64,000 nucleotides of DNA from contig NZ_CAJYEB010000023.1 of NCBI RefSeq assembly GCF_913773735.1, forward strand, positions 186,001-250,000. Reading direction: 5' to 3'. This DNA comes from an uncultured Massilia sp. (GTDB taxonomy: Bacteria > Pseudomonadota > Gammaproteobacteria > Burkholderiales > Burkholderiaceae_D). The notes under the pieces are model-generated. The model saw only the letters and a program-made list of their open reading frames with translations. It did no database searches and was not told where the DNA came from. Below, in pieces: positions 1-64,000 of the stretch (position 1 is the first letter of the stretch; each line of letters opens with the position of its first letter). Position numbers and translations under genes: made by a program.

Positions 1-1
1 C

Positions 2-3000
2 GGCATCCAGACCGTGGCCATCGCCGGCAACCGCGCCCGTTCGGACATCTTCAACCGCAGCAACATGGGTTCGGGCACCGGCATCAACAACACCCAGCTG
101 CAGATCCAGGCATCGATCAACCGCAACCTGCAGGACTACGCCCGCGCCGACCCGCGCGTGTCGCAGACCGACAAGGAACGCGGCGAACTGTCCGTCGCCG
201 GCCAGAACTCGCGCTACAACTCGACCACCGTCGACGGCGTCGCCATCAACGACACCTTCGGCCTGGAAGCGTCGGGCAGCCCGACCTCGCGCCAGCCGAT
301 CTCGATCGAGGCGATCCAGTCGGTCCAGGTCAACGTCGCCAACTACGACGTGACCCAGAAGGGCTACACCGGCGGCAACATCAACGCCGTCACCAAGTCC
401 GGTACCAACAACTGGAAGGGCGGCGTCTACTACGTCTTCCGCAACGACAAGATGGCGGGCGATCGCTACGACATCACCAAGGACACCTACAGCGCGCCGC
501 CGAAGTCGGAAGAGACGACCAAGGGCGTGTGGGCCAGCGGCCCGCTGATCCAGGACAAGCTGTTCATCTACGCCCTGAGCGAAGAGACCAAGAGCACCCG
601 CTCGTCGCCGGACTACGGCCCGGTCGGCTCGAACACCGGCACCACCGTCGGCATCAGCCAGGACCAGATCAAGGCGGTCCAGGACATCATGAAGAACACC
701 TATGGTGTCAACGCCGGCAACCTGGCCACGGGCGGCGGCAAGTTCGTCTCGCGCGAGCAGATGGTCAAGGTCGACTGGAACATCAGCGACAACCACCGCG
801 CCAACATCCGCTACCAGCGCACCCAGCAGGGCGAGCCGCAGTACTCGACCTTCAGCGCCACCGCGCTGAGCCTGGATTCGGCCTACTACAACCAGCAGAA
901 GGAAATCGAGACCACCGTCGCCCAGCTGTTCTCGGACTGGACCCCGACCTTCTCGACCGAGCTGAAGGCCTCGAACCGCGACTACGATTCGGTGCCGAAG
1001 AATAACTCGACGCTGCCGACCATCGGCGTGCAGTTCACCGGCGCGCTGCCGGCCGGCACCCCGTCCGGCGTGGGCACCGGTTCGCGCACGATCAACCTGG
1101 GCACCGACAACTCGCGCCAGATGAACGTGCTGGGCACCCGTACCCAGGACTACTACGCGGGCGCCAACTGGACCGTCGGCGACCACGAGGTCAAGTTCGG
1201 CGGCGACTACCAGAAGAACAAGATCTACAACGCGTTCCTGCAGAACGTGTACGGCAACTACACCTTCGGCTGCGACAACAACCTGACCTACTCGTTCGGC
1301 AGCATCAACTGCTCGACCGCGTCGTCGGCGCAAGTGCAGGCCGCCGTGCTGGAAAACCTGCGTACCGGCCGCTTCACGTCGTACACCTACCAGGTGCCGG
1401 CGCCGGGCTACTCGCTGGAAGACGCGGTCGCCAAGTTCGAGATGGAAAACACCGGCCTGTTCGTGCAGGACACCTGGAACGTCAACCGCCAGCTGACCCT
1501 GACCGGCGGCTTCCGCTGGGACAAGGTCGGCGTCAACGGCACGCCGCTGGCCAACACCCGCGTCGCCGCCCCGGTGATCGCCGGCGTCAACGGCGGCCGC
1601 CAGACCGGCGGCTTCGGCTACAACAACCAGGAAACCATCGACGGCACCAAGCTGTTCCAGCCGCGCTTCGGCTTCAACTACAACTTCGCCACCCCGCGCC
1701 GCATGCAGCTGCGCGGTGGCGCCGGCCTGTTCCAGGGCGCGGCCATGACCGTCTGGCTGGGTAACCCGTTCCAGAACGCCGGCGTCGCTACCCAGCAGGT
1801 CAGCTGCTCGGGCACCGGCACCTCGCGCTGCCCGGTCACCGCTTCGGGCGCCTTCAGCACCGACGTCACCAAGCAGCCGACCCTGGGCGGTTCGGTGCCG
1901 CCGCAGGCCAACGTCGACCTGCTGGACCCGAACCTGCGCCAGCCGTCGATCTGGAAAGCCAACCTGGCCTTCGAGATGGAACTGCCTTGGTACGGCATGG
2001 TCGCCAGCGCCGAGTACCTGTACATGAACACCAAGGACGGCATCTACTTCCAGAGCCTGAACCTGGGTGCGCCGACCCGCCTCGGCCCGGACGGCCGCCA
2101 GATGTTCTGGAACGCCTCGGGCCTGAACGCCAACAGCTGGACCGTGGGTAACAACTCGGTGAGCGTCAAGCAGGGCTTCACCAACACGACCAAGGCGCTG
2201 AGCAACTCGGCCTTCGGCAACGTGCTGAAAGTGACCGGCACCGACAAGGGCGAAAGCCGCATCTCGACCCTGTCGCTGTCGTACCCGATGACCAAGGGCT
2301 TCGGCTGGTCGGTCGCCGCGACCCACACCTACGCGACCGAAGTGTCGAACCTGACCTCGTCGACCGCCGGCTCGAACTTCAACGCCCGCTCGGTGTACAA
2401 CCCGAACGAAGACGTGGCCGCGAACTCGGCCTACCTGGTGAAGAACCGCATCAACGCGCTGGTCAACTTCGAGAAGGCGTTCTTCGGCGCCTACAAGACC
2501 CGCCTGGGCGTGTTCTATGAAGGCCGTTCGGGCAAGCCGTTCAGCTGGACGTTCAAGAACGACATGAACGGCGACGGCACCACCGGCAACGACCTGATGT
2601 ACATCCCGAAAGCCTTCGGTTCGGGCGACGTGATCTTCGCGGGCGACACCGCGACCAACCACGCCAACGAGCAGCGTTTCTGGGACATCGTCAACGGCAA
2701 CAAGGCCCTGCGCAACTCGGCCGGCAGCGTCGTGAACCGCTACAACGACTTCTCTCCGTGGACCAACAGCTTCGACGTGCGCCTGTCGCAGGAAATCCCG
2801 GGCATGTTCAAGCGTAACAAGGCCAGCTTCTCGTTCGACATCCTGAACTTCGGCAACCTGCTGAACAAGAAGTGGGGTCACATCAACGAGATCCCGTTCT
2901 TCTCGGGTGGCGGCCAGACCCGCGGCTTCGTGGACTACGCCGGTATCGACCAGGCCACCGGCAAGTACGTGTACGCCGTGCGCTCGGCCGTGGACAACTA

Positions 3001-3067
3001 CCAGATCCGCCAGGCCAAGGGCGAATCGCAGTGGGCAGTCCAGGCAACCTTCAAGTACGAGTTCTAA
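2..3067 (+). CDS. TonB-dependent receptor, Oar-like (5' end outside window)
   Basis: The reading frame is open from the first bases of the window, so the true start, signal peptide and any N-terminal carboxypeptidase-like domain lie upstream. The visible part (about 1,020 residues) begins inside the plug domain: SVAGQNSRYNSTTVDGVAIN and the following TKSGTNNWKGG stretch are typical of Oar-like TonB receptors. The rest alternates short polar and aromatic strands as expected for a 22-strand outer-membrane barrel, and the protein ends in the aromatic FKYEF, a usual beta-barrel terminus. It should import a large or scarce substrate across the outer membrane with TonB-ExbBD energy. The substrate cannot be read from the sequence. 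The neighbouring secreted nuclease and nucleotidase make nucleic-acid breakdown products a possibility only. A strong terminator follows the stop codon. Confidence 0.9.
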   Translation, partial: GIQTVAIAGNRARSDIFNRSNMGSGTGINNTQLQIQASINRNLQDYARADPRVSQTDKERGELSVAGQNSRYNSTTVDGVAINDTFGLEASGSPTSRQPISIEAIQSVQVNVANYDVTQKGYTGGNINAVTKSGTNNWKGGVYYVFRNDKMAGDRYDITKDTYSAPPKSEETTKGVWASGPLIQDKLFIYALSEETKSTRSSPDYGPVGSNTGTTVGISQDQIKAVQDIMKNTYGVNAGNLATGGGKFVSREQMVKVDWNISDNHRANIRYQRTQQGEPQYSTFSATALSLDSAYYNQQKEIETTVAQLFSDWTPTFSTELKASNRDYDSVPKNNSTLPTIGVQFTGALPAGTPSGVGTGSRTINLGTDNSRQMNVLGTRTQDYYAGANWTVGDHEVKFGGDYQKNKIYNAFLQNVYGNYTFGCDNNLTYSFGSINCSTASSAQVQAAVLENLRTGRFTSYTYQVPAPGYSLEDAVAKFEMENTGLFVQDTWNVNRQLTLTGGFRWDKVGVNGTPLANTRVAAPVIAGVNGGRQTGGFGYNNQETIDGTKLFQPRFGFNYNFATPRRMQLRGGAGLFQGAAMTVWLGNPFQNAGVATQQVSCSGTGTSRCPVTASGAFSTDVTKQPTLGGSVPPQANVDLLDPNLRQPSIWKANLAFEMELPWYGMVASAEYLYMNTKDGIYFQSLNLGAPTRLGPDGRQMFWNASGLNANSWTVGNNSVSVKQGFTNTTKALSNSAFGNVLKVTGTDKGESRISTLSLSYPMTKGFGWSVAATHTYATEVSNLTSSTAGSNFNARSVYNPNEDVAANSAYLVKNRINALVNFEKAFFGAYKTRLGVFYEGRSGKPFSWTFKNDMNGDGTTGNDLMYIPKAFGSGDVIFAGDTATNHANEQRFWDIVNGNKALRNSAGSVVNRYNDFSPWTNSFDVRLSQEIPGMFKRNKASFSFDILNFGNLLNKKWGHINEIPFFSGGGQTRGFVDYAGIDQATGKYVYAVRSAVDNYQIRQAKGESQWAVQATFKYEF

Positions 3068-3106
3068 GCAGACCGCGTACGCATGAAGGCTTGACGTGAA
3101 GGCCGA

Positions 3107-3136
3107 ACGGCCGGTGGCGACACCGGCCGTTTTTTC
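3107..3136 (+). terminator. Rho-independent terminator after the TonB receptor
   Basis: Perfect 10-bp stem ACGGCCGGTG / CACCGGCCGT with a 4-base GCGA loop, followed directly by six T residues. It lies 40 bases after the TonB-receptor stop codon and separates that gene from the 5'-nucleotidase. Confidence 0.9.
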
Positions 3137-3227
3137 TTTGCGCAGGCGCTTTCGTAAAGACCCGCGGCGCGGACAGCTCGCGCATAATGGCGAGCTTCCC
3201 CCGCAATAAACCAGAAGGCATCTTCCC

Positions 3228-4946
3228 ATGACCGATTCCCGTACCGCCCGCGCGGGCCTGCGCGCCATCGCGCTGGCCGTGGCGCTGGCCCTGGCCGGCT
3301 GCGCGACCTCCACCGCGCCCATCGCGCCCCATGTGCAGCGGCCCGCCGGCCCCGTCGAGATCAACCTGGTCGCCCTGAACGACTTCCACGGCAACCTGGA
3401 ACCGACCCGCTACACCTATACCCCGCCCGGCGCCGACAAGGCCGTGACCATCCAGGCCGGCGGCATCGACGTGCTGGGCGGCGCCCTGGCCGCGTTCCGC
3501 AAGGAGGACAAGGACCTGCTGCTGGTCGCCGCCGGCGACCTGATCGGCGCCAGCCCGGCGATGTCCGGCATGTTCGCCGACGAGCCGACGCTGGCCGCCA
3601 TGGACCGCATCGGCCTGGTCGCCAGCTCGCTCGGCAACCACGAATTCGACCAGGGCAAGACCGAGCTGCTGCGCCAGCAGCATGGCGGCTGCGACTCGCC
3701 GCGCCCGGACAAGGCCTGCCGCTTCCGTCCCGATTTCAAGGGCGCCGGCTATACCTACCTGGCCGCCAACGTGACCGACCAGCAGACCGGCAGGACGCTG
3801 GTGCCGGGCTGGCGCGTGGTCGACGTCAAGGGCGTCAAGATCGGCCTGGTGGGCGCCGTGCTCAAGGGCGTGCCGTCGGTGGTGACCGCTTCCGGCGTGC
3901 GCGGCCTGCGTTTCCAGGACGAGGCCGACGCCATCAACGCGACCCTGCCCGCCATGCGCGCCGCCGGCGCCCAAGTGTTCGTCGTGCTGATCCACGAGGG
4001 CGGCCATACCGGCGAGCCCTACGACAAGGTATTCTGCGACGGCCTCGAAGGCCCGATCGTCGGCATCGTCAAGCGCCTCGACCCGGCCATCCGCCTGGTC
4101 ATTTCGGGCCACTCGCACAAGGGTTACCTGTGCAAGGTCGACGGCCGCGTGGTCACGCAGGGCGACGCCTACGGCCACCTGCTGTCGCGCATCAGGATGA
4201 CCGTCGACCCGGCCAGCGGCAAGGTCGAGGACATCGCCGTGCGCAACGTCGTGATGGCCCCGGATGCCTTCACCCCGGATCCGCAATTGAGCGCATGGCT
4301 GAAGGACGTGCGCGCGCGCAGCCAGGCCGAGCTGGACAAGCCGGTCGCCCGCATCGCCGCGCCGCTGGTCACCCGCAGGCAGAACGACGCCGGCGAATCG
4401 GCGCTGGGCAACGTCGTCGCCGATGCCGCGCTGGACGCCATGCAAGCGCAGGGCGTGCAGGTCGCCTTCATGAACCCGGGCGGCATGCGCAACGACCTGC
4501 AGGCCGGCAGCGACGGCACCGTCACCTTCGGCCAGGCCCAGGCCGTGCTCCCGTTCGGCAATACCCAGGTCGTGATGGACCTGACCGGCGCGCAGCTGCG
4601 CACGGTGCTGGAACAGCAGTGGGAACGTCCGGACGGCGCGATGATGCTGCAGGTCTCGCGCACCCTGGCCTACCAGTGGGATGCGACGAAGCCGAAGGGC
4701 AGCCGCATCGTGCCGGGCAGCCTGAAGGTGGCCGGCGTGCCGGTGGACGACGCCAGGGTCTACCGTATTTCGGCGAACAACTTCCTGGCCGAGGGCGGCG
4801 ACAAGTTCCCGGTCTTCGGCCAGGGCACGAACCGCAACGACACCGGCGTGCGCGACCTCGATACCCTGGTCGCCTACCTGAAGCGGCATCCGGAAACCGG
4901 CGCCGCCAATGCCGCGGCCCAGCCGCGCATCGTCAAGCTGCGCTGA
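3228..4946 (+). CDS. Lipoprotein 5'-nucleotidase / metallophosphatase (UshA family)
   Basis: 572 residues. The N-terminus is a lipoprotein signal with lipobox LAGC (Cys25), so the enzyme is probably anchored in the cell envelope. The metallophosphatase domain carries the dimetal motifs NDFHGN (Asp52, His54), AAGDLIGAS, LGNHEFDQG and SGHSHKG. The C-terminal 5'-nucleotidase domain (from about residue 370) has GNVVADA, FMNPGGMRNDL and the usual late NNFLAEGGDKFPVF substrate-binding loop. The family removes phosphate from nucleoside 5'-phosphates or sugar nucleotides outside the cytoplasm, giving nucleosides that can be imported. It is followed after 32 bases by a secreted S1/P1 nuclease, probably in one transcript, and the nucleoside ABC transporter lies a little further on. 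Exact substrate is inferred from the family. Confidence 0.9.
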   Translation: MTDSRTARAGLRAIALAVALALAGCATSTAPIAPHVQRPAGPVEINLVALNDFHGNLEPTRYTYTPPGADKAVTIQAGGIDVLGGALAAFRKEDKDLLLVAAGDLIGASPAMSGMFADEPTLAAMDRIGLVASSLGNHEFDQGKTELLRQQHGGCDSPRPDKACRFRPDFKGAGYTYLAANVTDQQTGRTLVPGWRVVDVKGVKIGLVGAVLKGVPSVVTASGVRGLRFQDEADAINATLPAMRAAGAQVFVVLIHEGGHTGEPYDKVFCDGLEGPIVGIVKRLDPAIRLVISGHSHKGYLCKVDGRVVTQGDAYGHLLSRIRMTVDPASGKVEDIAVRNVVMAPDAFTPDPQLSAWLKDVRARSQAELDKPVARIAAPLVTRRQNDAGESALGNVVADAALDAMQAQGVQVAFMNPGGMRNDLQAGSDGTVTFGQAQAVLPFGNTQVVMDLTGAQLRTVLEQQWERPDGAMMLQVSRTLAYQWDATKPKGSRIVPGSLKVAGVPVDDARVYRISANNFLAEGGDKFPVFGQGTNRNDTGVRDLDTLVAYLKRHPETGAANAAAQPRIVKLR

Positions 4947-4978
4947 ACCCACGTACCGATACGCACCGAGGAACCATC

Positions 4979-6031
4979 ATGAAAATACTGGCTTGTGCCA
5001 TCGCGCTGGCAAGCGCCTTCACCTCGCAGGCCGCGCTGGCCTGGGGCTACGACGGCCACCGCGCCGTCGGCGCCATCGCCGACAAACTGATCAAGGGCAG
5101 CGACGCCGAGCAGCGCGTCCGCGCGATCCTGCTGCCGGGCGAGACGCTGGCATCGGTCGCCAGCTGGCCGGACTGCGTCAAGGGCACCTACTGCGGCCCG
5201 CAGACGCCGGACATGGTCGAGTACGTGAACGCGAACCCGAAGCACAGCGAATACCACTACACCGACGTGCCGTTCCAGCTCGACCACTACCACGACGGCG
5301 CCGTCGGCACGGCCGACGTCGACATCGTGCAGACGCTCAAGCAGGCCATCGCCGTGCTGCAGGGCAGGGACACGCCCGAGACCAATCCGCACAAGTTCAC
5401 CCCGCGCCAGGCGCTGATCCTGGTCGTGCACCTGGCCGGCGACATCCACCAGCCGTTGCACGTGGGCGCGGCCTTCGTGTCGAAGGACGGCAGGTTCGTC
5501 GTGCCGGGCTCGCATGCCGAGATCGACGAGACGGCCATCTTCGATTCGCGCGGCGGCAACAACCTGCTGATGAACGAAGAGTGGCTCGAGAAGATCAGCA
5601 GCGGCGTCATCCCGCCGGGCGAGCCGAAGCCGGTCAAGCCGGGCGTGCCGAAGGCGCTGACGAAGCCGTTCCACTCCTACTGGGACAGCACCACGGTCGA
5701 CTACGCGTTCCGCCGCAACGGCAACAAGACGCCGGACCAGTTCGCCGACTGGGCCATCGCCTCGAAGCCGGCGGTGGCGAAGAACAGCGGCGACGTGTCG
5801 ACCTGGCCCTACCAGTGGGCCGACGACGCGCTGGTCGCCTCCAAGCAGGCCTACGGCGGCGTCACGGTCGGCAAGCTGGTGCCGCAGGTGAGCAAGAAGG
5901 GCGAGACCTACTACACCTGGACGCTGGAGGTGCCGCAGGACTACCCGGTCCCGAGCTCGGCGCTGGCGCGCACGCAGCTGGTCAAGGGCGGCTACCACCT
6001 GGCCGGGATGCTGCAGGCGATCTGGCCCTAA
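4979..6031 (+). CDS. Secreted S1/P1-type nuclease
   Basis: 350 residues, starting at the ATG behind GAGGAACC; longer in-frame extensions only overlap the upstream gene. A signal peptide ends ...QAALA, so Trp22 becomes the mature N-terminus. This matters because S1/P1 nucleases use the N-terminal Trp amine and the His five residues later (WGYDGH, His27) as zinc ligands. The second ligand cluster is plain: HLAGDIHQPLHVG with His151, Asp155, His157 and His161. The family hydrolyses single-stranded RNA and DNA, and often has 3'-nucleotidase activity, using three zinc ions outside the cytoplasm. Paired with the upstream 5'-nucleotidase it forms a simple chain from nucleic acid to nucleotide to nucleoside. 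Confidence 0.93.
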   Translation: MKILACAIALASAFTSQAALAWGYDGHRAVGAIADKLIKGSDAEQRVRAILLPGETLASVASWPDCVKGTYCGPQTPDMVEYVNANPKHSEYHYTDVPFQLDHYHDGAVGTADVDIVQTLKQAIAVLQGRDTPETNPHKFTPRQALILVVHLAGDIHQPLHVGAAFVSKDGRFVVPGSHAEIDETAIFDSRGGNNLLMNEEWLEKISSGVIPPGEPKPVKPGVPKALTKPFHSYWDSTTVDYAFRRNGNKTPDQFADWAIASKPAVAKNSGDVSTWPYQWADDALVASKQAYGGVTVGKLVPQVSKKGETYYTWTLEVPQDYPVPSSALARTQLVKGGYHLAGMLQAIWP

Positions 6032-6034
6032 GGC

Positions 6035-6166
6035 TTCCACCGTCGCCCCGGCGTTCCACCGTCGCCCCGGCGGTCCACCGTCGCCCCGGCGCAGGCCGGG
6101 GTCCAATTTTGCAAGCGTTACCGTAACGCCGGCAGCACTTGGGCCCCGGCCTGCGCCGGGGCGACG
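6035..6166. repeat. GC-rich intergenic palindrome, family A copy 1, with 3 x 19-bp tandem repeat
   Basis: Long inverted repeat with outer arms CGTCGCCCCGGCGCAGGCCGGGG and its complement CCCCGGCCTGCGCCGGGGCGACG around a loop beginning CCAATTTTGC. The left edge is expanded into three tandem 19-bp units, each ending TCCACCGTCGCCCCGGCG (6035-6053, 6054-6072, 6073-6091). It sits between the nuclease gene and mipA. At least six relatives occur in this window (15.3, 23.4, 29.5, 30.8, 38.1 and 63.1 kb), always between genes. Confidence 0.85.
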
Positions 6167-6225
6167 TTATTTCATGGCGCCGCGCTAGAATAGGCACGCT
6201 TCCATCCACGATCACTGCAACCACC

Positions 6226-7068
6226 ATGACCAGACCGCCCCGCGCCCTGTGCGCCGTCCTGCTCGGCGCTTCCTGCACCGCGGCCGTTGCCGCCGAACCG
6301 CAGGAACGCAACCTGCCCCTGTGGGAAGCCGGCATCGGCGCCGCCGGGTTTTCCACGCCGGCGTATCCCGGGTCCGACGACCGCTCCACGCGCGGCCTGG
6401 CGCTGCCCTTCCTGGTCTACCGCGGCAAGGTATTCCGCGCCGACCAGAACGGCGTCGGCGCGCGCCTGCTGAACACCGACCGGGTCGAGTTCGACGTCGG
6501 CTTCGCCGGCTCGCTACCGGCCCATTCCGACGACGTCGACGCCCGCCGCGGCATGCCCGACCTGGGCACGCTGGTCGAATTCGGCCCGCGCGTGAAATAC
6601 AAGTTCGACGACATGGGCGACGCCGGGCGCTTGCGCGCCGAACTGCCGCTGCGCGCCGTGATCGAGGGCAGGGGCGGGCTGCGGCGCCAGGGCTGGACGG
6701 CGGAACCGCGCCTGGTCTGGGAAAAGCGCGGGGAAGGCGCGCGCTGGACGATGGAAGCGCAGCTCGCCGCCGTGTTCGGCGACCGCCGCATCAACCGCTA
6801 TTTCTACGAGGTGGCGCCGCAGTACGCGACGGCGGACCGTCCCGCCTACCGGGCCGACGGCGGCCTGCTGCTGGTGCGTACGGGCCTGTTCGGGACGTGG
6901 CGCGTCAATCCCGACGTGCGCATGTTCGGCTTCGTGCGCTACGAGTCGTATGCGGGGGCGGCCAACGAGGACAGTCCCCTGATGCGCAAGTCGACGGGGA
7001 CGTCGGCCGGCCTGGGCGTGGCCTGGACGTTCGCGCGCTCGGCGACGCGGGCGTATGCCAACGAATAA
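6226..7068 (+). CDS. MipA/OmpV family outer-membrane protein
   Basis: 280 residues from the ATG at 6226. The frame is open further upstream, but that part is translated intergenic repeat. A signal peptide ends around AVAAEP. The mature protein opens with PLWEAGIGAAGFSTPAYPGSDDRSTRG-type sequence, followed by PFLVYRGKVFRADQNGVGARLL, which is typical of the MipA/OmpV family. It ends SAGLGVAWTFARSATRAYANE. Members are small outer-membrane beta-barrels. Some work as scaffolds for murein-synthesising and degrading enzymes, but no single function holds for the family. It stands alone between repeat elements and converges on the ABC transporter operon. Confidence 0.85.
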   Translation: MTRPPRALCAVLLGASCTAAVAAEPQERNLPLWEAGIGAAGFSTPAYPGSDDRSTRGLALPFLVYRGKVFRADQNGVGARLLNTDRVEFDVGFAGSLPAHSDDVDARRGMPDLGTLVEFGPRVKYKFDDMGDAGRLRAELPLRAVIEGRGGLRRQGWTAEPRLVWEKRGEGARWTMEAQLAAVFGDRRINRYFYEVAPQYATADRPAYRADGGLLLVRTGLFGTWRVNPDVRMFGFVRYESYAGAANEDSPLMRKSTGTSAGLGVAWTFARSATRAYANE

Positions 7069-7083
7069 GGGGGGGTAAACGGC

Positions 7084-7191
7084 GGGTGGGCACGTTTCAT
7101 TTGAGGCCCCCAGCCTCAAATGCCCACCCTGCGTCATGCATCCACGGCCGTTCCATGAAGCGATGCGTAGGGTGGGCACCCCGTGCCCACC
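7084..7191. repeat. Intergenic palindrome pair, family B (GGGTGGGCA type)
   Basis: Two hairpins between convergent genes. The first has outer arms GGGTGGGCA / TGCCCACCC with an inner stem TTTGAGGC / GCCTCAAA. The second is the perfect GGTGGGCAC-CCC-GTGCCCACC at 7171-7191. The core GTAGGGTGGGCA resembles the elements at 19.2, 28.0 and 46.9 kb. Such repeats look like REP sequences. Here they may also act as a bidirectional transcription stop, though no T-run follows. Confidence 0.75.
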
Positions 7192-7208
7192 GTTGCCTGC
7201 GCCGCCGC

Positions 7209-8174
7209 TCAGCGCGACTTGACGAACGGCTTGCCGACCGCCTTCGGCGCCACCGACTTGGCCATCAGGCCCGCCAGCACGACGACGGTGACGACGTAGG
7301 GGATCATCTGGATCAGCGAGCCCGGGATGCGGCCCACCACCGGCAGGTCCACGCCTTCGAGCTGGATCTGGATGGCGCCGAACATGCCGAACATCAGGCA
7401 GCCCAGCACCGTGTACACCGGGCGCCAGTTGCCGAACACCAGCGCCGTCAGGGCCAGGTAGCCGGCGCCGGCCGACATGTCGCGCAGGAAGAAGCCGCTC
7501 TGGACGATGGCCAGGTAGGCGCCCGAGAACGAGCACAGCACGCCGGCGACGAACATCGCCAGGTAACGGGTGCGCTCGACCGAGACGCCGGCGGCGTCGG
7601 CCGCGTGCGGGTTCTCGCCGCAGGCGCGCAGGCGCAGGCCGAAGCGGCTGTGGTAGATGGTCCAGTGCACCACCGGCACCAGCAGGAAGGCCAGGTACAC
7701 GAGGATCGACTGGTTGCCGATCACGTGGCCGTACAGCCAGCCGATGAAGGGGATGCCGTCCAGCGCGGCGGTGCCCGGCAGGACCACGTCCGCCAGGCGC
7801 GCGCCGCCCAGGTCCGGCGTGCGGCCGCCCTGCTGGAAGAAGAACTGCGCCAGCACGAAGGTCAGGCCGCTCATGGCGATGTTGATCGCGATGCCGCACA
7901 CCAGCTGGTTGCCCTTCTGGGTGATGGCGACGAAGGCCTGCACCATGGCCAGCGCCACCGAGACGGCGATGCCGGCCAGGATGCCGTACCACGGGTTCTG
8001 GGTCGAATACGCCACGGCGGCCGAGACGAAGGCCGACGCGAGGATCTTGCCTTCCAGGCCGATGTCCACCACGCCCGAGCGTTCGGCGAACAGGCCGGCC
8101 ATGGCCGCGAACATCAGCACGGGCGCGTTGCGGATGGTGGAGACGATGATGCTGGCGATGTGGAAGTCTTCCAT
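7209..8174 (-). CDS. Nucleoside ABC transporter, inner-membrane permease 2 (NupC/YufQ type)
   Basis: 321 residues, highly hydrophobic, with about eight to nine membrane segments. It carries the branched-chain permease-family motifs FAERSGVVDIGLEGKIL near the N-terminus and the GENPHAADAAGVSVERTRY cytoplasmic loop that contacts the ATPase. It is the last gene of a four-gene minus-strand operon encoding binding protein, ATPase and two permeases, the layout of BMP-family nucleoside importers. Its start codon is one base from the end of the preceding permease gene, implying translational coupling. Specificity for nucleosides is inferred from the BMP-type binding protein and from the shared promoter with the nucleoside catabolic operon. 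Confidence 0.9.
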   Translation of the reverse strand: MEDFHIASIIVSTIRNAPVLMFAAMAGLFAERSGVVDIGLEGKILASAFVSAAVAYSTQNPWYGILAGIAVSVALAMVQAFVAITQKGNQLVCGIAINIAMSGLTFVLAQFFFQQGGRTPDLGGARLADVVLPGTAALDGIPFIGWLYGHVIGNQSILVYLAFLLVPVVHWTIYHSRFGLRLRACGENPHAADAAGVSVERTRYLAMFVAGVLCSFSGAYLAIVQSGFFLRDMSAGAGYLALTALVFGNWRPVYTVLGCLMFGMFGAIQIQLEGVDLPVVGRIPGSLIQMIPYVVTVVVLAGLMAKSVAPKAVGKPFVKSR

Positions 8175-8175
8175 G

Positions 8176-9264
8176 TCAGGCCGCCTTTTTGCCGGTGAGG
8201 TTGATGAGCTTGAGCAGGGCCGGGGCGTAGAAGTGTTCCATCGCGCCGCAGAACAGGATGATCAGGCCCTGGATGAAGATGAAGGTCTCCTGCGGGATGT
8301 TCGGCTTTTCCAGCGACAGGTCGAAGCCGCCCTGGATCAGCGCGCCGAACAGCACCGACGACAGGAAGATGCCGACCGGGTTCTGGCGCCCCATCAGCGC
8401 GATCGCGATGCCGATGAAGCCGGCGCCGGCCGGGAAGTTCAGCGACAGGTAGTGGGTCGAGCCGAGGATCGAGTTCACCGAGGCCAGGCCCGCCAGCGCG
8501 CCCGAGACCAGCATCGTGACGATGATGGTGCGGCTGATCTTCACGCCCGCGTAGTGGGCGGCATGCGCGTTCAGGCCGGTGGCGCGCAGCTTGTAGCCCC
8601 ACGACGAGCGCCACACGGCCAGGCCGTAGATCACCAGCGCCACGATCGCCAGCGGGAAGCAAACGTTCAGCGGCGTGTCGCCCAGCACCGGGAACCAGGC
8701 GTTCAGCAGCGGCAGCTCGGCGGCGGCCGAGAAGGTGCGCGAGGCCGGGTTCTGTTCGCCGACCGGGATCATCTGGAGGATCAGGTAGTTCATCAGGCTG
8801 GCGGCGATGAAGTTGAACATGATGGTCGTGACCACCACGTGGCTGCCGCGCCTGGCCTGCAGGTAGCCGGGCAGGAAGGCCCACAGCGCGCCGAACAGCG
8901 CGGCGCCGATCATGCCGGCCGGGATCAGCAGCCAGGCCGGCAGGCTGGCGTCGAACGCCAGCATGGCCAGCGTCAGGCCCAGGCCGCCGACGTACATCTG
9001 GCCTTCGGCGCCGATGTTGAACAGGCCGGCCTGCATGGCGATCGAGACGGCCAGGCCGGTGAAGATGAAGGTCGAGGCGTAGAACATCGTGTACGCCAGG
9101 CCTTCCGGGTTCACGATGGCGCTGTCGACCAGGATCTCGAGCGACTCGAGCGGGCTCTCGCCCAGCAGGTGGATGACGAAGCCGGCGATGACCAGCGCCG
9201 TCAGCAGGTTCAGGATGGGCAGGACGAAGCCCGTGGCCCAGCGTGGGAGTTCAGTCTTTTTCAT
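8176..9264 (-). CDS. Nucleoside ABC transporter, inner-membrane permease 1 (NupB/YufP type)
   Basis: 362 residues with about ten hydrophobic segments. Conserved landmarks are FNIGAEGQMYVGGL, the GSHVVVTTIMFNFIA stretch and the ATPase-contact loop LRATGLNAHAAHYAGVK. It pairs with the permease that follows it, the two forming the heterodimeric channel of a BMP-dependent importer. The order in the transcript is binding protein, ATPase, this permease, second permease. It begins 15 bases after the ATPase stop codon. Confidence 0.9.
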   Translation of the reverse strand: MKKTELPRWATGFVLPILNLLTALVIAGFVIHLLGESPLESLEILVDSAIVNPEGLAYTMFYASTFIFTGLAVSIAMQAGLFNIGAEGQMYVGGLGLTLAMLAFDASLPAWLLIPAGMIGAALFGALWAFLPGYLQARRGSHVVVTTIMFNFIAASLMNYLILQMIPVGEQNPASRTFSAAAELPLLNAWFPVLGDTPLNVCFPLAIVALVIYGLAVWRSSWGYKLRATGLNAHAAHYAGVKISRTIIVTMLVSGALAGLASVNSILGSTHYLSLNFPAGAGFIGIAIALMGRQNPVGIFLSSVLFGALIQGGFDLSLEKPNIPQETFIFIQGLIILFCGAMEHFYAPALLKLINLTGKKAA

Positions 9265-9279
9265 GTCAACGCGGTTCCG

Positions 9280-10815
9280 TCAGGACTTGTGCAGGCCGCC
9301 CATCAAGAGGCCGATGCGGGTGGTGTCGAATTCGTCGACCGGGAGGACGCCGGTGATGCGCCCGCCCGACATCACGATGATGCGGTCGGCCAGCGCGCGC
9401 ACTTCTTCCAGTTCCACGGACGACAGCAGGATGGCGACGCCTTCGTCGCGCAGGCGCAGCAGCTGGGTGTGGATGCTCTCGATGGTGCCGATGTCGACGC
9501 CGCGGGTCGGCTGGCCGACCAGCATCAGCTTCGGGCAGGCCGCCACTTCGCGCGCGATCACGACCTTCTGCTGGTTGCCGCCCGAGAGCAGGCCGATGCG
9601 CAGGTCCGGATTGTTCGGCCGCACGTCGAAGTCGCGCATCAGGCCGGCGCAGCGCTGCGCGATCTTGCGGAAGTCGAACAGGCCGAAGCGGCCCTTGACC
9701 TCGCCCTGGTCCTGGTAGCCGAACACGGTGTTCTGCATGACCGAGAAATCCTTGATCACGCCGTCGCGCAGGCGGTCTTCCGGCACGTGGCCGATGCCCA
9801 GCAGCCGGAACGCGGCCGGCAGGCCGTCGGCGTTCGCGCGGCCGGCGTAGGGCAGGGGCTGGCCGAGGAACTCGACGCTGCCGGAGGTCGGCAGGCGCAT
9901 GCCCGACAGGATCTCGAGCAGTTCGCTCTGGCCGTTGCCGGACACGCCGGCGATCGCCACCACTTCGCCGGCGCGCAGCGTGAAGTCGATGTCGGACAGC
10001 AGGGCGACGCCGTTGGCGTCCTTCAGTTGCAGGTTCGAGACCTTCAGCACTTCTGCGCCCGGCCGGTAGGGACCGCGCGGCAGTTCGCTCTGGATCGGGC
10101 GGCCGACCATCATGTTGGCCAGCTGTTCCTTGGAGGTGTCGCGCGTCTGCACGGCGCCGACCACGCGGCCGGCGCGCATCACGGTCACCTCGTCGGTGAT
10201 GTCCATGATCTCCTGCAGCTTGTGGGTGATCAGGATGATGGTCTTGCCCTGCTCCTTGAACAGCCGCAGGATCTCGAACAGCGAGGCCGTTTCCTGGGCG
10301 GTCAGCACGGCGGTGGGCTCGTCCAGGATCAGGATCTCGGCGCTGCGGTAGATCTGCTTGAGGATCTCGACGCGCTGCTGGGCGCCGACCGACAGGTCGT
10401 GCACGGTGGCGAGCGGATCGACGTCGAGGCGGTAGCGCGCGCAGATCTCGCGCAGCTTCGCCTCCACCTCGCCGCGCCTCGCGGCCAGCTTGAACCCGCC
10501 CTCGTTGCCGAGCATGACGTTGTCGAGGACGGTCATGTTCTCGACCAGCATGAAGTGCTGGTGGACCATGCCGATGCCGAGGGCGATCGCCTCGTGGCTG
10601 GTGCGGATGTCGCGCGCCTGGCCGTCGACCAGGACTTGCCCGCTGTCGGCATTGTAGTAGCCGTACAGGATGCTCATCAGGGTCGACTTGCCGGCGCCGT
10701 TTTCGCCGATCACGCCATGGATCGAGCCCTTGGCGATCGCGAAGCTGACGTCGGCATTCGCCTGCACCGCCCCGAAGGCTTTGCTAATGTTGCGAAATTC
10801 TACGGCTGGCTGCAT
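9280..10815 (-). CDS. Nucleoside ABC transporter, double ATP-binding protein (NupA/YufO type)
   Basis: 511 residues with two ABC ATPase domains in tandem, as in sugar and nucleoside importers of this class. The N-terminal domain has a full Walker A (GENGAGKST), signature LSVGAQQRVEILK and Walker B ILILDEPTAVL. The C-terminal domain has the degenerate Walker A GVSGNGQSEL but a good signature, LSGGNQQKVVIAREV. This asymmetry is normal for the family and means one site is probably inactive. There is no clear ribosome binding site before the start, and a strong intrinsic terminator lies between the binding-protein gene and this one, so output of the membrane parts is probably lower than that of the binding protein. 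Confidence 0.92.
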   Translation of the reverse strand: MQPAVEFRNISKAFGAVQANADVSFAIAKGSIHGVIGENGAGKSTLMSILYGYYNADSGQVLVDGQARDIRTSHEAIALGIGMVHQHFMLVENMTVLDNVMLGNEGGFKLAARRGEVEAKLREICARYRLDVDPLATVHDLSVGAQQRVEILKQIYRSAEILILDEPTAVLTAQETASLFEILRLFKEQGKTIILITHKLQEIMDITDEVTVMRAGRVVGAVQTRDTSKEQLANMMVGRPIQSELPRGPYRPGAEVLKVSNLQLKDANGVALLSDIDFTLRAGEVVAIAGVSGNGQSELLEILSGMRLPTSGSVEFLGQPLPYAGRANADGLPAAFRLLGIGHVPEDRLRDGVIKDFSVMQNTVFGYQDQGEVKGRFGLFDFRKIAQRCAGLMRDFDVRPNNPDLRIGLLSGGNQQKVVIAREVAACPKLMLVGQPTRGVDIGTIESIHTQLLRLRDEGVAILLSSVELEEVRALADRIIVMSGGRITGVLPVDEFDTTRIGLLMGGLHKS

Positions 10816-10852
10816 AGCGGTCTGGTGTTCGTAAGATATGGAGGCATTCTCG

Positions 10853-10890
10853 AAAAAGCGCCGCGCCGGCGTGTCAAACCGGCGCGGCGC
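10853..10890 (-). terminator. Intra-operon terminator between binding-protein gene and ATPase gene
   Basis: Read on the minus strand: a perfect 12-bp stem GCGCCGCGCCGG / CCGGCGCGGCGC with a 9-base loop, followed immediately by TTTTT. It lies 26 bases after the binding-protein stop codon and 37 bases before the ATPase start. Partial termination here would favour the abundant periplasmic protein over the transporter core, a known strategy in ABC operons. Confidence 0.85.
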
Positions 10891-10916
10891 GCTTCATGGG
10901 TACATGGAATCGGTGC

Positions 10917-11915
10917 TTACTGCGGGCAGGACCCGGCGGTGCGGTAGTCCACCACCTTGAGCTTGCCGCTGATGATGTCCGCCCGGGCGGCGGCGATGCG
11001 CTGCTCCATCGCCGCGGGGACGAGGGCGCGGTTGTTCTGGTCCAGCGCCCATTCGACGCCGCCTTCCTTCAGGCCCTTGTAGGTCACGCCCGGCGTGAAC
11101 CGGCCGTTCCTGGCGGCGGTGAAGGCGTCGTAGGCGGCGTTGCCGACGTTCTTGACCATCGAGGTCAGGACCGCGCCGGGCTGCACGCCGTTCTGGTTCG
11201 AGTCGACGCCGATCGCCAGCTTGCCCTTGGCCTTGGCCATCTGGATCGCGCCCAGGCCGGAACCGCCGGCCACGGCGAACACCACGTCGGCGCCGCGGTC
11301 GAACTGCGCGCGCGCCAGCTCGCCGCCCTTGGCCGGGTCGTTCCAGGCCGCGGCGGTGGTGCCGACCATGTTCTGCTGCACCTCGATCTTCGGATTGACC
11401 GCCTTCGCGCCCTGCACGTAGCCGCAGGCGAACGCGCGTATCAGCGGAATGTCCATGCCGCCGACGAAGCCGATCTTGCCGGATTTCGCCGCCATCGCCG
11501 CGGCGATGCCGACCAGGTAGGAGCCTTCCTGTTCCTTGAACAGGATCGAATTGATGTTCTTGCCCACGGCATTGCCGTCGATGATGGCGAAGTGGATCTT
11601 CGGGTACTCGGCCGCGACCTTCTGCACCGCCTGGGTCTGCGAGAAGCCGATCGACACGATCAGTTCCACCTTCTTGCGCGCGAGCGCGCGCAGCACCTGC
11701 TCGGCCTGGGTATCGGTACTGGCCTGGGCTTCGAAGACGTTGAGGCCGTTTTCCTTCTTGAAGCGCTCCACGCCTTCGGAGGCGGACTGGTTGAACGACT
11801 TGTCGAACTTGCCGCCGGCATCGTAGACGACGGCATATTTCGGCACTTCGCGCGCGCTGGCCGCGCCCGCGAGGCACAAGGCAGCGATCGTCATGCCGAC
11901 TTGCTTGAAATTCAT
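10917..11915 (-). CDS. BMP-family nucleoside-binding protein of ABC transporter
   Basis: 332 residues. The chosen ATG at 11915 has a good AGGAG about nine bases upstream and begins a normal signal peptide (MNFKQVGMTIAALCLAGAASA); the frame continues 19 codons upstream without such features. The mature protein starts VPKYAVVYDAGGKFDKSFNQSA, the canonical opening of the BMP/PnrA/Med family. It continues with IVSIGFSQTQAV, FVGGMDIPLIRAFACGYVQGA and ADVVFAVAGGSGLGAIQMA, all PnrA-like ligand-pocket regions. BMP proteins of this type bind purine and pyrimidine nucleosides. There is no lipobox, so it should be a soluble periplasmic protein. It heads the transporter operon and is preceded by an unusually long leader of about 190 bases. 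Confidence 0.92.
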   Translation of the reverse strand: MNFKQVGMTIAALCLAGAASAREVPKYAVVYDAGGKFDKSFNQSASEGVERFKKENGLNVFEAQASTDTQAEQVLRALARKKVELIVSIGFSQTQAVQKVAAEYPKIHFAIIDGNAVGKNINSILFKEQEGSYLVGIAAAMAAKSGKIGFVGGMDIPLIRAFACGYVQGAKAVNPKIEVQQNMVGTTAAAWNDPAKGGELARAQFDRGADVVFAVAGGSGLGAIQMAKAKGKLAIGVDSNQNGVQPGAVLTSMVKNVGNAAYDAFTAARNGRFTPGVTYKGLKEGGVEWALDQNNRALVPAAMEQRIAAARADIISGKLKVVDYRTAGSCPQ

Positions 11916-12110
11916 GTGTTGGCTCCTGGGAATCCTGTATTGTAACCGGCACAAGGAATGCATTGTCGGCAAAGCACCGGCTGCCGCAAGCGCAGGAAAA
12001 CGGGATCGCCGCCGTGGCGCATGCGCCCGCGGATGTTGTCGGACCCGGTGGATTCCTGCAGTGACGATGCGGCGGGCATCGGCGCCGGCAGCGCGGCGTT
12101 ATTGTCTGCA

Positions 12111-12181
12111 ACTATGCATCAGCCAGTTTACTCGTGGCAAATACGATTTTACTTCGCAATTCATATGGTTGAAATATAAAT
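12111..12181 (-). promoter_or_regulatory. Promoter and upstream palindrome of the nucleoside transporter operon
   Basis: Read on the minus strand: imperfect palindrome ATTTATAT-N7-ATATGAAT (12159-12181), 15 bases, TATTTGCCA containing the -35 TTGCCA (12135-12140), an 18-base spacer, then -10 CATAGT (12111-12116). Every element and every spacing is repeated upstream of the nucleoside phosphorylase operon at 22404-22474. A start near 12104 gives a leader of about 190 bases before the binding-protein gene, in which I recognise no riboswitch. The remaining stretch up to the hydrolase gene (12182-12285) shows nothing recognisable. Confidence 0.75.
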
Positions 12182-12285
12182 AGAGACAACTTTTGGCAGT
12201 TTCTCACTGAAAACCACAGATTTTGCGGGAGAAGCGCGCAGTTGCCGGCCCATGCGTATGGACGGCGCCGGCGCGCCAGGCGGGG

Positions 12286-13344
12286 TCATTCCGGCTTCGG
12301 CGGCACGATGTCCGAGCCCGATGCCGCCAGCACGGGCACGTCGTTGGCGGCCGCGGTGTCGGTCTCGACCGTCGTTTCGAGCGTGGCGGCCGGCACCGGC
12401 GCGGGGGCCTCGGCCACCGCCGCCAGCGCGGCCGCGGCCGGCGCCGGGACGGACGCGTCGGCCGCGGCCGTGGCCGCGACGGCGGCGCCATCCTCGCGCA
12501 CCGCCTGTACCGGTTGGGCGAACTGGGCCGTGAAGAAGCGGGCGATGCGCGCCTGCGTGTCGTCGAGGTAGGGGATGTCCAGGTGGTCGGAGCCGGGCAC
12601 GATCTCGTCGGCGCACAGCTTGGCCAGCCGGGACACGAGCTGGTCGGTATGCGAGTGCGGCACGATGTCGTCGTCGGCCGCGCGCAGCACGTAGGTGGGC
12701 GCCTTCAGCGAGGGCGCGTACTTGATCGACTCGAAGCGGTGGCGCAGCATGTAGTCGATCGGCATCACGCGGAACTTGCGCTTGGCCAGCGCCAGGATCG
12801 AGTCGTAGGGCGTGATCAGCACGACCGAGTGCACCGGCCGTTCCTTGGCCACCTGCACGGCCACGCCGGAGCCGAGGCTGCGGCCGACCACGGCGATGCG
12901 GCGCGCGTCGACGGCGACGCGGGCGGCCATCCAGTCGAACAGCATGCAGCCGTCCTCGACCATGTGGATCTCGGCCGGCACGCCGTGCGAATTGCCGTAG
13001 CCGCGGTAGTTCACGGCCAGCACGGACATGCCCGGAAACAGCTTGCCGGCATCGCGCACGACCCAGGACACTTCCTCGGACCGGCCGCCGAAATAGATGA
13101 CGGCGGGATGCGGCGCGGGCACCTGCGGCGTCATCAGCCAGCCGGACAGGCGCGTGCCGTCGGCGGCGCGCAGCACGACGGGGCGGGTGCGGTGGCCGCT
13201 GCTGCGCGGACTGGGCACCTCGCGCTCCACGGTGGGGTTGAACACGAGGCGGCGCTGGTTGGCCGCGACGGCGGCCGTGAGGCCGAGCCACATCATCCCG
13301 GTGAAGCCGGCGAGGGCGGCGGCGATTCTGTTTCGATTGCTCAT
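12286..13344 (-). CDS. Membrane-anchored alpha/beta hydrolase (BEM46/S33-like)
   Basis: 352 residues. An N-terminal hydrophobic segment (about residues 8-28) acts as a signal anchor. The hydrolase fold shows the strand-turn AVNYRGYGNSHG, the nucleophile elbow VVGRSLGSG (Ser156), a later acid in RAADDDIVPH and the catalytic His in PGSDHLDIPY. This is the layout of BEM46-like serine hydrolases. The last 75 residues are an Ala/Pro/Val-rich low-complexity tail without predicted fold. Substrate is unknown. It is transcribed alone and divergently from the next gene; the nucleoside transporter promoter lies downstream of it. Confidence 0.85.
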   Translation of the reverse strand: MSNRNRIAAALAGFTGMMWLGLTAAVAANQRRLVFNPTVEREVPSPRSSGHRTRPVVLRAADGTRLSGWLMTPQVPAPHPAVIYFGGRSEEVSWVVRDAGKLFPGMSVLAVNYRGYGNSHGVPAEIHMVEDGCMLFDWMAARVAVDARRIAVVGRSLGSGVAVQVAKERPVHSVVLITPYDSILALAKRKFRVMPIDYMLRHRFESIKYAPSLKAPTYVLRAADDDIVPHSHTDQLVSRLAKLCADEIVPGSDHLDIPYLDDTQARIARFFTAQFAQPVQAVREDGAAVAATAAADASVPAPAAAALAAVAEAPAPVPAATLETTVETDTAAANDVPVLAASGSDIVPPKPE

Positions 13345-13502
13345 GAATATAGTGTACCCCTGCCATGCGGATTTTTGCGTGCGCTGGCGCGCAAATGCAA
13401 CGCGGATGACGCATGCGGCGCGCGGATGCCAGCTTCCTGCAACAGCTTGTTACAGCGCCGCCATTGTTGGCCTCCATGCACTTTGCTAGGCTTGCAACGA
13501 TC

Positions 13503-14405
13503 ATGGGAAGCGTGGCGAACGACAACGGATGGACGACCGGCGGCCTGGCGCTGCTGGCGATGGCGCTCGGCCTGGCGCTGGGCGCCGCCGCGTGGCGCGC
13601 CGGCGCCGGCGCCGCGGACGCCGCGCCCGCCGTCCCGGCAGTCGCCGCCGTGCCGGCGCCGTCCGTGGCGCCGGCCTGGCCGTCCGGTGCGCCGGCCGCT
13701 GCTCCAGCCGCTGCCCCGGCCGCTGCGGTCCTGCTGGCGCAACGCATCGCGCAGCTGGACGCCGGCGGCACGCCGCAGGACGCCTGGCGCGCCTGGTGGC
13801 TGCTGCATGCCTGCGCCGCGTTCGCGCGCGACGGCCGCTTGCCGCCGGCCGCCGGCGCGGACGAGGAAGCGGCAAGCGAGCCCATCGCCGATCCGGCGCG
13901 CTTCTGCGCCGGCATGACCGAGCGCATGCGCATGGCGCGCATCGACTACCTGGAGCGGGCCGCGCGCGGCGGCGTCGACGACGCGCTGGCGGCCCTCGTC
14001 GAGGAAGGGCCGTTCGGCGACCCGGACGCGCTGCGCGCGCGGCCGGGCGATCCGCTGGTGCAGGAATGGAAGACGCGCGTCAACGGCCTGCTGGCGCAGC
14101 GCGCGGAGCAGGGCAGCTGGACCAGCCTGTACGTGCAGTTCACCGGCTTCTGGTTCGACAACCCGGCCATCGCCACCGACCGCCAGAGCGCGCTCGCCTA
14201 CGGCATGGCGCTGCGCGACATCATGGTCACGCTGGACGGCCTGGCCGAGCAGGATGCGATCCCGTTCAACGGCCCCTTCCTCGACGCGGTGGCGCAGGGC
14301 CTGGCGCCGGCGCAGGTGGCGCGGGCGCGCGAGCAGGCGGCGCGCATCGTGGCGCGCGCGGCGGCGCAGCGCGGCCGCGGCCAGCCGTCATCGGCCGGCC
14401 GATAG
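13503..14405 (+). CDS. Uncharacterised membrane-anchored protein
   Basis: About 300 residues from the ATG at 13503; an upstream start 30 codons earlier is possible and neither has a strong ribosome binding site. One membrane segment (LALLAMALGLALGAAAW, near residue 20) is followed by an Ala/Pro-rich linker of about 50 residues. A helical, probably periplasmic domain then contains two cysteines (LLHACAAFARDG and ADPARFCAGM) and YLERAARGGVDDALAAL, which resembles a single Sel1/TPR-like helix pair. I do not recognise a family. The domain may be a degenerate helical-repeat protein. It is divergent from the alpha/beta hydrolase gene. Confidence 0.7.
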   Translation: MGSVANDNGWTTGGLALLAMALGLALGAAAWRAGAGAADAAPAVPAVAAVPAPSVAPAWPSGAPAAAPAAAPAAAVLLAQRIAQLDAGGTPQDAWRAWWLLHACAAFARDGRLPPAAGADEEAASEPIADPARFCAGMTERMRMARIDYLERAARGGVDDALAALVEEGPFGDPDALRARPGDPLVQEWKTRVNGLLAQRAEQGSWTSLYVQFTGFWFDNPAIATDRQSALAYGMALRDIMVTLDGLAEQDAIPFNGPFLDAVAQGLAPAQVARAREQAARIVARAAAQRGRGQPSSAGR

Positions 14406-14454
14406 TGCGCTACACTGCACCGGTTGTCCGTTCATCAAGACCGAAGGAGACCCC

Positions 14455-14754
14455 GTGCACTACCTGCTGATGTATGACCTGGCCCCCGACTATCTCGAAC
14501 GCCGCGGCGCATTCCGCACCGAGCACCTGCAGCTGGGCTGGGACGCCCAGCAACGCGGCGAGCTGGTGCTGGCCGGTGCGCTGGCCGAACCGGCCGACAC
14601 GGCCGTGCTGCTGTTCAGCGGCGATTCGCCCGAGGCGGCCGAGCGCTTCGCCCGGGCCGATCCCTACGTCGCCAACGGCCTGGTCGTGCGGTGGCGCGTG
14701 CGCCCGTGGACCACGGTGATCGGCGACGATGCCGTCAATCCCATCCGGCCGTAA
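14455..14754 (+). CDS. YciI-like protein
   Basis: 99 residues starting at a GTG that follows a strong GAAGGAGA ribosome binding site. The sequence opens HYLLMYDLAPDYLERRGAFRTEHL and continues with [38 protein letters not shown], matching the small ferredoxin-like YciI family, including the conserved His and Asp of the putative active site. The cellular function of YciI proteins is mostly unknown; some related domains dehalogenate or act as accessory domains. It begins 49 bases after the preceding gene and 28 bases before the next, so the three may be co-transcribed. Confidence 0.85.
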   Translation: MHYLLMYDLAPDYLERRGAFRTEHLQLGWDAQQRGELVLAGALAEPADTAVLLFSGDSPEAAERFARADPYVANGLVVRWRVRPWTTVIGDDAVNPIRP

Positions 14755-14782
14755 CGCCCGCTTGCATCGCGAAAGGACCGTC

Positions 14783-15298
14783 ATGCTCCGCACCTTGCTG
14801 TTTGCCGCCGTCCTGCCCGGCGTTTGCTTGCAGGCCCAGGCGCAGGAATCGCTGCTGGTCGGCCGCGTCGAGCGCATTGTCCTGCTGCCCGCGGGCACGC
14901 AGGAATGCCCGCCTGCCTGTCCGCCAGGGCAGCCGGCCGGCGCCGACGGCGCCAGGAGCGTGTGCGTCTCGAACGCCGGCGGCTGCCAGCGCACCGCGTT
15001 CCAGGTCGAGCGGGTGCTGCTGGGCCCCGGCCAGCCCGGTCCGCGCGATTTTTCCGGCCGCCTCGGCGAGTGGGGCCGGCAGGATTTCCCGGTGATCCAC
15101 GATCCGATCCTGGTGCACGTCGAGGACGGCCGCGTGCGCTGGTCGCGGATCGTCGAACGCGGCGGCCAGGCCTGGTTCGAGGCGGCGCCGCTCGAGGGCG
15201 AGGTCATCGCGGGCATTCCCGTCGCCTCGCTCGCGCCCGATGCCGACGGCCAGGTGCCGCTGGCGCGCCTGCTCGAGCGCGTGGGCGCGCGGCGCTGA
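14783..15298 (+). CDS. Uncharacterised exported protein
   Basis: 171 residues from the ATG behind GAAAGGA. The N-terminus (MLRTLLFAAVLPGVCLQAQAQ) is a signal peptide, probably cleaved after AQA. The mature part has two cysteine-containing pairs, ECPPACPPGQ and VCVSNAGGCQ, which may form disulfides. A beta-rich region rich in Val/Arg/Asp follows, with no motif I know. It is the last gene of a short run with the YciI-like gene. Function unknown. Confidence 0.75.
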   Translation: MLRTLLFAAVLPGVCLQAQAQESLLVGRVERIVLLPAGTQECPPACPPGQPAGADGARSVCVSNAGGCQRTAFQVERVLLGPGQPGPRDFSGRLGEWGRQDFPVIHDPILVHVEDGRVRWSRIVERGGQAWFEAAPLEGEVIAGIPVASLAPDADGQVPLARLLERVGARR

Positions 15299-15328
15299 GG
15301 CGTTTGGCGTCGTCGTTGGCCGAAAAGC

Positions 15329-15413
15329 CGTCGCCCCGGCGCAGGCCGGGGCCGCATGTTGGCAGCGCAGCCGGACGGCAGAAATTGGGCCCCGGCCTGC
15401 GCCGGGGAGACGG
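15329..15413. repeat. Intergenic palindrome, family A copy 2
   Basis: Full-length family A element of about 85 bp: left arm GTCGCCCCGGCGCAGGCC, loop containing AGCGCAGCCGGA, right arm GGCCTGCGCCGGGG. It lies between two convergent genes. Confidence 0.85.
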
Positions 15414-15426
15414 TCTTGGGCAGTCT

Positions 15427-16614
15427 CTAGCGCGCCGGCAGCAGCTTGACCACCAGGTTGTGCGTCGTCAGCGCCAGCGAGCGGTCCGGCGCCAGCGTGA
15501 TGCCGGCCGGGCGGTCCAGGCCGCCGGGCAGGGCGCCCAGCGCCACCGCCTGGCGTCCCGGCGTGCCGGCCACCGTGCTGGTGACGTTGTCGAGGTTGAT
15601 GCGGCGGATCGTCGCGTTGCCGGTGTCGGCGATGTACAGGTCGTTGCCCTCGACGGCGATGCCGGACGGCGCGCACAGCCGCGACACGCCGGGGCCGCCG
15701 TCGCTCGCCCCGCACTGGCCCGGCTGGCCGGCGAGCGTGGTCACGTCGCCGTGCTCGTCGATCATGCGGATCGTCGCGTTGCCGGTATCGACGACGTACA
15801 CATTCCCCCATTCGTCGACCTCGACGTCCTGCGGCCCGCAGAACTGCGCCTGGCCGCCGCGCCCGTCGCGGCTGCCGCACACGCCCGGGCTGCCGGCCAC
15901 GGTGCCGACGGCGCCGGACGGGGCGATGCGGCGCACCGTGTGGTTGCCGCTGTCGGCCACCCACAGGTTGCCCCGGCGGTCGAGCGCGATGCCGCGCGGC
16001 GCGCAGAACTGCGCGTCCGTGCCGGTGCCGTCGCGGCTGCCGCAGGTGCCGTTGCCGGCGACCGTGGTGACGAGGCCGGCCGGCGTGATGCGGCGCACGA
16101 CCGCATTGCCGGTGTCGGTGACGTAGACATTGGCGTCGGCATCGGTTTCCAGGCGGCTGGGCAGGTTGAAGCGCGCCGCCGCGCCGGCCGCATCGGCATA
16201 GCCGACGGCGCCGGCGCTGCCCGCCAGCGTCGTCACCACGCCCTGCGGCGTCACCTTGCGGATGGTGGCGCTGGCGGGCTCGGCCACGTAGAGGTTGCCG
16301 GCATCGTCGGCGGCGACGCCCTGCGGCGCGGCGAAGCGCGCGAGCGCGCCGGTGCCGTCGCGCGAGCCGCCGCACTGGCCGCAGATGTCGCCGGCGATCG
16401 GGAACAGGCCGGTCGCGCCCTGCGGCCGGTCGGGCCAGCCGGGCCAGTCGGGATGGTTCGGCCAGGGATGGTCGGGACCGTCGTGCCAGACCACGCCGAT
16501 GCCGATGCCGACGTCGCCGCCGCAACTGCCCAGGCCGAGCGCGCCGAGCAGGGCGAACAGGCGCGCCAGCAGCCAGCGGGTGGGGCGCCATGCCGGGTTC
16601 ATGGATGCGTTCAT
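15427..16614 (-). CDS. NHL-repeat beta-propeller lipoprotein
   Basis: 395 residues. The N-terminal signal ends in LGSC (Cys31), a lipobox, followed by a short Pro/Trp/Asp-rich linker (HPWPNHPDWPGWPDRP). From about residue 75 there are six NHL-type units, each with a loop such as GSRDGTGxxAxFxxPxGIA and a strand such as GNLYVAEPASATIRKV or GNVYVVDTGNATIRMI. These would close into a six-bladed propeller. Such exported NHL lipoproteins are usually ligand- or surface-binding and not enzymatic. The gene is single and divergent from the DUF969 operon. Function unknown. Confidence 0.87.
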   Translation of the reverse strand: MNASMNPAWRPTRWLLARLFALLGALGLGSCGGDVGIGIGVVWHDGPDHPWPNHPDWPGWPDRPQGATGLFPIAGDICGQCGGSRDGTGALARFAAPQGVAADDAGNLYVAEPASATIRKVTPQGVVTTLAGSAGAVGYADAAGAAARFNLPSRLETDADANVYVTDTGNAVVRRITPAGLVTTVAGNGTCGSRDGTGTDAQFCAPRGIALDRRGNLWVADSGNHTVRRIAPSGAVGTVAGSPGVCGSRDGRGGQAQFCGPQDVEVDEWGNVYVVDTGNATIRMIDEHGDVTTLAGQPGQCGASDGGPGVSRLCAPSGIAVEGNDLYIADTGNATIRRINLDNVTSTVAGTPGRQAVALGALPGGLDRPAGITLAPDRSLALTTHNLVVKLLPAR

Positions 16615-16822
16615 GGTCGGACCTCTGAAAGAGCAGGGAAAACCGGACCGAGATTACGCGGCGGCGCGGTGGGCGTCCTGCGTGCGCTCAATGTGCGAGG
16701 GCGGCAATGGTGGTGGTGGTGCAAAAGCCACGGTGGCCCCCATTGATGCGCATCGCCGTGCTTTTCGTGCGACTTGTGCGCTGAGGTAATATCTGCCGCA
16801 CCATCCACTCAGCCGGAGCCCC

Positions 16823-17542
16823 ATGCCTACCGCCGTCAACCTGTGGCCGCTGATCGGCATCGCCGTCGTCGTCGCCGGATTCCTGTTGCGCGCCAATCCC
16901 GTGCTGGTCGTCGTCGCCGCCTGCGGGGCGACCGGCGCGGCGGCCGCGATGCCGCCCCTGCAGATCCTCGAAGCGCTCGGCGCCGCCTTCCTCAAGACGC
17001 GCAACCTGCCCTTGATCCTGCTGCTGCCGCTGGCCGCCATCGGCCTGCTCGAGCGCTTCGGGCTCAAGGAATATGCGCAATCGTCCATCGCGCGGGTGCG
17101 CTCGGCCACGGCCGGGCGGCTGCTGACGGTGTACCTGTTCCTGCGCGAGCTGGCCGCCGCCTTCGGCCTGACCAGCCTGGGCGGCCAGCCGAACATGGTG
17201 CGCCCGCTGGTCGCGCCGATGGCGCAGGCCGCCGCCGAGGGCCAGGCGCGGGCGCGCGGGGTCGAACTGGACGACGCGCTGCGCCAGCGCATCCGCGCCA
17301 TGAGCGCGGCCACCGACAACGTCGGCCTGTTCTTCGGCGAGGACGTGTTCGTCGCCTTCGGCGCCATCGTGCTGATGCAGACCATCCTGCGCGCCGAGGG
17401 CATCGAGGTCGATCCGCTGCACATGGCGCTGTGGGGCATCCCGACCGCCGTCACGGCCTTCGTCGTGCACGCCTGGAACCTGCGCCGGCTGGACGCGCGC
17501 ATCCGCCGCGCGATCGCCGCCGCGCAGGAGGCGGCGCGATGA
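16823..17542 (+). CDS. DUF969 membrane protein (putative 5-oxoproline transport partner)
   Basis: 239 residues, strongly hydrophobic with about five membrane segments, containing FGLTSLGGQPNMVRPLVAPMAQAAAE and SAATDNVGLFFGEDVFVAFGA, which I recognise as DUF969 sequence. Its stop overlaps the start of the next gene (DUF979) by the four bases ATGA, and a pyroglutamyl-peptidase gene follows. The DUF969-DUF979-pcp trio recurs in many bacteria. From this context the two membrane proteins are often suspected to move 5-oxoproline or pyroglutamyl peptides, but I know of no direct proof. Confidence 0.88.
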   Translation: MPTAVNLWPLIGIAVVVAGFLLRANPVLVVVAACGATGAAAAMPPLQILEALGAAFLKTRNLPLILLLPLAAIGLLERFGLKEYAQSSIARVRSATAGRLLTVYLFLRELAAAFGLTSLGGQPNMVRPLVAPMAQAAAEGQARARGVELDDALRQRIRAMSAATDNVGLFFGEDVFVAFGAIVLMQTILRAEGIEVDPLHMALWGIPTAVTAFVVHAWNLRRLDARIRRAIAAAQEAAR

Positions 17543-18507
17543 TCGTCGCGCTCGACGACTTCTACGTGCTGGTCGGCCTGCTGTTCGCGGCCGTCGCCGT
17601 CATGACGCTGCGCGACCCCGCGCATCCGCGGCGCTGGCCGACGGCGCTGTTCTGGGGCGCGTACGCGCTGCTCTACCTGGCCGGCGAGCGCCTGCCGCCG
17701 GCCGTCACGGGCCTGCTGATGATCGGCATGGCGCTGCTGGCCGGCTGCGGCCTGGTGCGCGGCGGCAGCGCCGGCGTGCCGCCGGAAGGGGAGCGCCGCG
17801 CCGCCGCCGCGCGCCTGAAGGGCAGGCTGCTGGCGCCGGCGCTGGCCATTCCCGTGGTGACGATGATCGGCTCGCTCCTGCTCAAGGACGTGCAGGTCGA
17901 CCTGGGCGGCGTGCCCGCCTTCGTGCTCGACCCGAAGAACCTGACGCTGGCGAGCCTGGGCTGCGGCGCGGTCGCCGCGCTGGCGCTGGCCTGCCTGGTC
18001 ACGCGCGCCACGCCGCTGCAGGGCGTGCGCGAGGCGCGCCGGCTGATCGATGCGATGGGCTGGGCGGTCGTGCTGCCGCACATGCTGGCCGTGCTCGGCC
18101 TGTTGTTCGCCGAGGCCGGCGTCGGCAAGGCCGTGGCCCACGTCGTCACCACCGCGATCCCGCTCGATTCGCCGTTCCTGGCCTGCGCCGCGTTTTGCAT
18201 CGGCATGGCATTATTTACCGTCGTGATGGGCAACGGCTTCGCGGCCTTTCCCGTGATCGCGGGCGGGATCGGCATTCCGGTGCTGGTCGGCACCTATGGC
18301 GCCAATCCGGCGATCATGGCGGCGATCGGCATGTTCAGCGCCTACTGCGGCACCCTGGTGACGCCGATGGCGGCCAACTTCAACATCGTGCCGGCGGCGC
18401 TGCTGGAGCTGACGGACCGCAACGCCGTCATCAAGGCGCAGTTGCCGACGGCGCTGCCGGTGCTCGTCGCCAACGTGTTCCTGTTGTATTTCCTGATGCA
18501 CCATTGA
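17539..18507 (+). CDS. DUF979 membrane protein (putative 5-oxoproline transport partner)
   Basis: 322 residues from the ATG that overlaps the upstream stop codon. About nine membrane segments are visible. Conserved-looking parts are DFYVLVGLLFAAVAVMTLRD at the start, AFCIGMALFTVVMGNGFAAFPV and MFSAYCGTLVTPMAANFNIVPAALLEL near the C-terminus. The latter two resemble discontinuous helices of ion-transporter-superfamily permeases. It is translationally coupled to DUF969 and ends 7 bases before the pyroglutamyl-peptidase gene. The two DUF proteins probably work as one two-part membrane complex; this is an inference from constant pairing. Confidence 0.88.
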   Translation: MIVALDDFYVLVGLLFAAVAVMTLRDPAHPRRWPTALFWGAYALLYLAGERLPPAVTGLLMIGMALLAGCGLVRGGSAGVPPEGERRAAAARLKGRLLAPALAIPVVTMIGSLLLKDVQVDLGGVPAFVLDPKNLTLASLGCGAVAALALACLVTRATPLQGVREARRLIDAMGWAVVLPHMLAVLGLLFAEAGVGKAVAHVVTTAIPLDSPFLACAAFCIGMALFTVVMGNGFAAFPVIAGGIGIPVLVGTYGANPAIMAAIGMFSAYCGTLVTPMAANFNIVPAALLELTDRNAVIKAQLPTALPVLVANVFLLYFLMHH

Positions 18508-18514
18508 GAGACGC

Positions 18515-19165
18515 ATGACTACCAAGACCATCCTGCTGACCGGATTCGAGCCCTTCAACGGCGCCGCCATCAACCCCTCCTGGGAAGCGGCGCGCGCGCT
18601 GGACGGCTGGAGCGGCCCGGGCTTCCAGGTCGCCGCGCGCCTGCTGCCCTGCGAATTCGGGCGCGTCAACGTCGCCCTGCTCGAGGCGGTGGAGGCGGTG
18701 CATCCCGACATCGTGATCGCCGTCGGCCAGGCCGGCGGGCGCTCCGAGATCTCGCTCGAGCGCGTGGCGATCAACGTCGACGACGCCGCGATCGCCGACA
18801 ATGCCGGCGCCCAGCCGGTCGACAACCCCATCATCGCGGACGGCCCGGCCGCCTATTTCAGCACGCTGCCGCTCAAGGCCATCGTGCGCGCGCTGCGCCT
18901 GCGCGGCTTCCCGGCCGGCGTGTCGCAGACCGCCGGCACCTTCGTCTGCAACCACGTGTTCTACGGCCTGATGCACCACGCGGCCGGCGCCAGCCTGAAG
19001 GCCGGCTTCATCCACGTGCCGTTCCTGCCCGAGCAGGCGGCCGAGCGCCCGGAGCGGCCGCCGTCGATGGCGCTCCAGGACATCGTCGACGGCCTGCGCA
19101 TCGCGGTCGAGGTGGCCGTCACGGCCGACGAGGACGTGGCGGAGGCGGGCGGCGCGACGCACTGA
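18515..19165 (+). CDS. pcp: Pyroglutamyl-peptidase I
   Basis: 216 residues, the usual length for this C15 cysteine peptidase. It removes N-terminal 5-oxoproline from peptides in the cytoplasm. The motif LLTGFEPFNG at the N-terminus is diagnostic. The catalytic triad is complete: Glu82 in SLERVAIN, Cys145 in GTFVCNHVFY and His167 in GFIHVPFLP. It is the third gene of the DUF969-DUF979-pcp operon. That fits import of pyroglutamyl compounds followed by release of 5-oxoproline, but no 5-oxoprolinase gene is visible in the window. Confidence 0.95.
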   Translation: MTTKTILLTGFEPFNGAAINPSWEAARALDGWSGPGFQVAARLLPCEFGRVNVALLEAVEAVHPDIVIAVGQAGGRSEISLERVAINVDDAAIADNAGAQPVDNPIIADGPAAYFSTLPLKAIVRALRLRGFPAGVSQTAGTFVCNHVFYGLMHHAAGASLKAGFIHVPFLPEQAAERPERPPSMALQDIVDGLRIAVEVAVTADEDVAEAGGATH

Positions 19166-19195
19166 GGCGTGCGCGGTAATGCGATGGCCGGTTGG

Positions 19196-19257
19196 ACGCG
19201 TGGGCGGGAAACCCGCCCACCCTACGTAGGGTGGACGGCGCTGCCGTCCGCGCGTTC
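19196..19257. repeat. Intergenic palindrome pair, family B copy 2
   Basis: Two REP-like hairpins back to back. The first is GTGGGCGGG-AAA-CCCGCCCAC (19200-19220), which runs into CCCTACGTAGGG. The second is GGACGGC with loop GCT closing to GCCGTCC. They lie between convergent pcp and lysR and share the GTAGGGTGGAC core with the elements at 28.0 and 46.9 kb. Confidence 0.8.
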
Positions 19258-19283
19258 AGGCGCCGCGTGGACGCCCCCCCGTG

Positions 19284-20186
19284 TCAATCCCCGGCCGGGT
19301 GAAGGATGTTCAGGAACGCCCGCACCACCGGCGCATCGTCCTGCACCGGATACGCGATGTACAGGTTGGCCGACGGCGCATTCGTCCGGATCGGCAGGAA
19401 GCGCACGCCCGGCCAGCCGATGCGGCTGGTGGTCTGCGGCATCAGCGCCACGCCCAGGCCCGCGCCGACCATGGCCAGCAGCGTCTGCGGCTCGGCCGCC
19501 TCCTGGAAGATGGTCGGCTCGAAGCCGGCGGCGACGCAGCACTGGATCAGGTAGCGCGGCTCGGCCGACTGGTCCAGGTGCAGGGTCAGCATCGGTTCGC
19601 CGGCGATGTCGGCCAGTTCGATGGCGTCGTGGCGCGCCAGCGGATGGCGCTCGTTGACGGCCACGCAGAAGCTTTCCTGGAACGCCAGTTCCTGGCGCAG
19701 GTTGGCGTTGCGCAGCGCATCCTCGTCGATGCGCGGCTCGCGCCAGAAGCCGACGTCGATCTGGCGCGCGCGCAGCGCGTCCCACTGGTCGTTCGGGCCC
19801 AGTTCGTGGATGGTCCAGGTCACGCGCGGGAAGCGGCTCTGGAACTGTTCCAGCAGGCCCGGGATCGGCCCCCACATCGCCGAACCGACGATGCCCACGC
19901 GCAGCCGGCCGACCTCGCCGCGGTCGATCTGGCGGATCGTGTCGATGGTCATGCGCATGCGGCCCAGCAGGTCGGCCGCCTCGTGCATCAGCGCCTTGCC
20001 GGCCACGGTCAGCTCGAAGCTGCGCGTGGTGCGCGCGAACAGGCGCACCCCCAGTTCGCTCTCGAGCTTCATGATCTGCTGCGACAGCGGCGGCTGCGAG
20101 ATGTGCAGGCGTTCGGCGGCGCGGCTGAAGCTCTTTTCTTCGGCCACCGCCAGGAAGTAGCGTAACTGCTTCAGGTCGATCGACAT
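19284..20186 (-). CDS. LysR-family transcriptional regulator
   Basis: 300 residues from the ATG at 20186 (MSIDLKQLRYFLAVAEEKSF). The winged helix-turn-helix covers about residues 1-65 (FSRAAERLHISQPPLSQQIMKLESELGVRLFARTTR pattern). The effector domain starts near residue 90 (GRLRVGIVGSAMWGPIP) and ends with a Pro-rich tail. The closest flavour is the BenM/CatM/CynR group by the FSRAAERLHISQPPLSQQI signature. Its start lies 20 bases after the pseudouridine glycosidase stop on the same strand, so it is probably read through from the psuK-psuG transcript. It might also control other genes; the effector is unknown. Confidence 0.9.
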   Translation of the reverse strand: MSIDLKQLRYFLAVAEEKSFSRAAERLHISQPPLSQQIMKLESELGVRLFARTTRSFELTVAGKALMHEAADLLGRMRMTIDTIRQIDRGEVGRLRVGIVGSAMWGPIPGLLEQFQSRFPRVTWTIHELGPNDQWDALRARQIDVGFWREPRIDEDALRNANLRQELAFQESFCVAVNERHPLARHDAIELADIAGEPMLTLHLDQSAEPRYLIQCCVAAGFEPTIFQEAAEPQTLLAMVGAGLGVALMPQTTSRIGWPGVRFLPIRTNAPSANLYIAYPVQDDAPVVRAFLNILHPAGD

Positions 20187-20206
20187 GATGCGCGCGCGGC
20201 CCGGAT

Positions 20207-21124
<918 letters not shown>

Positions 21125-21126
21125 GG

Positions 21127-22275
21127 TCAGTCCTGTTCTGTGAGGGTCGTGGCGGCGGCGCCGATGGCCGCCAGGGTGTCGGGGCCGATGTCCGGGCGGA
21201 CCGTGGCGTCGGTGCCGAGCGTGAGCGCCGAGAGGTGCAGGCCGCGGCGGCAGGCGCGCAGCAGGTCGCCGTCCTGGTCTTCCTTGCCGTCCGCCTGCGC
21301 CAGCGACCAGCACACGGCCGCGGCGAAGGCGTCGCCGGCGCCGGTGACGTCGACCACCGGGGCCGCGGGCGCGGCCAGGCGCTCGATGGCGTCGCCCCGC
21401 GTGCCGCCCGTGAGCAGCACGCCGCCGGCGCCGCGCGTGACGACGAGGTCGCGCGCGCCCTGCGCCCGCACCTCGCGCATCGCCGCCTCGATGGCCGCGT
21501 CGTCGTCCAGGCGGCGCCCGACCCGTGCCGCCAGTTCGCCGGCGTTCAGGATCAGGAGGCGCACGCCCGCCAGGTCGCGCGGCAGGCGCGCCATCTTGGG
21601 TTCGGACACGGCCACCAGCACCAGCGCCGTGTCGGTGCGGCGCGCGTGCTCGACCACGGCCTCGACGGTGGCCAGCGGCAGGTTGAGGTCGACGACGACC
21701 AGGGCGGCGCTCGCCAGCTGCGCCTGGCGCGCGGCCACGAAGGCCGGGTCGAGCTGGTCGTACAGGGCCATGTCGGCCAGGGCGACGACCATTTCGCCGT
21801 TGCGGTCCAGCACCGCGGTATAGCAGCCGCTCGAGGCGTCCTCGATGCGCAGCGCGCCGCGGGTGTCGATGCCGAGCGTCTCGGCGTGGGCGAGCAGGGC
21901 GGCGCCCGAGCTGTCGCCGCCGATCGCGGTGAGCAGGGACACCGGCGTGCCCAGGCGCGCCAGGTTCTCGGCGATGTTGCGGGCGACGCCGCCGAACGAT
22001 TCGCTCTGGCTGGCCGGATTCGACGTGCCCAGCGCGAGCGGGTCCAGCGAGCGCAGCTTGCGGTCGAGGTTGGCCGCGCCGACGCAGACGACGGGACGGC
22101 GGTCCGGGAACACGTAGGCGCGCCCGAGCAGCTTGCGCTCGCGGATCAGGCCGGCGATGTAGCCGGCCACGGCCGAACGCGACAGCCCGAGCTGGTTGGC
22201 CAGCTCCTGCTGCGCGATGAACGGGTTCGCGCGGATCAGCGCGAGCAGCTGTTGTTTTTTTGAGTGTTCGGTCAC
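21127..22275 (-). CDS. psuK: Pseudouridine kinase with N-terminal helix-turn-helix (PfkB family)
   Basis: 382 residues, starting at a GTG without a clear ribosome binding site. Residues 1-57 form a winged helix-turn-helix ([25 protein letters not shown]), followed by a PfkB ribokinase-type domain. That domain has [14 protein letters not shown], the substrate motif [19 protein letters not shown], and the nucleotide/anion-hole motif [15 protein letters not shown] with its catalytic Asp. It phosphorylates pseudouridine to the PsuG substrate. The fused DNA-binding domain suggests the kinase also regulates transcription, and two direct repeats cover its own promoter (22289-22325), consistent with autorepression. 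Confidence 0.92.
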
Positions 22276-22288
22276 GGCGGCAGACGGG

Positions 22289-22334
22289 TTAAACTTTTGT
22301 TTTTCATCTTAAACACTTGTTTTCAGAGCGTCAA
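22289..22334 (-). promoter_or_regulatory. psuK promoter overlapped by two 17-bp direct repeats
   Basis: On the minus strand: -35 TTGACG (22329-22334), 17-base spacer, -10 TAAGAT (22306-22311). Two copies of a repeat, written on the plus strand as TTAAACTTTTGTTTTTC (22289-22305) and TTAAACACTTGTTTTCA (22309-22325), start 20 bp apart. One covers the spacer and -10, the other the predicted start of transcription near 22299. This is the placement expected for a repressor site, and the helix-turn-helix of PsuK is the obvious candidate. Confidence 0.7.
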
Positions 22335-22403
22335 CGCAGCGGGTCCTGCCCGCGCGACGAGCAGATCGGCCCGGCCACCATGCGATTGGCATGGTAGGCG
22401 ATA

Positions 22404-22474
22404 ATTTATATGTTTCGAATATAAATCGTCCAGAAAAATGGTATTTGCCATACCAATCGACGATCATGCATAGT
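22404..22474 (+). promoter_or_regulatory. Promoter and upstream palindrome of the nucleoside catabolic operon
   Basis: Perfect palindrome ATTTATAT-N7-ATATAAAT (22404-22426), 15 bases, TATTTGCCA with -35 TTGCCA (22445-22450), 18-base spacer, -10 CATAGT (22469-22474), predicted start near 22481. The same series with identical spacings precedes the nucleoside transporter operon (12111-12181). The -35 is itself inside a second perfect palindrome, TGGTAT-TTGCC-ATACCA (22439-22455). The upstream palindrome is centred near -66, a position typical for an activator. Confidence 0.75.
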
Positions 22475-22542
22475 TTCGTCATCCCGATGCGCTATCCTCG
22501 CGCGCACGTCGCATTTCCATTCATTCCCATCACTCATCGACA

Positions 22543-23391
22543 ATGACTACTCACCAGTTCAGCAATACCCCCTATGAAGCCGCCGACGTCATCCAGGCGC
22601 GCAAGCCGGGCTTCACGCCGCGCGTGGCCCTGATCCTGGGTTCCGGCCTCGGCGTGCTGGCCGAACAGATGACGGATGCGGTGTCGATCAGCTATGCCGA
22701 CCTGCCGGGCTTCCCGATCAGCACCGTGCACGGCCATGCCGGCGAACTGGTGCTGGGCATGCTCGCCGGCGTGCCCGTCGTCTGCATGAAGGGCCGCGGC
22801 CACTTCTACGAGGGCTATGGCCCGGGCGTGATGACGTCGGCCGTGCGCACCTTCAAGCTGATCGGCTGCGAACTGCTGTTCGTGACCAATGCCGCCGGCT
22901 CGCTGCGTCCGGAAGTCGACGCCGGCAGCGTCGTGCTGCTGAACGACCACATCAACCTGCTGCCGGGCAGCCCGATGGCCGGCCCGAACGACGAGCGCTT
23001 CGGCCCGCGCTTCTTCAGCATGGCCAATGCCTACGACGCCGGCATGCGCGAGCTGGTCAAGGCCACCGCTGCGGACAAGGGCATCACCCTGGCCGAAGGC
23101 GTGTACCTGGCCTGCCCGGGCCCGAACTTCGAGACGGCCGCCGAGATCCGCGCGTTCAGGACGCTGGGCGCCGACGTGGTCGGCATGTCGGTCGTGCCGG
23201 AAGTGATCTCGGCGCGCCACTGCGGCCTGAAGGTCGCCGGCCTGTCCGCCATCACCAACCTGGCCGAGGGCCTGACCCCGTTCCCGCTGTCGCACGAGCA
23301 GACGCTCAAGTACGCGGCGATCGCGGCCAAGGACATGGTGGCGCTGATCCACGGCTTCGTCGAACGCCTCGGCAAGACCACGGCTGCCTGA
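22543..23391 (+). CDS. Purine-nucleoside phosphorylase, XapA-like class II enzyme
   Basis: 282 residues. It cleaves purine nucleosides with phosphate to base and ribose 1-phosphate. The trimeric PNP family is shown by VALILGSGLGVLAEQM, the phosphate-binding KGRGHFYEGY, VTNAAGSLRPEVDAG and GMSVVPEVISARHCGLKV. The following SAITNLAEGL resembles E. coli xanthosine phosphorylase (XapA) more than mammalian PNP. It may therefore accept xanthosine as well as inosine and guanosine; that is an inference. First gene of the operon with phosphopentomutase, deoxyribose-phosphate aldolase, aldehyde dehydrogenase, thymidine phosphorylase and cytidine deaminase. Confidence 0.93.
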   Translation: MTTHQFSNTPYEAADVIQARKPGFTPRVALILGSGLGVLAEQMTDAVSISYADLPGFPISTVHGHAGELVLGMLAGVPVVCMKGRGHFYEGYGPGVMTSAVRTFKLIGCELLFVTNAAGSLRPEVDAGSVVLLNDHINLLPGSPMAGPNDERFGPRFFSMANAYDAGMRELVKATAADKGITLAEGVYLACPGPNFETAAEIRAFRTLGADVVGMSVVPEVISARHCGLKVAGLSAITNLAEGLTPFPLSHEQTLKYAAIAAKDMVALIHGFVERLGKTTAA

Positions 23392-23400
23392 TCATTGTTA

Positions 23401-23428
23401 CGTCGCCCCGGCCTGCGCCGGGGCGACG
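23401..23428. repeat. Short family A palindrome just before deoB
   Basis: Perfect hairpin CGTCGCCCCGGC-CTGC-GCCGGGGCGACG with 12-bp arms in the gap between the phosphorylase and phosphopentomutase genes. It ends 15 bases before the deoB start and directly precedes its GGAGA ribosome binding site. There is no T-run, so it is not a terminator. Confidence 0.85.
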
Positions 23429-23443
23429 CTCTGGAGACAACTC

Positions 23444-24637
23444 ATGTCACGCGCATTCATCCTCCTGCTCGACTCCTTCGGCCTGGGCGCCCTGCCCGAC
23501 GCGGAGAAGTACGGCGACGCAGGCGCCAACACCCTCGGCCACATCGCCAAGTGGGCCGCCGAATCGGGCACGCCGCTGGCGCTGCCGAACCTGGAGCGGA
23601 TCGGCCTGGGCGCCGCCGCGCACAAGGCCAGCGGCGCCTGGCCGGCCGGCTTCGCGCGCCGCGACGGCTTCACCGGCGCCTGGGGCGCCGCCCGCGAGCG
23701 CTCGACCGGCAAGGACACCCAGAGCGGCCACTGGGAAATCGCCGGCGTGCCGGTGCTGTTCGACTGGGGCTACTTCCCCAAGACCGTGCCGACCTTCCCC
23801 GCGGCGCTGACGGACAAGTTGCAGGAGCTGACCGGCGTGCCTGGCTGGCTGGGCAACTGCCATGCGTCCGGCACGACGATCATCACGGAACTCGGCGACG
23901 AGCACGTCGCCACCGGCAAGCCGATCATCTACACCTCGGCCGACTCGGTGATGCAGATCGCCGCGCACGAGGAGCACTTCGGCCTGGAGCGCCTGTACCA
24001 GGTGTGCGAAGCGGCCTACGAACTGGTCAAGCCCTACAACATCGGCCGCGTCATCGCCCGTCCGTTCACGGGATCGAACGGCGACTACAAGCGCACCAGC
24101 AACCGCCACGACTACGCCGTGCCGCCGGTCGCGCCGACGCTGCTCGACCATGTCAGGGACGAAGGCGGCGAAGTGATCGCCCTCGGCAAGATCAGCGACA
24201 TCTTCGCGGGCCAGGGCGTGTCGCGCCTGGTGAAGGGCGCCGACAACATGGCGCTGTTCGACCGCCTGCTCGAGGTCGCCGACGACGCCGGCGACAAGTC
24301 GCTGACGTTCGTGAACTTCGTCGACTTCGACATGCACTTCGGCCACCGCCGCGACGTCGCCGGCTACGCCAACGCGCTGCACGAGCTGGACGTGCGCCTG
24401 CCCGACTTCATCGCGAAGCTGAAGGAAGGGGACCTGGTCGTGATCACCGCCGACCACGGCTGCGACCCCACCTGGGCCGGCTCGGACCATACCCGCGAAC
24501 ACATCCCGGTGCTGTTCTTCGGCCCGGCCGCGCCCGCGCGCGAACTGCCGATCGCCGAGACCTTCTCGGACATCGGCGCCACCCTGGCCAGCCACCTCGG
24601 CGTCAAACCCCTTTCGAACGGAACCGCACTGCTATGA
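23444..24637 (+). CDS. deoB: Phosphopentomutase
   Basis: 397 residues, the normal length. It converts ribose 1-phosphate and deoxyribose 1-phosphate to the 5-phosphates, linking the phosphorylases to central metabolism and to DeoC. The alkaline-phosphatase-like fold is shown by AFILLLDSFGLGALPDAEKYGDAGANTLGH at the start (metal-binding Asp; TLGH). GKDTQSGHWEIAG carries the phosphorylated Thr, and NFVDFDMHFGHRRD, ITADHGCDPTWAGSDHTREHIPVL hold the remaining manganese ligands. The stop overlaps the deoC start by four bases (ATGA). Confidence 0.97.
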   Translation: MSRAFILLLDSFGLGALPDAEKYGDAGANTLGHIAKWAAESGTPLALPNLERIGLGAAAHKASGAWPAGFARRDGFTGAWGAARERSTGKDTQSGHWEIAGVPVLFDWGYFPKTVPTFPAALTDKLQELTGVPGWLGNCHASGTTIITELGDEHVATGKPIIYTSADSVMQIAAHEEHFGLERLYQVCEAAYELVKPYNIGRVIARPFTGSNGDYKRTSNRHDYAVPPVAPTLLDHVRDEGGEVIALGKISDIFAGQGVSRLVKGADNMALFDRLLEVADDAGDKSLTFVNFVDFDMHFGHRRDVAGYANALHELDVRLPDFIAKLKEGDLVVITADHGCDPTWAGSDHTREHIPVLFFGPAAPARELPIAETFSDIGATLASHLGVKPLSNGTALL

Positions 24638-25590
24638 CCCAGCCCCTGGATTTCAAACGTAACACGGCCGTCGGCCTCGACCTGGGCTGGATCAACCACC
24701 TGAAGGTCAACCGCAACGCCGCCGACCGCCGCGCCGCCAGCCTGGCGAACCGCCGCACGGTCAAGAAGGACTACCAGGCCGCCTGGCTGGTCAAGGCGAT
24801 CCAGTGCATCGACCTGACCACGCTGTCCGGCGACGACACCCCGGGCCGCGTCGAGCGCCTGTGCCGCAAGGCCATGCGTCCGCTGCGCGCCGACCTGATG
24901 GACGCGCTGGGCCTCGACGAACTCACCACCGGCGCCGTCTGCGTGTACCACGAGATGATCCAGCCGGCCGTGCAGGTGCTGCAGGGCCGCCTTCCGATCG
25001 CCGCCGTGTCGACCGCGTTCCCGGCCGGCCTGTCGAGCATGGAAACCAAGTTGCGCGAGATCGCACTGTCGGTGGCCGCGGGCGCCACCGAGATCGACAT
25101 CGTGATCACGCGCCAGCACGTCCTGACGGGCAACTGGCAGGCGCTGTACGACGAGATGGTGGCCTACCGCCAGGCCTGCGGCGACGCCCACGTGAAGGCG
25201 ATCCTGGCGACCGGCGACCTGGTCACGCTGGAAAACGTGGCCAAGGCATCAATGGTGTGCATGATGGCGGGCGCCGACTTCATCAAGACCTCGACCGGCA
25301 AGGAAGGCGTCAACGCGACGATCCCCGTGTCGCTGGTGATGGTGCGCGCGATCCGCGAGTACTACGAAAAGACCGGCTTCATGGTCGGCTACAAGCCGGC
25401 CGGCGGCGTTTCCACCGCCAAGTCCGCGCTGCAGTACCTGACCGTGATGAAGGAAGAGCTGGGCAACGAATGGCTGCAGCCGCACCTGTTCCGCATCGGC
25501 GCCTCCAGCCTGCTGACCGACATCGAGCGCCAGCTCGAGCACCACGTCACGGGCTTCTACTCGGCCGCCCACCGCCACGCGCAACCTTGA
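24634..25590 (+). CDS. deoC: Deoxyribose-phosphate aldolase
   Basis: 318 residues from the ATG overlapping the deoB stop; the long frame upstream only runs over deoB. It splits 2-deoxyribose 5-phosphate to acetaldehyde and glyceraldehyde 3-phosphate. The class I aldolase motifs are present: CIDLTTLSGDDT, EIDIVITRQHVLTGNW, DFIKTSTGKEG with the Schiff-base Lys, and VGYKPAGGVST with the second lysine. It is longer than the 250-residue E. coli enzyme because of an N-terminal helical extension, as in the longer class that includes the human enzyme. The acetaldehyde product is a likely substrate of the aldehyde dehydrogenase encoded 15 bases downstream. Confidence 0.96.
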   Translation: MTQPLDFKRNTAVGLDLGWINHLKVNRNAADRRAASLANRRTVKKDYQAAWLVKAIQCIDLTTLSGDDTPGRVERLCRKAMRPLRADLMDALGLDELTTGAVCVYHEMIQPAVQVLQGRLPIAAVSTAFPAGLSSMETKLREIALSVAAGATEIDIVITRQHVLTGNWQALYDEMVAYRQACGDAHVKAILATGDLVTLENVAKASMVCMMAGADFIKTSTGKEGVNATIPVSLVMVRAIREYYEKTGFMVGYKPAGGVSTAKSALQYLTVMKEELGNEWLQPHLFRIGASSLLTDIERQLEHHVTGFYSAAHRHAQP

Positions 25591-25605
25591 ACCATCGGAT
25601 ACGTC

Positions 25606-27990
25606 ATGCCAACAATTAAAGAGATTCTTCAGACTATGGATTACGGTCCCGCACCCGAAAGCACCAAGGAAGCGCAAGCGTGGCTGGACCAGCACGGCCG
25701 CCGTTTCGGCCTGTTCATCGACAACCAGTGGACCGAGCCGGGCGAGACCTTCGCCTCGTCCAACCCCGCCGACGGCAGCGAACTGGCGCAGATCACGCAG
25801 GCGACCGACGCCGATGTGCAGCGCGCCGTCGAAGCCGCGCGCCGCGCGCATCCGGGCTGGGTCGCCATGGGCGGCCACGGCCGCGCCACCGTGCTGTACA
25901 CGCTGGCGCGCCTGCTGCAGCGCCACGCGCGCCTGTTCGCCGTGCTCGAGACGCTGGACAACGGCAAGACCATCCGCGAAACCCGCGACGCCGACCTGCC
26001 GCTGGCCGCGCGTCACTTCTACCACCATGCCGGCTGGGCGCAGCTGCAGTCGGAAGAATTCGCCGACTACCGCGCCGTGGGCGTGATCGGCCAGGTCGTG
26101 CCGTGGAACTTCCCGCTCCTGATGCTGGCCTGGAAGGTCGCGCCGGCGCTCGCGGCCGGCAACACCATCGTGTTCAAGCCGGCCGAATACACGCCCCTGA
26201 CCGCGCTGCTGTTCGCCGAGATCTGCCAGATGGCCGGCGTGCCGGCGGGCGTGGTCAACGTCGTCACCGGCGACGGCCGCGTGGGCGAAGCCATCGTCAA
26301 CCATCCGGACGTCGACAAGCTGGCGTTCACCGGCTCGACCGAAGTCGGCCGCCTGATCCGCAAAGCCACCGCCGGCAGCGGCAAGAAGCTGTCGCTGGAA
26401 CTGGGCGGCAAGTCGCCGTTCATCGTGTTCGACGACGCCGACCTGGACGCCGCGGTCGAGGGCCTCGTGGACTCGATCTGGTTCAACCAGGGCCAGGTGT
26501 GCTGCGCCGGTTCGCGCCTGCTGGTGCAGGAATCCGTGTACGACCGCTTCATCGCCAAGGTGAAGGCGCGCATGCAGACGCTGCGCGTCGGCTCGCCGCT
26601 GGACAAGTCCACCGACATCGGCGCGCTGGTCGATCCGGTCCAGCAGCAGCGCATCCACGGCCTGGTGGAGTCGGCGCGCAGCGAAGGCTGCGAAGTCTGG
26701 CAGCCGGCCTGCGCCACGCCGGGCGAGGGCGCCTGGTACCTGCCCACCCTGATCACCGGCGCGTCGACCACCGCCACCGTGAGCCAGACCGAGATCTTCG
26801 GCCCGGTGCTGGTGGCGATGAGCTTCCGCACCCCGGCCGAGGCGGTGCAACTGGCCAACAACACCGTCTACGGCCTGGCGGCCTGCGTCTGGACCGAGTC
26901 GATCAGCCTGGCGCTGGACGTGGTCCCGCAGATCAGGGCCGGCGTGGTGTGGATCAACACGGCGAACCAGTTCGACGCGGCCTGCGGCTTCGGCGGCGTG
27001 AAGGAATCGGGCTTCGGCCGCGAAGGCGGCAAGGAAGGCATGTTCGAGTACCTGATCCCGCGCTCGGAAGACGCGCGCCCGAACCTGCCGCAGGCCGTCG
27101 CCCGCGCCAAGGCCAAGGCGCAGCCGGCGCGCGAAGCCAACCCGTTCCAGATCGACCGCACCGCCAAGCTGTACGTCGGCGGCAAGCAGGCGCGCCCGGA
27201 CAGCGGCTACAGCCGCGCGATCCACGGCGCCGGCGGCGAGTTCCTGGCCGACGTCGGCGAAGGCAGCCGCAAGGACATCCGCAACGCCGTGGAAGCGGCG
27301 CACAAGGCGTCCGGCTGGGCGAAAGCCAGCGCGCACAACCGCGCCCAGGTGCTGTACTACATCGCCGAGAACCTGGCCGTGCGCGCCGACGAATTCGCCG
27401 AGCGCATCGCCCTGCAGACCGGCAGCAAGAACGCCGAGAAGGAAGTGCAGGCATCGATCGAGCGCCTGTTCTACTGGGCCGCGTGGGCCGACAAGTACGA
27501 CGGCGCCGCGCACCAGCCGCCGATGCACGGCATCACCGTCGCCCTGAACGAACCGGTCGGCGTGATCGGCATCGTCTGCCCGAACGAGAACCCGCTGCTG
27601 GGCTTCGTCTCGCTGGTGGCGCCGGCCATCGCGCTGGGCAACCGCGTGGTCGCCGTGCCGTCGGAAGCGCATCCGCTGTCCGCGCTGGACCTGTACCAGG
27701 TGCTGGACACCTCGGACCTGCCGGGCGGCGTGCTGAACATCGTCACCGGCGCCGCCGACGAGCTGGCGCGCACGCTGGCCTCGCACTTCGACGTCGACGC
27801 CGTGTGGCGCCACGACGGCTCGCCCGACGGCTGCGCGGAAGTCGAGCGCCTGTCGGCCGAGTCGCTCAAGCGCACCTGGACCGGCGGCGCCAAGGGCCGC
27901 GACTGGTTCGACGCGAAGCAGGCGGCGGGGCGCACGGTGCTGCAGCACGCGACCCAGGTCAAGAACGTCTGGATCCCGTACGGCGTCTGA
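25606..27990 (+). CDS. Two-domain aldehyde dehydrogenase, ALDH16 type
   Basis: 794 residues, about 1.6 times a normal ALDH. The N-terminal domain (about 30-490) is complete: GQVVPWNFPLLM, general base Glu265 in LELGGKSPF, catalytic Cys299 in NQGQVCCAGSR, and EIFGPVLVAMSF. The C-terminal part (about 515-790) is a second ALDH domain (KLYVGGKQARPDSGYSR, GVIGIVCPNENPLLG) that is cut short and lacks the catalytic cysteine. An active domain followed by a degenerate one is the ALDH16 architecture. The position after deoC suggests it oxidises the acetaldehyde released by DeoC to acetate; this is inferred from context. Translation starts 15 bases after deoC. Confidence 0.92.
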   Translation: MPTIKEILQTMDYGPAPESTKEAQAWLDQHGRRFGLFIDNQWTEPGETFASSNPADGSELAQITQATDADVQRAVEAARRAHPGWVAMGGHGRATVLYTLARLLQRHARLFAVLETLDNGKTIRETRDADLPLAARHFYHHAGWAQLQSEEFADYRAVGVIGQVVPWNFPLLMLAWKVAPALAAGNTIVFKPAEYTPLTALLFAEICQMAGVPAGVVNVVTGDGRVGEAIVNHPDVDKLAFTGSTEVGRLIRKATAGSGKKLSLELGGKSPFIVFDDADLDAAVEGLVDSIWFNQGQVCCAGSRLLVQESVYDRFIAKVKARMQTLRVGSPLDKSTDIGALVDPVQQQRIHGLVESARSEGCEVWQPACATPGEGAWYLPTLITGASTTATVSQTEIFGPVLVAMSFRTPAEAVQLANNTVYGLAACVWTESISLALDVVPQIRAGVVWINTANQFDAACGFGGVKESGFGREGGKEGMFEYLIPRSEDARPNLPQAVARAKAKAQPAREANPFQIDRTAKLYVGGKQARPDSGYSRAIHGAGGEFLADVGEGSRKDIRNAVEAAHKASGWAKASAHNRAQVLYYIAENLAVRADEFAERIALQTGSKNAEKEVQASIERLFYWAAWADKYDGAAHQPPMHGITVALNEPVGVIGIVCPNENPLLGFVSLVAPAIALGNRVVAVPSEAHPLSALDLYQVLDTSDLPGGVLNIVTGAADELARTLASHFDVDAVWRHDGSPDGCAEVERLSAESLKRTWTGGAKGRDWFDAKQAAGRTVLQHATQVKNVWIPYGV

Positions 27991-28007
27991 TTAACCGGTA
28001 ACATCAA

Positions 28008-28121
28008 CGTAGGGTGGACGGCTTTGCCGTCCACGCGGTGGCAGGCAAAGGCTCCGATCCCGTGCGCGATTCGGCAGCCGCCAACGATCACCGCGTGGAC
28101 GGCCGAGCCGTCCACCCTACG
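28008..28121. repeat. REPIN-like inverted pair of family B repeats inside the deo operon
   Basis: Two 31-bp units in inverted orientation (28008-28038 and 28091-28121), identical except for the three loop bases. Each unit is itself a hairpin: GTAGGGTGGACGGC, loop TTT or CGA, GCCGTCCACGCGG. They enclose 52 bp. This fits a REPIN, a pair of REP sequences moved by a RAYT transposase elsewhere. It separates the aldehyde dehydrogenase and deoA genes. Confidence 0.85.
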
Positions 28122-28145
28122 CATTTTCGAATAAGGTTGAATATC

Positions 28146-29468
28146 ATGTTCCTTCCACAAGAAATCGTCCGCAAAAAGCGCGACGGCGGCATCCTGAGCG
28201 CCGAGGAAATCCAGTTCTTCGTGCGCGGCATCCCCGGCGGCAGCACCACCGAAGGCCAGATCGCCGCCTTCGCGATGGCCGTCTACTTCAACGACATGAC
28301 CATGGACGAACGCGTCGCCTTCACGCTGGCGATGCGCGATTCCGGCCTGGTCATGGAGTGGAAGTCGCTCGACCTGCCGGGTCCCGTCGTCGACAAGCAC
28401 TCGACGGGCGGCGTCGGCGACGTCGTCTCGCTGATGCTGGGGCCGATGGTCGCCGCCTGCGGCGGCTTCGTGCCGATGATCTCGGGCCGCGGCCTGGGCC
28501 ATACCGGCGGCACGCTGGACAAATTCGATTCGATCCCGGGCTACGGCACCGTGCCGGAACCTGAACTGTTCCGCAAGATCGTCAAGGACGTCGGCGTGGC
28601 CATCATCGGCCAGACCGCCCAGCTGGCCCCGGCCGACAAGCGCTTCTACAGCATCCGCGACACCACGGCCACCGTCGAATCGGTCGCCATGATCACCGGC
28701 TCGATCCTGTCCAAGAAGCTGGCGGCGGGCCTGGACGCCCTCGTCATGGACGTCAAGGCCGGCAGCGGCGCGTTCATGCCGACCTATGAAAAATCCGTCG
28801 AGCTGGCCGAGTCGATCGTCCACGTCGGCAACGGCGCCGGCACCCGCACGTCGGCCATCCTGACCGGCATGAACGAGTCGCTGTGCCCGGCCGCCGGCAA
28901 TGCCGTCGAGGTGCGCGTGGCGATCGACTACCTGACCGGCAAGTCGCGCCCGAGCCGCCTGCACGCGGTGACGATGGCGCTGTGCGCCGAGATGCTGGTG
29001 CTGTCGGGCCTCGCGGCCAGCGATGCCGAAGCGCAGGCCAGGCTGCAGCACGCGCTCGATTCGGGCGAGGCCGCCGAGCGCTTCGCGCGCATGGTGACCG
29101 CCCTGGGCGGCCCGGCCGACCTGATGGACAATCCCGATGCCTACCTGGAGCGCGCGCCGATCGTGGTGCCGGTGCCGGCCCTGGAGTCGGGCTACGCCCA
29201 CGCGACCGACTGCCGCGGCCTGGGCCTGGCCGTGGTCGGCCTGGGCGGCGGCCGCACCCGTCCGCAGGATGCGATCGACTTCGCCGTGGGCCTGACCGGC
29301 CTGGTCGAACTGGGCACGCAGGTGCAGGCCGGGCAGCCGCTGGCGCTGGTGCATGCGCGCACCCAGGACGCGGCCGAGCGCGCCGTGCGCGAAGTGCAGG
29401 CGGCGTACCGCATCGCGGCCGAGCGCCCGGCGGCGCAGCCGATGATCTACAAGACCATCCGTCCCTAA
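28146..29468 (+). CDS. deoA: Thymidine phosphorylase
   Basis: 440 residues, equal to E. coli DeoA. It cleaves thymidine and deoxyuridine with phosphate to base and deoxyribose 1-phosphate. The glycosyl-transferase-family features are plain: [18 protein letters not shown] at the N-terminus, phosphate-binding [23 protein letters not shown], the [21 protein letters not shown] loop and [20 protein letters not shown]. The start is the ATG at 28146, after the REPIN-like repeat; the frame continues upstream only through that repeat. The usual Gly-rich ribosome binding site is weak here (AATAAGGTTGAATATC). Confidence 0.96.
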
Positions 29469-29481
29469 CATCCAGCCATCC

Positions 29482-29509
29482 CGTCGCCCCGGTGCAGGCC
29501 GGGGCGACG
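29482..29509. repeat. Short family A palindrome just before cdd
   Basis: Hairpin CGTCGCCCCGG-TGCAGG-CCGGGGCGACG with 11-bp perfect arms, ending 14 bases before the cdd start and just before its GGAGA ribosome binding site. The arrangement matches that before deoB. Confidence 0.85.
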
Positions 29510-29523
29510 CCATCGGAGACATC

Positions 29524-29928
29524 ATGCAATACGAAAAACTGATCGACGAAGCCCGCGCCGCGCGCCTGCTCGCCTACGCGCCGTACTCGCAGTTCCAGGT
29601 CGGCGCCGCGCTGGCATGCAAGGACGGGCGCGTGTTCCGCGGCTGTAACGTCGAGAACGCGGCCTACGGCCTGTCCAACTGCGCCGAGCGCACCGCCCTG
29701 TTCTCGGCCATCGCCCACGGCTACCGGCCGGGCGACTTCGCGGCGCTGGCCGTGATCGGCGAGACCGACGGCCCCATCGCCCCCTGCGGCGCCTGCCGCC
29801 AGGTGATCCTGGAACTGGGCGGGGACGACCTGCCGGTCGTGCTGGCCAACCTGGAAGGCAAAGTGATGGAAACCACGGCGGGGGCGCAGTTGCCGCACGC
29901 GTTCGGCGGGCGCGACCTGCAGAAATGA
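29524..29928 (+). CDS. cdd: Cytidine deaminase
   Basis: 134 residues, the size of the tetrameric class. It converts cytidine and deoxycytidine to uridine and deoxyuridine, feeding the phosphorylases of the same operon. The zinc site is complete: NCAERTAL (ligand Cys and catalytic Glu) and PCGACRQV (two ligand Cys). GCNVENAAYGLS is the ribose-binding stretch. It is the last gene of the nucleoside catabolic operon. Confidence 0.96.
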   Translation: MQYEKLIDEARAARLLAYAPYSQFQVGAALACKDGRVFRGCNVENAAYGLSNCAERTALFSAIAHGYRPGDFAALAVIGETDGPIAPCGACRQVILELGGDDLPVVLANLEGKVMETTAGAQLPHAFGGRDLQK

Positions 29929-29989
29929 CCTGGACGTTGGATCGGGATTCAGCGCCTCTTAAGTCAGCCGCGGGCAAAAGCTGCCAAAC

Positions 29990-30019
29990 TTGAAATCACG
30001 GAAAGGCCCACAACATGAT
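29990..30019 (+). promoter_or_regulatory. Candidate sigma-70 promoter for the DUF2076 gene
   Basis: TTGAAA (29990-29995), 18-base spacer, CATGAT (30014-30019): five and four matches to the consensus. The gene starts at 30051 behind AGGAG. This would make the DUF2076 gene independent of the cdd operon. Confidence 0.45.
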
Positions 30020-30050
30020 GGGCTATCCGACGTTTCCATGAGGAGCAGAG

Positions 30051-30836
30051 ATGAGCCCGCAAATGAGTACGCAAGATGCCCGAATGCTGCAGGATTTCCT
30101 GGCCCAGCTGGTCCAGGCCCGCGGCGTCCGGAAGGACCCGGAAGCCGACGCGCTGATCCAGCGCGCCGTCGCCCAGCAACCCGATGCCGCCTACCTGCTG
30201 GTGCAGCGCGCGCTGCTGGTCGGACAGGCGCTGGAAAACGCCAAGGACCGCATCGCCGCGCTGGAAGAGCAGTTGCGCGAGGCGCAGGCGCAGGCGCAGC
30301 AGCAGGGGCAGCAGGGCGGCCGCTTCCTGGACGCCGATTCCTGGGGCAATAGCGGCACGGCGCGCCCCGCCGCCCAGCAGCAGGGCTATGCGCGCGACCT
30401 GCAGCAGGCCTATCCGTCGCAGTCGCAGCCGCCGCAATATCAGCCGCAGTACCCGTCCCAGCCGCAGTACCAGTCCGCGCCGCGCTCCGGCTTCCTGAGC
30501 GGCGGCTTCGGCTCGGCGCTGGGCACGATGGCGGCCACGGCGGCCGGCGTGGCCGCCGGCGGCTTCCTGTTCCAGGGACTGGAAAACATGTTCAACCACA
30601 ACGAACATGGCGGCGGCGGGAACCACCTGCTGAACGGCGACGACCCCGGCAACAACCTGTTCGGCAACAACGACCAGTCGGGCAGTTCGCTGGCCAGCCA
30701 GGCCGGCCTGGGCGACGTCGACCGCGCGCTCGACAATGGCGGCGGGCAGGGCCTGTTCGATGCCGACAATACCAGCATCGACGGCGGCGACGGCTTCTTC
30801 GACGGCGACGGGTCGGACGAGGGATTGTTCAGCTGA
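30051..30836 (+). CDS. DUF2076 domain protein
   Basis: 261 residues with AGGAGCAG before the ATG. The N-terminal 75 residues are helical and likely coiled-coil (DARMLQDFLAQLVQARGVRKDPEADALIQRAV then LEEQLREAQAQAQQQ). A Gln/Pro/Tyr-rich linker follows (QSQPPQYQPQYPSQPQYQ). A Gly/Ala-rich hydrophobic segment (ALGTMAATAAGVAAGGFLFQGLENMF, near residue 160) comes next, and then an acidic Gly/Asp/Asn-rich tail. This four-part layout is typical of DUF2076. The family's role is unknown; some are annotated as periplasmic sensor-like proteins, without good evidence. Monocistronic. Confidence 0.85.
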   Translation: MSPQMSTQDARMLQDFLAQLVQARGVRKDPEADALIQRAVAQQPDAAYLLVQRALLVGQALENAKDRIAALEEQLREAQAQAQQQGQQGGRFLDADSWGNSGTARPAAQQQGYARDLQQAYPSQSQPPQYQPQYPSQPQYQSAPRSGFLSGGFGSALGTMAATAAGVAAGGFLFQGLENMFNHNEHGGGGNHLLNGDDPGNNLFGNNDQSGSSLASQAGLGDVDRALDNGGGQGLFDADNTSIDGGDGFFDGDGSDEGLFS

Positions 30837-30843
30837 CGCAGGA

Positions 30844-30899
30844 CGTCGTCCCGGCGCAGGCCGGGACCCAATTAGGCCCCGGCCTGCGCCGGGGCGACG
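30844..30899. repeat. Intergenic palindrome, family A copy 5
   Basis: Shortened family A element: left hairpin CGTCGTCCCGGCGCAGGCC... and right hairpin GGCCTGCGCCGGGGCGACG, joined by an AATTA spacer. It lies 7 bases after the DUF2076 stop and 37 bases before the convergent glyoxalase-fold gene. Confidence 0.8.
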
Positions 30900-30936
30900 A
30901 TGTGCGGCCACAGCGGGATCACCGGGATGAGCGGGA

Positions 30937-31362
30937 TCAGCGGAACAGGTCTTCCGGCTTCCATGGATCGTAGGTGCCCACGTTCCACACATGCCCCTCG
31001 GGATCGCGGCACATGAAGCCGCGGCTGCCGAACTCCGTGTCCGACGGTTCCTGCAGGATGACGGCGCCGGCATTGCGGGCGCGCTCGCAGACGCGGTCGG
31101 CGTCGTCGACCTGCAGGTAGACGGTCTGGGTCTCGCGTCCGCCGATCTCGTCGGGCTGCGCCAGCACGCGGGCGTAGTCGTCGTCGCCGCCGACGGTGCC
31201 CAGCATGATCATGCCGCCGCCCAGCGTCAGCTGGGCATGGGCGATGGCGCCGTCGATGCCGGGGATGGCGACCTGGGTTTCGAAGCCGAACACGTCGCTC
31301 AGCCAGTCGATGGCGGCGGGCGTGTCGCGGTAGCGCAGGCAGGGGATGGCGATCGAGGGCAT
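30937..31362 (-). CDS. VOC (glyoxalase/bleomycin-resistance fold) protein
   Basis: 141 residues from the ATG at 31362, which has GGGAG upstream. Two halves of the beta-alpha-beta-beta-beta fold are visible: PCLRYRDTPAAIDWLSDVFGFET at the start and QVDDADRVCERARNAGA in the second half, ending with FMCRDPEGHVWNVGTYDPW. The DPEGHxW pattern is typical of PhnB-like and glyoxalase-like members. The metal-ligand pattern and substrate cannot be decided. It lies downstream of the LytTR regulator gene on the same strand, about 56 bases away, but no functional link is evident. Confidence 0.87.
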   Translation of the reverse strand: MPSIAIPCLRYRDTPAAIDWLSDVFGFETQVAIPGIDGAIAHAQLTLGGGMIMLGTVGGDDDYARVLAQPDEIGGRETQTVYLQVDDADRVCERARNAGAVILQEPSDTEFGSRGFMCRDPEGHVWNVGTYDPWKPEDLFR

Positions 31363-31418
31363 GGCGGTGTCTCCCGGGATGGATGATGCGCCCATCCTAG
31401 CATTCGCGCGGCCCGGTT

Positions 31419-32297
31419 TCACATCTGCTGGAACAGGTGGGTGTGGTTGCGGCTCACCTCGATCTCGCCGGCATGGTTGCGCAGCCTGAGCATATGGCGC
31501 CCGCGCAGGTCGCGCACGACCTCGCCGATGGCGTCCACGCGCACCAGCGTCGAGCGGTGCACGCGCCAGAATTCGTCCGGATCCAGTTCGTCCAGCAATT
31601 CCTTGAGCGTCTTGCGGATCAGGAATTCGCCGGTCGCCGTCTGCACCCGCGTGTATTTTTCGTCGGACTGGAAGAACAGCACTTCGCGCACGCTCACCAT
31701 GCGCAGGCTGGCGCCGACCTGGGCCTGGATCCAGCGCAGGTAGGGCGGCTTGTCCGGCTTGTCCTTGTTGTCGAGCAGCGCCGCAAGCCGCGCCAGCTGG
31801 GCGCCGATGTCCTGCGGCGGCGCGGCTGGTGGCGTGGCCGCCGCAGTTGCCGCCGCAGTTGCCGCCGCAGTGGTCCCCGCAGTTGCGGCCGCAGCGGTGC
31901 CGGCAGCGGCCGCCGGACGGGCCCGCAGGCGCGCGCGCAGGCGCGCGCAGGTGGTGGCCAGGCGCTCGTGCGAGACGGGCTTGAGCAGGTAGTCGAGGGC
32001 GCCCTGCTCGAAGGCGTCCAGCGCGTACTGGTCGTAGGCGGTGGCGAACACGATGTGGGTGCGGTCGTACAGCCGCCGCGCCGCCTCGATGCCGGACAGG
32101 CCCGGCATGCGGATGTCGAGGAAGGCGATGTCGGGCCGGTGGCGCTCGCCCAGTTCGACGGCCTCGACGCCGTTGGCCGCCTCGGCCACGATCTGCAGTT
32201 CGGGCCAGGCGACCTGCAGGCGCGCGCGCAGCAGGTCGCGCATCGGCGCCTCGTCGTCGGCGATCAGGGCCGTCACCGGCGTGCCGCGTTCGTCCAT
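31419..32297 (-). CDS. LytTR-family response regulator
   Basis: 292 residues. The receiver domain (1-125) has the acidic pocket DDEAP, phosphorylated Asp61 in IAFLDIRMPG, and the conserved Lys in LLKPVSHE. Next is an Ala/Thr-rich linker (about 130-165) encoded by imperfect 12-bp tandem repeats, then the LytTR DNA-binding domain (about 190-292). The latter shows VREVLFFQSDEKYTRVQTATGEFLIRKTL, FWRVHRSTLVRVD and VSRNHTHLFQQM. It is directly downstream of the sensor kinase gene (two-base gap), so both are made together. Targets unknown. Confidence 0.93.
   Translation of the reverse strand: MDERGTPVTALIADDEAPMRDLLRARLQVAWPELQIVAEAANGVEAVELGERHRPDIAFLDIRMPGLSGIEAARRLYDRTHIVFATAYDQYALDAFEQGALDYLLKPVSHERLATTCARLRARLRARPAAAAGTAAAATAGTTAAATAAATAAATPPAAPPQDIGAQLARLAALLDNKDKPDKPPYLRWIQAQVGASLRMVSVREVLFFQSDEKYTRVQTATGEFLIRKTLKELLDELDPDEFWRVHRSTLVRVDAIGEVVRDLRGRHMLRLRNHAGEIEVSRNHTHLFQQM
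31834..31893. repeat. Imperfect 12-bp tandem repeat in the response-regulator linker
   Basis: Five units of the form GTTGCCGCCGCA, the second and third identical. They encode the Thr-Ala-Ala-Ala linker between the receiver and LytTR domains, so copy changes would alter linker length in steps of four residues without a frameshift. Confidence 0.75.
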
Positions 32298-32299
32298 GG

Positions 32300-33190
32300 T
32301 CAGGCATCCTCCATCATCTTGTAGGGCAGGGTGATCGTGGCGCAGGCGCCGCCGGCCGCCGGCATCGCGATCGACAGCGCGGCCTGGCCGCCGTACAGCA
32401 GTTGCAGGCGCTCGCGGATGTTCGCCAGGCCCACGCCGTCGTCGGCGTGCGGGTCGATGCCGACGCCATCGTCGCACACCTCCACGTGCAGGGTCGCGTC
32501 GACGACGAAGGCGCGCACGGCGACGGTGCCGCCGGCGATCTTCGGTTCCAGGCCGTGCTTGATGGCGTTCTCGATCAGCGTCTGCAGCATCATCGGCGGG
32601 AACGGCGCGCTGGACAGGAAGTCCGGCACCTCGAAGCGCACCTGGAGTCTTTCTTTCATTCGCGCCTGCATGATGGCGAGATAGGCGCGCGACAGCTCGA
32701 CCTGCTTGCCGAGCGTGCCGCCGCCGCGCGCGCGCATCTGCGGCAGCGTCGAGCGCAGGTACTCGATCAGGTGGGCGTGCACGCGCGCCGCCTCCTGCTG
32801 GTCGGTCTCGATCAGCTGGCCGATCAGGGCCAGCGTGTTGAACAGGAAATGCGGCTCGACCTGGGCCTGCAGGGCCGCCATGCGCGCCTCCATCAGGCGC
32901 CGTTCCAGCGTGGCGACGTTGGCCTGGGCGGTGGCGTCGCGCGCCGCCAGCTCGGCCTTGCGCTTGCCGCCGGCCAGCACCTTGACGCCGAACGAGATCA
33001 CCGTGTACCAGAACGCCGCTTCCGGCGTGTTCACGATGATGAAGAATGCCCACGCCAGGAACCAGGTCAGCAGCAGCTGGCGCCAGTCGACGACGGCGAG
33101 CCAGTCGAAGAAGCGCCACCACAGCTTGGCGGCTTCGGCGACGGCGTCGCGCACGAAGTCGAGGGCGCGGTTGATCTCGCTGGCGCGCAT
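32300..33190 (-). CDS. LytS-type sensor histidine kinase
   Basis: 296 residues. Only one or two membrane segments are present (LLLTWFLAWAFFIIV and FWYTVISFGVKVLA, residues 39-73), so there is little room for an external sensor. A coiled coil follows (80-110), then the HisKA_7TM/His_kinase domain with His114 in EPHFLFNTL. The ATPase part has LQTLIENAIKHGLEP, CDDGVGIDPHADDGVGLANIRERL and a final glycine-rich strand. The kinase acts on the LytTR regulator encoded next. The small membrane protein gene immediately upstream in the transcript may supply the missing sensory part; that is an inference. Confidence 0.92.
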   Translation of the reverse strand: MRASEINRALDFVRDAVAEAAKLWWRFFDWLAVVDWRQLLLTWFLAWAFFIIVNTPEAAFWYTVISFGVKVLAGGKRKAELAARDATAQANVATLERRLMEARMAALQAQVEPHFLFNTLALIGQLIETDQQEAARVHAHLIEYLRSTLPQMRARGGGTLGKQVELSRAYLAIMQARMKERLQVRFEVPDFLSSAPFPPMMLQTLIENAIKHGLEPKIAGGTVAVRAFVVDATLHVEVCDDGVGIDPHADDGVGLANIRERLQLLYGGQAALSIAMPAAGGACATITLPYKMMEDA

Positions 33191-33200
33191 CGCGTTCTCC

Positions 33201-33488
33201 TTATTGCTTGCCGTACTGTTCGTCGTACCCGGCGTGGCGCTCGCGCACCGTGCGGCGATGGTCGACGGCGAAGGCGCCCACCACCAGCTTGACGGCCATG
33301 AACAGGACGAACAGGCACAGCGCCAGCGGCAGGATCGTCACCAGCAGGGCCAGGCCGATGCAGCAGGCCAGCACGGCCGGCCAGGGCATGGCGGCGATGG
33401 CGTCGGCGCCGCGCCGGCAGGCACGCACGATGTCGCGGGCGACGTCTTCCATGGCATCGGCAAATTCGCGGAAAGTGGTGTTTTTCAT
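33201..33488 (-). CDS. Small membrane protein encoded with the LytS/LytTR pair
   Basis: 95 residues from the ATG at 33488, which has AGGAGA eight bases upstream. An amphipathic N-terminus (TTFREFADAMEDVARDIVRACRRGADAI) is followed by one long or two close hydrophobic segments (WPAVLACCIGLALLVTILPLALCLFVLFMAVKLVVGA split by a short turn). The basic C-terminus is RTVRERHAGYDEQYGKQ. No family recognised. It starts the three-gene transcript with the sensor kinase and response regulator, with 10 bases to the kinase. A candidate -10 TATAGT lies at 33531-33536. Confidence 0.75.
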   Translation of the reverse strand: MKNTTFREFADAMEDVARDIVRACRRGADAIAAMPWPAVLACCIGLALLVTILPLALCLFVLFMAVKLVVGAFAVDHRRTVRERHAGYDEQYGKQ

Positions 33489-33828
33489 CGGGTTCTCCTG
33501 GAGCGCGCTGCGGCGCATTGCGATGGAATCACTATAGGCCCGCTGCCCGCCAGCCGCCAGCCTCACCCGACGAAATGCCGAAAACGCGGGTCCAGTGGTC
33601 GTGCGGCTGGATAAGCGGCATGCATTACGGATGCGCCGCGCCGCGCGCTCCATCGTCGTCCATCCCGCGATATCCGCAGTCCGTCGCATCGGGCGGCCGC
33701 CCGCGCCATTCCTGCTTCATAGTACTTTTGGCAAGGCCGCATCCAGCAGCCATGCCGAGACATTATTTTCTTTATTTTAAGAAATTATACATTTACTATT
33801 GCCAATCCACCCCCGTCGAGAGGTTTCC
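33489..33828. other. Divergent intergenic region, 340 bp
   Basis: Between the small membrane protein gene and the S9 peptidase gene. Apart from the TATAGT near 33531 (minus strand) and a strikingly AT-rich tract at 33760-33800, which contains TATACA and probably the peptidase promoter, I see no open frame with coding character and no repeat. Confidence 0.6.
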
Positions 33829-35880
<2,052 letters not shown>

Positions 35881-36016
35881 TGTCCTGAGCACGGCGCTTG
35901 CGCGGCCCGGTGCCGGACGCGCAAGCGCAGGTTTGCGCCATCTCGTCCTGCCCGGCCCGCCGCCGCCCTACATTGGTCATGCGCGATGCATGAACGAACC
36001 CAATGGAGAGAGCGAT

Positions 36017-38059
36017 ATGCAAGTCTTGCGGATGAGAAGTACGGCGCGGGCGGCCAGCCTGCTGGCGCTGGCGGCCGTGGCGGCGGGCTGCGGCGGCGCG
36101 GACGGCGGCACGGCGCCGGCGGCGAAGCTGCTGGCTGCGGTGACGACGCATGCGGCGCCGGATGCGACGACGAATGCGGCGGCGACCGGCGCGACGACGG
36201 CGAACGGCGGCGCCCATGGCGGCGCCGACGTCTACGGCATCGTCAACCTGGCGCCGGGAATCGGCTACCGGACGAGCGTCAATGCGCGCGGCCAGGCGGC
36301 GTTCGAGCATGTGAACCGCGGCGGCTCGCTGGACGTCGGCTTCTACGACGGCGACCGCATCGCCGACGTCGCCATGCCGGGCGCGCTGGCCACCTCGCTG
36401 GGCCGCATGAACGCGCACGGCGTGGTCATCGCGCAGTCGCGCGTCCAGGTCTCCCCGTCCTCCATTCCCGCCCAGCCGTTCCGCTGGACGCGCGCGGGCG
36501 GGCCGGTCGCGCTGCCCGTGTTCGACCCGGAAGGCAACAACTATCCGGACGACATGAACGACCGCGGCACCATCGTCGGCTTCGCCGGCATCGGCCCGCT
36601 GGAAGCCGACTACCGCGCGGTACGCTGGAGTCCCGCCAACGCCCTGGCGCAACTGCCGACGCCGCCCGGCTTCGGCCTGTCCGATGCCGTCAGCGTCAAC
36701 CGGCACGACGCCAGCACCGGGTTCGCCAACGATGCCGCCGGGGTGGCGCATGCCTTCGTCTGGGGCGCCGGCGGCAGCCCGACCGATCTCGGCACCTTCG
36801 GGGCGGCGACGGCGCATGGGCGCTCGATCAACGACGGCGGCGAGGTGGCCGGCCAGCTGGACCTGTTCCTGCCGAGTTTCCAGTCTTTCCTGTGGAGCCC
36901 CGGCAAGGGCGCGGTGCGCGTGGGCCTGCACACGGTGCCGGGCGCATTGAACAATGCGGGCGAGCTGGTCGGACGCGTCTACGATCCCGACACCATCGTC
37001 GAGCATGCGTTCCTGTTCACGCGCGCGCGCGGCCTGGTGGACCTGCACCCGGCGCCGTTTTCCTCGTCCACCGCGGAGCACGTGAACGACGGCGGCACCA
37101 TCGTCGGCGAAGTGCGCGGCGCGTCCCTGGCGGAGGGCCAGGCCGCCTACCGCTGGTCGCGCACGGGCGCGCCCGTCGACCTGAACACGCGCCTGGTCGA
37201 CAAGCCGGACGGCCTGGTGCTGACCCAGGCCCTGCAGGTCTCGCCGACCGGCGACATCGTCGCCAATTCGAATGCCGGCCTGGTGCTGCTGCGGCGCGGC
37301 GGCGGCGGCGGCGGCGCGCCGGTGCTGGGGCCGATCCGGCTGCCGGCCGAGGTGCGGCCGGGCCAGCCGTTCGAACTCGTGCTGTCGTTCCGAGACCGCG
37401 ACCCGGCCGACACCCATGCCGCGACGATCGACTGGGGCGACGGCGCCGGCCCGCAGCCGGTTCCCGTCAGCGAGGGCGCGGGCAGCGGCGAGGTGCGCGT
37501 CACCCACACCTATCCGGGCGCGGGCGACTACACCATCGTCGCGGCCGTCACCGATGCCACCGGCCGCACCACCACGCAGTACCGCAACCTCTACCTGTTC
37601 CCCTACTGCGTGCCGGGCATCACCGGCGAAGCGCGCCTGGCCGACGCGCCGGGCGCCGCGCCGCGGCCGGCGCTGACGTTCCGGCTGGCGGCGCCGCTGG
37701 TGGCGGTGTGCGGCAACACGCGGCCGTTCACCTTCGCGCTGCAGGGGCGGCTGTGGTTCAAGGGCGACCGGCTGGAGCGGATCGTCCGCAACGGCAACAC
37801 GGTGCGCCTGGAAGGGACCGGCAAGCTGGACGGGCAGGCCGGCTACCGCTTCACCATCGACGCCACCGACGGCAACCGCGACGGCAGGGTCGATCCCGAC
37901 CGGCTGGCGATCCGCATCGTCCGGCCCGCGCCGGCGGGCGCCGCGCAGGCGGCGGCCACGCAGCAGGTCGTGCTGGACTACGGCGCCGTCACCAGCAAGT
38001 CGCGCGCGCTGCGCGGGGAGGGCGTGCTGCCGGCGTCGGCGATTCGGCTGGTCGAGTGA
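36017..38059 (+). CDS. Lipoprotein with HAF repeats and a PKD domain
   Basis: 680 residues. The ATG at 36017 follows GGAGAG and begins a signal with lipobox VAAGC (Cys25). Residues 75-430 contain six or seven HAF-type units, recognisable by NDRGTIVGFAGIG, NDGGEVAGQL, NNAGELVGRVYD and NDGGTIVGEVRG, each preceded by an AFLW/FRW strand. A PKD-like domain follows (about 460-550), with DPADTHAATIDWGDG and VTHTYPGAGDYTIVAAVTD. The C-terminal 130 residues are beta-rich with no known motif. These features indicate a surface-exposed or periplasmic binding protein. The N-terminal linker is Ala/Thr-rich low complexity. Function unknown. Confidence 0.85.
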   Translation: MQVLRMRSTARAASLLALAAVAAGCGGADGGTAPAAKLLAAVTTHAAPDATTNAAATGATTANGGAHGGADVYGIVNLAPGIGYRTSVNARGQAAFEHVNRGGSLDVGFYDGDRIADVAMPGALATSLGRMNAHGVVIAQSRVQVSPSSIPAQPFRWTRAGGPVALPVFDPEGNNYPDDMNDRGTIVGFAGIGPLEADYRAVRWSPANALAQLPTPPGFGLSDAVSVNRHDASTGFANDAAGVAHAFVWGAGGSPTDLGTFGAATAHGRSINDGGEVAGQLDLFLPSFQSFLWSPGKGAVRVGLHTVPGALNNAGELVGRVYDPDTIVEHAFLFTRARGLVDLHPAPFSSSTAEHVNDGGTIVGEVRGASLAEGQAAYRWSRTGAPVDLNTRLVDKPDGLVLTQALQVSPTGDIVANSNAGLVLLRRGGGGGGAPVLGPIRLPAEVRPGQPFELVLSFRDRDPADTHAATIDWGDGAGPQPVPVSEGAGSGEVRVTHTYPGAGDYTIVAAVTDATGRTTTQYRNLYLFPYCVPGITGEARLADAPGAAPRPALTFRLAAPLVAVCGNTRPFTFALQGRLWFKGDRLERIVRNGNTVRLEGTGKLDGQAGYRFTIDATDGNRDGRVDPDRLAIRIVRPAPAGAAQAAATQQVVLDYGAVTSKSRALRGEGVLPASAIRLVE

Positions 38060-38122
38060 GGGGGAGGGCGGCGGGGAGCGGTCGAGGCCAGTCTGGCGGA
38101 GATCGTCTCATTCGCCGCAAAC

Positions 38123-38207
38123 CGTCGTCCCGGCGAAGGCCGGGACCTAATTTGCACGCATCCCGACAGCGCGTGGGAATTGGACCCCGGCCTGCGCCGG
38201 GGCGACG
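38123..38207. repeat. Intergenic palindrome, family A copy 6
   Basis: Full-length family A element: CGTCGTCCCGGCGAAGGCC, loop TAATTTGCACGC...GGAATTGGACC, then CCGGCCTGCGCCGGGGCGAC. It lies between the convergent HAF-lipoprotein and GNAT genes. Confidence 0.85.
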
Positions 38208-38231
38208 TGTTGGACCAGGCAATCCCTGCCC

Positions 38232-38807
38232 TCAGCCGCCATCCCGGTAGCGGCGCAGCAGCCCATAATAGACGGTATCGGCGGGCTTGCCGTGCACGAT
38301 CCAGCGCTCGGGCATGTAGCCTTCCTTGCGAAAGCCCAGCTTTTCCAGCACCCGCCCCGAGGCGACGTTGTCCGGGTCGATGTCGGCCTCGATGCGGTTC
38401 AGGTCGAGCGCGCGCAGGCCGTACTCGACCAGCGCTTCCAGCGCCTCGCCGGCATAGCCCTTGCCCCAGTGGGCGCTGGCCAGCGCATAGCCGATCTCGC
38501 AGCGCCGGCTGGCATCGACGAAGTGGTGCAGGGCGCAGTTGCCGATCAGTTCGCCGGTTTCGCGCAGCACGATGCCCAGGCGCAGCTCGCTGCCGTCGGC
38601 GAAGGCGCTGCGGATGCGCGCGATGGCCTGCACGGCCTGGTCGATCGACGTCCAGGGTTCGGTGCTCCAGTAGCGCGTGACGGCGGGGTCGGAAAACACC
38701 GCGTAGTGGGCTTCGGTGTCGCGCTCGTCCATCGGGCGCAGCAGCAGGCGCTGGGTGGCGAGTTCGACCGGGGTCAGGGTGGGCACGTCGATTCTCCTTG
38801 TCATCAT
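38232..38807 (-). CDS. GNAT acetyltransferase, RimJ/RimL type
   Basis: 191 residues. The sequence TQRLLLRPMDERDTEAHYAVFSD near the start, ELIGNCALHHFVDASRRCEIGYALASAHWGKGYAGEAL (acetyl-CoA-binding Q/RxxGxG/A region, here HWGKGYA) and NRIEADIDPDNVASGRVLEKLGFRKEG are typical of the RimJ/RimL subgroup. It acetylates amino groups of proteins or small molecules; target unknown. It is 26 bases downstream of the RutR-like gene, so the mocR-tetR-GNAT genes form a minus-strand transcript. Confidence 0.9.
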   Translation of the reverse strand: MMTRRIDVPTLTPVELATQRLLLRPMDERDTEAHYAVFSDPAVTRYWSTEPWTSIDQAVQAIARIRSAFADGSELRLGIVLRETGELIGNCALHHFVDASRRCEIGYALASAHWGKGYAGEALEALVEYGLRALDLNRIEADIDPDNVASGRVLEKLGFRKEGYMPERWIVHGKPADTVYYGLLRRYRDGG

Positions 38808-38833
38808 GTTCGTCGGTGTCCCTGGCGGGACGG

Positions 38834-39487
38834 TTACGGCAGGCCGACGGCGGCCAGCACCATGGCCGTGACCAGGCGTTCGGCATCGTCGAAGTCGTCC
38901 TGCGCCAGCTGCTCGCGGCCGAGCACCAGCGTCATCTGCGCGGCGAAGTCGGCATAGGACTGGGTCATGGCCCAGACCGCGAACAGCAGGTGGGTGGCGT
39001 TCACGGGCGCGATCCGGCCGTCCGCGATCCAGCGCTCGAACACGGCGATGTCGGCGCGCAGCAGCGGGATCACGCGCTGGCGGATCTGTTCGCCGTACAC
39101 CTTGGCGCCGCCGATCACTTCCAGCGCATACACGCGCGAGGCCAGCGGCTGCTCGCGCGAGAACTTCAGCTTGGCGCGCACGTAGGCGCGCAGCACGTCG
39201 GCCGGCTCCTTGCGCGCGTCGGCCAGGCTGGCCATGCGCGCCAGCCAGTCGTCGAGCACGCCGTCCAGCACGCGCCGGTACAGCGCTTCCTTGGTCGGGA
39301 AATAATACAACAGGTTCTGCTTCGACAGGCCGGCGCGCTCGGCGACGGTGGCGATCGACGTGCCTTCGTAGCCGCCGGCGGCGAACAGGCGCACGGCTTC
39401 GCGCAGGATCGCGGCCTCGACCTTGTCGCGGTTCAGCGCGCGCCGTTTCACGGTCGACGTGCGGATGGCGTTGACGCTGGTGGCCAT
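38834..39487 (-). CDS. RutR-like TetR-family regulator
   Basis: 217 residues from the ATG at 39487, one base after the stop of the MocR gene. The N-terminal helix-turn-helix is YEGTSIATVAERAGLSKQNLLYYFPTKEALYRRVL. The C-terminal domain carries SREQPLASRVYALEVIGGA, FERWIADGRIAPVNATHLLFAVWAMTQSYADFA, which closely follows E. coli RutR. RutR senses uracil and thymine and represses pyrimidine degradation. Here the nearby targets would be the reductive pathway and not the Rut pathway. A RutR-like palindrome lies in the promoter at 41107-41122. Confidence 0.88.
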   Translation of the reverse strand: MATSVNAIRTSTVKRRALNRDKVEAAILREAVRLFAAGGYEGTSIATVAERAGLSKQNLLYYFPTKEALYRRVLDGVLDDWLARMASLADARKEPADVLRAYVRAKLKFSREQPLASRVYALEVIGGAKVYGEQIRQRVIPLLRADIAVFERWIADGRIAPVNATHLLFAVWAMTQSYADFAAQMTLVLGREQLAQDDFDDAERLVTAMVLAAVGLP

Positions 39488-39488
39488 C

Positions 39489-40985
39489 TCAGGCTCCCCG
39501 GCGCAGCGCATGCAGGAACGCGAGCAGGGCCGGCGCGCAGGCATAGGCGACGTTGAAGCGGAACCAGGCGCTGCGCGGGGCCGCGAGCGAGAAGAACTCG
39601 CCGGGCGCCAGCAGGATGCCGGCGCGCAGCGCCCGCTCGGCGATGTCGCGCCCGCTGAGATCTCCGATGGCGCCGGCCGGATCGGCCCAGCCGGCGCTGA
39701 CGAACATCCCGCCGCGCGGATGCGCCAGCGGCACCAGGCCGGCGCCCTGCAGGCGCTCGATGCTGCGCTCGCGCGCGTCGGCCAGCTGCTGCACGAGGCG
39801 CCCGACCAGCTTGCGGTAGGCGCGCCCGCCGATGGCTTCGTGGACGGCGCGCTCGTTGATCTCGGACGTCGTCAGCCCGGTGAGCATCTTGACGCGCACC
39901 AGTTCCGGCAACAGCGAGCCGGAGGCGCAGATCGAGCCGACGCGCAGCACCGGCGACAGCGTCTTGGAAACGCTGCCGATGCGGATCACGCGGCGCAGGC
40001 CGTCCAGCGCCGCCAGCGAGGCTTCGCCGCGCGCCGCCAGTTCGCGGTAGATGTCGTCCTCGACCAGCCAGAAGTCGAACTGTTCCGCCAGCCCGAGCAG
40101 GCGGTGCGCGCCGGCCGGCGTCAGCGAGGTGCCGAGCGGGTTCTGCAGCACCGTGTTGACGAACATGAGCTTGGGCGGCGTGGCGGCGGCGCGCGCCGCC
40201 AGCACGTCCAGGTCGAGGCCGTTGGCGCCGCGCGGGATGCCCACCGCCACGCAGCCGTGGTGGCGCACCAGGGCCAGCAGGTTGCTGTAGCCGGGGTCTT
40301 CCACGAACACGGTGTCGCCGGGCCGCGTCAGCGTGCGCAGCACCAGGTCGAAGGCGTGGGTGGCGCCGTGGGTCAGCAGCACCTGTTCCGGCTCGACGGC
40401 GAACAGTTCGTCCGACAGCGTGGCCGCCAGCTGCTGGCGCAGCGCGGGAAAGCCGAGCGGATGGCCGTAGCCGCGCAGGCGCCCGGACGGGATCTTCATC
40501 GCATGGCGCACGGCGTCGAGCAGCGTCGATTCGCCGTACCACTCGGGCGGCAGCCAGCCGGCGCCGACCGGCAGCGCCTCCGACTGGCCGGAATACAGGT
40601 CGGGCGTGAGCGCGTCGACGGCCGCGCCCGGGGCCGGCGCGCACGGCGCCTGGGGCACATCCGGCGCATCCGGCGCATCGGGCCCGCTGCGCGCGACGAA
40701 GAAGCCGGAACCCCGGCGCGAGGACAGCAGTCCCAGGTGGAGCAGGCGGTCGTAGGACTCGACGACCGTGAAGGTGCTGACGCCGTTGACCTTTGCGAAT
40801 TGTCGAACCGAGGGCATCTTGGTGCCGACCGGCAGCGCGCGCCGGCTTACCATCCCGGCGATGGCCGCCACGATCTGGTCGACCAGGCTCCCGCGGCGCT
40901 GGCGGTCGATCGCCAGCACCGGCCATCCTTCCTGCGCAGCGCTTCCCGCCTGCATGTCTCGTAGGCTTGCCGCCGTATCGTCCAT
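39489..40985 (-). CDS. MocR-family regulator (GntR helix-turn-helix fused to aminotransferase fold)
   Basis: 498 residues from the ATG at 40985, which follows GGAG. An earlier start at 41027 falls inside a palindrome and is less likely. The GntR winged helix covers about residues 18-90 (LVDQIVAAIAGMVSRRALPVGTKMPSVRQFAKVNGVS pattern). A Pro/Ala/Asp linker and a full type I aminotransferase domain follow, with GYGHPLGFPALRQQLA, VEDPGYSNLLALV and the PLP-lysine motif SVSKTLSP. MocR proteins sense amino compounds through PLP and often control an adjacent aminotransferase operon. Here the divergent gene encodes a class III omega-aminotransferase. Confidence 0.92.
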   Translation of the reverse strand: MDDTAASLRDMQAGSAAQEGWPVLAIDRQRRGSLVDQIVAAIAGMVSRRALPVGTKMPSVRQFAKVNGVSTFTVVESYDRLLHLGLLSSRRGSGFFVARSGPDAPDAPDVPQAPCAPAPGAAVDALTPDLYSGQSEALPVGAGWLPPEWYGESTLLDAVRHAMKIPSGRLRGYGHPLGFPALRQQLAATLSDELFAVEPEQVLLTHGATHAFDLVLRTLTRPGDTVFVEDPGYSNLLALVRHHGCVAVGIPRGANGLDLDVLAARAAATPPKLMFVNTVLQNPLGTSLTPAGAHRLLGLAEQFDFWLVEDDIYRELAARGEASLAALDGLRRVIRIGSVSKTLSPVLRVGSICASGSLLPELVRVKMLTGLTTSEINERAVHEAIGGRAYRKLVGRLVQQLADARERSIERLQGAGLVPLAHPRGGMFVSAGWADPAGAIGDLSGRDIAERALRAGILLAPGEFFSLAAPRSAWFRFNVAYACAPALLAFLHALRRGA

Positions 40986-41016
40986 CGCCGCTCCGGTGGT
41001 GGCGGCCCCGGCAACT

Positions 41017-41038
41017 GTACAGGTCATGTCACCTGTAC
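41017..41038. promoter_or_regulatory. Palindrome between the mocR and pyrimidine operons, candidate MocR operator
   Basis: Perfect inverted repeat GTACAGGT-CATGTC-ACCTGTAC, 32 bases upstream of the mocR start. Its symmetric form and its place in the divergent region suggest the binding site of the MocR regulator. Confidence 0.55.
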
Positions 41039-41094
41039 GGTTGGCCGGTTCCGCCGTTTGTGTATATGTGCCGCTGTTGTGCTGCTGTCTATTA

Positions 41095-41124
41095 TTGCAC
41101 CATGATTTTGCCAACTGGTAAATT
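41095..41124 (+). promoter_or_regulatory. Pyrimidine-operon promoter with RutR-like operator
   Basis: Candidate -35 TTGCAC (41095-41100), 18-base spacer, -10 TAAATT (41119-41124). The spacer and -10 are covered by TTTGCCA-AC-TGGTAAA (41107-41122), which matches the known RutR consensus TTGACCA-NN-TGGTCAA at 11 of 14 defined positions. The leader of about 34 bases carries AAGAGG before the transaminase start. Confidence 0.6.
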
Positions 41125-41164
41125 TTTTGGCCGACCTGGCAGTTGAATTCTTGAAGAGGCGAAC

Positions 41165-42481
41165 ATGAACGAGGCCAGACCCGCATCGCTGTCATCCTTC
41201 TGGATGCCATTCACCAACAACCGCGACTTCAAGGCCCATCCGCGCCTGCTGGTCTCGGCCAAGGGCATGTACTACAAGGACGTCGACGGCAACGACGTGC
41301 TCGACGGCACCGCCGGCCTGTGGTGCGTGCCCTGCGGCCATGCGCAGCCGAGGATCGTCGCCGCCGTCGGCGAGATGGTCGGCCAGCTCGACTTCGCGCC
41401 GACCTTCCAGATGGGCCATCCGGCCGCCTTCGACCTGGCCGAGCAGTTGATGGACTACACGGGCCACAAGTTCGGCCATGTGTTCTATACCAACTCCGGC
41501 TCCGAAGCGGTCGACACGGCCCTCAAGATGGCGCTGGCCTTCCACCGCGCGCGCGGCGAGGGCGGCCGCACCCGCCTGATCGGGCGCGAGCGCGGCTACC
41601 ACGGGGTCGGCTTCGGCGGCCTGTCGGTCGGCGGCATCGGCCCCAACCGCAAGGCCTTCGGGCCGCTGCTGCCGGGCGTGGACCACCTGCCGCACACGCA
41701 CGACCTGGCCCGCAACGCCTTCTCGCGCGGCGAGCCGGCCTCCGGCGCCACCCTCGCGGACGAGCTGGAACGCCTCGTCGCGCTGCACGATCCGTCCACC
41801 ATCGCCGCCGTGATCGTCGAGCCGGTGGCCGGCTCGACCGGCGTGCTGGTGCCGCCCAGGGGCTACCTGAAGCGCCTGCGCGAGATCTGCACGAAGCACG
41901 GCATCCTGCTGATCTTCGACGAGGTCATCACCGGCTTCGGCCGCCTGGGCACGCCGTTCGCGGCCGACTACTTCGATGTCGAGCCGGACCTGATGACCAC
42001 CGCCAAGGGCATCACCAACGGCACCGTGCCGATGGGCGCCGTGTTCTCGAAGCGCTTCATCCACGACGCCCTGATGGACGCGCCGCCGGGCATCGAGCTG
42101 GCCCACGGCTATACCTATTCCGGCCACCCGCTGGCCTGCGCCGCCTCGCTGGCCACGCTGGCGGTATTCCGCGAGCAGGGCATCCTGGAACACGCGCGCG
42201 CGCTGCAGCCGTACTGGGAAGACGCCGTGCACGCGCTGCGCGGCCTGCCGCACGTGATCGACATCCGCACCGTGGGCCTGGTGGCCGGCATCGAGCTGGA
42301 ACCGCTGCCCGGCAAGCCGGGCGCGCGCGCCATGGCCGCGTTCAAGCAGGCCTTCGCCGACGGCATCCTGATCCGCGTGACGGGCGACATCATCGCGCTG
42401 TCGCCGCCGCTGGTGCTGGAAAAGACCCACATCGACGAGCTGTTCGGCAAGCTGGCCGACGTGCTGCGCAGGCTGGACTGA
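41165..42481 (+). CDS. Class III omega-aminotransferase, probably beta-alanine:pyruvate transaminase
   Basis: 438 residues. Class III landmarks are [26 protein letters not shown] at the start, [32 protein letters not shown]-type strand ([16 protein letters not shown]), [14 protein letters not shown] and the PLP lysine Lys281 in TTAKGITNG. The opening WMPFTxNRxFK is characteristic of beta-alanine:pyruvate transaminases. In this operon it would convert beta-alanine, or 3-aminoisobutyrate from thymine, to malonate semialdehyde or methylmalonate semialdehyde. It is the first gene of the reductive pyrimidine degradation cluster. Substrate is inferred from context. Confidence 0.92.
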
Positions 42482-42494
42482 ACGGGGAGGGCAC

Positions 42495-43988
<1,494 letters not shown>

Positions 43989-44000
43989 CGGTATGCGTCA

Positions 44001-44082
44001 GGTGCGCTCGGGGAGCGCGCCCTGCCCGTGGACCGGGACCCGGTGTCGACCGGCGCCGTCGGGCGCGCTCCCCGAGCGCACC
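44001..44082. repeat. Perfect 22-bp inverted repeat between mmsA and preT
   Basis: Arms 44001-44022 and 44061-44082 (GGTGCGCTCGGGGAGCGCGC plus CC, and its exact complement) with a 38-base loop. The loop contains a second stem, ACCGGG-A-CCCGGT. No T-run follows. It lies in the middle of an operon and does not resemble either intergenic repeat family in this window. Confidence 0.85.
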
Positions 44083-44186
44083 ATGCACTACCGGGAACCT
44101 ACAAGAACACGTGCACCGAAGCACGCGCCGCACCGGAGACAGCCACCAGCATGTCGCGTCGTACTCCACAACGAAAGGGATGCCCC

Positions 44187-45566
44187 ATGATCGAGTCACT
44201 CCAGCACCTGCCGCCCGCGGCGGGCACGCATGGCGCCTTGTCCGAACGCTTCGGCGACCTGGCGCCGCCGCTCACGCCGCGCCAGGCCCTGGTCGAAAGC
44301 GCGCGCTGCCTGTACTGCTACGACGCGCCCTGCACGCGCGCCTGCCCCACCGGCATCGACGTCGCCAGCTTCATCCGCAACATCGGCGACGGCAATCTCG
44401 ACGGCGCCGCCGTCGGCATCCTCGGGCAGAACATCTTCGGCGCCAGCTGCGCGCGCGTCTGTCCGACCGAGATCCTGTGCGAGGACGCCTGCGTGCGCAA
44501 CCACGACGCCGAAGGACAGCCCGTGCGCATCGGCCTGCTGCAGCGCCATGCGCTCGACCATGCGCGCTTCGACGGCCACCCGTTCCGGCGCGCGCCGGCC
44601 ACCGGCAAGGTCGTCGCCGTGGTCGGCGCCGGGCCGGCCGGGCTCGCGTGCGCGCACCGGCTGGCGCTGCTGGGCCACGACGTGGTCGTGTTCGAATCGC
44701 ACGACAAGGCCGGCGGCCTGAACGAATACGGCATCGCCAGGTACAAGCTGCCGGGCGGCGTGGCCCAGCGCGAAGTCGACTTCCTGCTGTCCATCGGTGG
44801 CATCGAGGTGCGCACCGGCATGACGCTCGGCGCCAACCTGCAACTGGCCGACCTGCGTACCCGCTACGACGCCGTGTTTCTGGGCCTGGGCCTGGGCGCC
44901 AGCCGCCGCCTGGGCCTGACCGGCGAGGACGCGCCCGGCCTGGCCGCGGCCATCGACTACATCGCCACGCTGCGCCAGGCCCGCGACCTGGCCGCGCTGC
45001 CGGTGCCGCGCCGCGCCATCGTGATCGGCGCCGGCAATACCGCCATCGACATGGCGGTGCAGCTCAAGCGCCTGGGCGCCGAGGACGTCGTGCTGGCCTA
45101 CCGGCGCGGCTTCGCGTCGATGAGCGCCACCGGCCACGAGATCGACATCGCCAAGGCGCACTGCGTGGCGATCCGCACCTGGGCGGCGCCGCTGGAGGTG
45201 CTGCTCGACGGCGCCGGCCGCGTGCGCGGCATGCGCTTCGAGGAGACGCGCCTGGACGCAGGGCGCCTGCTCGGCACCGGCGCCACCTTCGAGATCGCGG
45301 CCGACGCCGTGTTCAAGGCCATCGGCCAGCACGCCGACCCGGCCGTGCTGGCCGATCCGCTGGCGCGCGAGCTGGAACGCGCGGGCGGCGACAAGATCGT
45401 CGTCGACGCCGCCTTCCGCACCGCGCTGCCGGGCGTGTACGCGGGCGGCGACTGCGTGGCGCCGGGCCAGGACCTGACGGTACAGGCGGTCCAGCACGGC
45501 AAGCTGGCGGCGCTGTCCATCCACCACGACATCCTTTCCGGCGCGGAGGCAGTATGGCGGACCTGA
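44187..45566 (+). CDS. preT: Dihydropyrimidine dehydrogenase, flavin/iron-sulfur subunit
   Basis: 459 residues from the ATG behind GAAAGGGA. It is homologous to the N-terminal half of mammalian dihydropyrimidine dehydrogenase and to E. coli PreT. Iron-sulfur ligands: ARCLYCYDAPCTRACPTGID and CARVCPTEILCEDACV. Then an FAD Rossmann motif VVAVVGAGPAGLACAHRLALLG, a NAD(P) site AIVIGAGNTAIDMAVQ, and FAD C-terminal YAGGDCV. It passes electrons from NAD(P)H to PreA for reduction of uracil or thymine. It overlaps preA by 13 bases. Confidence 0.95.
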   Translation: MIESLQHLPPAAGTHGALSERFGDLAPPLTPRQALVESARCLYCYDAPCTRACPTGIDVASFIRNIGDGNLDGAAVGILGQNIFGASCARVCPTEILCEDACVRNHDAEGQPVRIGLLQRHALDHARFDGHPFRRAPATGKVVAVVGAGPAGLACAHRLALLGHDVVVFESHDKAGGLNEYGIARYKLPGGVAQREVDFLLSIGGIEVRTGMTLGANLQLADLRTRYDAVFLGLGLGASRRLGLTGEDAPGLAAAIDYIATLRQARDLAALPVPRRAIVIGAGNTAIDMAVQLKRLGAEDVVLAYRRGFASMSATGHEIDIAKAHCVAIRTWAAPLEVLLDGAGRVRGMRFEETRLDAGRLLGTGATFEIAADAVFKAIGQHADPAVLADPLARELERAGGDKIVVDAAFRTALPGVYAGGDCVAPGQDLTVQAVQHGKLAALSIHHDILSGAEAVWRT

Positions 45567-46849
45567 GCATCGACTTCTGCGGCATCAAGTCGCCGAACCC
45601 CTTCTGGCTGGCGTCGGCGCCGCCGACCGACAAGGCCTACAACGTGGTGCGCGCCTTCGAGGCCGGCTGGGGCGGCGCCGTATGGAAGACGCTGGGCGAG
45701 GATCCGCCGGCCGTCAACGTCTCGTCGCGCTACTCGGCGCTCCACGGCCGCAACCGCGAGGTGATCGGCTTCAACAACATCGAGCTGATCACCGACCGCA
45801 GCCTGGAGATCAACCTGCGCGAGATCGCCCAGGTCAAGCGCGCCTGGCCCGACCGCGCGCTGGTCGTCTCGATGATGCTGCCCTGCGAGGAAGCGCCGTG
45901 GCGCGAGATCCTGCCGCTGGTGGAAGCCACCGGCGCCGACGGCATCGAACTGAACTTCGGCTGCCCGCACGGCATGCCCGAGCGCGGCATGGGCGCGGCG
46001 GTGGGGCAGCAGCCCGACCTGATCGAGCTGGTGACGCGCTGGTGCAAGACCTACACGCGGCTGCCGGTGATCGTCAAGCTGACCCCCAACATTACCGACG
46101 TGCGCGCGCCGGCCCGCGCCGCGCTGGCCGGCGGCGCCGACGCGGTCTCGCTGATCAACACGATCAACTCGATCACCCACCTGGACCTGGACCGCATGGT
46201 GGCCTTTCCCGTCGTCGGCGGTGCCAGCACGCACGGCGGCTACTGCGGCACCGCGGTCAAGCCGATCGCGCTGAACATGGTGGCCGAGATCGCGCGCGAT
46301 CCGGCGACGGCGCGGCTGCCGATCTCCGGCATCGGCGGCATCGGCAACTGGCGCGACGCCGCCGAATTCATCGCGCTGGGCGCCGGTTCGGTGCAAGTGT
46401 GCACCGCGGCGATGCTGCACGGCTTTCGCATCGTCGCGGAGATGCAGGACGGCCTGGCGCGCTGGATGGACAGCAAGGGCTACGCGAACATCGCCGCGTT
46501 CTCGCGCAAGGCCGTGCCCAACACCACCGACTGGAAATACCTGGACATGAATTACGAGGTGATCGCCCGCATCGACCAGGACAAGTGCATCGGCTGCGGC
46601 AAGTGCCACGTGGCCTGCGAGGACACCTCGCACCAGGCGGTGGCGCGCCTGGTCGTGGCCGGTCCCAAGGGAGAAGGGCGGCGTTACGAGGTGATCGAGC
46701 AGGAATGCGTGGGTTGCAACCTGTGCGAGATCACCTGTCCGGTCGAGGGCTGCATCACCATGGTGCCGCAGGAAAACGGCAAGCCCTACATGAACTGGAC
46801 GCAGGATCCGCGCAATCCGCGGGCGGAGGTGGCATCGGGCGAGGCATGA
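45554..46849 (+). CDS. preA: Dihydropyrimidine dehydrogenase, catalytic subunit
   Basis: 431 residues; the ATG at 45554 follows GGAGG and lies inside the end of preT. The FMN barrel (about 1-320) shows SPNPFWLASAPPTDKAYNV, ELNFGCPHGMPERGMG, VKLTPNITDV and SGIGGIGNWRDAAEFI. The catalytic cysteine loop is in the NFGCPHG region. The C-terminal part carries two 4Fe-4S clusters: CIGCGKCHVACED and CVGCNLCEITCPVEGC. It reduces uracil and thymine to the 5,6-dihydro forms in the cytoplasm, the first step of the reductive pathway. Last gene before a repeat element. Confidence 0.95.
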   Translation: MADLSIDFCGIKSPNPFWLASAPPTDKAYNVVRAFEAGWGGAVWKTLGEDPPAVNVSSRYSALHGRNREVIGFNNIELITDRSLEINLREIAQVKRAWPDRALVVSMMLPCEEAPWREILPLVEATGADGIELNFGCPHGMPERGMGAAVGQQPDLIELVTRWCKTYTRLPVIVKLTPNITDVRAPARAALAGGADAVSLINTINSITHLDLDRMVAFPVVGGASTHGGYCGTAVKPIALNMVAEIARDPATARLPISGIGGIGNWRDAAEFIALGAGSVQVCTAAMLHGFRIVAEMQDGLARWMDSKGYANIAAFSRKAVPNTTDWKYLDMNYEVIARIDQDKCIGCGKCHVACEDTSHQAVARLVVAGPKGEGRRYEVIEQECVGCNLCEITCPVEGCITMVPQENGKPYMNWTQDPRNPRAEVASGEA

Positions 46850-46892
46850 CGCCGTGCCGCCCGATTATCATGGCATCGTTTTTGCTGGTTGG

Positions 46893-46968
46893 ACGCGTGG
46901 ACAGCAGAGCTGTCCACCCTACGCGACGTGTCGTCCGAGTAGGGTGGACGGGTCTCCCGTCCACGCGT
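46893..46968. repeat. Family B repeat pair before the NCS1 permease gene
   Basis: Two inverted hairpin units: ACGCGTGGACAGC-AGA-GCTGTCCACCCTACG (split over 46893-46923) and TAGGGTGGACGGG-TCT-CCCGTCCACGCGT (46940-46968), separated by 16 bp. The pair faces the opposite way to the one at 28.0 kb (CCCTACG ends innermost). Confidence 0.8.
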
Positions 46969-47006
46969 GCAAGCGGCCATGATGGACCGAACCCGACGGA
47001 GACCCG

Positions 47007-48503
47007 ATGACTACCCCCGCAACGAACGACGAACTCTGGAACGAAGACCTGGCCCCCACCGGCCCGGCCCAGCGCACCTGGCGCTGGTACCACTTTGCCG
47101 CGCTATGGGTCGGCATGGTGATCAGCATTCCCGCCTACATGCTGGCCGCCAGCCTGATCGAAGGCGGGATGTCGGCCTGGCAGGCGGTGGCCACCGTGTT
47201 CTTCGCGAACGTGATCGTGCTGGTGCCGATGCTCTTGATCGGCCATGCCGGCACCAAGTACGGCATTCCCTACGCGGTGCTGGCGCGCGCCTCGTTCGGC
47301 ACGCGCGGCGCGCGGCTGCCGGCGCTGATGCGCGCCATCGTCGCCTGCGGCTGGTACGGCATCCAGACCTGGTTCGGCGGCAGCATGATCTACACGCTGC
47401 TGGGCGTGCTGCTGGGGGCGCCCATCGGCGCCGCCGCCATTCCCGGCCTGGGCATCAATGCCGGTCAGCTGGGCTGCTTCCTGGCGTTCTGGGCGATCCA
47501 GATGTACTTCATCGTGCACGGCATGGACGCGATCCGCAAGCTCGAGACCTGGACCGCGCCGCTGAAGATCGCGATCTGCTTCGTGCTGCTGTGGTGGGTC
47601 TACGACAAGGTGGGCGGCTTCGGCCCGCTGCTCGACCAGCCCTCGCAGTTCGTCGCCGGCGGCCCGAAGGCCGGCCTGTTCTGGAGCGTGTTCTGGCCCT
47701 CGCTGACCGCGATGATCGGCTACTGGGCCACGCTGGCGCTGAACATCCCCGACTTCACCCGCTTCGCCAAGACGCAGCGCGACCAGGTGGTGGGCCAGTC
47801 GCTGGGCCTGCCGCTGCCGATGGGCCTGCTGGCGGCGCTGGCGGTGACGGTCACCTCGGCCACCGTCGTCCTGTACGGCAAGGCGCTGTGGGATCCGGTC
47901 GACGTGGCCAGCCGCATGACCGGCGTCGCCGTGCTGGTGGCGCTGCTGATCCTGCTGATCGATACCGCCAGCGTCAACCTGGCCGCCAACCTGGTCGGTC
48001 CGGCCTACGATTTCTCGGCGCTGTCGCCCAGGGCCATCTCCTACCGCGCGGGCGGCTACATCACCGCCGGCATCGCGCTGGTCATGATGCCCTGGAAGAT
48101 CCTCGAGAAGAGCGAGAACTACATCTTCATCTGGCTCACCGGCTACTCGGCCCTGCTCGGGCCGATCGCGGGCATCCTGATCGTCGACTACTACTTCATC
48201 CGCAAGACCGAGCTGGCGGTCGACCAGCTGTACCGCGACGACGGCATCTATGCCTATGGCGCGGGGCCGCTGCGCGGCTGGAACGTGGCCGCCATCGTCG
48301 CCTTCGCCGCCGGCGTGCTGCCGAACCTGCCGGGCTTCCTGAACGCCGCGTTCCCGCAGGCGTTCCCGGACGTCGGCGCCGGCTTCAAGCTGCTCTATAC
48401 CTATGCCTGGTTCGTCGGGGTCGCGATCGCCGCGCTCGTGTACGGACTGATGATGAAGGGCCGCGCCGTGCCCGCGCTGCGGCCGGCCCGCACGCTCGAC
48501 TGA
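47007..48503 (+). CDS. NCS1-family nucleobase:cation symporter (uracil/allantoin/hydantoin type)
   Basis: 498 residues with about twelve membrane segments. The family is shown by NEDLAPTGPAQRTWRWYHFAALWVGM at the N-terminus, YGIPYAVLARASFGTRGARLPALMRAIVACGWYGIQTWFGG (helix 3 with the substrate Trp) and LALNIPDFTRFAKTQRDQVVGQSLGLP (helix 8 to 9 loop). Close relatives include Mhp1 and PucI. Placement between preA and dihydropyrimidinase indicates uptake of uracil, thymine or their dihydro forms with sodium or protons. It is preceded by a family B repeat and may have its own promoter. Confidence 0.93.
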   Translation: MTTPATNDELWNEDLAPTGPAQRTWRWYHFAALWVGMVISIPAYMLAASLIEGGMSAWQAVATVFFANVIVLVPMLLIGHAGTKYGIPYAVLARASFGTRGARLPALMRAIVACGWYGIQTWFGGSMIYTLLGVLLGAPIGAAAIPGLGINAGQLGCFLAFWAIQMYFIVHGMDAIRKLETWTAPLKIAICFVLLWWVYDKVGGFGPLLDQPSQFVAGGPKAGLFWSVFWPSLTAMIGYWATLALNIPDFTRFAKTQRDQVVGQSLGLPLPMGLLAALAVTVTSATVVLYGKALWDPVDVASRMTGVAVLVALLILLIDTASVNLAANLVGPAYDFSALSPRAISYRAGGYITAGIALVMMPWKILEKSENYIFIWLTGYSALLGPIAGILIVDYYFIRKTELAVDQLYRDDGIYAYGAGPLRGWNVAAIVAFAAGVLPNLPGFLNAAFPQAFPDVGAGFKLLYTYAWFVGVAIAALVYGLMMKGRAVPALRPARTLD

Positions 48504-49931
<1,428 letters not shown>

Positions 49932-49978
49932 GGGCGTATTCCATGCCGCGCCAGCGGCCCAATCACGAGGACAGCACC

Positions 49979-51253
49979 ATGAACGACCTGCGCATCGACG
50001 GCGACCGCCTGTGGCAATCCCTGATGGACCTGGCGCGCATCGGCGCCACCGAGAAAGGGGGCGTGAAGCGCCTCGCCCTGACCGACCTCGACCGCGAGGG
50101 CCGCGACCTGGTGATCTCCTGGGCGAAGGCCGAAGGGCTGGCCGTCACCGTCGACCGGATCGGCAACGTGTTCATGCGCCGCGCGGGCAGGCGGCCGGAC
50201 CTGGCGCCGGTCGTCACCGGCAGCCACATCGACACCCAGCCGACCGGCGGCAAGTTCGACGGCAACTACGGCGTGCTGGCCGGACTCGAGGTCGTGCGCA
50301 CGCTGAACCGCCACGGCGTCGTCACCGAGGCGCCCATCGAGGTGGCGTTCTGGACCAACGAGGAAGGCTCGCGCTTCGTGCCGGTGATGATGGGGTCCGG
50401 CGTGTTCTGCGGCGCCTTCAGCCTGGAAACCGCCTACGCGGCGCGCGACGTCGACGGCAGGTCGGTCGAGGAGGAACTGGCGCGCATCGGCTACCGCGGC
50501 GACGAGGTGCCGGGCGCGCATCCGATCGGCGCCTATTTCGAGGCCCACATCGAACAGGGACCGGTGCTCGAGGACGCCGGCCTGACGATCGGCGTGGTGC
50601 CGGCCGTGATGGGCCTGTCCTGGTACGACTGCACGGTGCTCGGCATGGAGGCGCATGCCGGCCCGACGCCGATGGGGCTGCGCCGCGACGCGCTGCAGGT
50701 GGCCACCCGCATCATGCAGGAAGTGGTGGCGATCGCCGAACGCCATCCGCCCTACGGCCGCGGCACGGTCGGCATGGTGCAGGTGTTCCCCAACAGCCGC
50801 AACGTGATCCCCGGCCGGGTCAAGTTCAGCATCGACCTGCGCAACGTCAGCGACGAGTTGCTGGCCCGGATGGACGCCGAGATCGCCGCCTGCGTCGCGC
50901 GCGTGCGGGCCGAGACCGGGCTGGACGTGGCGCTCGAGCGCGTGTCCCACGTGCCCGCCTGTCCGTTCGATCCCGACTGCGTGGCCGCCGTGCGCGGCGC
51001 CACCGCGCGCCTGGGCCACGCGTCGATGGACGTGGTGTCCGGGGCCGGCCACGACGCCGTCTACGTGGCGCGCCGCGCGCCCGCCGCGATGATCTTCGTG
51101 CCCTGCAAGGACGGCATCAGCCACAACGAGATCGAGGACGCCCGGCCCGACCACCTGGCGGCCGGCTGCAACGTGCTGCTGCACGCGATGCTGGAACGCG
51201 CGGGCGTGGTCGCCGTCGCCGGCCGGGAGGCGCTGGAGTTTATGCAGGAGTAA
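49979..51253 (+). CDS. N-carbamoyl-beta-alanine amidohydrolase (M20 hydantoinase/carbamoylase family)
   Basis: 424 residues from the ATG at 49979; the frame is open earlier only through hydA. Metal ligands: VTGSHIDTQPTGGKFDGNYGVLAG (His, Asp), FWTNEEGSRF (Glu) and EAHIEQGPVLED; late SGAGHDAVYVA supplies another His. The lid/dimer domain contains MEAHAGPTPMGLRRDA. It hydrolyses N-carbamoyl-beta-alanine or 3-ureidoisobutyrate to the beta-amino acid, ammonia and CO2, the third step of the pathway. The transaminase at the head of the cluster would then take over. It lies 47 bases after hydA. Confidence 0.93.
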   Translation: MNDLRIDGDRLWQSLMDLARIGATEKGGVKRLALTDLDREGRDLVISWAKAEGLAVTVDRIGNVFMRRAGRRPDLAPVVTGSHIDTQPTGGKFDGNYGVLAGLEVVRTLNRHGVVTEAPIEVAFWTNEEGSRFVPVMMGSGVFCGAFSLETAYAARDVDGRSVEEELARIGYRGDEVPGAHPIGAYFEAHIEQGPVLEDAGLTIGVVPAVMGLSWYDCTVLGMEAHAGPTPMGLRRDALQVATRIMQEVVAIAERHPPYGRGTVGMVQVFPNSRNVIPGRVKFSIDLRNVSDELLARMDAEIAACVARVRAETGLDVALERVSHVPACPFDPDCVAAVRGATARLGHASMDVVSGAGHDAVYVARRAPAAMIFVPCKDGISHNEIEDARPDHLAAGCNVLLHAMLERAGVVAVAGREALEFMQE

Positions 51254-51385
51254 TATTTTATTACCAAGTCGTGCCATGGCCGGCGCGGCGCGGAGATAGC
51301 ATACTGTCGGCGTGCGCCCGCACGGCGACGGTTGGCCGTCGTGGTTTTCCGCAGGGCAGCAGCGCTGATCACGGACAGGACCGAC

Positions 51386-53374
<1,989 letters not shown>

Positions 53375-53380
<6 letters not shown>

Positions 53381-53402
53381 ATCACGACGCCTGAATCACG
53401 AC
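53375..53402. repeat. Two 14-bp tandem repeats at the kinase stop codon
   Basis: GCCTGAATCACGAC occurs twice in tandem (53375-53388, 53389-53402), followed by a partial third copy. The first copy contains the TGA stop of the hybrid kinase. Probably a recent slippage duplication. Confidence 0.7.
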
Positions 53403-53470
53403 GCCTGAAACTTGCCGCGGCCGCCGCGGGCTGTTGTATCCTTTTTGCCAGTTCACGAAAAAGGATGTCC

Positions 53471-55285
53471 ATGACGTTTGCCATGTCCAGTGCCCTGTCC
53501 CTTGCCCTGACGCTCTGTTCGAGCGCCGCCATCGCCCTGGTGCCCGGCGCCATCGCGGCGGCCACCGCGCCCACGATCAGCCCCGCCGCGCGCCAGGTCG
53601 AGCGCCTGGCCGCGCGCTTCTACGACGCGCGCGCCCGCTTCGATCCGCTGCTGTACGCCACCGCCAACGGCGACGGCCGCTACGACGACCAGCTCGGCAT
53701 GGCCATCGCGCCGCAGGTGCGCGCGCGCTACCTGGCGCAGAACCATGCGCTGCTGGAGGAACTGGCGGCGGTGGATGCGCGGCGCCTGTCGGCGGACGAG
53801 CGGCTCAACCGCGACATCCTGGAAGCCGAGATCCGCAGCCAGCTCGACCTGGAGCGCTTCCCGGAGCACCTGCTGCCGCTGAACCACTTCGACAACGTGC
53901 CGAGCACCCTGGCCAACTATGCCGGCGGCACCGGATCCCAGCCCCTGGCGACGCCGGCGCAGTACCGCGCCTACCTGTCCCGGCTGGAGCAGCTGCCGGC
54001 CTGGATCGACCAGGCCGTCGCCAACATGCGGGAGGGCATCCGCAGGGGCGTGGTCCAGCCGAAGGCGATCACGCAAAAGATGCTGCCGCAGTTCCGCCAG
54101 CTGCGCAGCAGCGACCCGCAGGCCAGCGTGTTCGCCACCCCGGTGCGCGACATGCCGGCCAGCTTCGGCGACGCCGACCGGCGCGCGCTGGAGGCCGGCT
54201 ACCGCCAGGCGGCCGCGCGCATCGACGCGGCGCTCGGCCGGCTGGTGGCCTTCCTCGAGACGGACTACCTGGCCGCCGGACGCATCACGGCCGGCTACGG
54301 CGCGCTGCCGGACGGCGCCGCCTGGTACCGCGCGCGCATCCGCAACAACACCAACCTCGACCTGGCGCCGGAGCGCATCCACGCGCTCGGCCTGGAGGAA
54401 GTGCGGCGCATCCGCGCCGCGCTGGCGGCGCTGGCGCCCAAGCTCGGCTACGACCCGCTGGACGCCTTCCCGCAGTGGGTGGCGGCCCAGCGGCGCTTCA
54501 AGCCGTTTTCCAGCGACGCCCAGGTGCTGGAGCGCTACCGGGCGCTGTACGCGACCGTCGGCGCCACATTGCCGGACTACTTCACGCTGCTGCCGAAGGC
54601 CAGGCTCGACGTGCAGCTGGAGCCGGCACTGACGCGCGCCACCGCGTCCGACCACTACACCCCGGTCGCCGCCGACGGCTCCCATCTGGGTACCTTCTGG
54701 GCGGTCGTCAACGATCCGAAGGAATACAGCACGGTCGACATGACCACGCTGTTCCTGCACGAGGGCGTGCCGGGCCACCACCTGCATGCGGCGCTGCTGA
54801 AGGAATTGCCGCTGCCGGACTTCCGCAAGTTCTTCACCGAGCACCCGAGCGCGGCCGCCTACACCGAGGGCTGGGCGCTGTACGCCGAGACGCTGGGGAA
54901 GGAGTTCGGCCTGTACGAGGATCCGGCCGCCTACTATGGCCACCTGAACGACGAGCTGCTGCGCGCCGTGCGCCTGGTGGTCGACACCGGCATGCACGCC
55001 CAGGGCTGGTCGCGCGAGAAGGCGGTGGCGTATGCGATGCAGACGCTCGGCTACGACGAGGCGCAGGCGGTCAACCAGATCGAGCGCTACATGGTGTGGC
55101 CCGGCCAGGCGCTGAGCTACAAGATCGGCGCCATGAAGATCCTGGAACTGCGCGAGCGCGCGCGCCGCGCGCTGGGGCCGAAGTTCGACTACGCCGCCTT
55201 CCACGCGGTGGTGCTGGGCGCCGGCACGCTGCCGCTGCCGATCCTGGAAGCCCGGGTCGGGCGCTGGATCGCAACGGCGAAATAG
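53471..55285 (+). CDS. Exported DUF885 protein, putative metallopeptidase
   Basis: 604 residues. Of two close ATGs (53465, 53471) the second has the better distance to AAAAAGGA. A signal peptide (TFAMSSALSLALTLCSSAAIAL...) precedes the mature helical protein. The DUF885 signature is TLFLHEGVPGHHLHAALLKE with His430, Glu431, His436 and His437, probably a metal site. Further conserved stretches are YTEGWALYAETLGKEFGLYEDP and RYMVWPGQALSYKIGAMKILELRERA. Known relatives are thought to be zinc-dependent peptidases; substrate unknown. It starts a short plus-strand run with AraC and a serine hydrolase. Confidence 0.9.
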   Translation: MTFAMSSALSLALTLCSSAAIALVPGAIAAATAPTISPAARQVERLAARFYDARARFDPLLYATANGDGRYDDQLGMAIAPQVRARYLAQNHALLEELAAVDARRLSADERLNRDILEAEIRSQLDLERFPEHLLPLNHFDNVPSTLANYAGGTGSQPLATPAQYRAYLSRLEQLPAWIDQAVANMREGIRRGVVQPKAITQKMLPQFRQLRSSDPQASVFATPVRDMPASFGDADRRALEAGYRQAAARIDAALGRLVAFLETDYLAAGRITAGYGALPDGAAWYRARIRNNTNLDLAPERIHALGLEEVRRIRAALAALAPKLGYDPLDAFPQWVAAQRRFKPFSSDAQVLERYRALYATVGATLPDYFTLLPKARLDVQLEPALTRATASDHYTPVAADGSHLGTFWAVVNDPKEYSTVDMTTLFLHEGVPGHHLHAALLKELPLPDFRKFFTEHPSAAAYTEGWALYAETLGKEFGLYEDPAAYYGHLNDELLRAVRLVVDTGMHAQGWSREKAVAYAMQTLGYDEAQAVNQIERYMVWPGQALSYKIGAMKILELRERARRALGPKFDYAAFHAVVLGAGTLPLPILEARVGRWIATAK

Positions 55286-55298
55286 GGAGGGCCGGGCG

Positions 55299-56144
55299 AT
55301 GACGGTCCTGCTGCGCCCCGGCCAGTTCTACGGCGAGTGGCAGGACCGCCAGCAGGGCGGGGTGTTCGGCCTCAGCGTGCTCGCCGCCAGCGCGCCGGAG
55401 CACGAGGTGCGCCTGCACACGCACGAGGAGGCGCACTACGTGCTGGTGCTGGCCGGCGTCTACCTCTCGCAGGCGCGCGGCGCGCCGGCATGCGCGCCGG
55501 CGCCGGCCCTGGTCTACAACCCGCCCGGCACGACCCACCGCGACCGCTTCCTGGGCGGGCAGGGGCGCTTCATGGCGGTCTCGATCGATCCCGCGCGCCT
55601 GGACGGCGCCGACGAGCTGCGCGCGATCCCGGCCGGGGCCTGCTACCTGCAGCGGCCGCCCTGCCTGCGCAGCGCCTTCGGGCTGGCGCGCGCCATGCAC
55701 GGCGCGCCCGACGCCGCGCTGCTGGAGGCCGGCGTGTGGGAACTGCTCGCGCAGACCGACGCGGCGCCGGCGCGTGCGCTGCGCCAGCCGCCGGCCTGGC
55801 TGCGCCATGCCTATGCGGCCGTGATGGACGGCGCGGACGACGCCGGCCTGTCGATCGGCGCCGTGGCCGCCGCCGCCGGCGTGCACCCGGTGCACCTGGC
55901 GCGCGTGTTCCGCGACCTGCTGGGCTGCTCGCCGGGCGAGCTGCTGCGCTGGCGCCGCATCGAGCGCGCCTGCGCCCTGCTGCGCCGCCCCGGCCTGGGC
56001 ATCGCCGACATCGCCCTGGCGGCCGGCTTCGTCGACCAGAGCCACCTGACCCACGCCTTCCGCCAGCGCTTCGGCATGCCGCCCGGCGCCTGGCGCCGCC
56101 GCATGTTCGAAGGATACAAGACGCCGCCGCCGGCCCCCGGCTAG
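55299..56144 (+). CDS. AraC-family transcriptional regulator
   Basis: 281 residues. The N-terminal part is a cupin-like sensor (HTHEEAHYVLVLAGVYLSQARG and VYNPPGTTHRDRFLGGQGRFM). The C-terminal AraC DNA-binding domain (about 178-275) has two helix-turn-helix parts: LSIGAVAAAAGVHPVHLARVFRDLLGCSPGELLRWRRIE and IADIALAAGFVDQSHLTHAFRQRFGMPPGAWRRR. It starts 13 bases after the DUF885 gene and ends 30 bases before the serine hydrolase gene, so it may regulate one or both. Ligand unknown. Confidence 0.92.
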   Translation: MTVLLRPGQFYGEWQDRQQGGVFGLSVLAASAPEHEVRLHTHEEAHYVLVLAGVYLSQARGAPACAPAPALVYNPPGTTHRDRFLGGQGRFMAVSIDPARLDGADELRAIPAGACYLQRPPCLRSAFGLARAMHGAPDAALLEAGVWELLAQTDAAPARALRQPPAWLRHAYAAVMDGADDAGLSIGAVAAAAGVHPVHLARVFRDLLGCSPGELLRWRRIERACALLRRPGLGIADIALAAGFVDQSHLTHAFRQRFGMPPGAWRRRMFEGYKTPPPAPG

Positions 56145-56174
56145 ACTGCCGTTTTTTCCGTCACGGGAGGCACC

Positions 56175-57218
56175 ATGAAACGATGGATGGGATGGGCGAC
56201 GGGCCTGTTGCTGTGCGCGGGCGTGCAGGCGGCCGACTTCGACGCCGTCACCGCCGCGGTGGGCGCGGGCGAGTTCAAGCAGGTCACCAGCGTGCTGGCG
56301 GCGCGCCACGGCAAGGTGGTCTACGAGCATTACTTCGATGCCGGCGGGGCCGCCGCGCTGCGCAACACCCGCTCGGTGACCAAGACGGTGGCCGGCATGC
56401 TGGTCGGCGCCGCCGTCGAACGCGGCCTGCTGCGCGTCGACAGCCCGGTGCTGCCGTGGTTCGAAGACCGCATGCCGCTGGCGCACCCGGACCCGCGCAA
56501 GGCGCGCATCACGGTCGAGGACCTGCTGACCATGAGTTCCCTGCTCGAATGCGACGACGACAACCAGTACTCGCGCGGCAACGAGGAGCGCATGTACCTG
56601 GTCGAGGACTGGAGCCGCTTCTACCTCGACCTGCCGGTGCGCGGCTTTCCCGACTGGGTGCCGACGCCCGACAAGCAGCCCTACGGACGCGCGTTCAGCT
56701 ATTGCACGGCCGGCGTCACGCTGCTCGGCCCCATCCTGGAGCGCGCCACGCGGCGCAGCGTGCCGGACTTCGCCGACGAGGTGCTGTTCAAGCCGCTGGG
56801 CATCGCGGACGTCAAGTGGCAGATCCAGCCGCTGGGCACGGCGATGACGGGCGGCAGCCTGGGCCTGCGCACCCGCGACCTGTGGAAGCTGGGGCAGCTC
56901 TACCTGGACGGCGGCCGCTGGCAGGGCCGCCAGGTGCTGGCGCCGGACTGGGTGCGCCGTTCGATCGCGCCGCACGCCAACGCGCGCGAAGGCGTCGACT
57001 ACGGCTACCTGTGGTGGCTGCAGCCGTTCGCGCTGGACGGGAAGCCGGTGGCCAGCTACGCGATGTCGGGCATGGGCGGCAACAAGGTCTACGTGCTGCC
57101 GGCGCTGGACGCGGTGGTCGTGGTCACCACCACCAACTACCAGGTGCGCGGCGCGCACCAGCTGTCCGAGAAACTCCTGGGCGACCTGGTGCTGCCGGCG
57201 CTGGTGGCGCGGCGCTGA
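56175..57218 (+). CDS. Exported serine hydrolase, beta-lactamase/class C-like fold
   Basis: 347 residues with a short signal peptide (LLLCAGVQAA, residues 11-20). The SxxK nucleophile motif is present (Ser67 to Lys70, RSVTKTVAGM), as are the surrounding regions DSPVLPWFEDRMPLAHPDPRKARITVEDLLTMSSLLECDD and GLRTRDLWKLGQLYLDGGRWQG. The usual second motif Y-x-N appears as Tyr-Cys-Thr (FSYCTAGV), so the Asn is missing. A late GMGGNKVYV replaces the KTG-like third motif. Such proteins include esterases and peptide amidases; the altered motif makes classical beta-lactamase activity unlikely. Confidence 0.88.
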   Translation: MKRWMGWATGLLLCAGVQAADFDAVTAAVGAGEFKQVTSVLAARHGKVVYEHYFDAGGAAALRNTRSVTKTVAGMLVGAAVERGLLRVDSPVLPWFEDRMPLAHPDPRKARITVEDLLTMSSLLECDDDNQYSRGNEERMYLVEDWSRFYLDLPVRGFPDWVPTPDKQPYGRAFSYCTAGVTLLGPILERATRRSVPDFADEVLFKPLGIADVKWQIQPLGTAMTGGSLGLRTRDLWKLGQLYLDGGRWQGRQVLAPDWVRRSIAPHANAREGVDYGYLWWLQPFALDGKPVASYAMSGMGGNKVYVLPALDAVVVVTTTNYQVRGAHQLSEKLLGDLVLPALVARR

Positions 57219-57222
57219 GGCC

Positions 57223-57654
57223 TCACGCGTCGTGCAGGTAGCCGCGCGCGGCGGCCGCGGCCTGGTCCTCGAAGAGGGCCATCGCCGTCGTCATGCGCCG
57301 GAAACCGAGGCTGGCGTAGAAGCCTTCCTTGCCGGGCGCGGCGTACAGGATGACCTTCTTGTGCCCGCGCGCGCAATCGAGCAGCGCGGCGACGAGCTGC
57401 CTGCCCAGCCCCGTGCCCTGGTAGGCGGGCAGCAGGGCGACGTCGCACAGGTAGGCGACGTCGATGCCGTCGGCCAGCACGCGGCCGGCGCCCACCAGCC
57501 GGTCGGCGTCGAACACGAAGCGCTTGAACATGCTGTTGCCGAACGCGGTGCGCAGCAGGGCCGGCTCCTTGTGCGCCAGCGGCGCCGCGCGGTACAGCGC
57601 GGACAGTTCGTCCCAGTCGACGCGGTCGGTCGAGTCGGTCCAGGTCAGGTGCAT
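57223..57654 (-). CDS. GNAT acetyltransferase
   Basis: 143 residues. The sequence AYLCDVALLPAYQGTGLGRQLVAALLDCARGHKKVILYAAPGKEGFYASLGFRRM contains the acetyl-CoA-binding R/QxxGxG/A loop as QGTGLGRQL and the usual late FYxxLGF. The N-terminal WDELSALYRAAPLAHKE and FVFDADRLVGAGRVLADG resemble the arylalkylamine/aminoglycoside-like subgroup. Target unknown. It lies 10 bases after the OHCU-allantoate fusion gene on the same strand and is probably co-transcribed. Confidence 0.9.
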   Translation of the reverse strand: MHLTWTDSTDRVDWDELSALYRAAPLAHKEPALLRTAFGNSMFKRFVFDADRLVGAGRVLADGIDVAYLCDVALLPAYQGTGLGRQLVAALLDCARGHKKVILYAAPGKEGFYASLGFRRMTTAMALFEDQAAAAARGYLHDA

Positions 57655-57664
57655 GGCGCGGTCC

Positions 57665-59416
57665 TCACGCTAGATTGCGCAGGAAGTCGAGCAGCACGGC
57701 GGCCGCGACGTCGGCGTCGTCGGCCGTCATCGTCTCGAGCGGATTGTGGCTGATGCCGCCGTTGCCGCAGCGCGTGAACAGCATCGCCACGTCGGTCAGC
57801 GGCGCCAGCGCCATCGCGTCGTGGCCGGCGCCGGACGGCAGCGCGAAGGCCGGCAGGCCGGCGCGTTCGACGGCCGCGCCCAGTTGCGCCATCAGGCGCG
57901 GCGCGCACGGAACGGCGGCCGCCTCGACCAGCGTCTCGACGCGGTGGCCGATGCCGCGCCGCGCGCAGATGCCGGCGATGCCGTCCAGGACGTCGCGCAC
58001 GGCGGCCAGCCGCGCGCCGTCGTCGGCGGCGCGGATGTCGAGCGACAGGCGGCAGCGTCCCGGCACCACGTTGACCGAGCCGTCGGGCACGGCGAGCTGG
58101 CCCACGGTGCCGACCAGCGCCGAGCCGTCGGCGCAGCGGCGCTCGACCAGCAGCACGATCTCGGCGGCGGCGGCGGCGGCGTCGCGGCGCATGCCCATCG
58201 GCGTCGTGCCGGCATGGCTGGCCGTGCCTTCCAGCTCGACCAGGTAGCGCGAGCTGCCGGCGATGGCCGCGACCACGCCCAGCGGCAAGCCCCGTTCCAG
58301 CAGCACCGGTCCCTGCTCGATGTGGACCTCGACGTAGCCGAGCAGGGACGCCGGATCGCGCGCCAGCGCGGCGATGGCCGCGGCGTCCGGCTCGTGGCCG
58401 GCCGCCTGCAGCGCGGCGCGCATCGTGACGCCGTCGGCGTCGGCCAGGTCGAGCACGGCCATGTCGAAACGGCCGGCGACGGCGCTGCTGCCGATGAAGG
58501 TGCTGCGAAAGCGCACGCCCTCCTCCTCGGCGAAACCGATCACCTCCAGGTGGAAGGGCAGGCGCTCGCCGCGCGCGTGCAGGTGGCGCACGATCGCCAG
58601 CGGCAGCAGGATGCCCAGGCGGCCGTCGTACTTGCCGCCGTTGCGCACGGTGTCGTAGTGCGACCCGGTGAGCAGCGTGCGCGCCGCCGGATCCGCCGCG
58701 GCGTAGCGCCCGACTACGTTGCCGACGGCGTCGACGTGCGCGTCCATGCCGGCCTGCGTCATCCAGGCCGCCAGCTGGCGCGCGGTGCGCCGGTGCGCCT
58801 CGGTCATGTAGGCGCAGGTCAGGCCGGCGGCGTCGTCGCTGATCGCGCCCAGCCGCTCGGCCCAGTCCATGATGGCCGGGCCGAACGGCAGCGCGATGCC
58901 GAGCAGGGCGTTCAGGCGGATCTCGGCGATGCGGTGCACTTGGCGCAGGCATTCCGCCAGCTCGGCGCGCGGCGGGTTCGCCAGGCGCCGGCGGAAGGTG
59001 GCGATGATCTCCCGGCGCGCCAGCCCGTGCCCGGTCGGCCCCTTCACGGCCAGGATGAACGGGAAGCCGAATCGCGCGCCGTAGGCGGCGTTCAGCGCGT
59101 GCAGTTCCGCGTACTCCTCCGGCGTGCAGCGGTCCAGGCCGGAGGCGGCCTGCTCGCCCGTCGACTCGGCGGTGAGCTCGCCCGCGATCGCGGCCTTGCC
59201 GGCCAGCTCGGGGTGGGCGCGCAGCAGCGCCAGGCGCTCGTCGTCGGTGGCCGCGGCGACGGCGTCCTGCAACGCCAGCTTCAGCGCCGCGACGCTGGCG
59301 AAGGGACGCTGCGCGGCGGCGCGCTGCGGGATCCACGGCGAGTGCTCGTAGATGCCGCGCAGGGCGTCCACGAAGTCCGGGACGGGCAGGGCGTTCAGGT
59401 CGGCGAGTGTGGTCAT
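57665..59416 (-). CDS. OHCU decarboxylase fused to allantoate amidohydrolase
   Basis: 583 residues with two enzymes of purine-ring degradation. Residues 1-165 are 2-oxo-4-hydroxy-4-carboxy-5-ureidoimidazoline decarboxylase: LRAHPELAGKAA with catalytic His68, LNAAYGARFGFPFILAVKG and RLANPPRAELAECLRQVHRIAEIRL. Residues about 178-583 are an M20-family allantoate amidohydrolase: LTGSHYDTVRNGGKYDGRLGIL, GFAEEEGVRFRSTFIGS, VEVHIEQGPVLLERGLPLG and LPSGAGHDAMALA. The two act before and after allantoinase, which is not encoded here. Transcribed apart from the puuD genes, downstream of a LysR gene. Confidence 0.94.
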   Translation of the reverse strand: MTTLADLNALPVPDFVDALRGIYEHSPWIPQRAAAQRPFASVAALKLALQDAVAAATDDERLALLRAHPELAGKAAIAGELTAESTGEQAASGLDRCTPEEYAELHALNAAYGARFGFPFILAVKGPTGHGLARREIIATFRRRLANPPRAELAECLRQVHRIAEIRLNALLGIALPFGPAIMDWAERLGAISDDAAGLTCAYMTEAHRRTARQLAAWMTQAGMDAHVDAVGNVVGRYAAADPAARTLLTGSHYDTVRNGGKYDGRLGILLPLAIVRHLHARGERLPFHLEVIGFAEEEGVRFRSTFIGSSAVAGRFDMAVLDLADADGVTMRAALQAAGHEPDAAAIAALARDPASLLGYVEVHIEQGPVLLERGLPLGVVAAIAGSSRYLVELEGTASHAGTTPMGMRRDAAAAAAEIVLLVERRCADGSALVGTVGQLAVPDGSVNVVPGRCRLSLDIRAADDGARLAAVRDVLDGIAGICARRGIGHRVETLVEAAAVPCAPRLMAQLGAAVERAGLPAFALPSGAGHDAMALAPLTDVAMLFTRCGNGGISHNPLETMTADDADVAAAVLLDFLRNLA

Positions 59417-59514
59417 GGCGGCGATTTCCTATCGAAGCAGGCGATGATAAAGCGTGGCGGGCGCCGGTTCATACGTTGCCGATGATGACGCGTATATGGC
59501 GCGCACGGCGGACG

Positions 59515-60453
59515 TCACCGCTTGACCAGCGCCCTGGCCGCCGCCGTCACCTGGTCGCGCAGCCACTTGTGCTCGGGCGACTGGTGCACGCGCTGGTGCC
59601 ACAGCTGGTAGAAGCGCATCGGCGGGAATTTCAGCGGCACCGCGAAGTTCTTCAGCGGCAGCGTGTTCTCGTAGAAGCGGATGAACTGGCGGCCGGTGGT
59701 CAGCACCAGGTCGGTCTGGGCCAGCATGTACGGGATCAGGCCGAAGTAGGGCGACTCCACGGCCACCTTGCGCTGCAGGCCCTGGCGCTCGAGGAAGGCG
59801 TCGATCACGCCGTGGTAGCCTGGCAGCATGGCGGCCGGCGCCACGTGCGGCAGCGCCAGGTAGTCGTCGAGCGTCATCGCGTCGCTGGCGGTGCGCCGGG
59901 CGTAGGCGCTGTCGGCGCGCATGGTGCAGACGATCGGGTCCTCGAACAGCTTGGACATGTGCAGGTGCGCGGGCGGCTCGTCCCAGTTGGCGATCACCAG
60001 GTCGACCTCGCCGTCCGACAGCATGCGCAGGTAGTCGTTGCCGGGCCCCAGGTGGTGGATCGCGACGCGGCTGTTGGGCGCGCCGCGCCGGATGCTGGCC
60101 ACCACGTTGGGCAGGAACTGGGTGTCGAGGTAGTCCGGCGCCGCGATGTGGAAGGTGCGCGCGGCCTGCTCGGGCACGAACGGCGACTTGCGGATGAACA
60201 GGCTCTCGGTCTCGTCGAGGATGCGCTTGGCCGGCTTGAGCAGGCTTTCGCCATGCTGCGTCGGCACCATGCCGCGCGCGCCGCGCACCAGCAGCGGGTC
60301 GCCGGTCAGTTCGCGCAGCTTGCGCAGCGAGGCCGAGATCGAGGGCTGCGGCTGGTTCAGCTTGAGGGCGACGCGCGAGACGTTCTTTTCCACCAGCAGC
60401 AGGTAGAGGATGCGGATCAGGTGCAGGTCGAGGTGCTGGGGAAGGCTGGACAT
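59515..60453 (-). CDS. LysR-family regulator divergent from puuD
   Basis: 312 residues. N-terminal winged helix LDLHLIRILYLLLVEKNVSRVALKLNQPQPSISASLRKLRELTGDPLLVRGARGMVPT pattern, which is the NodD/SyrM-like type with the HTH near residues 22-41. The effector domain follows from residue 95 (FHIAAPDYLDTQFLPNVVASIRRG). It sits between the OHCU-allantoate gene (98 bases downstream) and the divergent puuD gene, so it is the likely regulator of purine degradation in this region. Two inverted repeats lie in the shared promoter. Ligand unknown, possibly urate or allantoin-related. Confidence 0.9.
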   Translation of the reverse strand: MSSLPQHLDLHLIRILYLLLVEKNVSRVALKLNQPQPSISASLRKLRELTGDPLLVRGARGMVPTQHGESLLKPAKRILDETESLFIRKSPFVPEQAARTFHIAAPDYLDTQFLPNVVASIRRGAPNSRVAIHHLGPGNDYLRMLSDGEVDLVIANWDEPPAHLHMSKLFEDPIVCTMRADSAYARRTASDAMTLDDYLALPHVAPAAMLPGYHGVIDAFLERQGLQRKVAVESPYFGLIPYMLAQTDLVLTTGRQFIRFYENTLPLKNFAVPLKFPPMRFYQLWHQRVHQSPEHKWLRDQVTAAARALVKR

Positions 60454-60459
60454 GGGAGG

Positions 60460-60511
60460 CGTATATCCTTATCGTTATGTCGAATATACGTCATATTTCA
60501 TGTTGTATGAA
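60460..60511. promoter_or_regulatory. LysR-type palindromes in the puuD/lysR promoter region
   Basis: Inverted repeat CGTATA-N19-TATACG (60460-60490) and TTCAT-GTTGT-ATGAA (60497-60511), whose inner part is a LysR-type T-N11-A box. A degenerate TCATA-N10-TATGA overlaps it. The region is AT-rich against its surroundings. The first arm abuts the lysR start, suggesting autoregulation; the second lies before the puuD start. Confidence 0.6.
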
Positions 60512-60556
60512 TGGGAAGCAGCGTATCTTCTATCCAACTACGTCTAAAGGATGCGC

Positions 60557-61798
60557 ATGGAGCTGCTTGGATACTACGTCCCGTATGGCCTCGAGTGGAT
60601 GAACCTGCTGGTTCGCTGGCTGCACGTCATCACGGGCATCGCCTGGATCGGCGCCTCGTTCTACTTCGTCTGGCTGGACAATTCGCTGCGCCCGCCGGCA
60701 CCCGGCTCGGACCTCGCGCAGAAGGGCGTGGCCGGCGAGCTGTGGGCCGTGCACGGCGGCGGCTTCTACAACCCGCAAAAATACATGGTGGCGCCGGCCA
60801 GCCTGCCGAAGGAGCTGCACTGGTTCAAGTGGGAAGCGTATTCCACCTGGCTGTCGGGCTTCGCGCTGCTCACCATCGTCTACTACTTCAACGCCCAGGC
60901 CATGATGGTCGACCGCGCCGTGGCCGACCTGTCGTCCTGGCAGGCCATCGGCATCGGCCTGGCCAGCCTGGTCGCGGGCTGGGTCGTGTACGACCTGCTG
61001 TGCCGCTCTAGGCTCGGCAAGCACGACCTCGCGTTCGGCGCCGTCGTCTACCTGCTGCTTGTGGGCGCGGCCTGGGTGCTCACCCATTTCCTCAGCGGGC
61101 GCGCGGCCTACATCCACGTGGGCGCGATGATCGGCACGATCATGGTCGCCAACGTGGCGATGGTCATCATCCCCGGCCAGCGCAAGGTGGTCGACACGAT
61201 GATCGCGGGCGGCAAGCCGGACCCCATCTACGGCATCCGCGGCAAGCAGCGTAGCGTCCACAACAACTATTTCACGCTGCCGGTGCTGTTCATCATGATC
61301 AGCAACCACTTCGCGATGACCTACCGCCACGACCACGCCTGGGCCGTGCTGGCCGCGATCATGCTGGCGGGCGTCTTCATCCGCCACTTCTTCAACCTGC
61401 GCCACAAGGGCCGCATCGCGTGGAAGTACCCGGCGATCGGCGTGCTGATCCTGCTCGGGACGATGGTCGCGCTGCTGCCGGCGCCGCCGGGCATCGTCGG
61501 CGATGCGACGGGCAATGCCGCCAGGGTGGACGGGGCCGCGCAATTCGCGCAGGTGCGCGGCATCATCCAGCAGCGCTGCGTGTCCTGCCACGCGGCGCAC
61601 CCGAGCCAGCCCGGCTTCGCCTCGGCCCCGGCCGGGGTGGCGCTGGACGACGTCCACGGCATCGCGCAGAACGCCCCGCGCATCTACCAGCAGGCGGTGC
61701 AGCTGAAGGCGATGCCGCTGGCGAACATGACCAACATGACGGACGCCGAACGGGCCCGGGTCGCGGCCTGGTTCGAGTCCGGCGCAAGAACGGAGTGA
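60557..61798 (+). CDS. puuD: Urate hydroxylase PuuD (membrane urate oxidase with cytochrome c domain)
   Basis: 413 residues; the ATG at 60557 is better placed behind AAAGG than the one at 60551. The N-terminal 290 residues have about eight membrane segments with conserved WLHVITGIAWIGASFYFVWLDNSL, HGGGFYNPQKYM, WFKWEAYSTWLSGFALL and RSVHNNYFTLPVLFIMISNHF. The C-terminal domain is cytochrome c-like with heme site Cys341-Cys344-His345 (CVSCH) and a late Met. PuuD oxidises urate to 5-hydroxyisourate and passes electrons to the respiratory chain. HIU hydrolase is not seen in the window. The M20 gene follows after five bases. Confidence 0.95.
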   Translation: MELLGYYVPYGLEWMNLLVRWLHVITGIAWIGASFYFVWLDNSLRPPAPGSDLAQKGVAGELWAVHGGGFYNPQKYMVAPASLPKELHWFKWEAYSTWLSGFALLTIVYYFNAQAMMVDRAVADLSSWQAIGIGLASLVAGWVVYDLLCRSRLGKHDLAFGAVVYLLLVGAAWVLTHFLSGRAAYIHVGAMIGTIMVANVAMVIIPGQRKVVDTMIAGGKPDPIYGIRGKQRSVHNNYFTLPVLFIMISNHFAMTYRHDHAWAVLAAIMLAGVFIRHFFNLRHKGRIAWKYPAIGVLILLGTMVALLPAPPGIVGDATGNAARVDGAAQFAQVRGIIQQRCVSCHAAHPSQPGFASAPAGVALDDVHGIAQNAPRIYQQAVQLKAMPLANMTNMTDAERARVAAWFESGARTE

Positions 61799-61803
61799 AC
61801 CCC

Positions 61804-63036
61804 ATGGAAGACCAACAGGATGCGCTGCTGCGCTGGATCGACGACCATTTCGACGAGGAGGTCGCCTTCCTGCAGCAGGTGATCCGCGTCCCGACCGACA
61901 CGCCGCCGGGCGACAATGCGCCGCACGCGGACCGGGTGGCGCAGCTGCTGGCGGACTACGGCTGGACGGCCGAGCGGCACCCGGTGCCGCAGGAACGCGT
62001 GCGCGACTACGGCATGCAGAGCATCGTCAACCTGGTCGTGCGCCGCCCCTACGGCGCCGGCGGCCCGACGCTGGCGCTGAACGCCCACGGCGACGTGGTG
62101 CCGCCGGGCGAAGGCTGGACCAGGCCGCCCTACGGCGGCGTCGTCGAGGACGGCTACATCTACGGCCGCGCGGCCGCCGTGTCCAAGAGCGACTTCGCCA
62201 CCTACGTGTTCGCGGCGCGCGCGCTGGAGGCGCTGGGCGTGCCGCTGCGCGGCGCGCTGGAGCTGCATTTCACCTACGACGAGGAATTCGGCGGCCTGCT
62301 GGGGCCCGGCTGGCTGCTCGAACAGGGCATCGTCAAGCCCGACTTCGCGATCGCCGCCGGCTTCGCCTACGACATCGTCACCGCCCACAACGCCTGCCTG
62401 CAGCTGGAGATCACGGTGCACGGCAAGGCCGGCCACGGCGCGATGCCGGAGACGGCCGTCGACGCGCTGCAGGCGGCGACGAAGATCCTGAATGCGATCT
62501 ACGGCCAGTTGCCGGAACTCAAGAAGATCAAGTCGGGCGTGCCCGGCATCGATTCGCCGACGATGCTGGTGGGGCGCATCGACGGCGGTACCAATACCAA
62601 CGTCGTGCCGGGCAAGGTGGTCATGAAGATGGACCGGCGCATGATCCCGGAAGAAGACCCGGTCGCGGTCGAGGCGCAGGTGCGCGCGCTGGTCGAGGAC
62701 GCGGTGCGCGGCCTGCCCGGCATCCGCCTCGACATCCGGCGCCTGCTGCTGTCGCAGGCGCTGCGCCCGTTGCCGGGCTCGGACGAGCTGGTGGCCAGCC
62801 TGCAGCGCCACGGCGCGGCGATCCTGGGCGAAGTCCCGCAGGCCCGGGGCACGCCGCTGTACGCGGATGCGCGCCTGTACGGCGAACACGGCATCCCGGC
62901 CGTGCTGTACGGCGCCGGGCCGCGCACGGTGCCGGAATCGAACGCCAAGAAGGCGGACGAGCGGCTGTTGCTGGAAGACCTGCGCAAGGCGACCAAGGTG
63001 GTGGCGCTGACGTTGCTGGATTTCCTGGGGAACTAG
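61804..63036 (+). CDS. M20-family metallohydrolase encoded with puuD
   Basis: 410 residues from the ATG five bases after the puuD stop. M20 (ArgE/DapE/ACY1) features: LALNAHGDVVPPGEGW (His, Asp), TYDEEFGGLLGPG (the two Glu), dimer/lid domain with VHGKAGHGAMPET and GGTNTNVVPGKVVMKMDRRM, and late PESNAKKADERLL. It differs from the hydantoinase/carbamoylase branch seen twice elsewhere in this window. Tight coupling to puuD suggests a step in urate breakdown or release of an amide product, but no known purine enzyme of exactly this type comes to mind. A peptidase acting on unrelated substrates remains possible. Confidence 0.87.
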   Translation: MEDQQDALLRWIDDHFDEEVAFLQQVIRVPTDTPPGDNAPHADRVAQLLADYGWTAERHPVPQERVRDYGMQSIVNLVVRRPYGAGGPTLALNAHGDVVPPGEGWTRPPYGGVVEDGYIYGRAAAVSKSDFATYVFAARALEALGVPLRGALELHFTYDEEFGGLLGPGWLLEQGIVKPDFAIAAGFAYDIVTAHNACLQLEITVHGKAGHGAMPETAVDALQAATKILNAIYGQLPELKKIKSGVPGIDSPTMLVGRIDGGTNTNVVPGKVVMKMDRRMIPEEDPVAVEAQVRALVEDAVRGLPGIRLDIRRLLLSQALRPLPGSDELVASLQRHGAAILGEVPQARGTPLYADARLYGEHGIPAVLYGAGPRTVPESNAKKADERLLLEDLRKATKVVALTLLDFLGN

Positions 63037-63054
63037 GATTGCTGGCTGCACGAC

Positions 63055-63175
63055 CGTCGCCCCGGCGCAGGCCGGGGCCTGATTTCGTAGCGCAGCCGGA
63101 ACGCGTGCACATTGGACCCCGGCCTTCGCCGGGGCGACGGCTCACTGGGCCGGGGCGACGGCTCACTGCGCCGGG
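63055..63175. repeat. Intergenic palindrome, family A copy 7, with 21-bp tandem duplication
   Basis: Full-length family A element (63055-63139). Its right arm continues into a 21-bp tandem repeat GCCGGGGCGACGGCTCACTG plus one base (63128-63148, 63149-63169) and a partial third copy. The second unit contains the stop codon of the minus-strand gene. Confidence 0.8.
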
Positions 63176-64000
63176 GCGGCGGCGCGTTCGTCCTGTCCGG
63201 CCCCCACGCTGCGCGGCACGATCGCGAACTGCGGTGCGCCGCTGTAGTCCGGCAGGACGCTGCGCGCCATGAAGCGTTCCCAGGCCTTGCGTCCGGGCTC
63301 GCCCAGGGCGTCGGCGGCGTAGGCGAGCGCCGGCTGCATGTTCGACGGGAAGCCGATCGCCGAGCCGGAATAGTTGTTCATCTCGCCGGGGCGCAGCTTG
63401 AGCGCGGCCGCCATTTCCCCGCCGGCGCACGGCAGCGCCAGGAAGGACGGCTCGTGGCTGGCCGCATAGGCCTCGGCCATGCCGGACAGGAACGGGCCGT
63501 CGGCGCCGCGGCGCACCGTCAGCGCGTAGATCGCGCCGTCGATCCAGCAGGCGCCCGGGTCCATCATGCGCGCCACCGGGAAGCGCGCCTTCCAGGCCAG
63601 CAGCCGGTCGGCCTCCCGGAAACCCAGTTCGGCCAGGTGGCCGATGGCGGACGTGAAGAAATCGTCCTGCCAGGGCGCCAGCGCGGTGCCGTTGTTGTAC
63701 GACAGCGCATAGCCGTTGACGATGGCGTGCAGGCGGTTGGCGGCGGGGTTGTCGGTATAGCTGCGGTTGTACCAGTCCAGGTTGTTCGCGACGATGGCGG
63801 CGAACTGGCGCTTCATGGGGTGCGCGTCGGGCGCGATGTAGGCCGCCTCGCCCAGCGTGCGCAGGGCCCAGGCCTGGCCGCGCACCTGCTCGCCGTGCAT
63901 CAGCCCCTTGGCATGGTCGCGGTAGTTGGGGTTCAGGGCGACCACGTTGTAGCTGGCCCAGAACAGCAGCTCCTCGAGGTAGTACTGGTCCCCGGTCAGC
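63163..64000 (-). CDS. Uncharacterised protein, 5' end outside window
   Basis: The C-terminal 279 residues are visible; the frame stays open to the window edge (…DQYYLEELLFWASYNVVALNPNYRDHAKGL). Motif-like parts are GEQVRGQAWALRTLGEAAYIAPD, YALSYNNGTALAPWQDDFFTSAIGHLAELGF and LRPGEMNNYSGSAIGFPSNMQPALAYAAD. The helical, Trp/Tyr-rich pattern resembles an alpha/alpha-toroid glycan- or polymer-handling domain, but I do not recognise a family. The last codons (Ala/Pro-rich) lie within or beside a tandem repeat and could be variable. Confidence 0.7.
   Translation of the reverse strand, partial: LTGDQYYLEELLFWASYNVVALNPNYRDHAKGLMHGEQVRGQAWALRTLGEAAYIAPDAHPMKRQFAAIVANNLDWYNRSYTDNPAANRLHAIVNGYALSYNNGTALAPWQDDFFTSAIGHLAELGFREADRLLAWKARFPVARMMDPGACWIDGAIYALTVRRGADGPFLSGMAEAYAASHEPSFLALPCAGGEMAAALKLRPGEMNNYSGSAIGFPSNMQPALAYAADALGEPGRKAWERFMARSVLPDYSGAPQFAIVPRSVGAGQDERAAAPAQ

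What the first reader, a model, noticed from the sequence alone, without database searches (positions are those of the whole stretch)
22404..22474. Nucleoside catabolic promoter shares a composite regulatory module with the nucleoside transporter promoter
Seen in sequence: ATTTATAT-N7-ATATAAAT, 15 bases, TATTTGCCA (with -35 TTGCCA), 18 bases, CATAGT. The transporter operon 10 kb away, on the opposite strand, has the same pieces at exactly the same distances (12111-12181). Random occurrence in GC-rich DNA is very unlikely. Inference: one regulator, probably binding the palindrome at about -66, controls both import and breakdown of nucleosides. None of the regulators in the window is an obvious match, so the factor may be undescribed.
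Basis: seen in the sequence. Interest (0 to 1): 0.75.

Follow-up and report, generated by a model that had tools for sequence, protein, structure and literature searches.

The report
XapR-type regulator's nucleoside promoter module
Two distant gene groups for importing and breaking down nucleosides share the same two-part switch, most likely operated by a regulator gene lying between them that is a relative of E. coli XapR; the design is of a known kind, but this wider, coordinated set of genes under it is new to us.

Summary
The module precedes the phosphorylase gene in all 80 loci kept of 352 relatives, and 61 of 62 genomes of the genus match it. One regulator for import and breakdown is well supported, but it is neither missing from the window nor of unknown kind: a LysR-type gene at 19284-20186 (-) passes the NCBIfam cut-off of the family of E. 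coli XapR. In 392 genomes of the bacterial family, all 170 with this gene have the module; of 222 without it 10 match, the only strong one a probable contaminant. Three genomes keep the phosphorylase without the LysR gene and all lack the palindrome. The rival HTH-kinase gene is missing from two loci that keep LysR gene and module. The layout, a T-N11-A site near -66 plus a block over -35, is that of a LysR-activated promoter. A third, weaker copy about 660 bp left of the window precedes a TonB receptor and 5'-nucleotidase. A related module lies between xapA and yfeN in E. coli. Binding, starts and inducer are untested.

The parts
22404..22426 (+). Site 1: palindrome ATTTAT-N11-ATAAAT (T-N11-A), proposed upstream LysR recognition site, centre about -66 of the inferred start
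22427..22457 (+). Site 1: conserved AAAAATGG-TATTTGCCATAC block holding -35 TTGCCA (22445-22450); proposed second (activation) site overlapping -35
   Evidence: E. coli analogy
22469..22474 (+). Site 1: -10-like CATAGT (18 bp from -35)
   Evidence: GCAT invariant in 61 of 61 aligned sites
12159..12181 (-). Site 2: palindrome of the transporter promoter
12128..12158 (-). Site 2: conserved block with -35 TTGCCA (12140-12135)
12111..12116 (-). Site 2: -10-like CATAGT
19284..20186 (-). LysR-type regulator (P0005), XapR family by NCBIfam cut-off; proposed regulator of the module
22543..23391 (+). XapA-type purine nucleoside phosphorylase
   Evidence: TIGR01699 403 bits, cut-off 371
23444..24637 (+). 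phosphopentomutase (deoB)-like, Metalloenzyme PF01676; the name deoB is inferred
24670..25590 (+). deoC, deoxyribose-phosphate aldolase (start approximate)
   Evidence: TIGR00126; corrected frame
25606..27990 (+). aldehyde dehydrogenase, 794 aa
28014..29468 (+). thymidine phosphorylase (deoA)
   Evidence: TIGR02643 720 bits, cut-off 571
10917..11915 (-). BMP/PnrA-type substrate-binding protein of the ABC importer
   Evidence: PF02608
7209..10815 (-). ABC ATPase (9280-10815) and two permeases (8176-9264, 7209-8174)
14..3067 (+). TonB-dependent receptor, its start outside the window, behind the third module copy at G000:C23:185336 (L115:17336)
3228..4946 (+). 5'-nucleotidase downstream of the receptor
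   Evidence: PF02872 and PF00149

Best explanation
The module is the operator-promoter of a XapR-type LysR activator encoded at 19284-20186 (-). The T-N11-A palindrome near -66 is its upstream recognition site. The conserved block over a weak -35 (TTGCCA, 18 bp, CATAGT) is the second, activation site. When a (deoxy)nucleoside inducer is present, the activator bound at both sites recruits RNA polymerase. It thereby switches on together the outer-membrane receptor and 5'-nucleotidase, the BMP-type ABC importer and the nucleoside-splitting operon. Shown: the module, its conservation, and its co-occurrence and co-loss with the LysR gene. Inferred: binding, activation, start sites and inducer.
For: Module upstream of the phosphorylase in 80 of 80 loci (0-4 mismatches in 30 fixed positions; the 80 are the best of 352 relatives found); LysR gene in 80 of 80, HTH-PfkB and psuG in 79 of 80. 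In L075, where neither HTH-kinase nor psuG was found, the LysR gene stands directly divergent from the phosphorylase with the module between. In the most divergent genus (G079; LysR 67% identical) the LysR gene starts about 30 bp from the palindrome and the module faces ABC genes followed by the phosphorylase; neither HTH-kinase nor psuG was found on those 9 kb. Family sample of 392 genomes: LysR in 170 at E<=1e-80, module in 180 at E<=0.01, all 170 included (worst best E 4.5e-14). Of the ten LysR-less matches nine are weak (E>=2.6e-5); the tenth, G234, is strong, on a 7.7-kb contig whose site equals that of M. horti, with no phosphorylase found in that genome. Phosphorylase-positive, LysR-negative genomes G367, G373 and G376 lack the palindrome, 3 of 3; G367 keeps only the -35/-10 core. 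Order sample: 8 of 300 genomes match R1, namely the 4 with the LysR gene plus 4 weak ones (E>=0.0019). LTTR sign: T-N11-A in 57 of 61 aligned sites. Known XapR: two sites in the E. coli xapAB promoter, one upstream and one overlapping -35, the response much reduced without the upstream one (PMC7205307, passages). The profile, built without E. coli, has its best match in 8 kb of the E. coli xap locus in the xapA-yfeN intergenic region (E=5e-4; 0 of 3000 shuffles reach it), and in the Salmonella counterpart (E=3e-4).
Against: No binding or expression data. LysR gene, phosphorylase operon and module co-vary, so the 170-genome association (6 of 44 genera, not independent) is partly shared ancestry, and the profile was trained on sites from LysR-bearing genomes. 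The separating cases are few: two loci without the HTH-kinase, and three co-losses, two of them in genomes 82% and 88% complete. Nine weak matches in 222 LysR-less genomes are more than the about two expected at E<=0.01, though the profile's E-values are rough. The own genome has three further LysR-type relatives of P0005 at 34-37% identity, not tested as binders. The XapR-P0005 clade has only moderate support (87/71). The E. coli match faces yfeN, not xapA, and covers only the first 53 of 74 positions; in Salmonella the profile needs a 10-base insertion. Both known E. coli XapR sites are called low-evidence in PMC7567609 (one passage). The third copy in this genome is clearly weaker than the other two.
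Confidence: 0.85

Rival explanations
1. The HTH-PfkB kinase fusion encoded divergently (21127-22275, -) binds the palindrome and regulates both operons.
For: Divergent neighbour of the phosphorylase with an N-terminal winged helix (PF13412); present in 79 of 80 loci.
Against: Not found on L075 (20.8 kb) or on the 9-kb G079 locus L213, both of which keep module and LysR gene; the rest of those genomes was not searched for it. It has its own candidate operator beside its start: AAAC-N4-GTTT with up to one mismatch, at least one copy in 74 of 79 loci and at least two in 41 of 79, mostly 20-21 bp apart, none in L075.
Confidence: 0.06
2. An unlinked, undescribed regulator binds the palindrome; the LysR gene is only a linked passenger.
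For: No binding data exclude it.
Against: Complete co-occurrence with the LysR gene (170 of 170) and absence of the palindrome in 3 of 3 phosphorylase-positive, LysR-negative genomes; T-N11-A two-part layout typical of LysR regulators; related module at E. coli xapA-yfeN.
Confidence: 0.07
3. The two promoters are a recent duplication or an AT-rich constitutive (UP-element) promoter without a dedicated regulator.
For: -35 and -10 are conserved together with the palindrome; G367 keeps the core promoter without the palindrome.
Against: Flanks and spacers differ, the half-sites persist across genera while the inner bases vary, and the palindrome is missing where the LysR gene is missing.
Confidence: 0.02

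Closest known systems
XapR and the xapAB operon of E. coli
   Same: LysR family member passing the same NCBIfam equivalog cut-off, 40% identical; controls a XapA-type phosphorylase; promoter with one upstream site and one overlapping -35 (PMC7205307, passages); xapR is often transferred together with xapA (PMC2395238, passages); related sequence module in the xapA-yfeN region.
   Different: Here the regulator gene lies in a row with an HTH-kinase and psuG; import is by a BMP-type ABC system, not the XapB symporter; three operons within about 23 kb share the module; a TonB receptor and 5'-nucleotidase are included.
PunR-punC of E. coli (PMC8376909, abstract and passages)
   Same: LysR activator of purine nucleoside transport with a 23-bp palindrome.
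   Different: Consensus as printed there, TsttwTCAAwAwwwTTGaaGGCA, is unlike ATTTAT-N11-ATAAAT; described as a specific activator of the transporter gene punC; in the tree it did not group with P0005 (long branch, so unsure).
BenM/CatM-type LysR promoters
   Same: Solved structures among the nearest by sequence; upstream-plus-activation-site layout (recalled).
   Different: Regulate aromatic catabolism (recalled); palindrome sequence differs (recalled).
CytR/DeoR control of nucleoside genes in enterobacteria
   Same: Control the same kinds of genes (deoC, deoA, deoB, tsx) (recalled).
   Different: LacI- and DeoR-type repressors (recalled); not tested here as binders of this module.

Membership tests
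XapR family (NCBIfam NF007439 / PRK09986) | Score above the curated cut-off of 290 bits | tested here: met
   P0005 312.2 bits; E. coli XapR 531.4
XapR family (NCBIfam NF007439 / PRK09986) | LysR architecture: HTH_1 plus LysR substrate-binding domain | tested here: met
XapR family (NCBIfam NF007439 / PRK09986) | Forms one clade with E. coli XapR against paralogues | tested here: inconclusive
   Clade found, support 87/71; 86/54 in a first tree that held a wrong-frame row
XapR family (NCBIfam NF007439 / PRK09986) | Linked to a XapA-type phosphorylase | tested here: met
   LysR gene in 80 of 80 phosphorylase loci; TIGR01699 403.2 bits against 370.9
XapR family (NCBIfam NF007439 / PRK09986) | Activates in response to xanthosine | not testable with these tools
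   needs growth or reporter assays
LysR-type activated promoter | T-N11-A dyad upstream of the promoter | tested here: met
   57 of 61 aligned sites; centre about -66 from the inferred start
LysR-type activated promoter | Second conserved element overlapping -35 at fixed spacing | tested here: met
   TTTG of TATTTGCCA invariant in 61 of 61, fixed spacing from the palindrome in the alignment; that the protein binds it is not shown
LysR-type activated promoter | Protein binding to both elements | not testable with these tools
   needs EMSA or footprinting
HTH-PfkB (21127-22275) as regulator of this module | Always present beside the module | tested here: not met
   not found on L075 or on locus L213; rest of those genomes not searched

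The most novel reading that the evidence does not exclude
The palindrome - 15 bp - GTATT(T)G block is an old, portable XapR-type operator kept from enterobacteria to Oxalobacteraceae. In E. coli it faces yfeN, a Tsx-type nucleoside channel gene, making yfeN an unrecognised XapR target. In Oxalobacteraceae it has spread to an outer-membrane-to-cytosol nucleic-acid scavenging regulon that in some genomes also takes in a PhoB-like response regulator and secreted proteins.
Probability: 0.45. Interest if true: 0.5.

Novelty: new member of a known kind. Interest (0 to 1): 0.4.

Why it matters
It turns an unexplained promoter pair into a testable three-operon regulon with a named regulator gene, gives a consensus by which nucleoside regulons can be annotated in Massilia, Duganella and Janthinobacterium, and predicts a new target (yfeN) for a little-studied E. 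coli activator.

Tried and rejected
HTH-PfkB as the regulator: rejected by L075 and L213 and by its own candidate operator. Inverted repeat ACCATGC-GATTG-GCATGGT at 22377-22395: of the seven sequences whose repeats were printed only the window has it, so not pursued. Orthologues of P0005 outside the family at E<=1e-85: 4 of 300 genomes of the order match, all own genus. E. coli XapR in 369 genomes of the class at E<=1e-70: 0, with no positive control in the sample, so uninformative. XapR relatives on plasmids: 5 records; three opened; two of these have sparse gene tables and were not used. P0005 on plasmids at E<=1e-75: none. Paper searches: XapR+xanthosine (10 papers), nucleoside/LysR/BMP/regulon terms (3 papers), yfeN+Tsx+nucleoside (none), XapR terms (10 of 18 listed), Massilia+nucleoside+LysR (none), Oxalobacteraceae terms (8 of 173 listed, none of the 8 holding that name). 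Papers opened, passages only: PMC7205307, PMC7567609, PMC2395238, PMC8376909. The original E. coli XapR binding-site papers were not read, so the E. coli match was not compared with the published site coordinates.

Errors of mine: the deoC query was in the wrong frame; the 80-locus count was repeated in the right frame (78 of 80). include ORFs without Pfam match, several probably antisense. In one search one tree row (own_par2) looks like a wrong-frame reading; the tree was rebuilt without it and without two long-branch rows, PunR and YfeR. The A1 alignment used 61 of the 70 thinned sites printed: left out were the third-copy and fourth-site types (L085, L115, L117-L121) and two sites with a shifted -35 to -10 spacer (L068, L069).

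Full report
Observation. Both promoters were read directly and carry the same pieces at the same distances: palindrome (23 bp), 15 bp, TATTTGCCA, 18 bp, CATAGT. The palindrome of the transporter promoter departs from symmetry at one base. The window shows two matches with up to 3 mismatches against 0 in 100 shuffles; genome-wide only these two match with 0-1 mismatch. The window belongs to a Massilia-like genome: the best relatives of its phosphorylase are mostly named Massilia records.

Conservation. The module lies upstream of the phosphorylase in 80 of 80 loci, the best 80 of 352 relatives, from Massilia, Telluria, Duganella, Rugamonas, Pseudoduganella and Janthinobacterium records. 61 of 62 genomes of the genus match the 47-bp pattern with up to 3 mismatches; the pattern read backwards matches in none. 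The one miss, G048, has a strong profile match (6.8e-17). In 61 thinned sites the half-sites, the TTTG of the -35 block and the GCAT of the -10 are the most fixed parts, while the inner N11 varies.

The regulator. The gene at 19284-20186 (-) is a LysR-type regulator. It is in 80 of 80 loci. It passes the NCBIfam NF007439 cut-off (312 against 290), as does E. coli XapR (531), and is 40% identical to XapR. A tree groups them with moderate support (87/71); one paralogue in another genome (G397, 45% identical) joins just outside. The own genome holds three further relatives at 34-37% identity. The phosphorylase is of XapA type (403 against 371).

Co-occurrence. In 392 genomes of the family, 170 have the LysR gene at E<=1e-80 and 180 have the module at E<=0.01. 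All 170 are among the 180, the weakest at 4.5e-14. Nine of the ten others are weak (E 2.6e-5 to 0.0097); chance would give about two among 222 genomes, so nine is somewhat more, five of them in one genus (g7), and the profile's E-values are rough. One of the nine is the promoter core of G367 (below). The tenth, G234, has a perfect site at the end of a 7.7-kb contig, identical to that of Massilia horti, and no phosphorylase at E<=1e-60, which points to contamination. In 300 genomes of the order, the LysR gene is in 4 and the module in 8: those 4 and 4 weak ones. These genomes are not independent: the LysR gene is in 6 of 44 genera of the family sample, and the profile was trained on sites from LysR-bearing genomes.

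Separating cases. (a) In L075, a Janthinobacterium MAG, HTH-kinase and psuG were not found; the LysR gene is directly divergent from the phosphorylase and the module is intact. (b) In G079 (genus g19) the LysR gene starts about 30 bp from the palindrome and the module faces ABC genes followed by the phosphorylase; a second module lies upstream of another BMP-type operon. (c) Phosphorylase without the LysR gene: G367 (98% complete), G373 (82%) and G376 (88%), found among 21 handles and 40 genomes of their genus; other LysR-less genomes of the family were not all searched for the phosphorylase. Their best LysR relatives at E<=1e-40 are 37% and 34% identical, or none. None of the three has the palindrome upstream of the phosphorylase, and G373 and G376 have no profile match at E<=0.01. 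G367 keeps TTTGCCA and GATGATGCATAGTG, matching only positions 33-72 of the profile, which shows that the -35/-10 core can persist without the palindrome. G376 keeps psuG divergent from the phosphorylase, so psuG does not carry the motif with it.

The rival HTH-kinase. It has its own candidate operator between its start and the module: two AAAC-N4-GTTT palindromes 20 bp apart at 22291-22322, the only such pair in the window. With up to one mismatch at least one copy is found in 74 of 79 loci and at least two in 41 of 79, against 2 of 1580 shuffled regions with two; none in L075.

Regulon. The profile finds a third copy at C23:185338, about 660 bp before the window (E=6.7e-6), its first base 327 bp upstream of the start codon of a TonB-dependent receptor, which is followed by a 5'-nucleotidase. 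Of nine LysR-bearing genomes looked at, eight (own, G017, G025, G100, G108, G152, G222, G397) have a copy before a TonB receptor followed by a homologue of this 5'-nucleotidase, in G397 a different receptor; G079 does not. Weaker copies (E 8e-7 to 0.007) stand before an OmpR-type response regulator in four of four loci scanned (L197, L200, L208, L210); L197's is PhoB-like but under the PhoB cut-off. Others stand before large proteins with Big_7 or MAM-like domains, which look secreted (L199, L202, L205), or divergently from a second TonB receptor (L117, L119, L120; L196, L214). These were not tested further.

E. coli. Known from PMC7205307 (passages): XapR has two sites at xapAB, one upstream and one overlapping -35, and removing the upstream one strongly reduces the xanthosine response. 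PMC7567609 (one passage) calls both sites low-evidence. [quoted passage not shown] The profile, trained without E. coli, finds its best match in the 8-kb xap locus in the xapA-yfeN intergenic region (13.5 bits, E=5e-4), with the same 15-bp spacing to TATTGG; no shuffle of that region reaches it (0 of 3000). The match covers positions 1-53 only and faces yfeN, a Tsx-type channel gene (PF03502). On the xapA strand a second GAAAAGTGTATTGGT block lies farther from the palindrome. The xapA-side block is identical in a Salmonella xapA region and the yfeN-side one nearly so; there the profile match needs a 10-base insertion. The intergenic region is present in 4045 of 5426 E. coli genomes. This supports a shared XapR-type recognition sequence but is not proof of binding.

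Conclusion. The finding is real, and its core inference, one regulator for import and breakdown, is well supported. The regulator is very probably the XapR-type LysR gene in the same window. It is a new member of a known kind, with a wider regulon than the E. coli one as far as I could find in the searches named.

Noticed in passing
window 22291-22322: Two AAAC-N4-GTTT palindromes 20 bp apart beside the HTH-PfkB start, conserved with that gene (at least one copy in 74 of 79 loci) and absent in the one locus without it; a likely autoregulatory operator of the HTH-kinase.
   Followed up: partly
L115:17336 (G000:C23:185336), just left of the window: Third, weaker copy of the module upstream of a TonB-dependent receptor and a 5'-nucleotidase.
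   Followed up: yes
L116:5990-6042 (E. coli xapA-yfeN intergenic region): Related module facing yfeN, a Tsx-type channel gene; predicts XapR control of yfeN.
   Followed up: partly
L117:5457-5503, L118:4225, L119:4479, L120:4801: Fourth-type copies lie divergent from a second TonB receptor, but their -35/-10 read the other way, away from the receptor. By eye three of the four read toward the 3' end of a GGDEF-like gene (the one ORF scanned there, L117:4335-5411, had no Pfam match); a small RNA or leader is possible.
   Followed up: no
L197:835, L200:8173, L208:8506, L210:1508: Module variants (TATTAG or TATTAT in place of TATTTG) in front of an OmpR-type response regulator in several genera.
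   Followed up: partly
window 25606-27990: Aldehyde dehydrogenase of 794 aa with two Aldedh-matching stretches, a double-length member in the nucleoside operon.
   Followed up: no
window 22377-22395: Perfect 7-bp inverted repeat ACCATGC-GATTG-GCATGGT just upstream of the module, not seen in the six relatives whose repeats were printed.
   Followed up: partly
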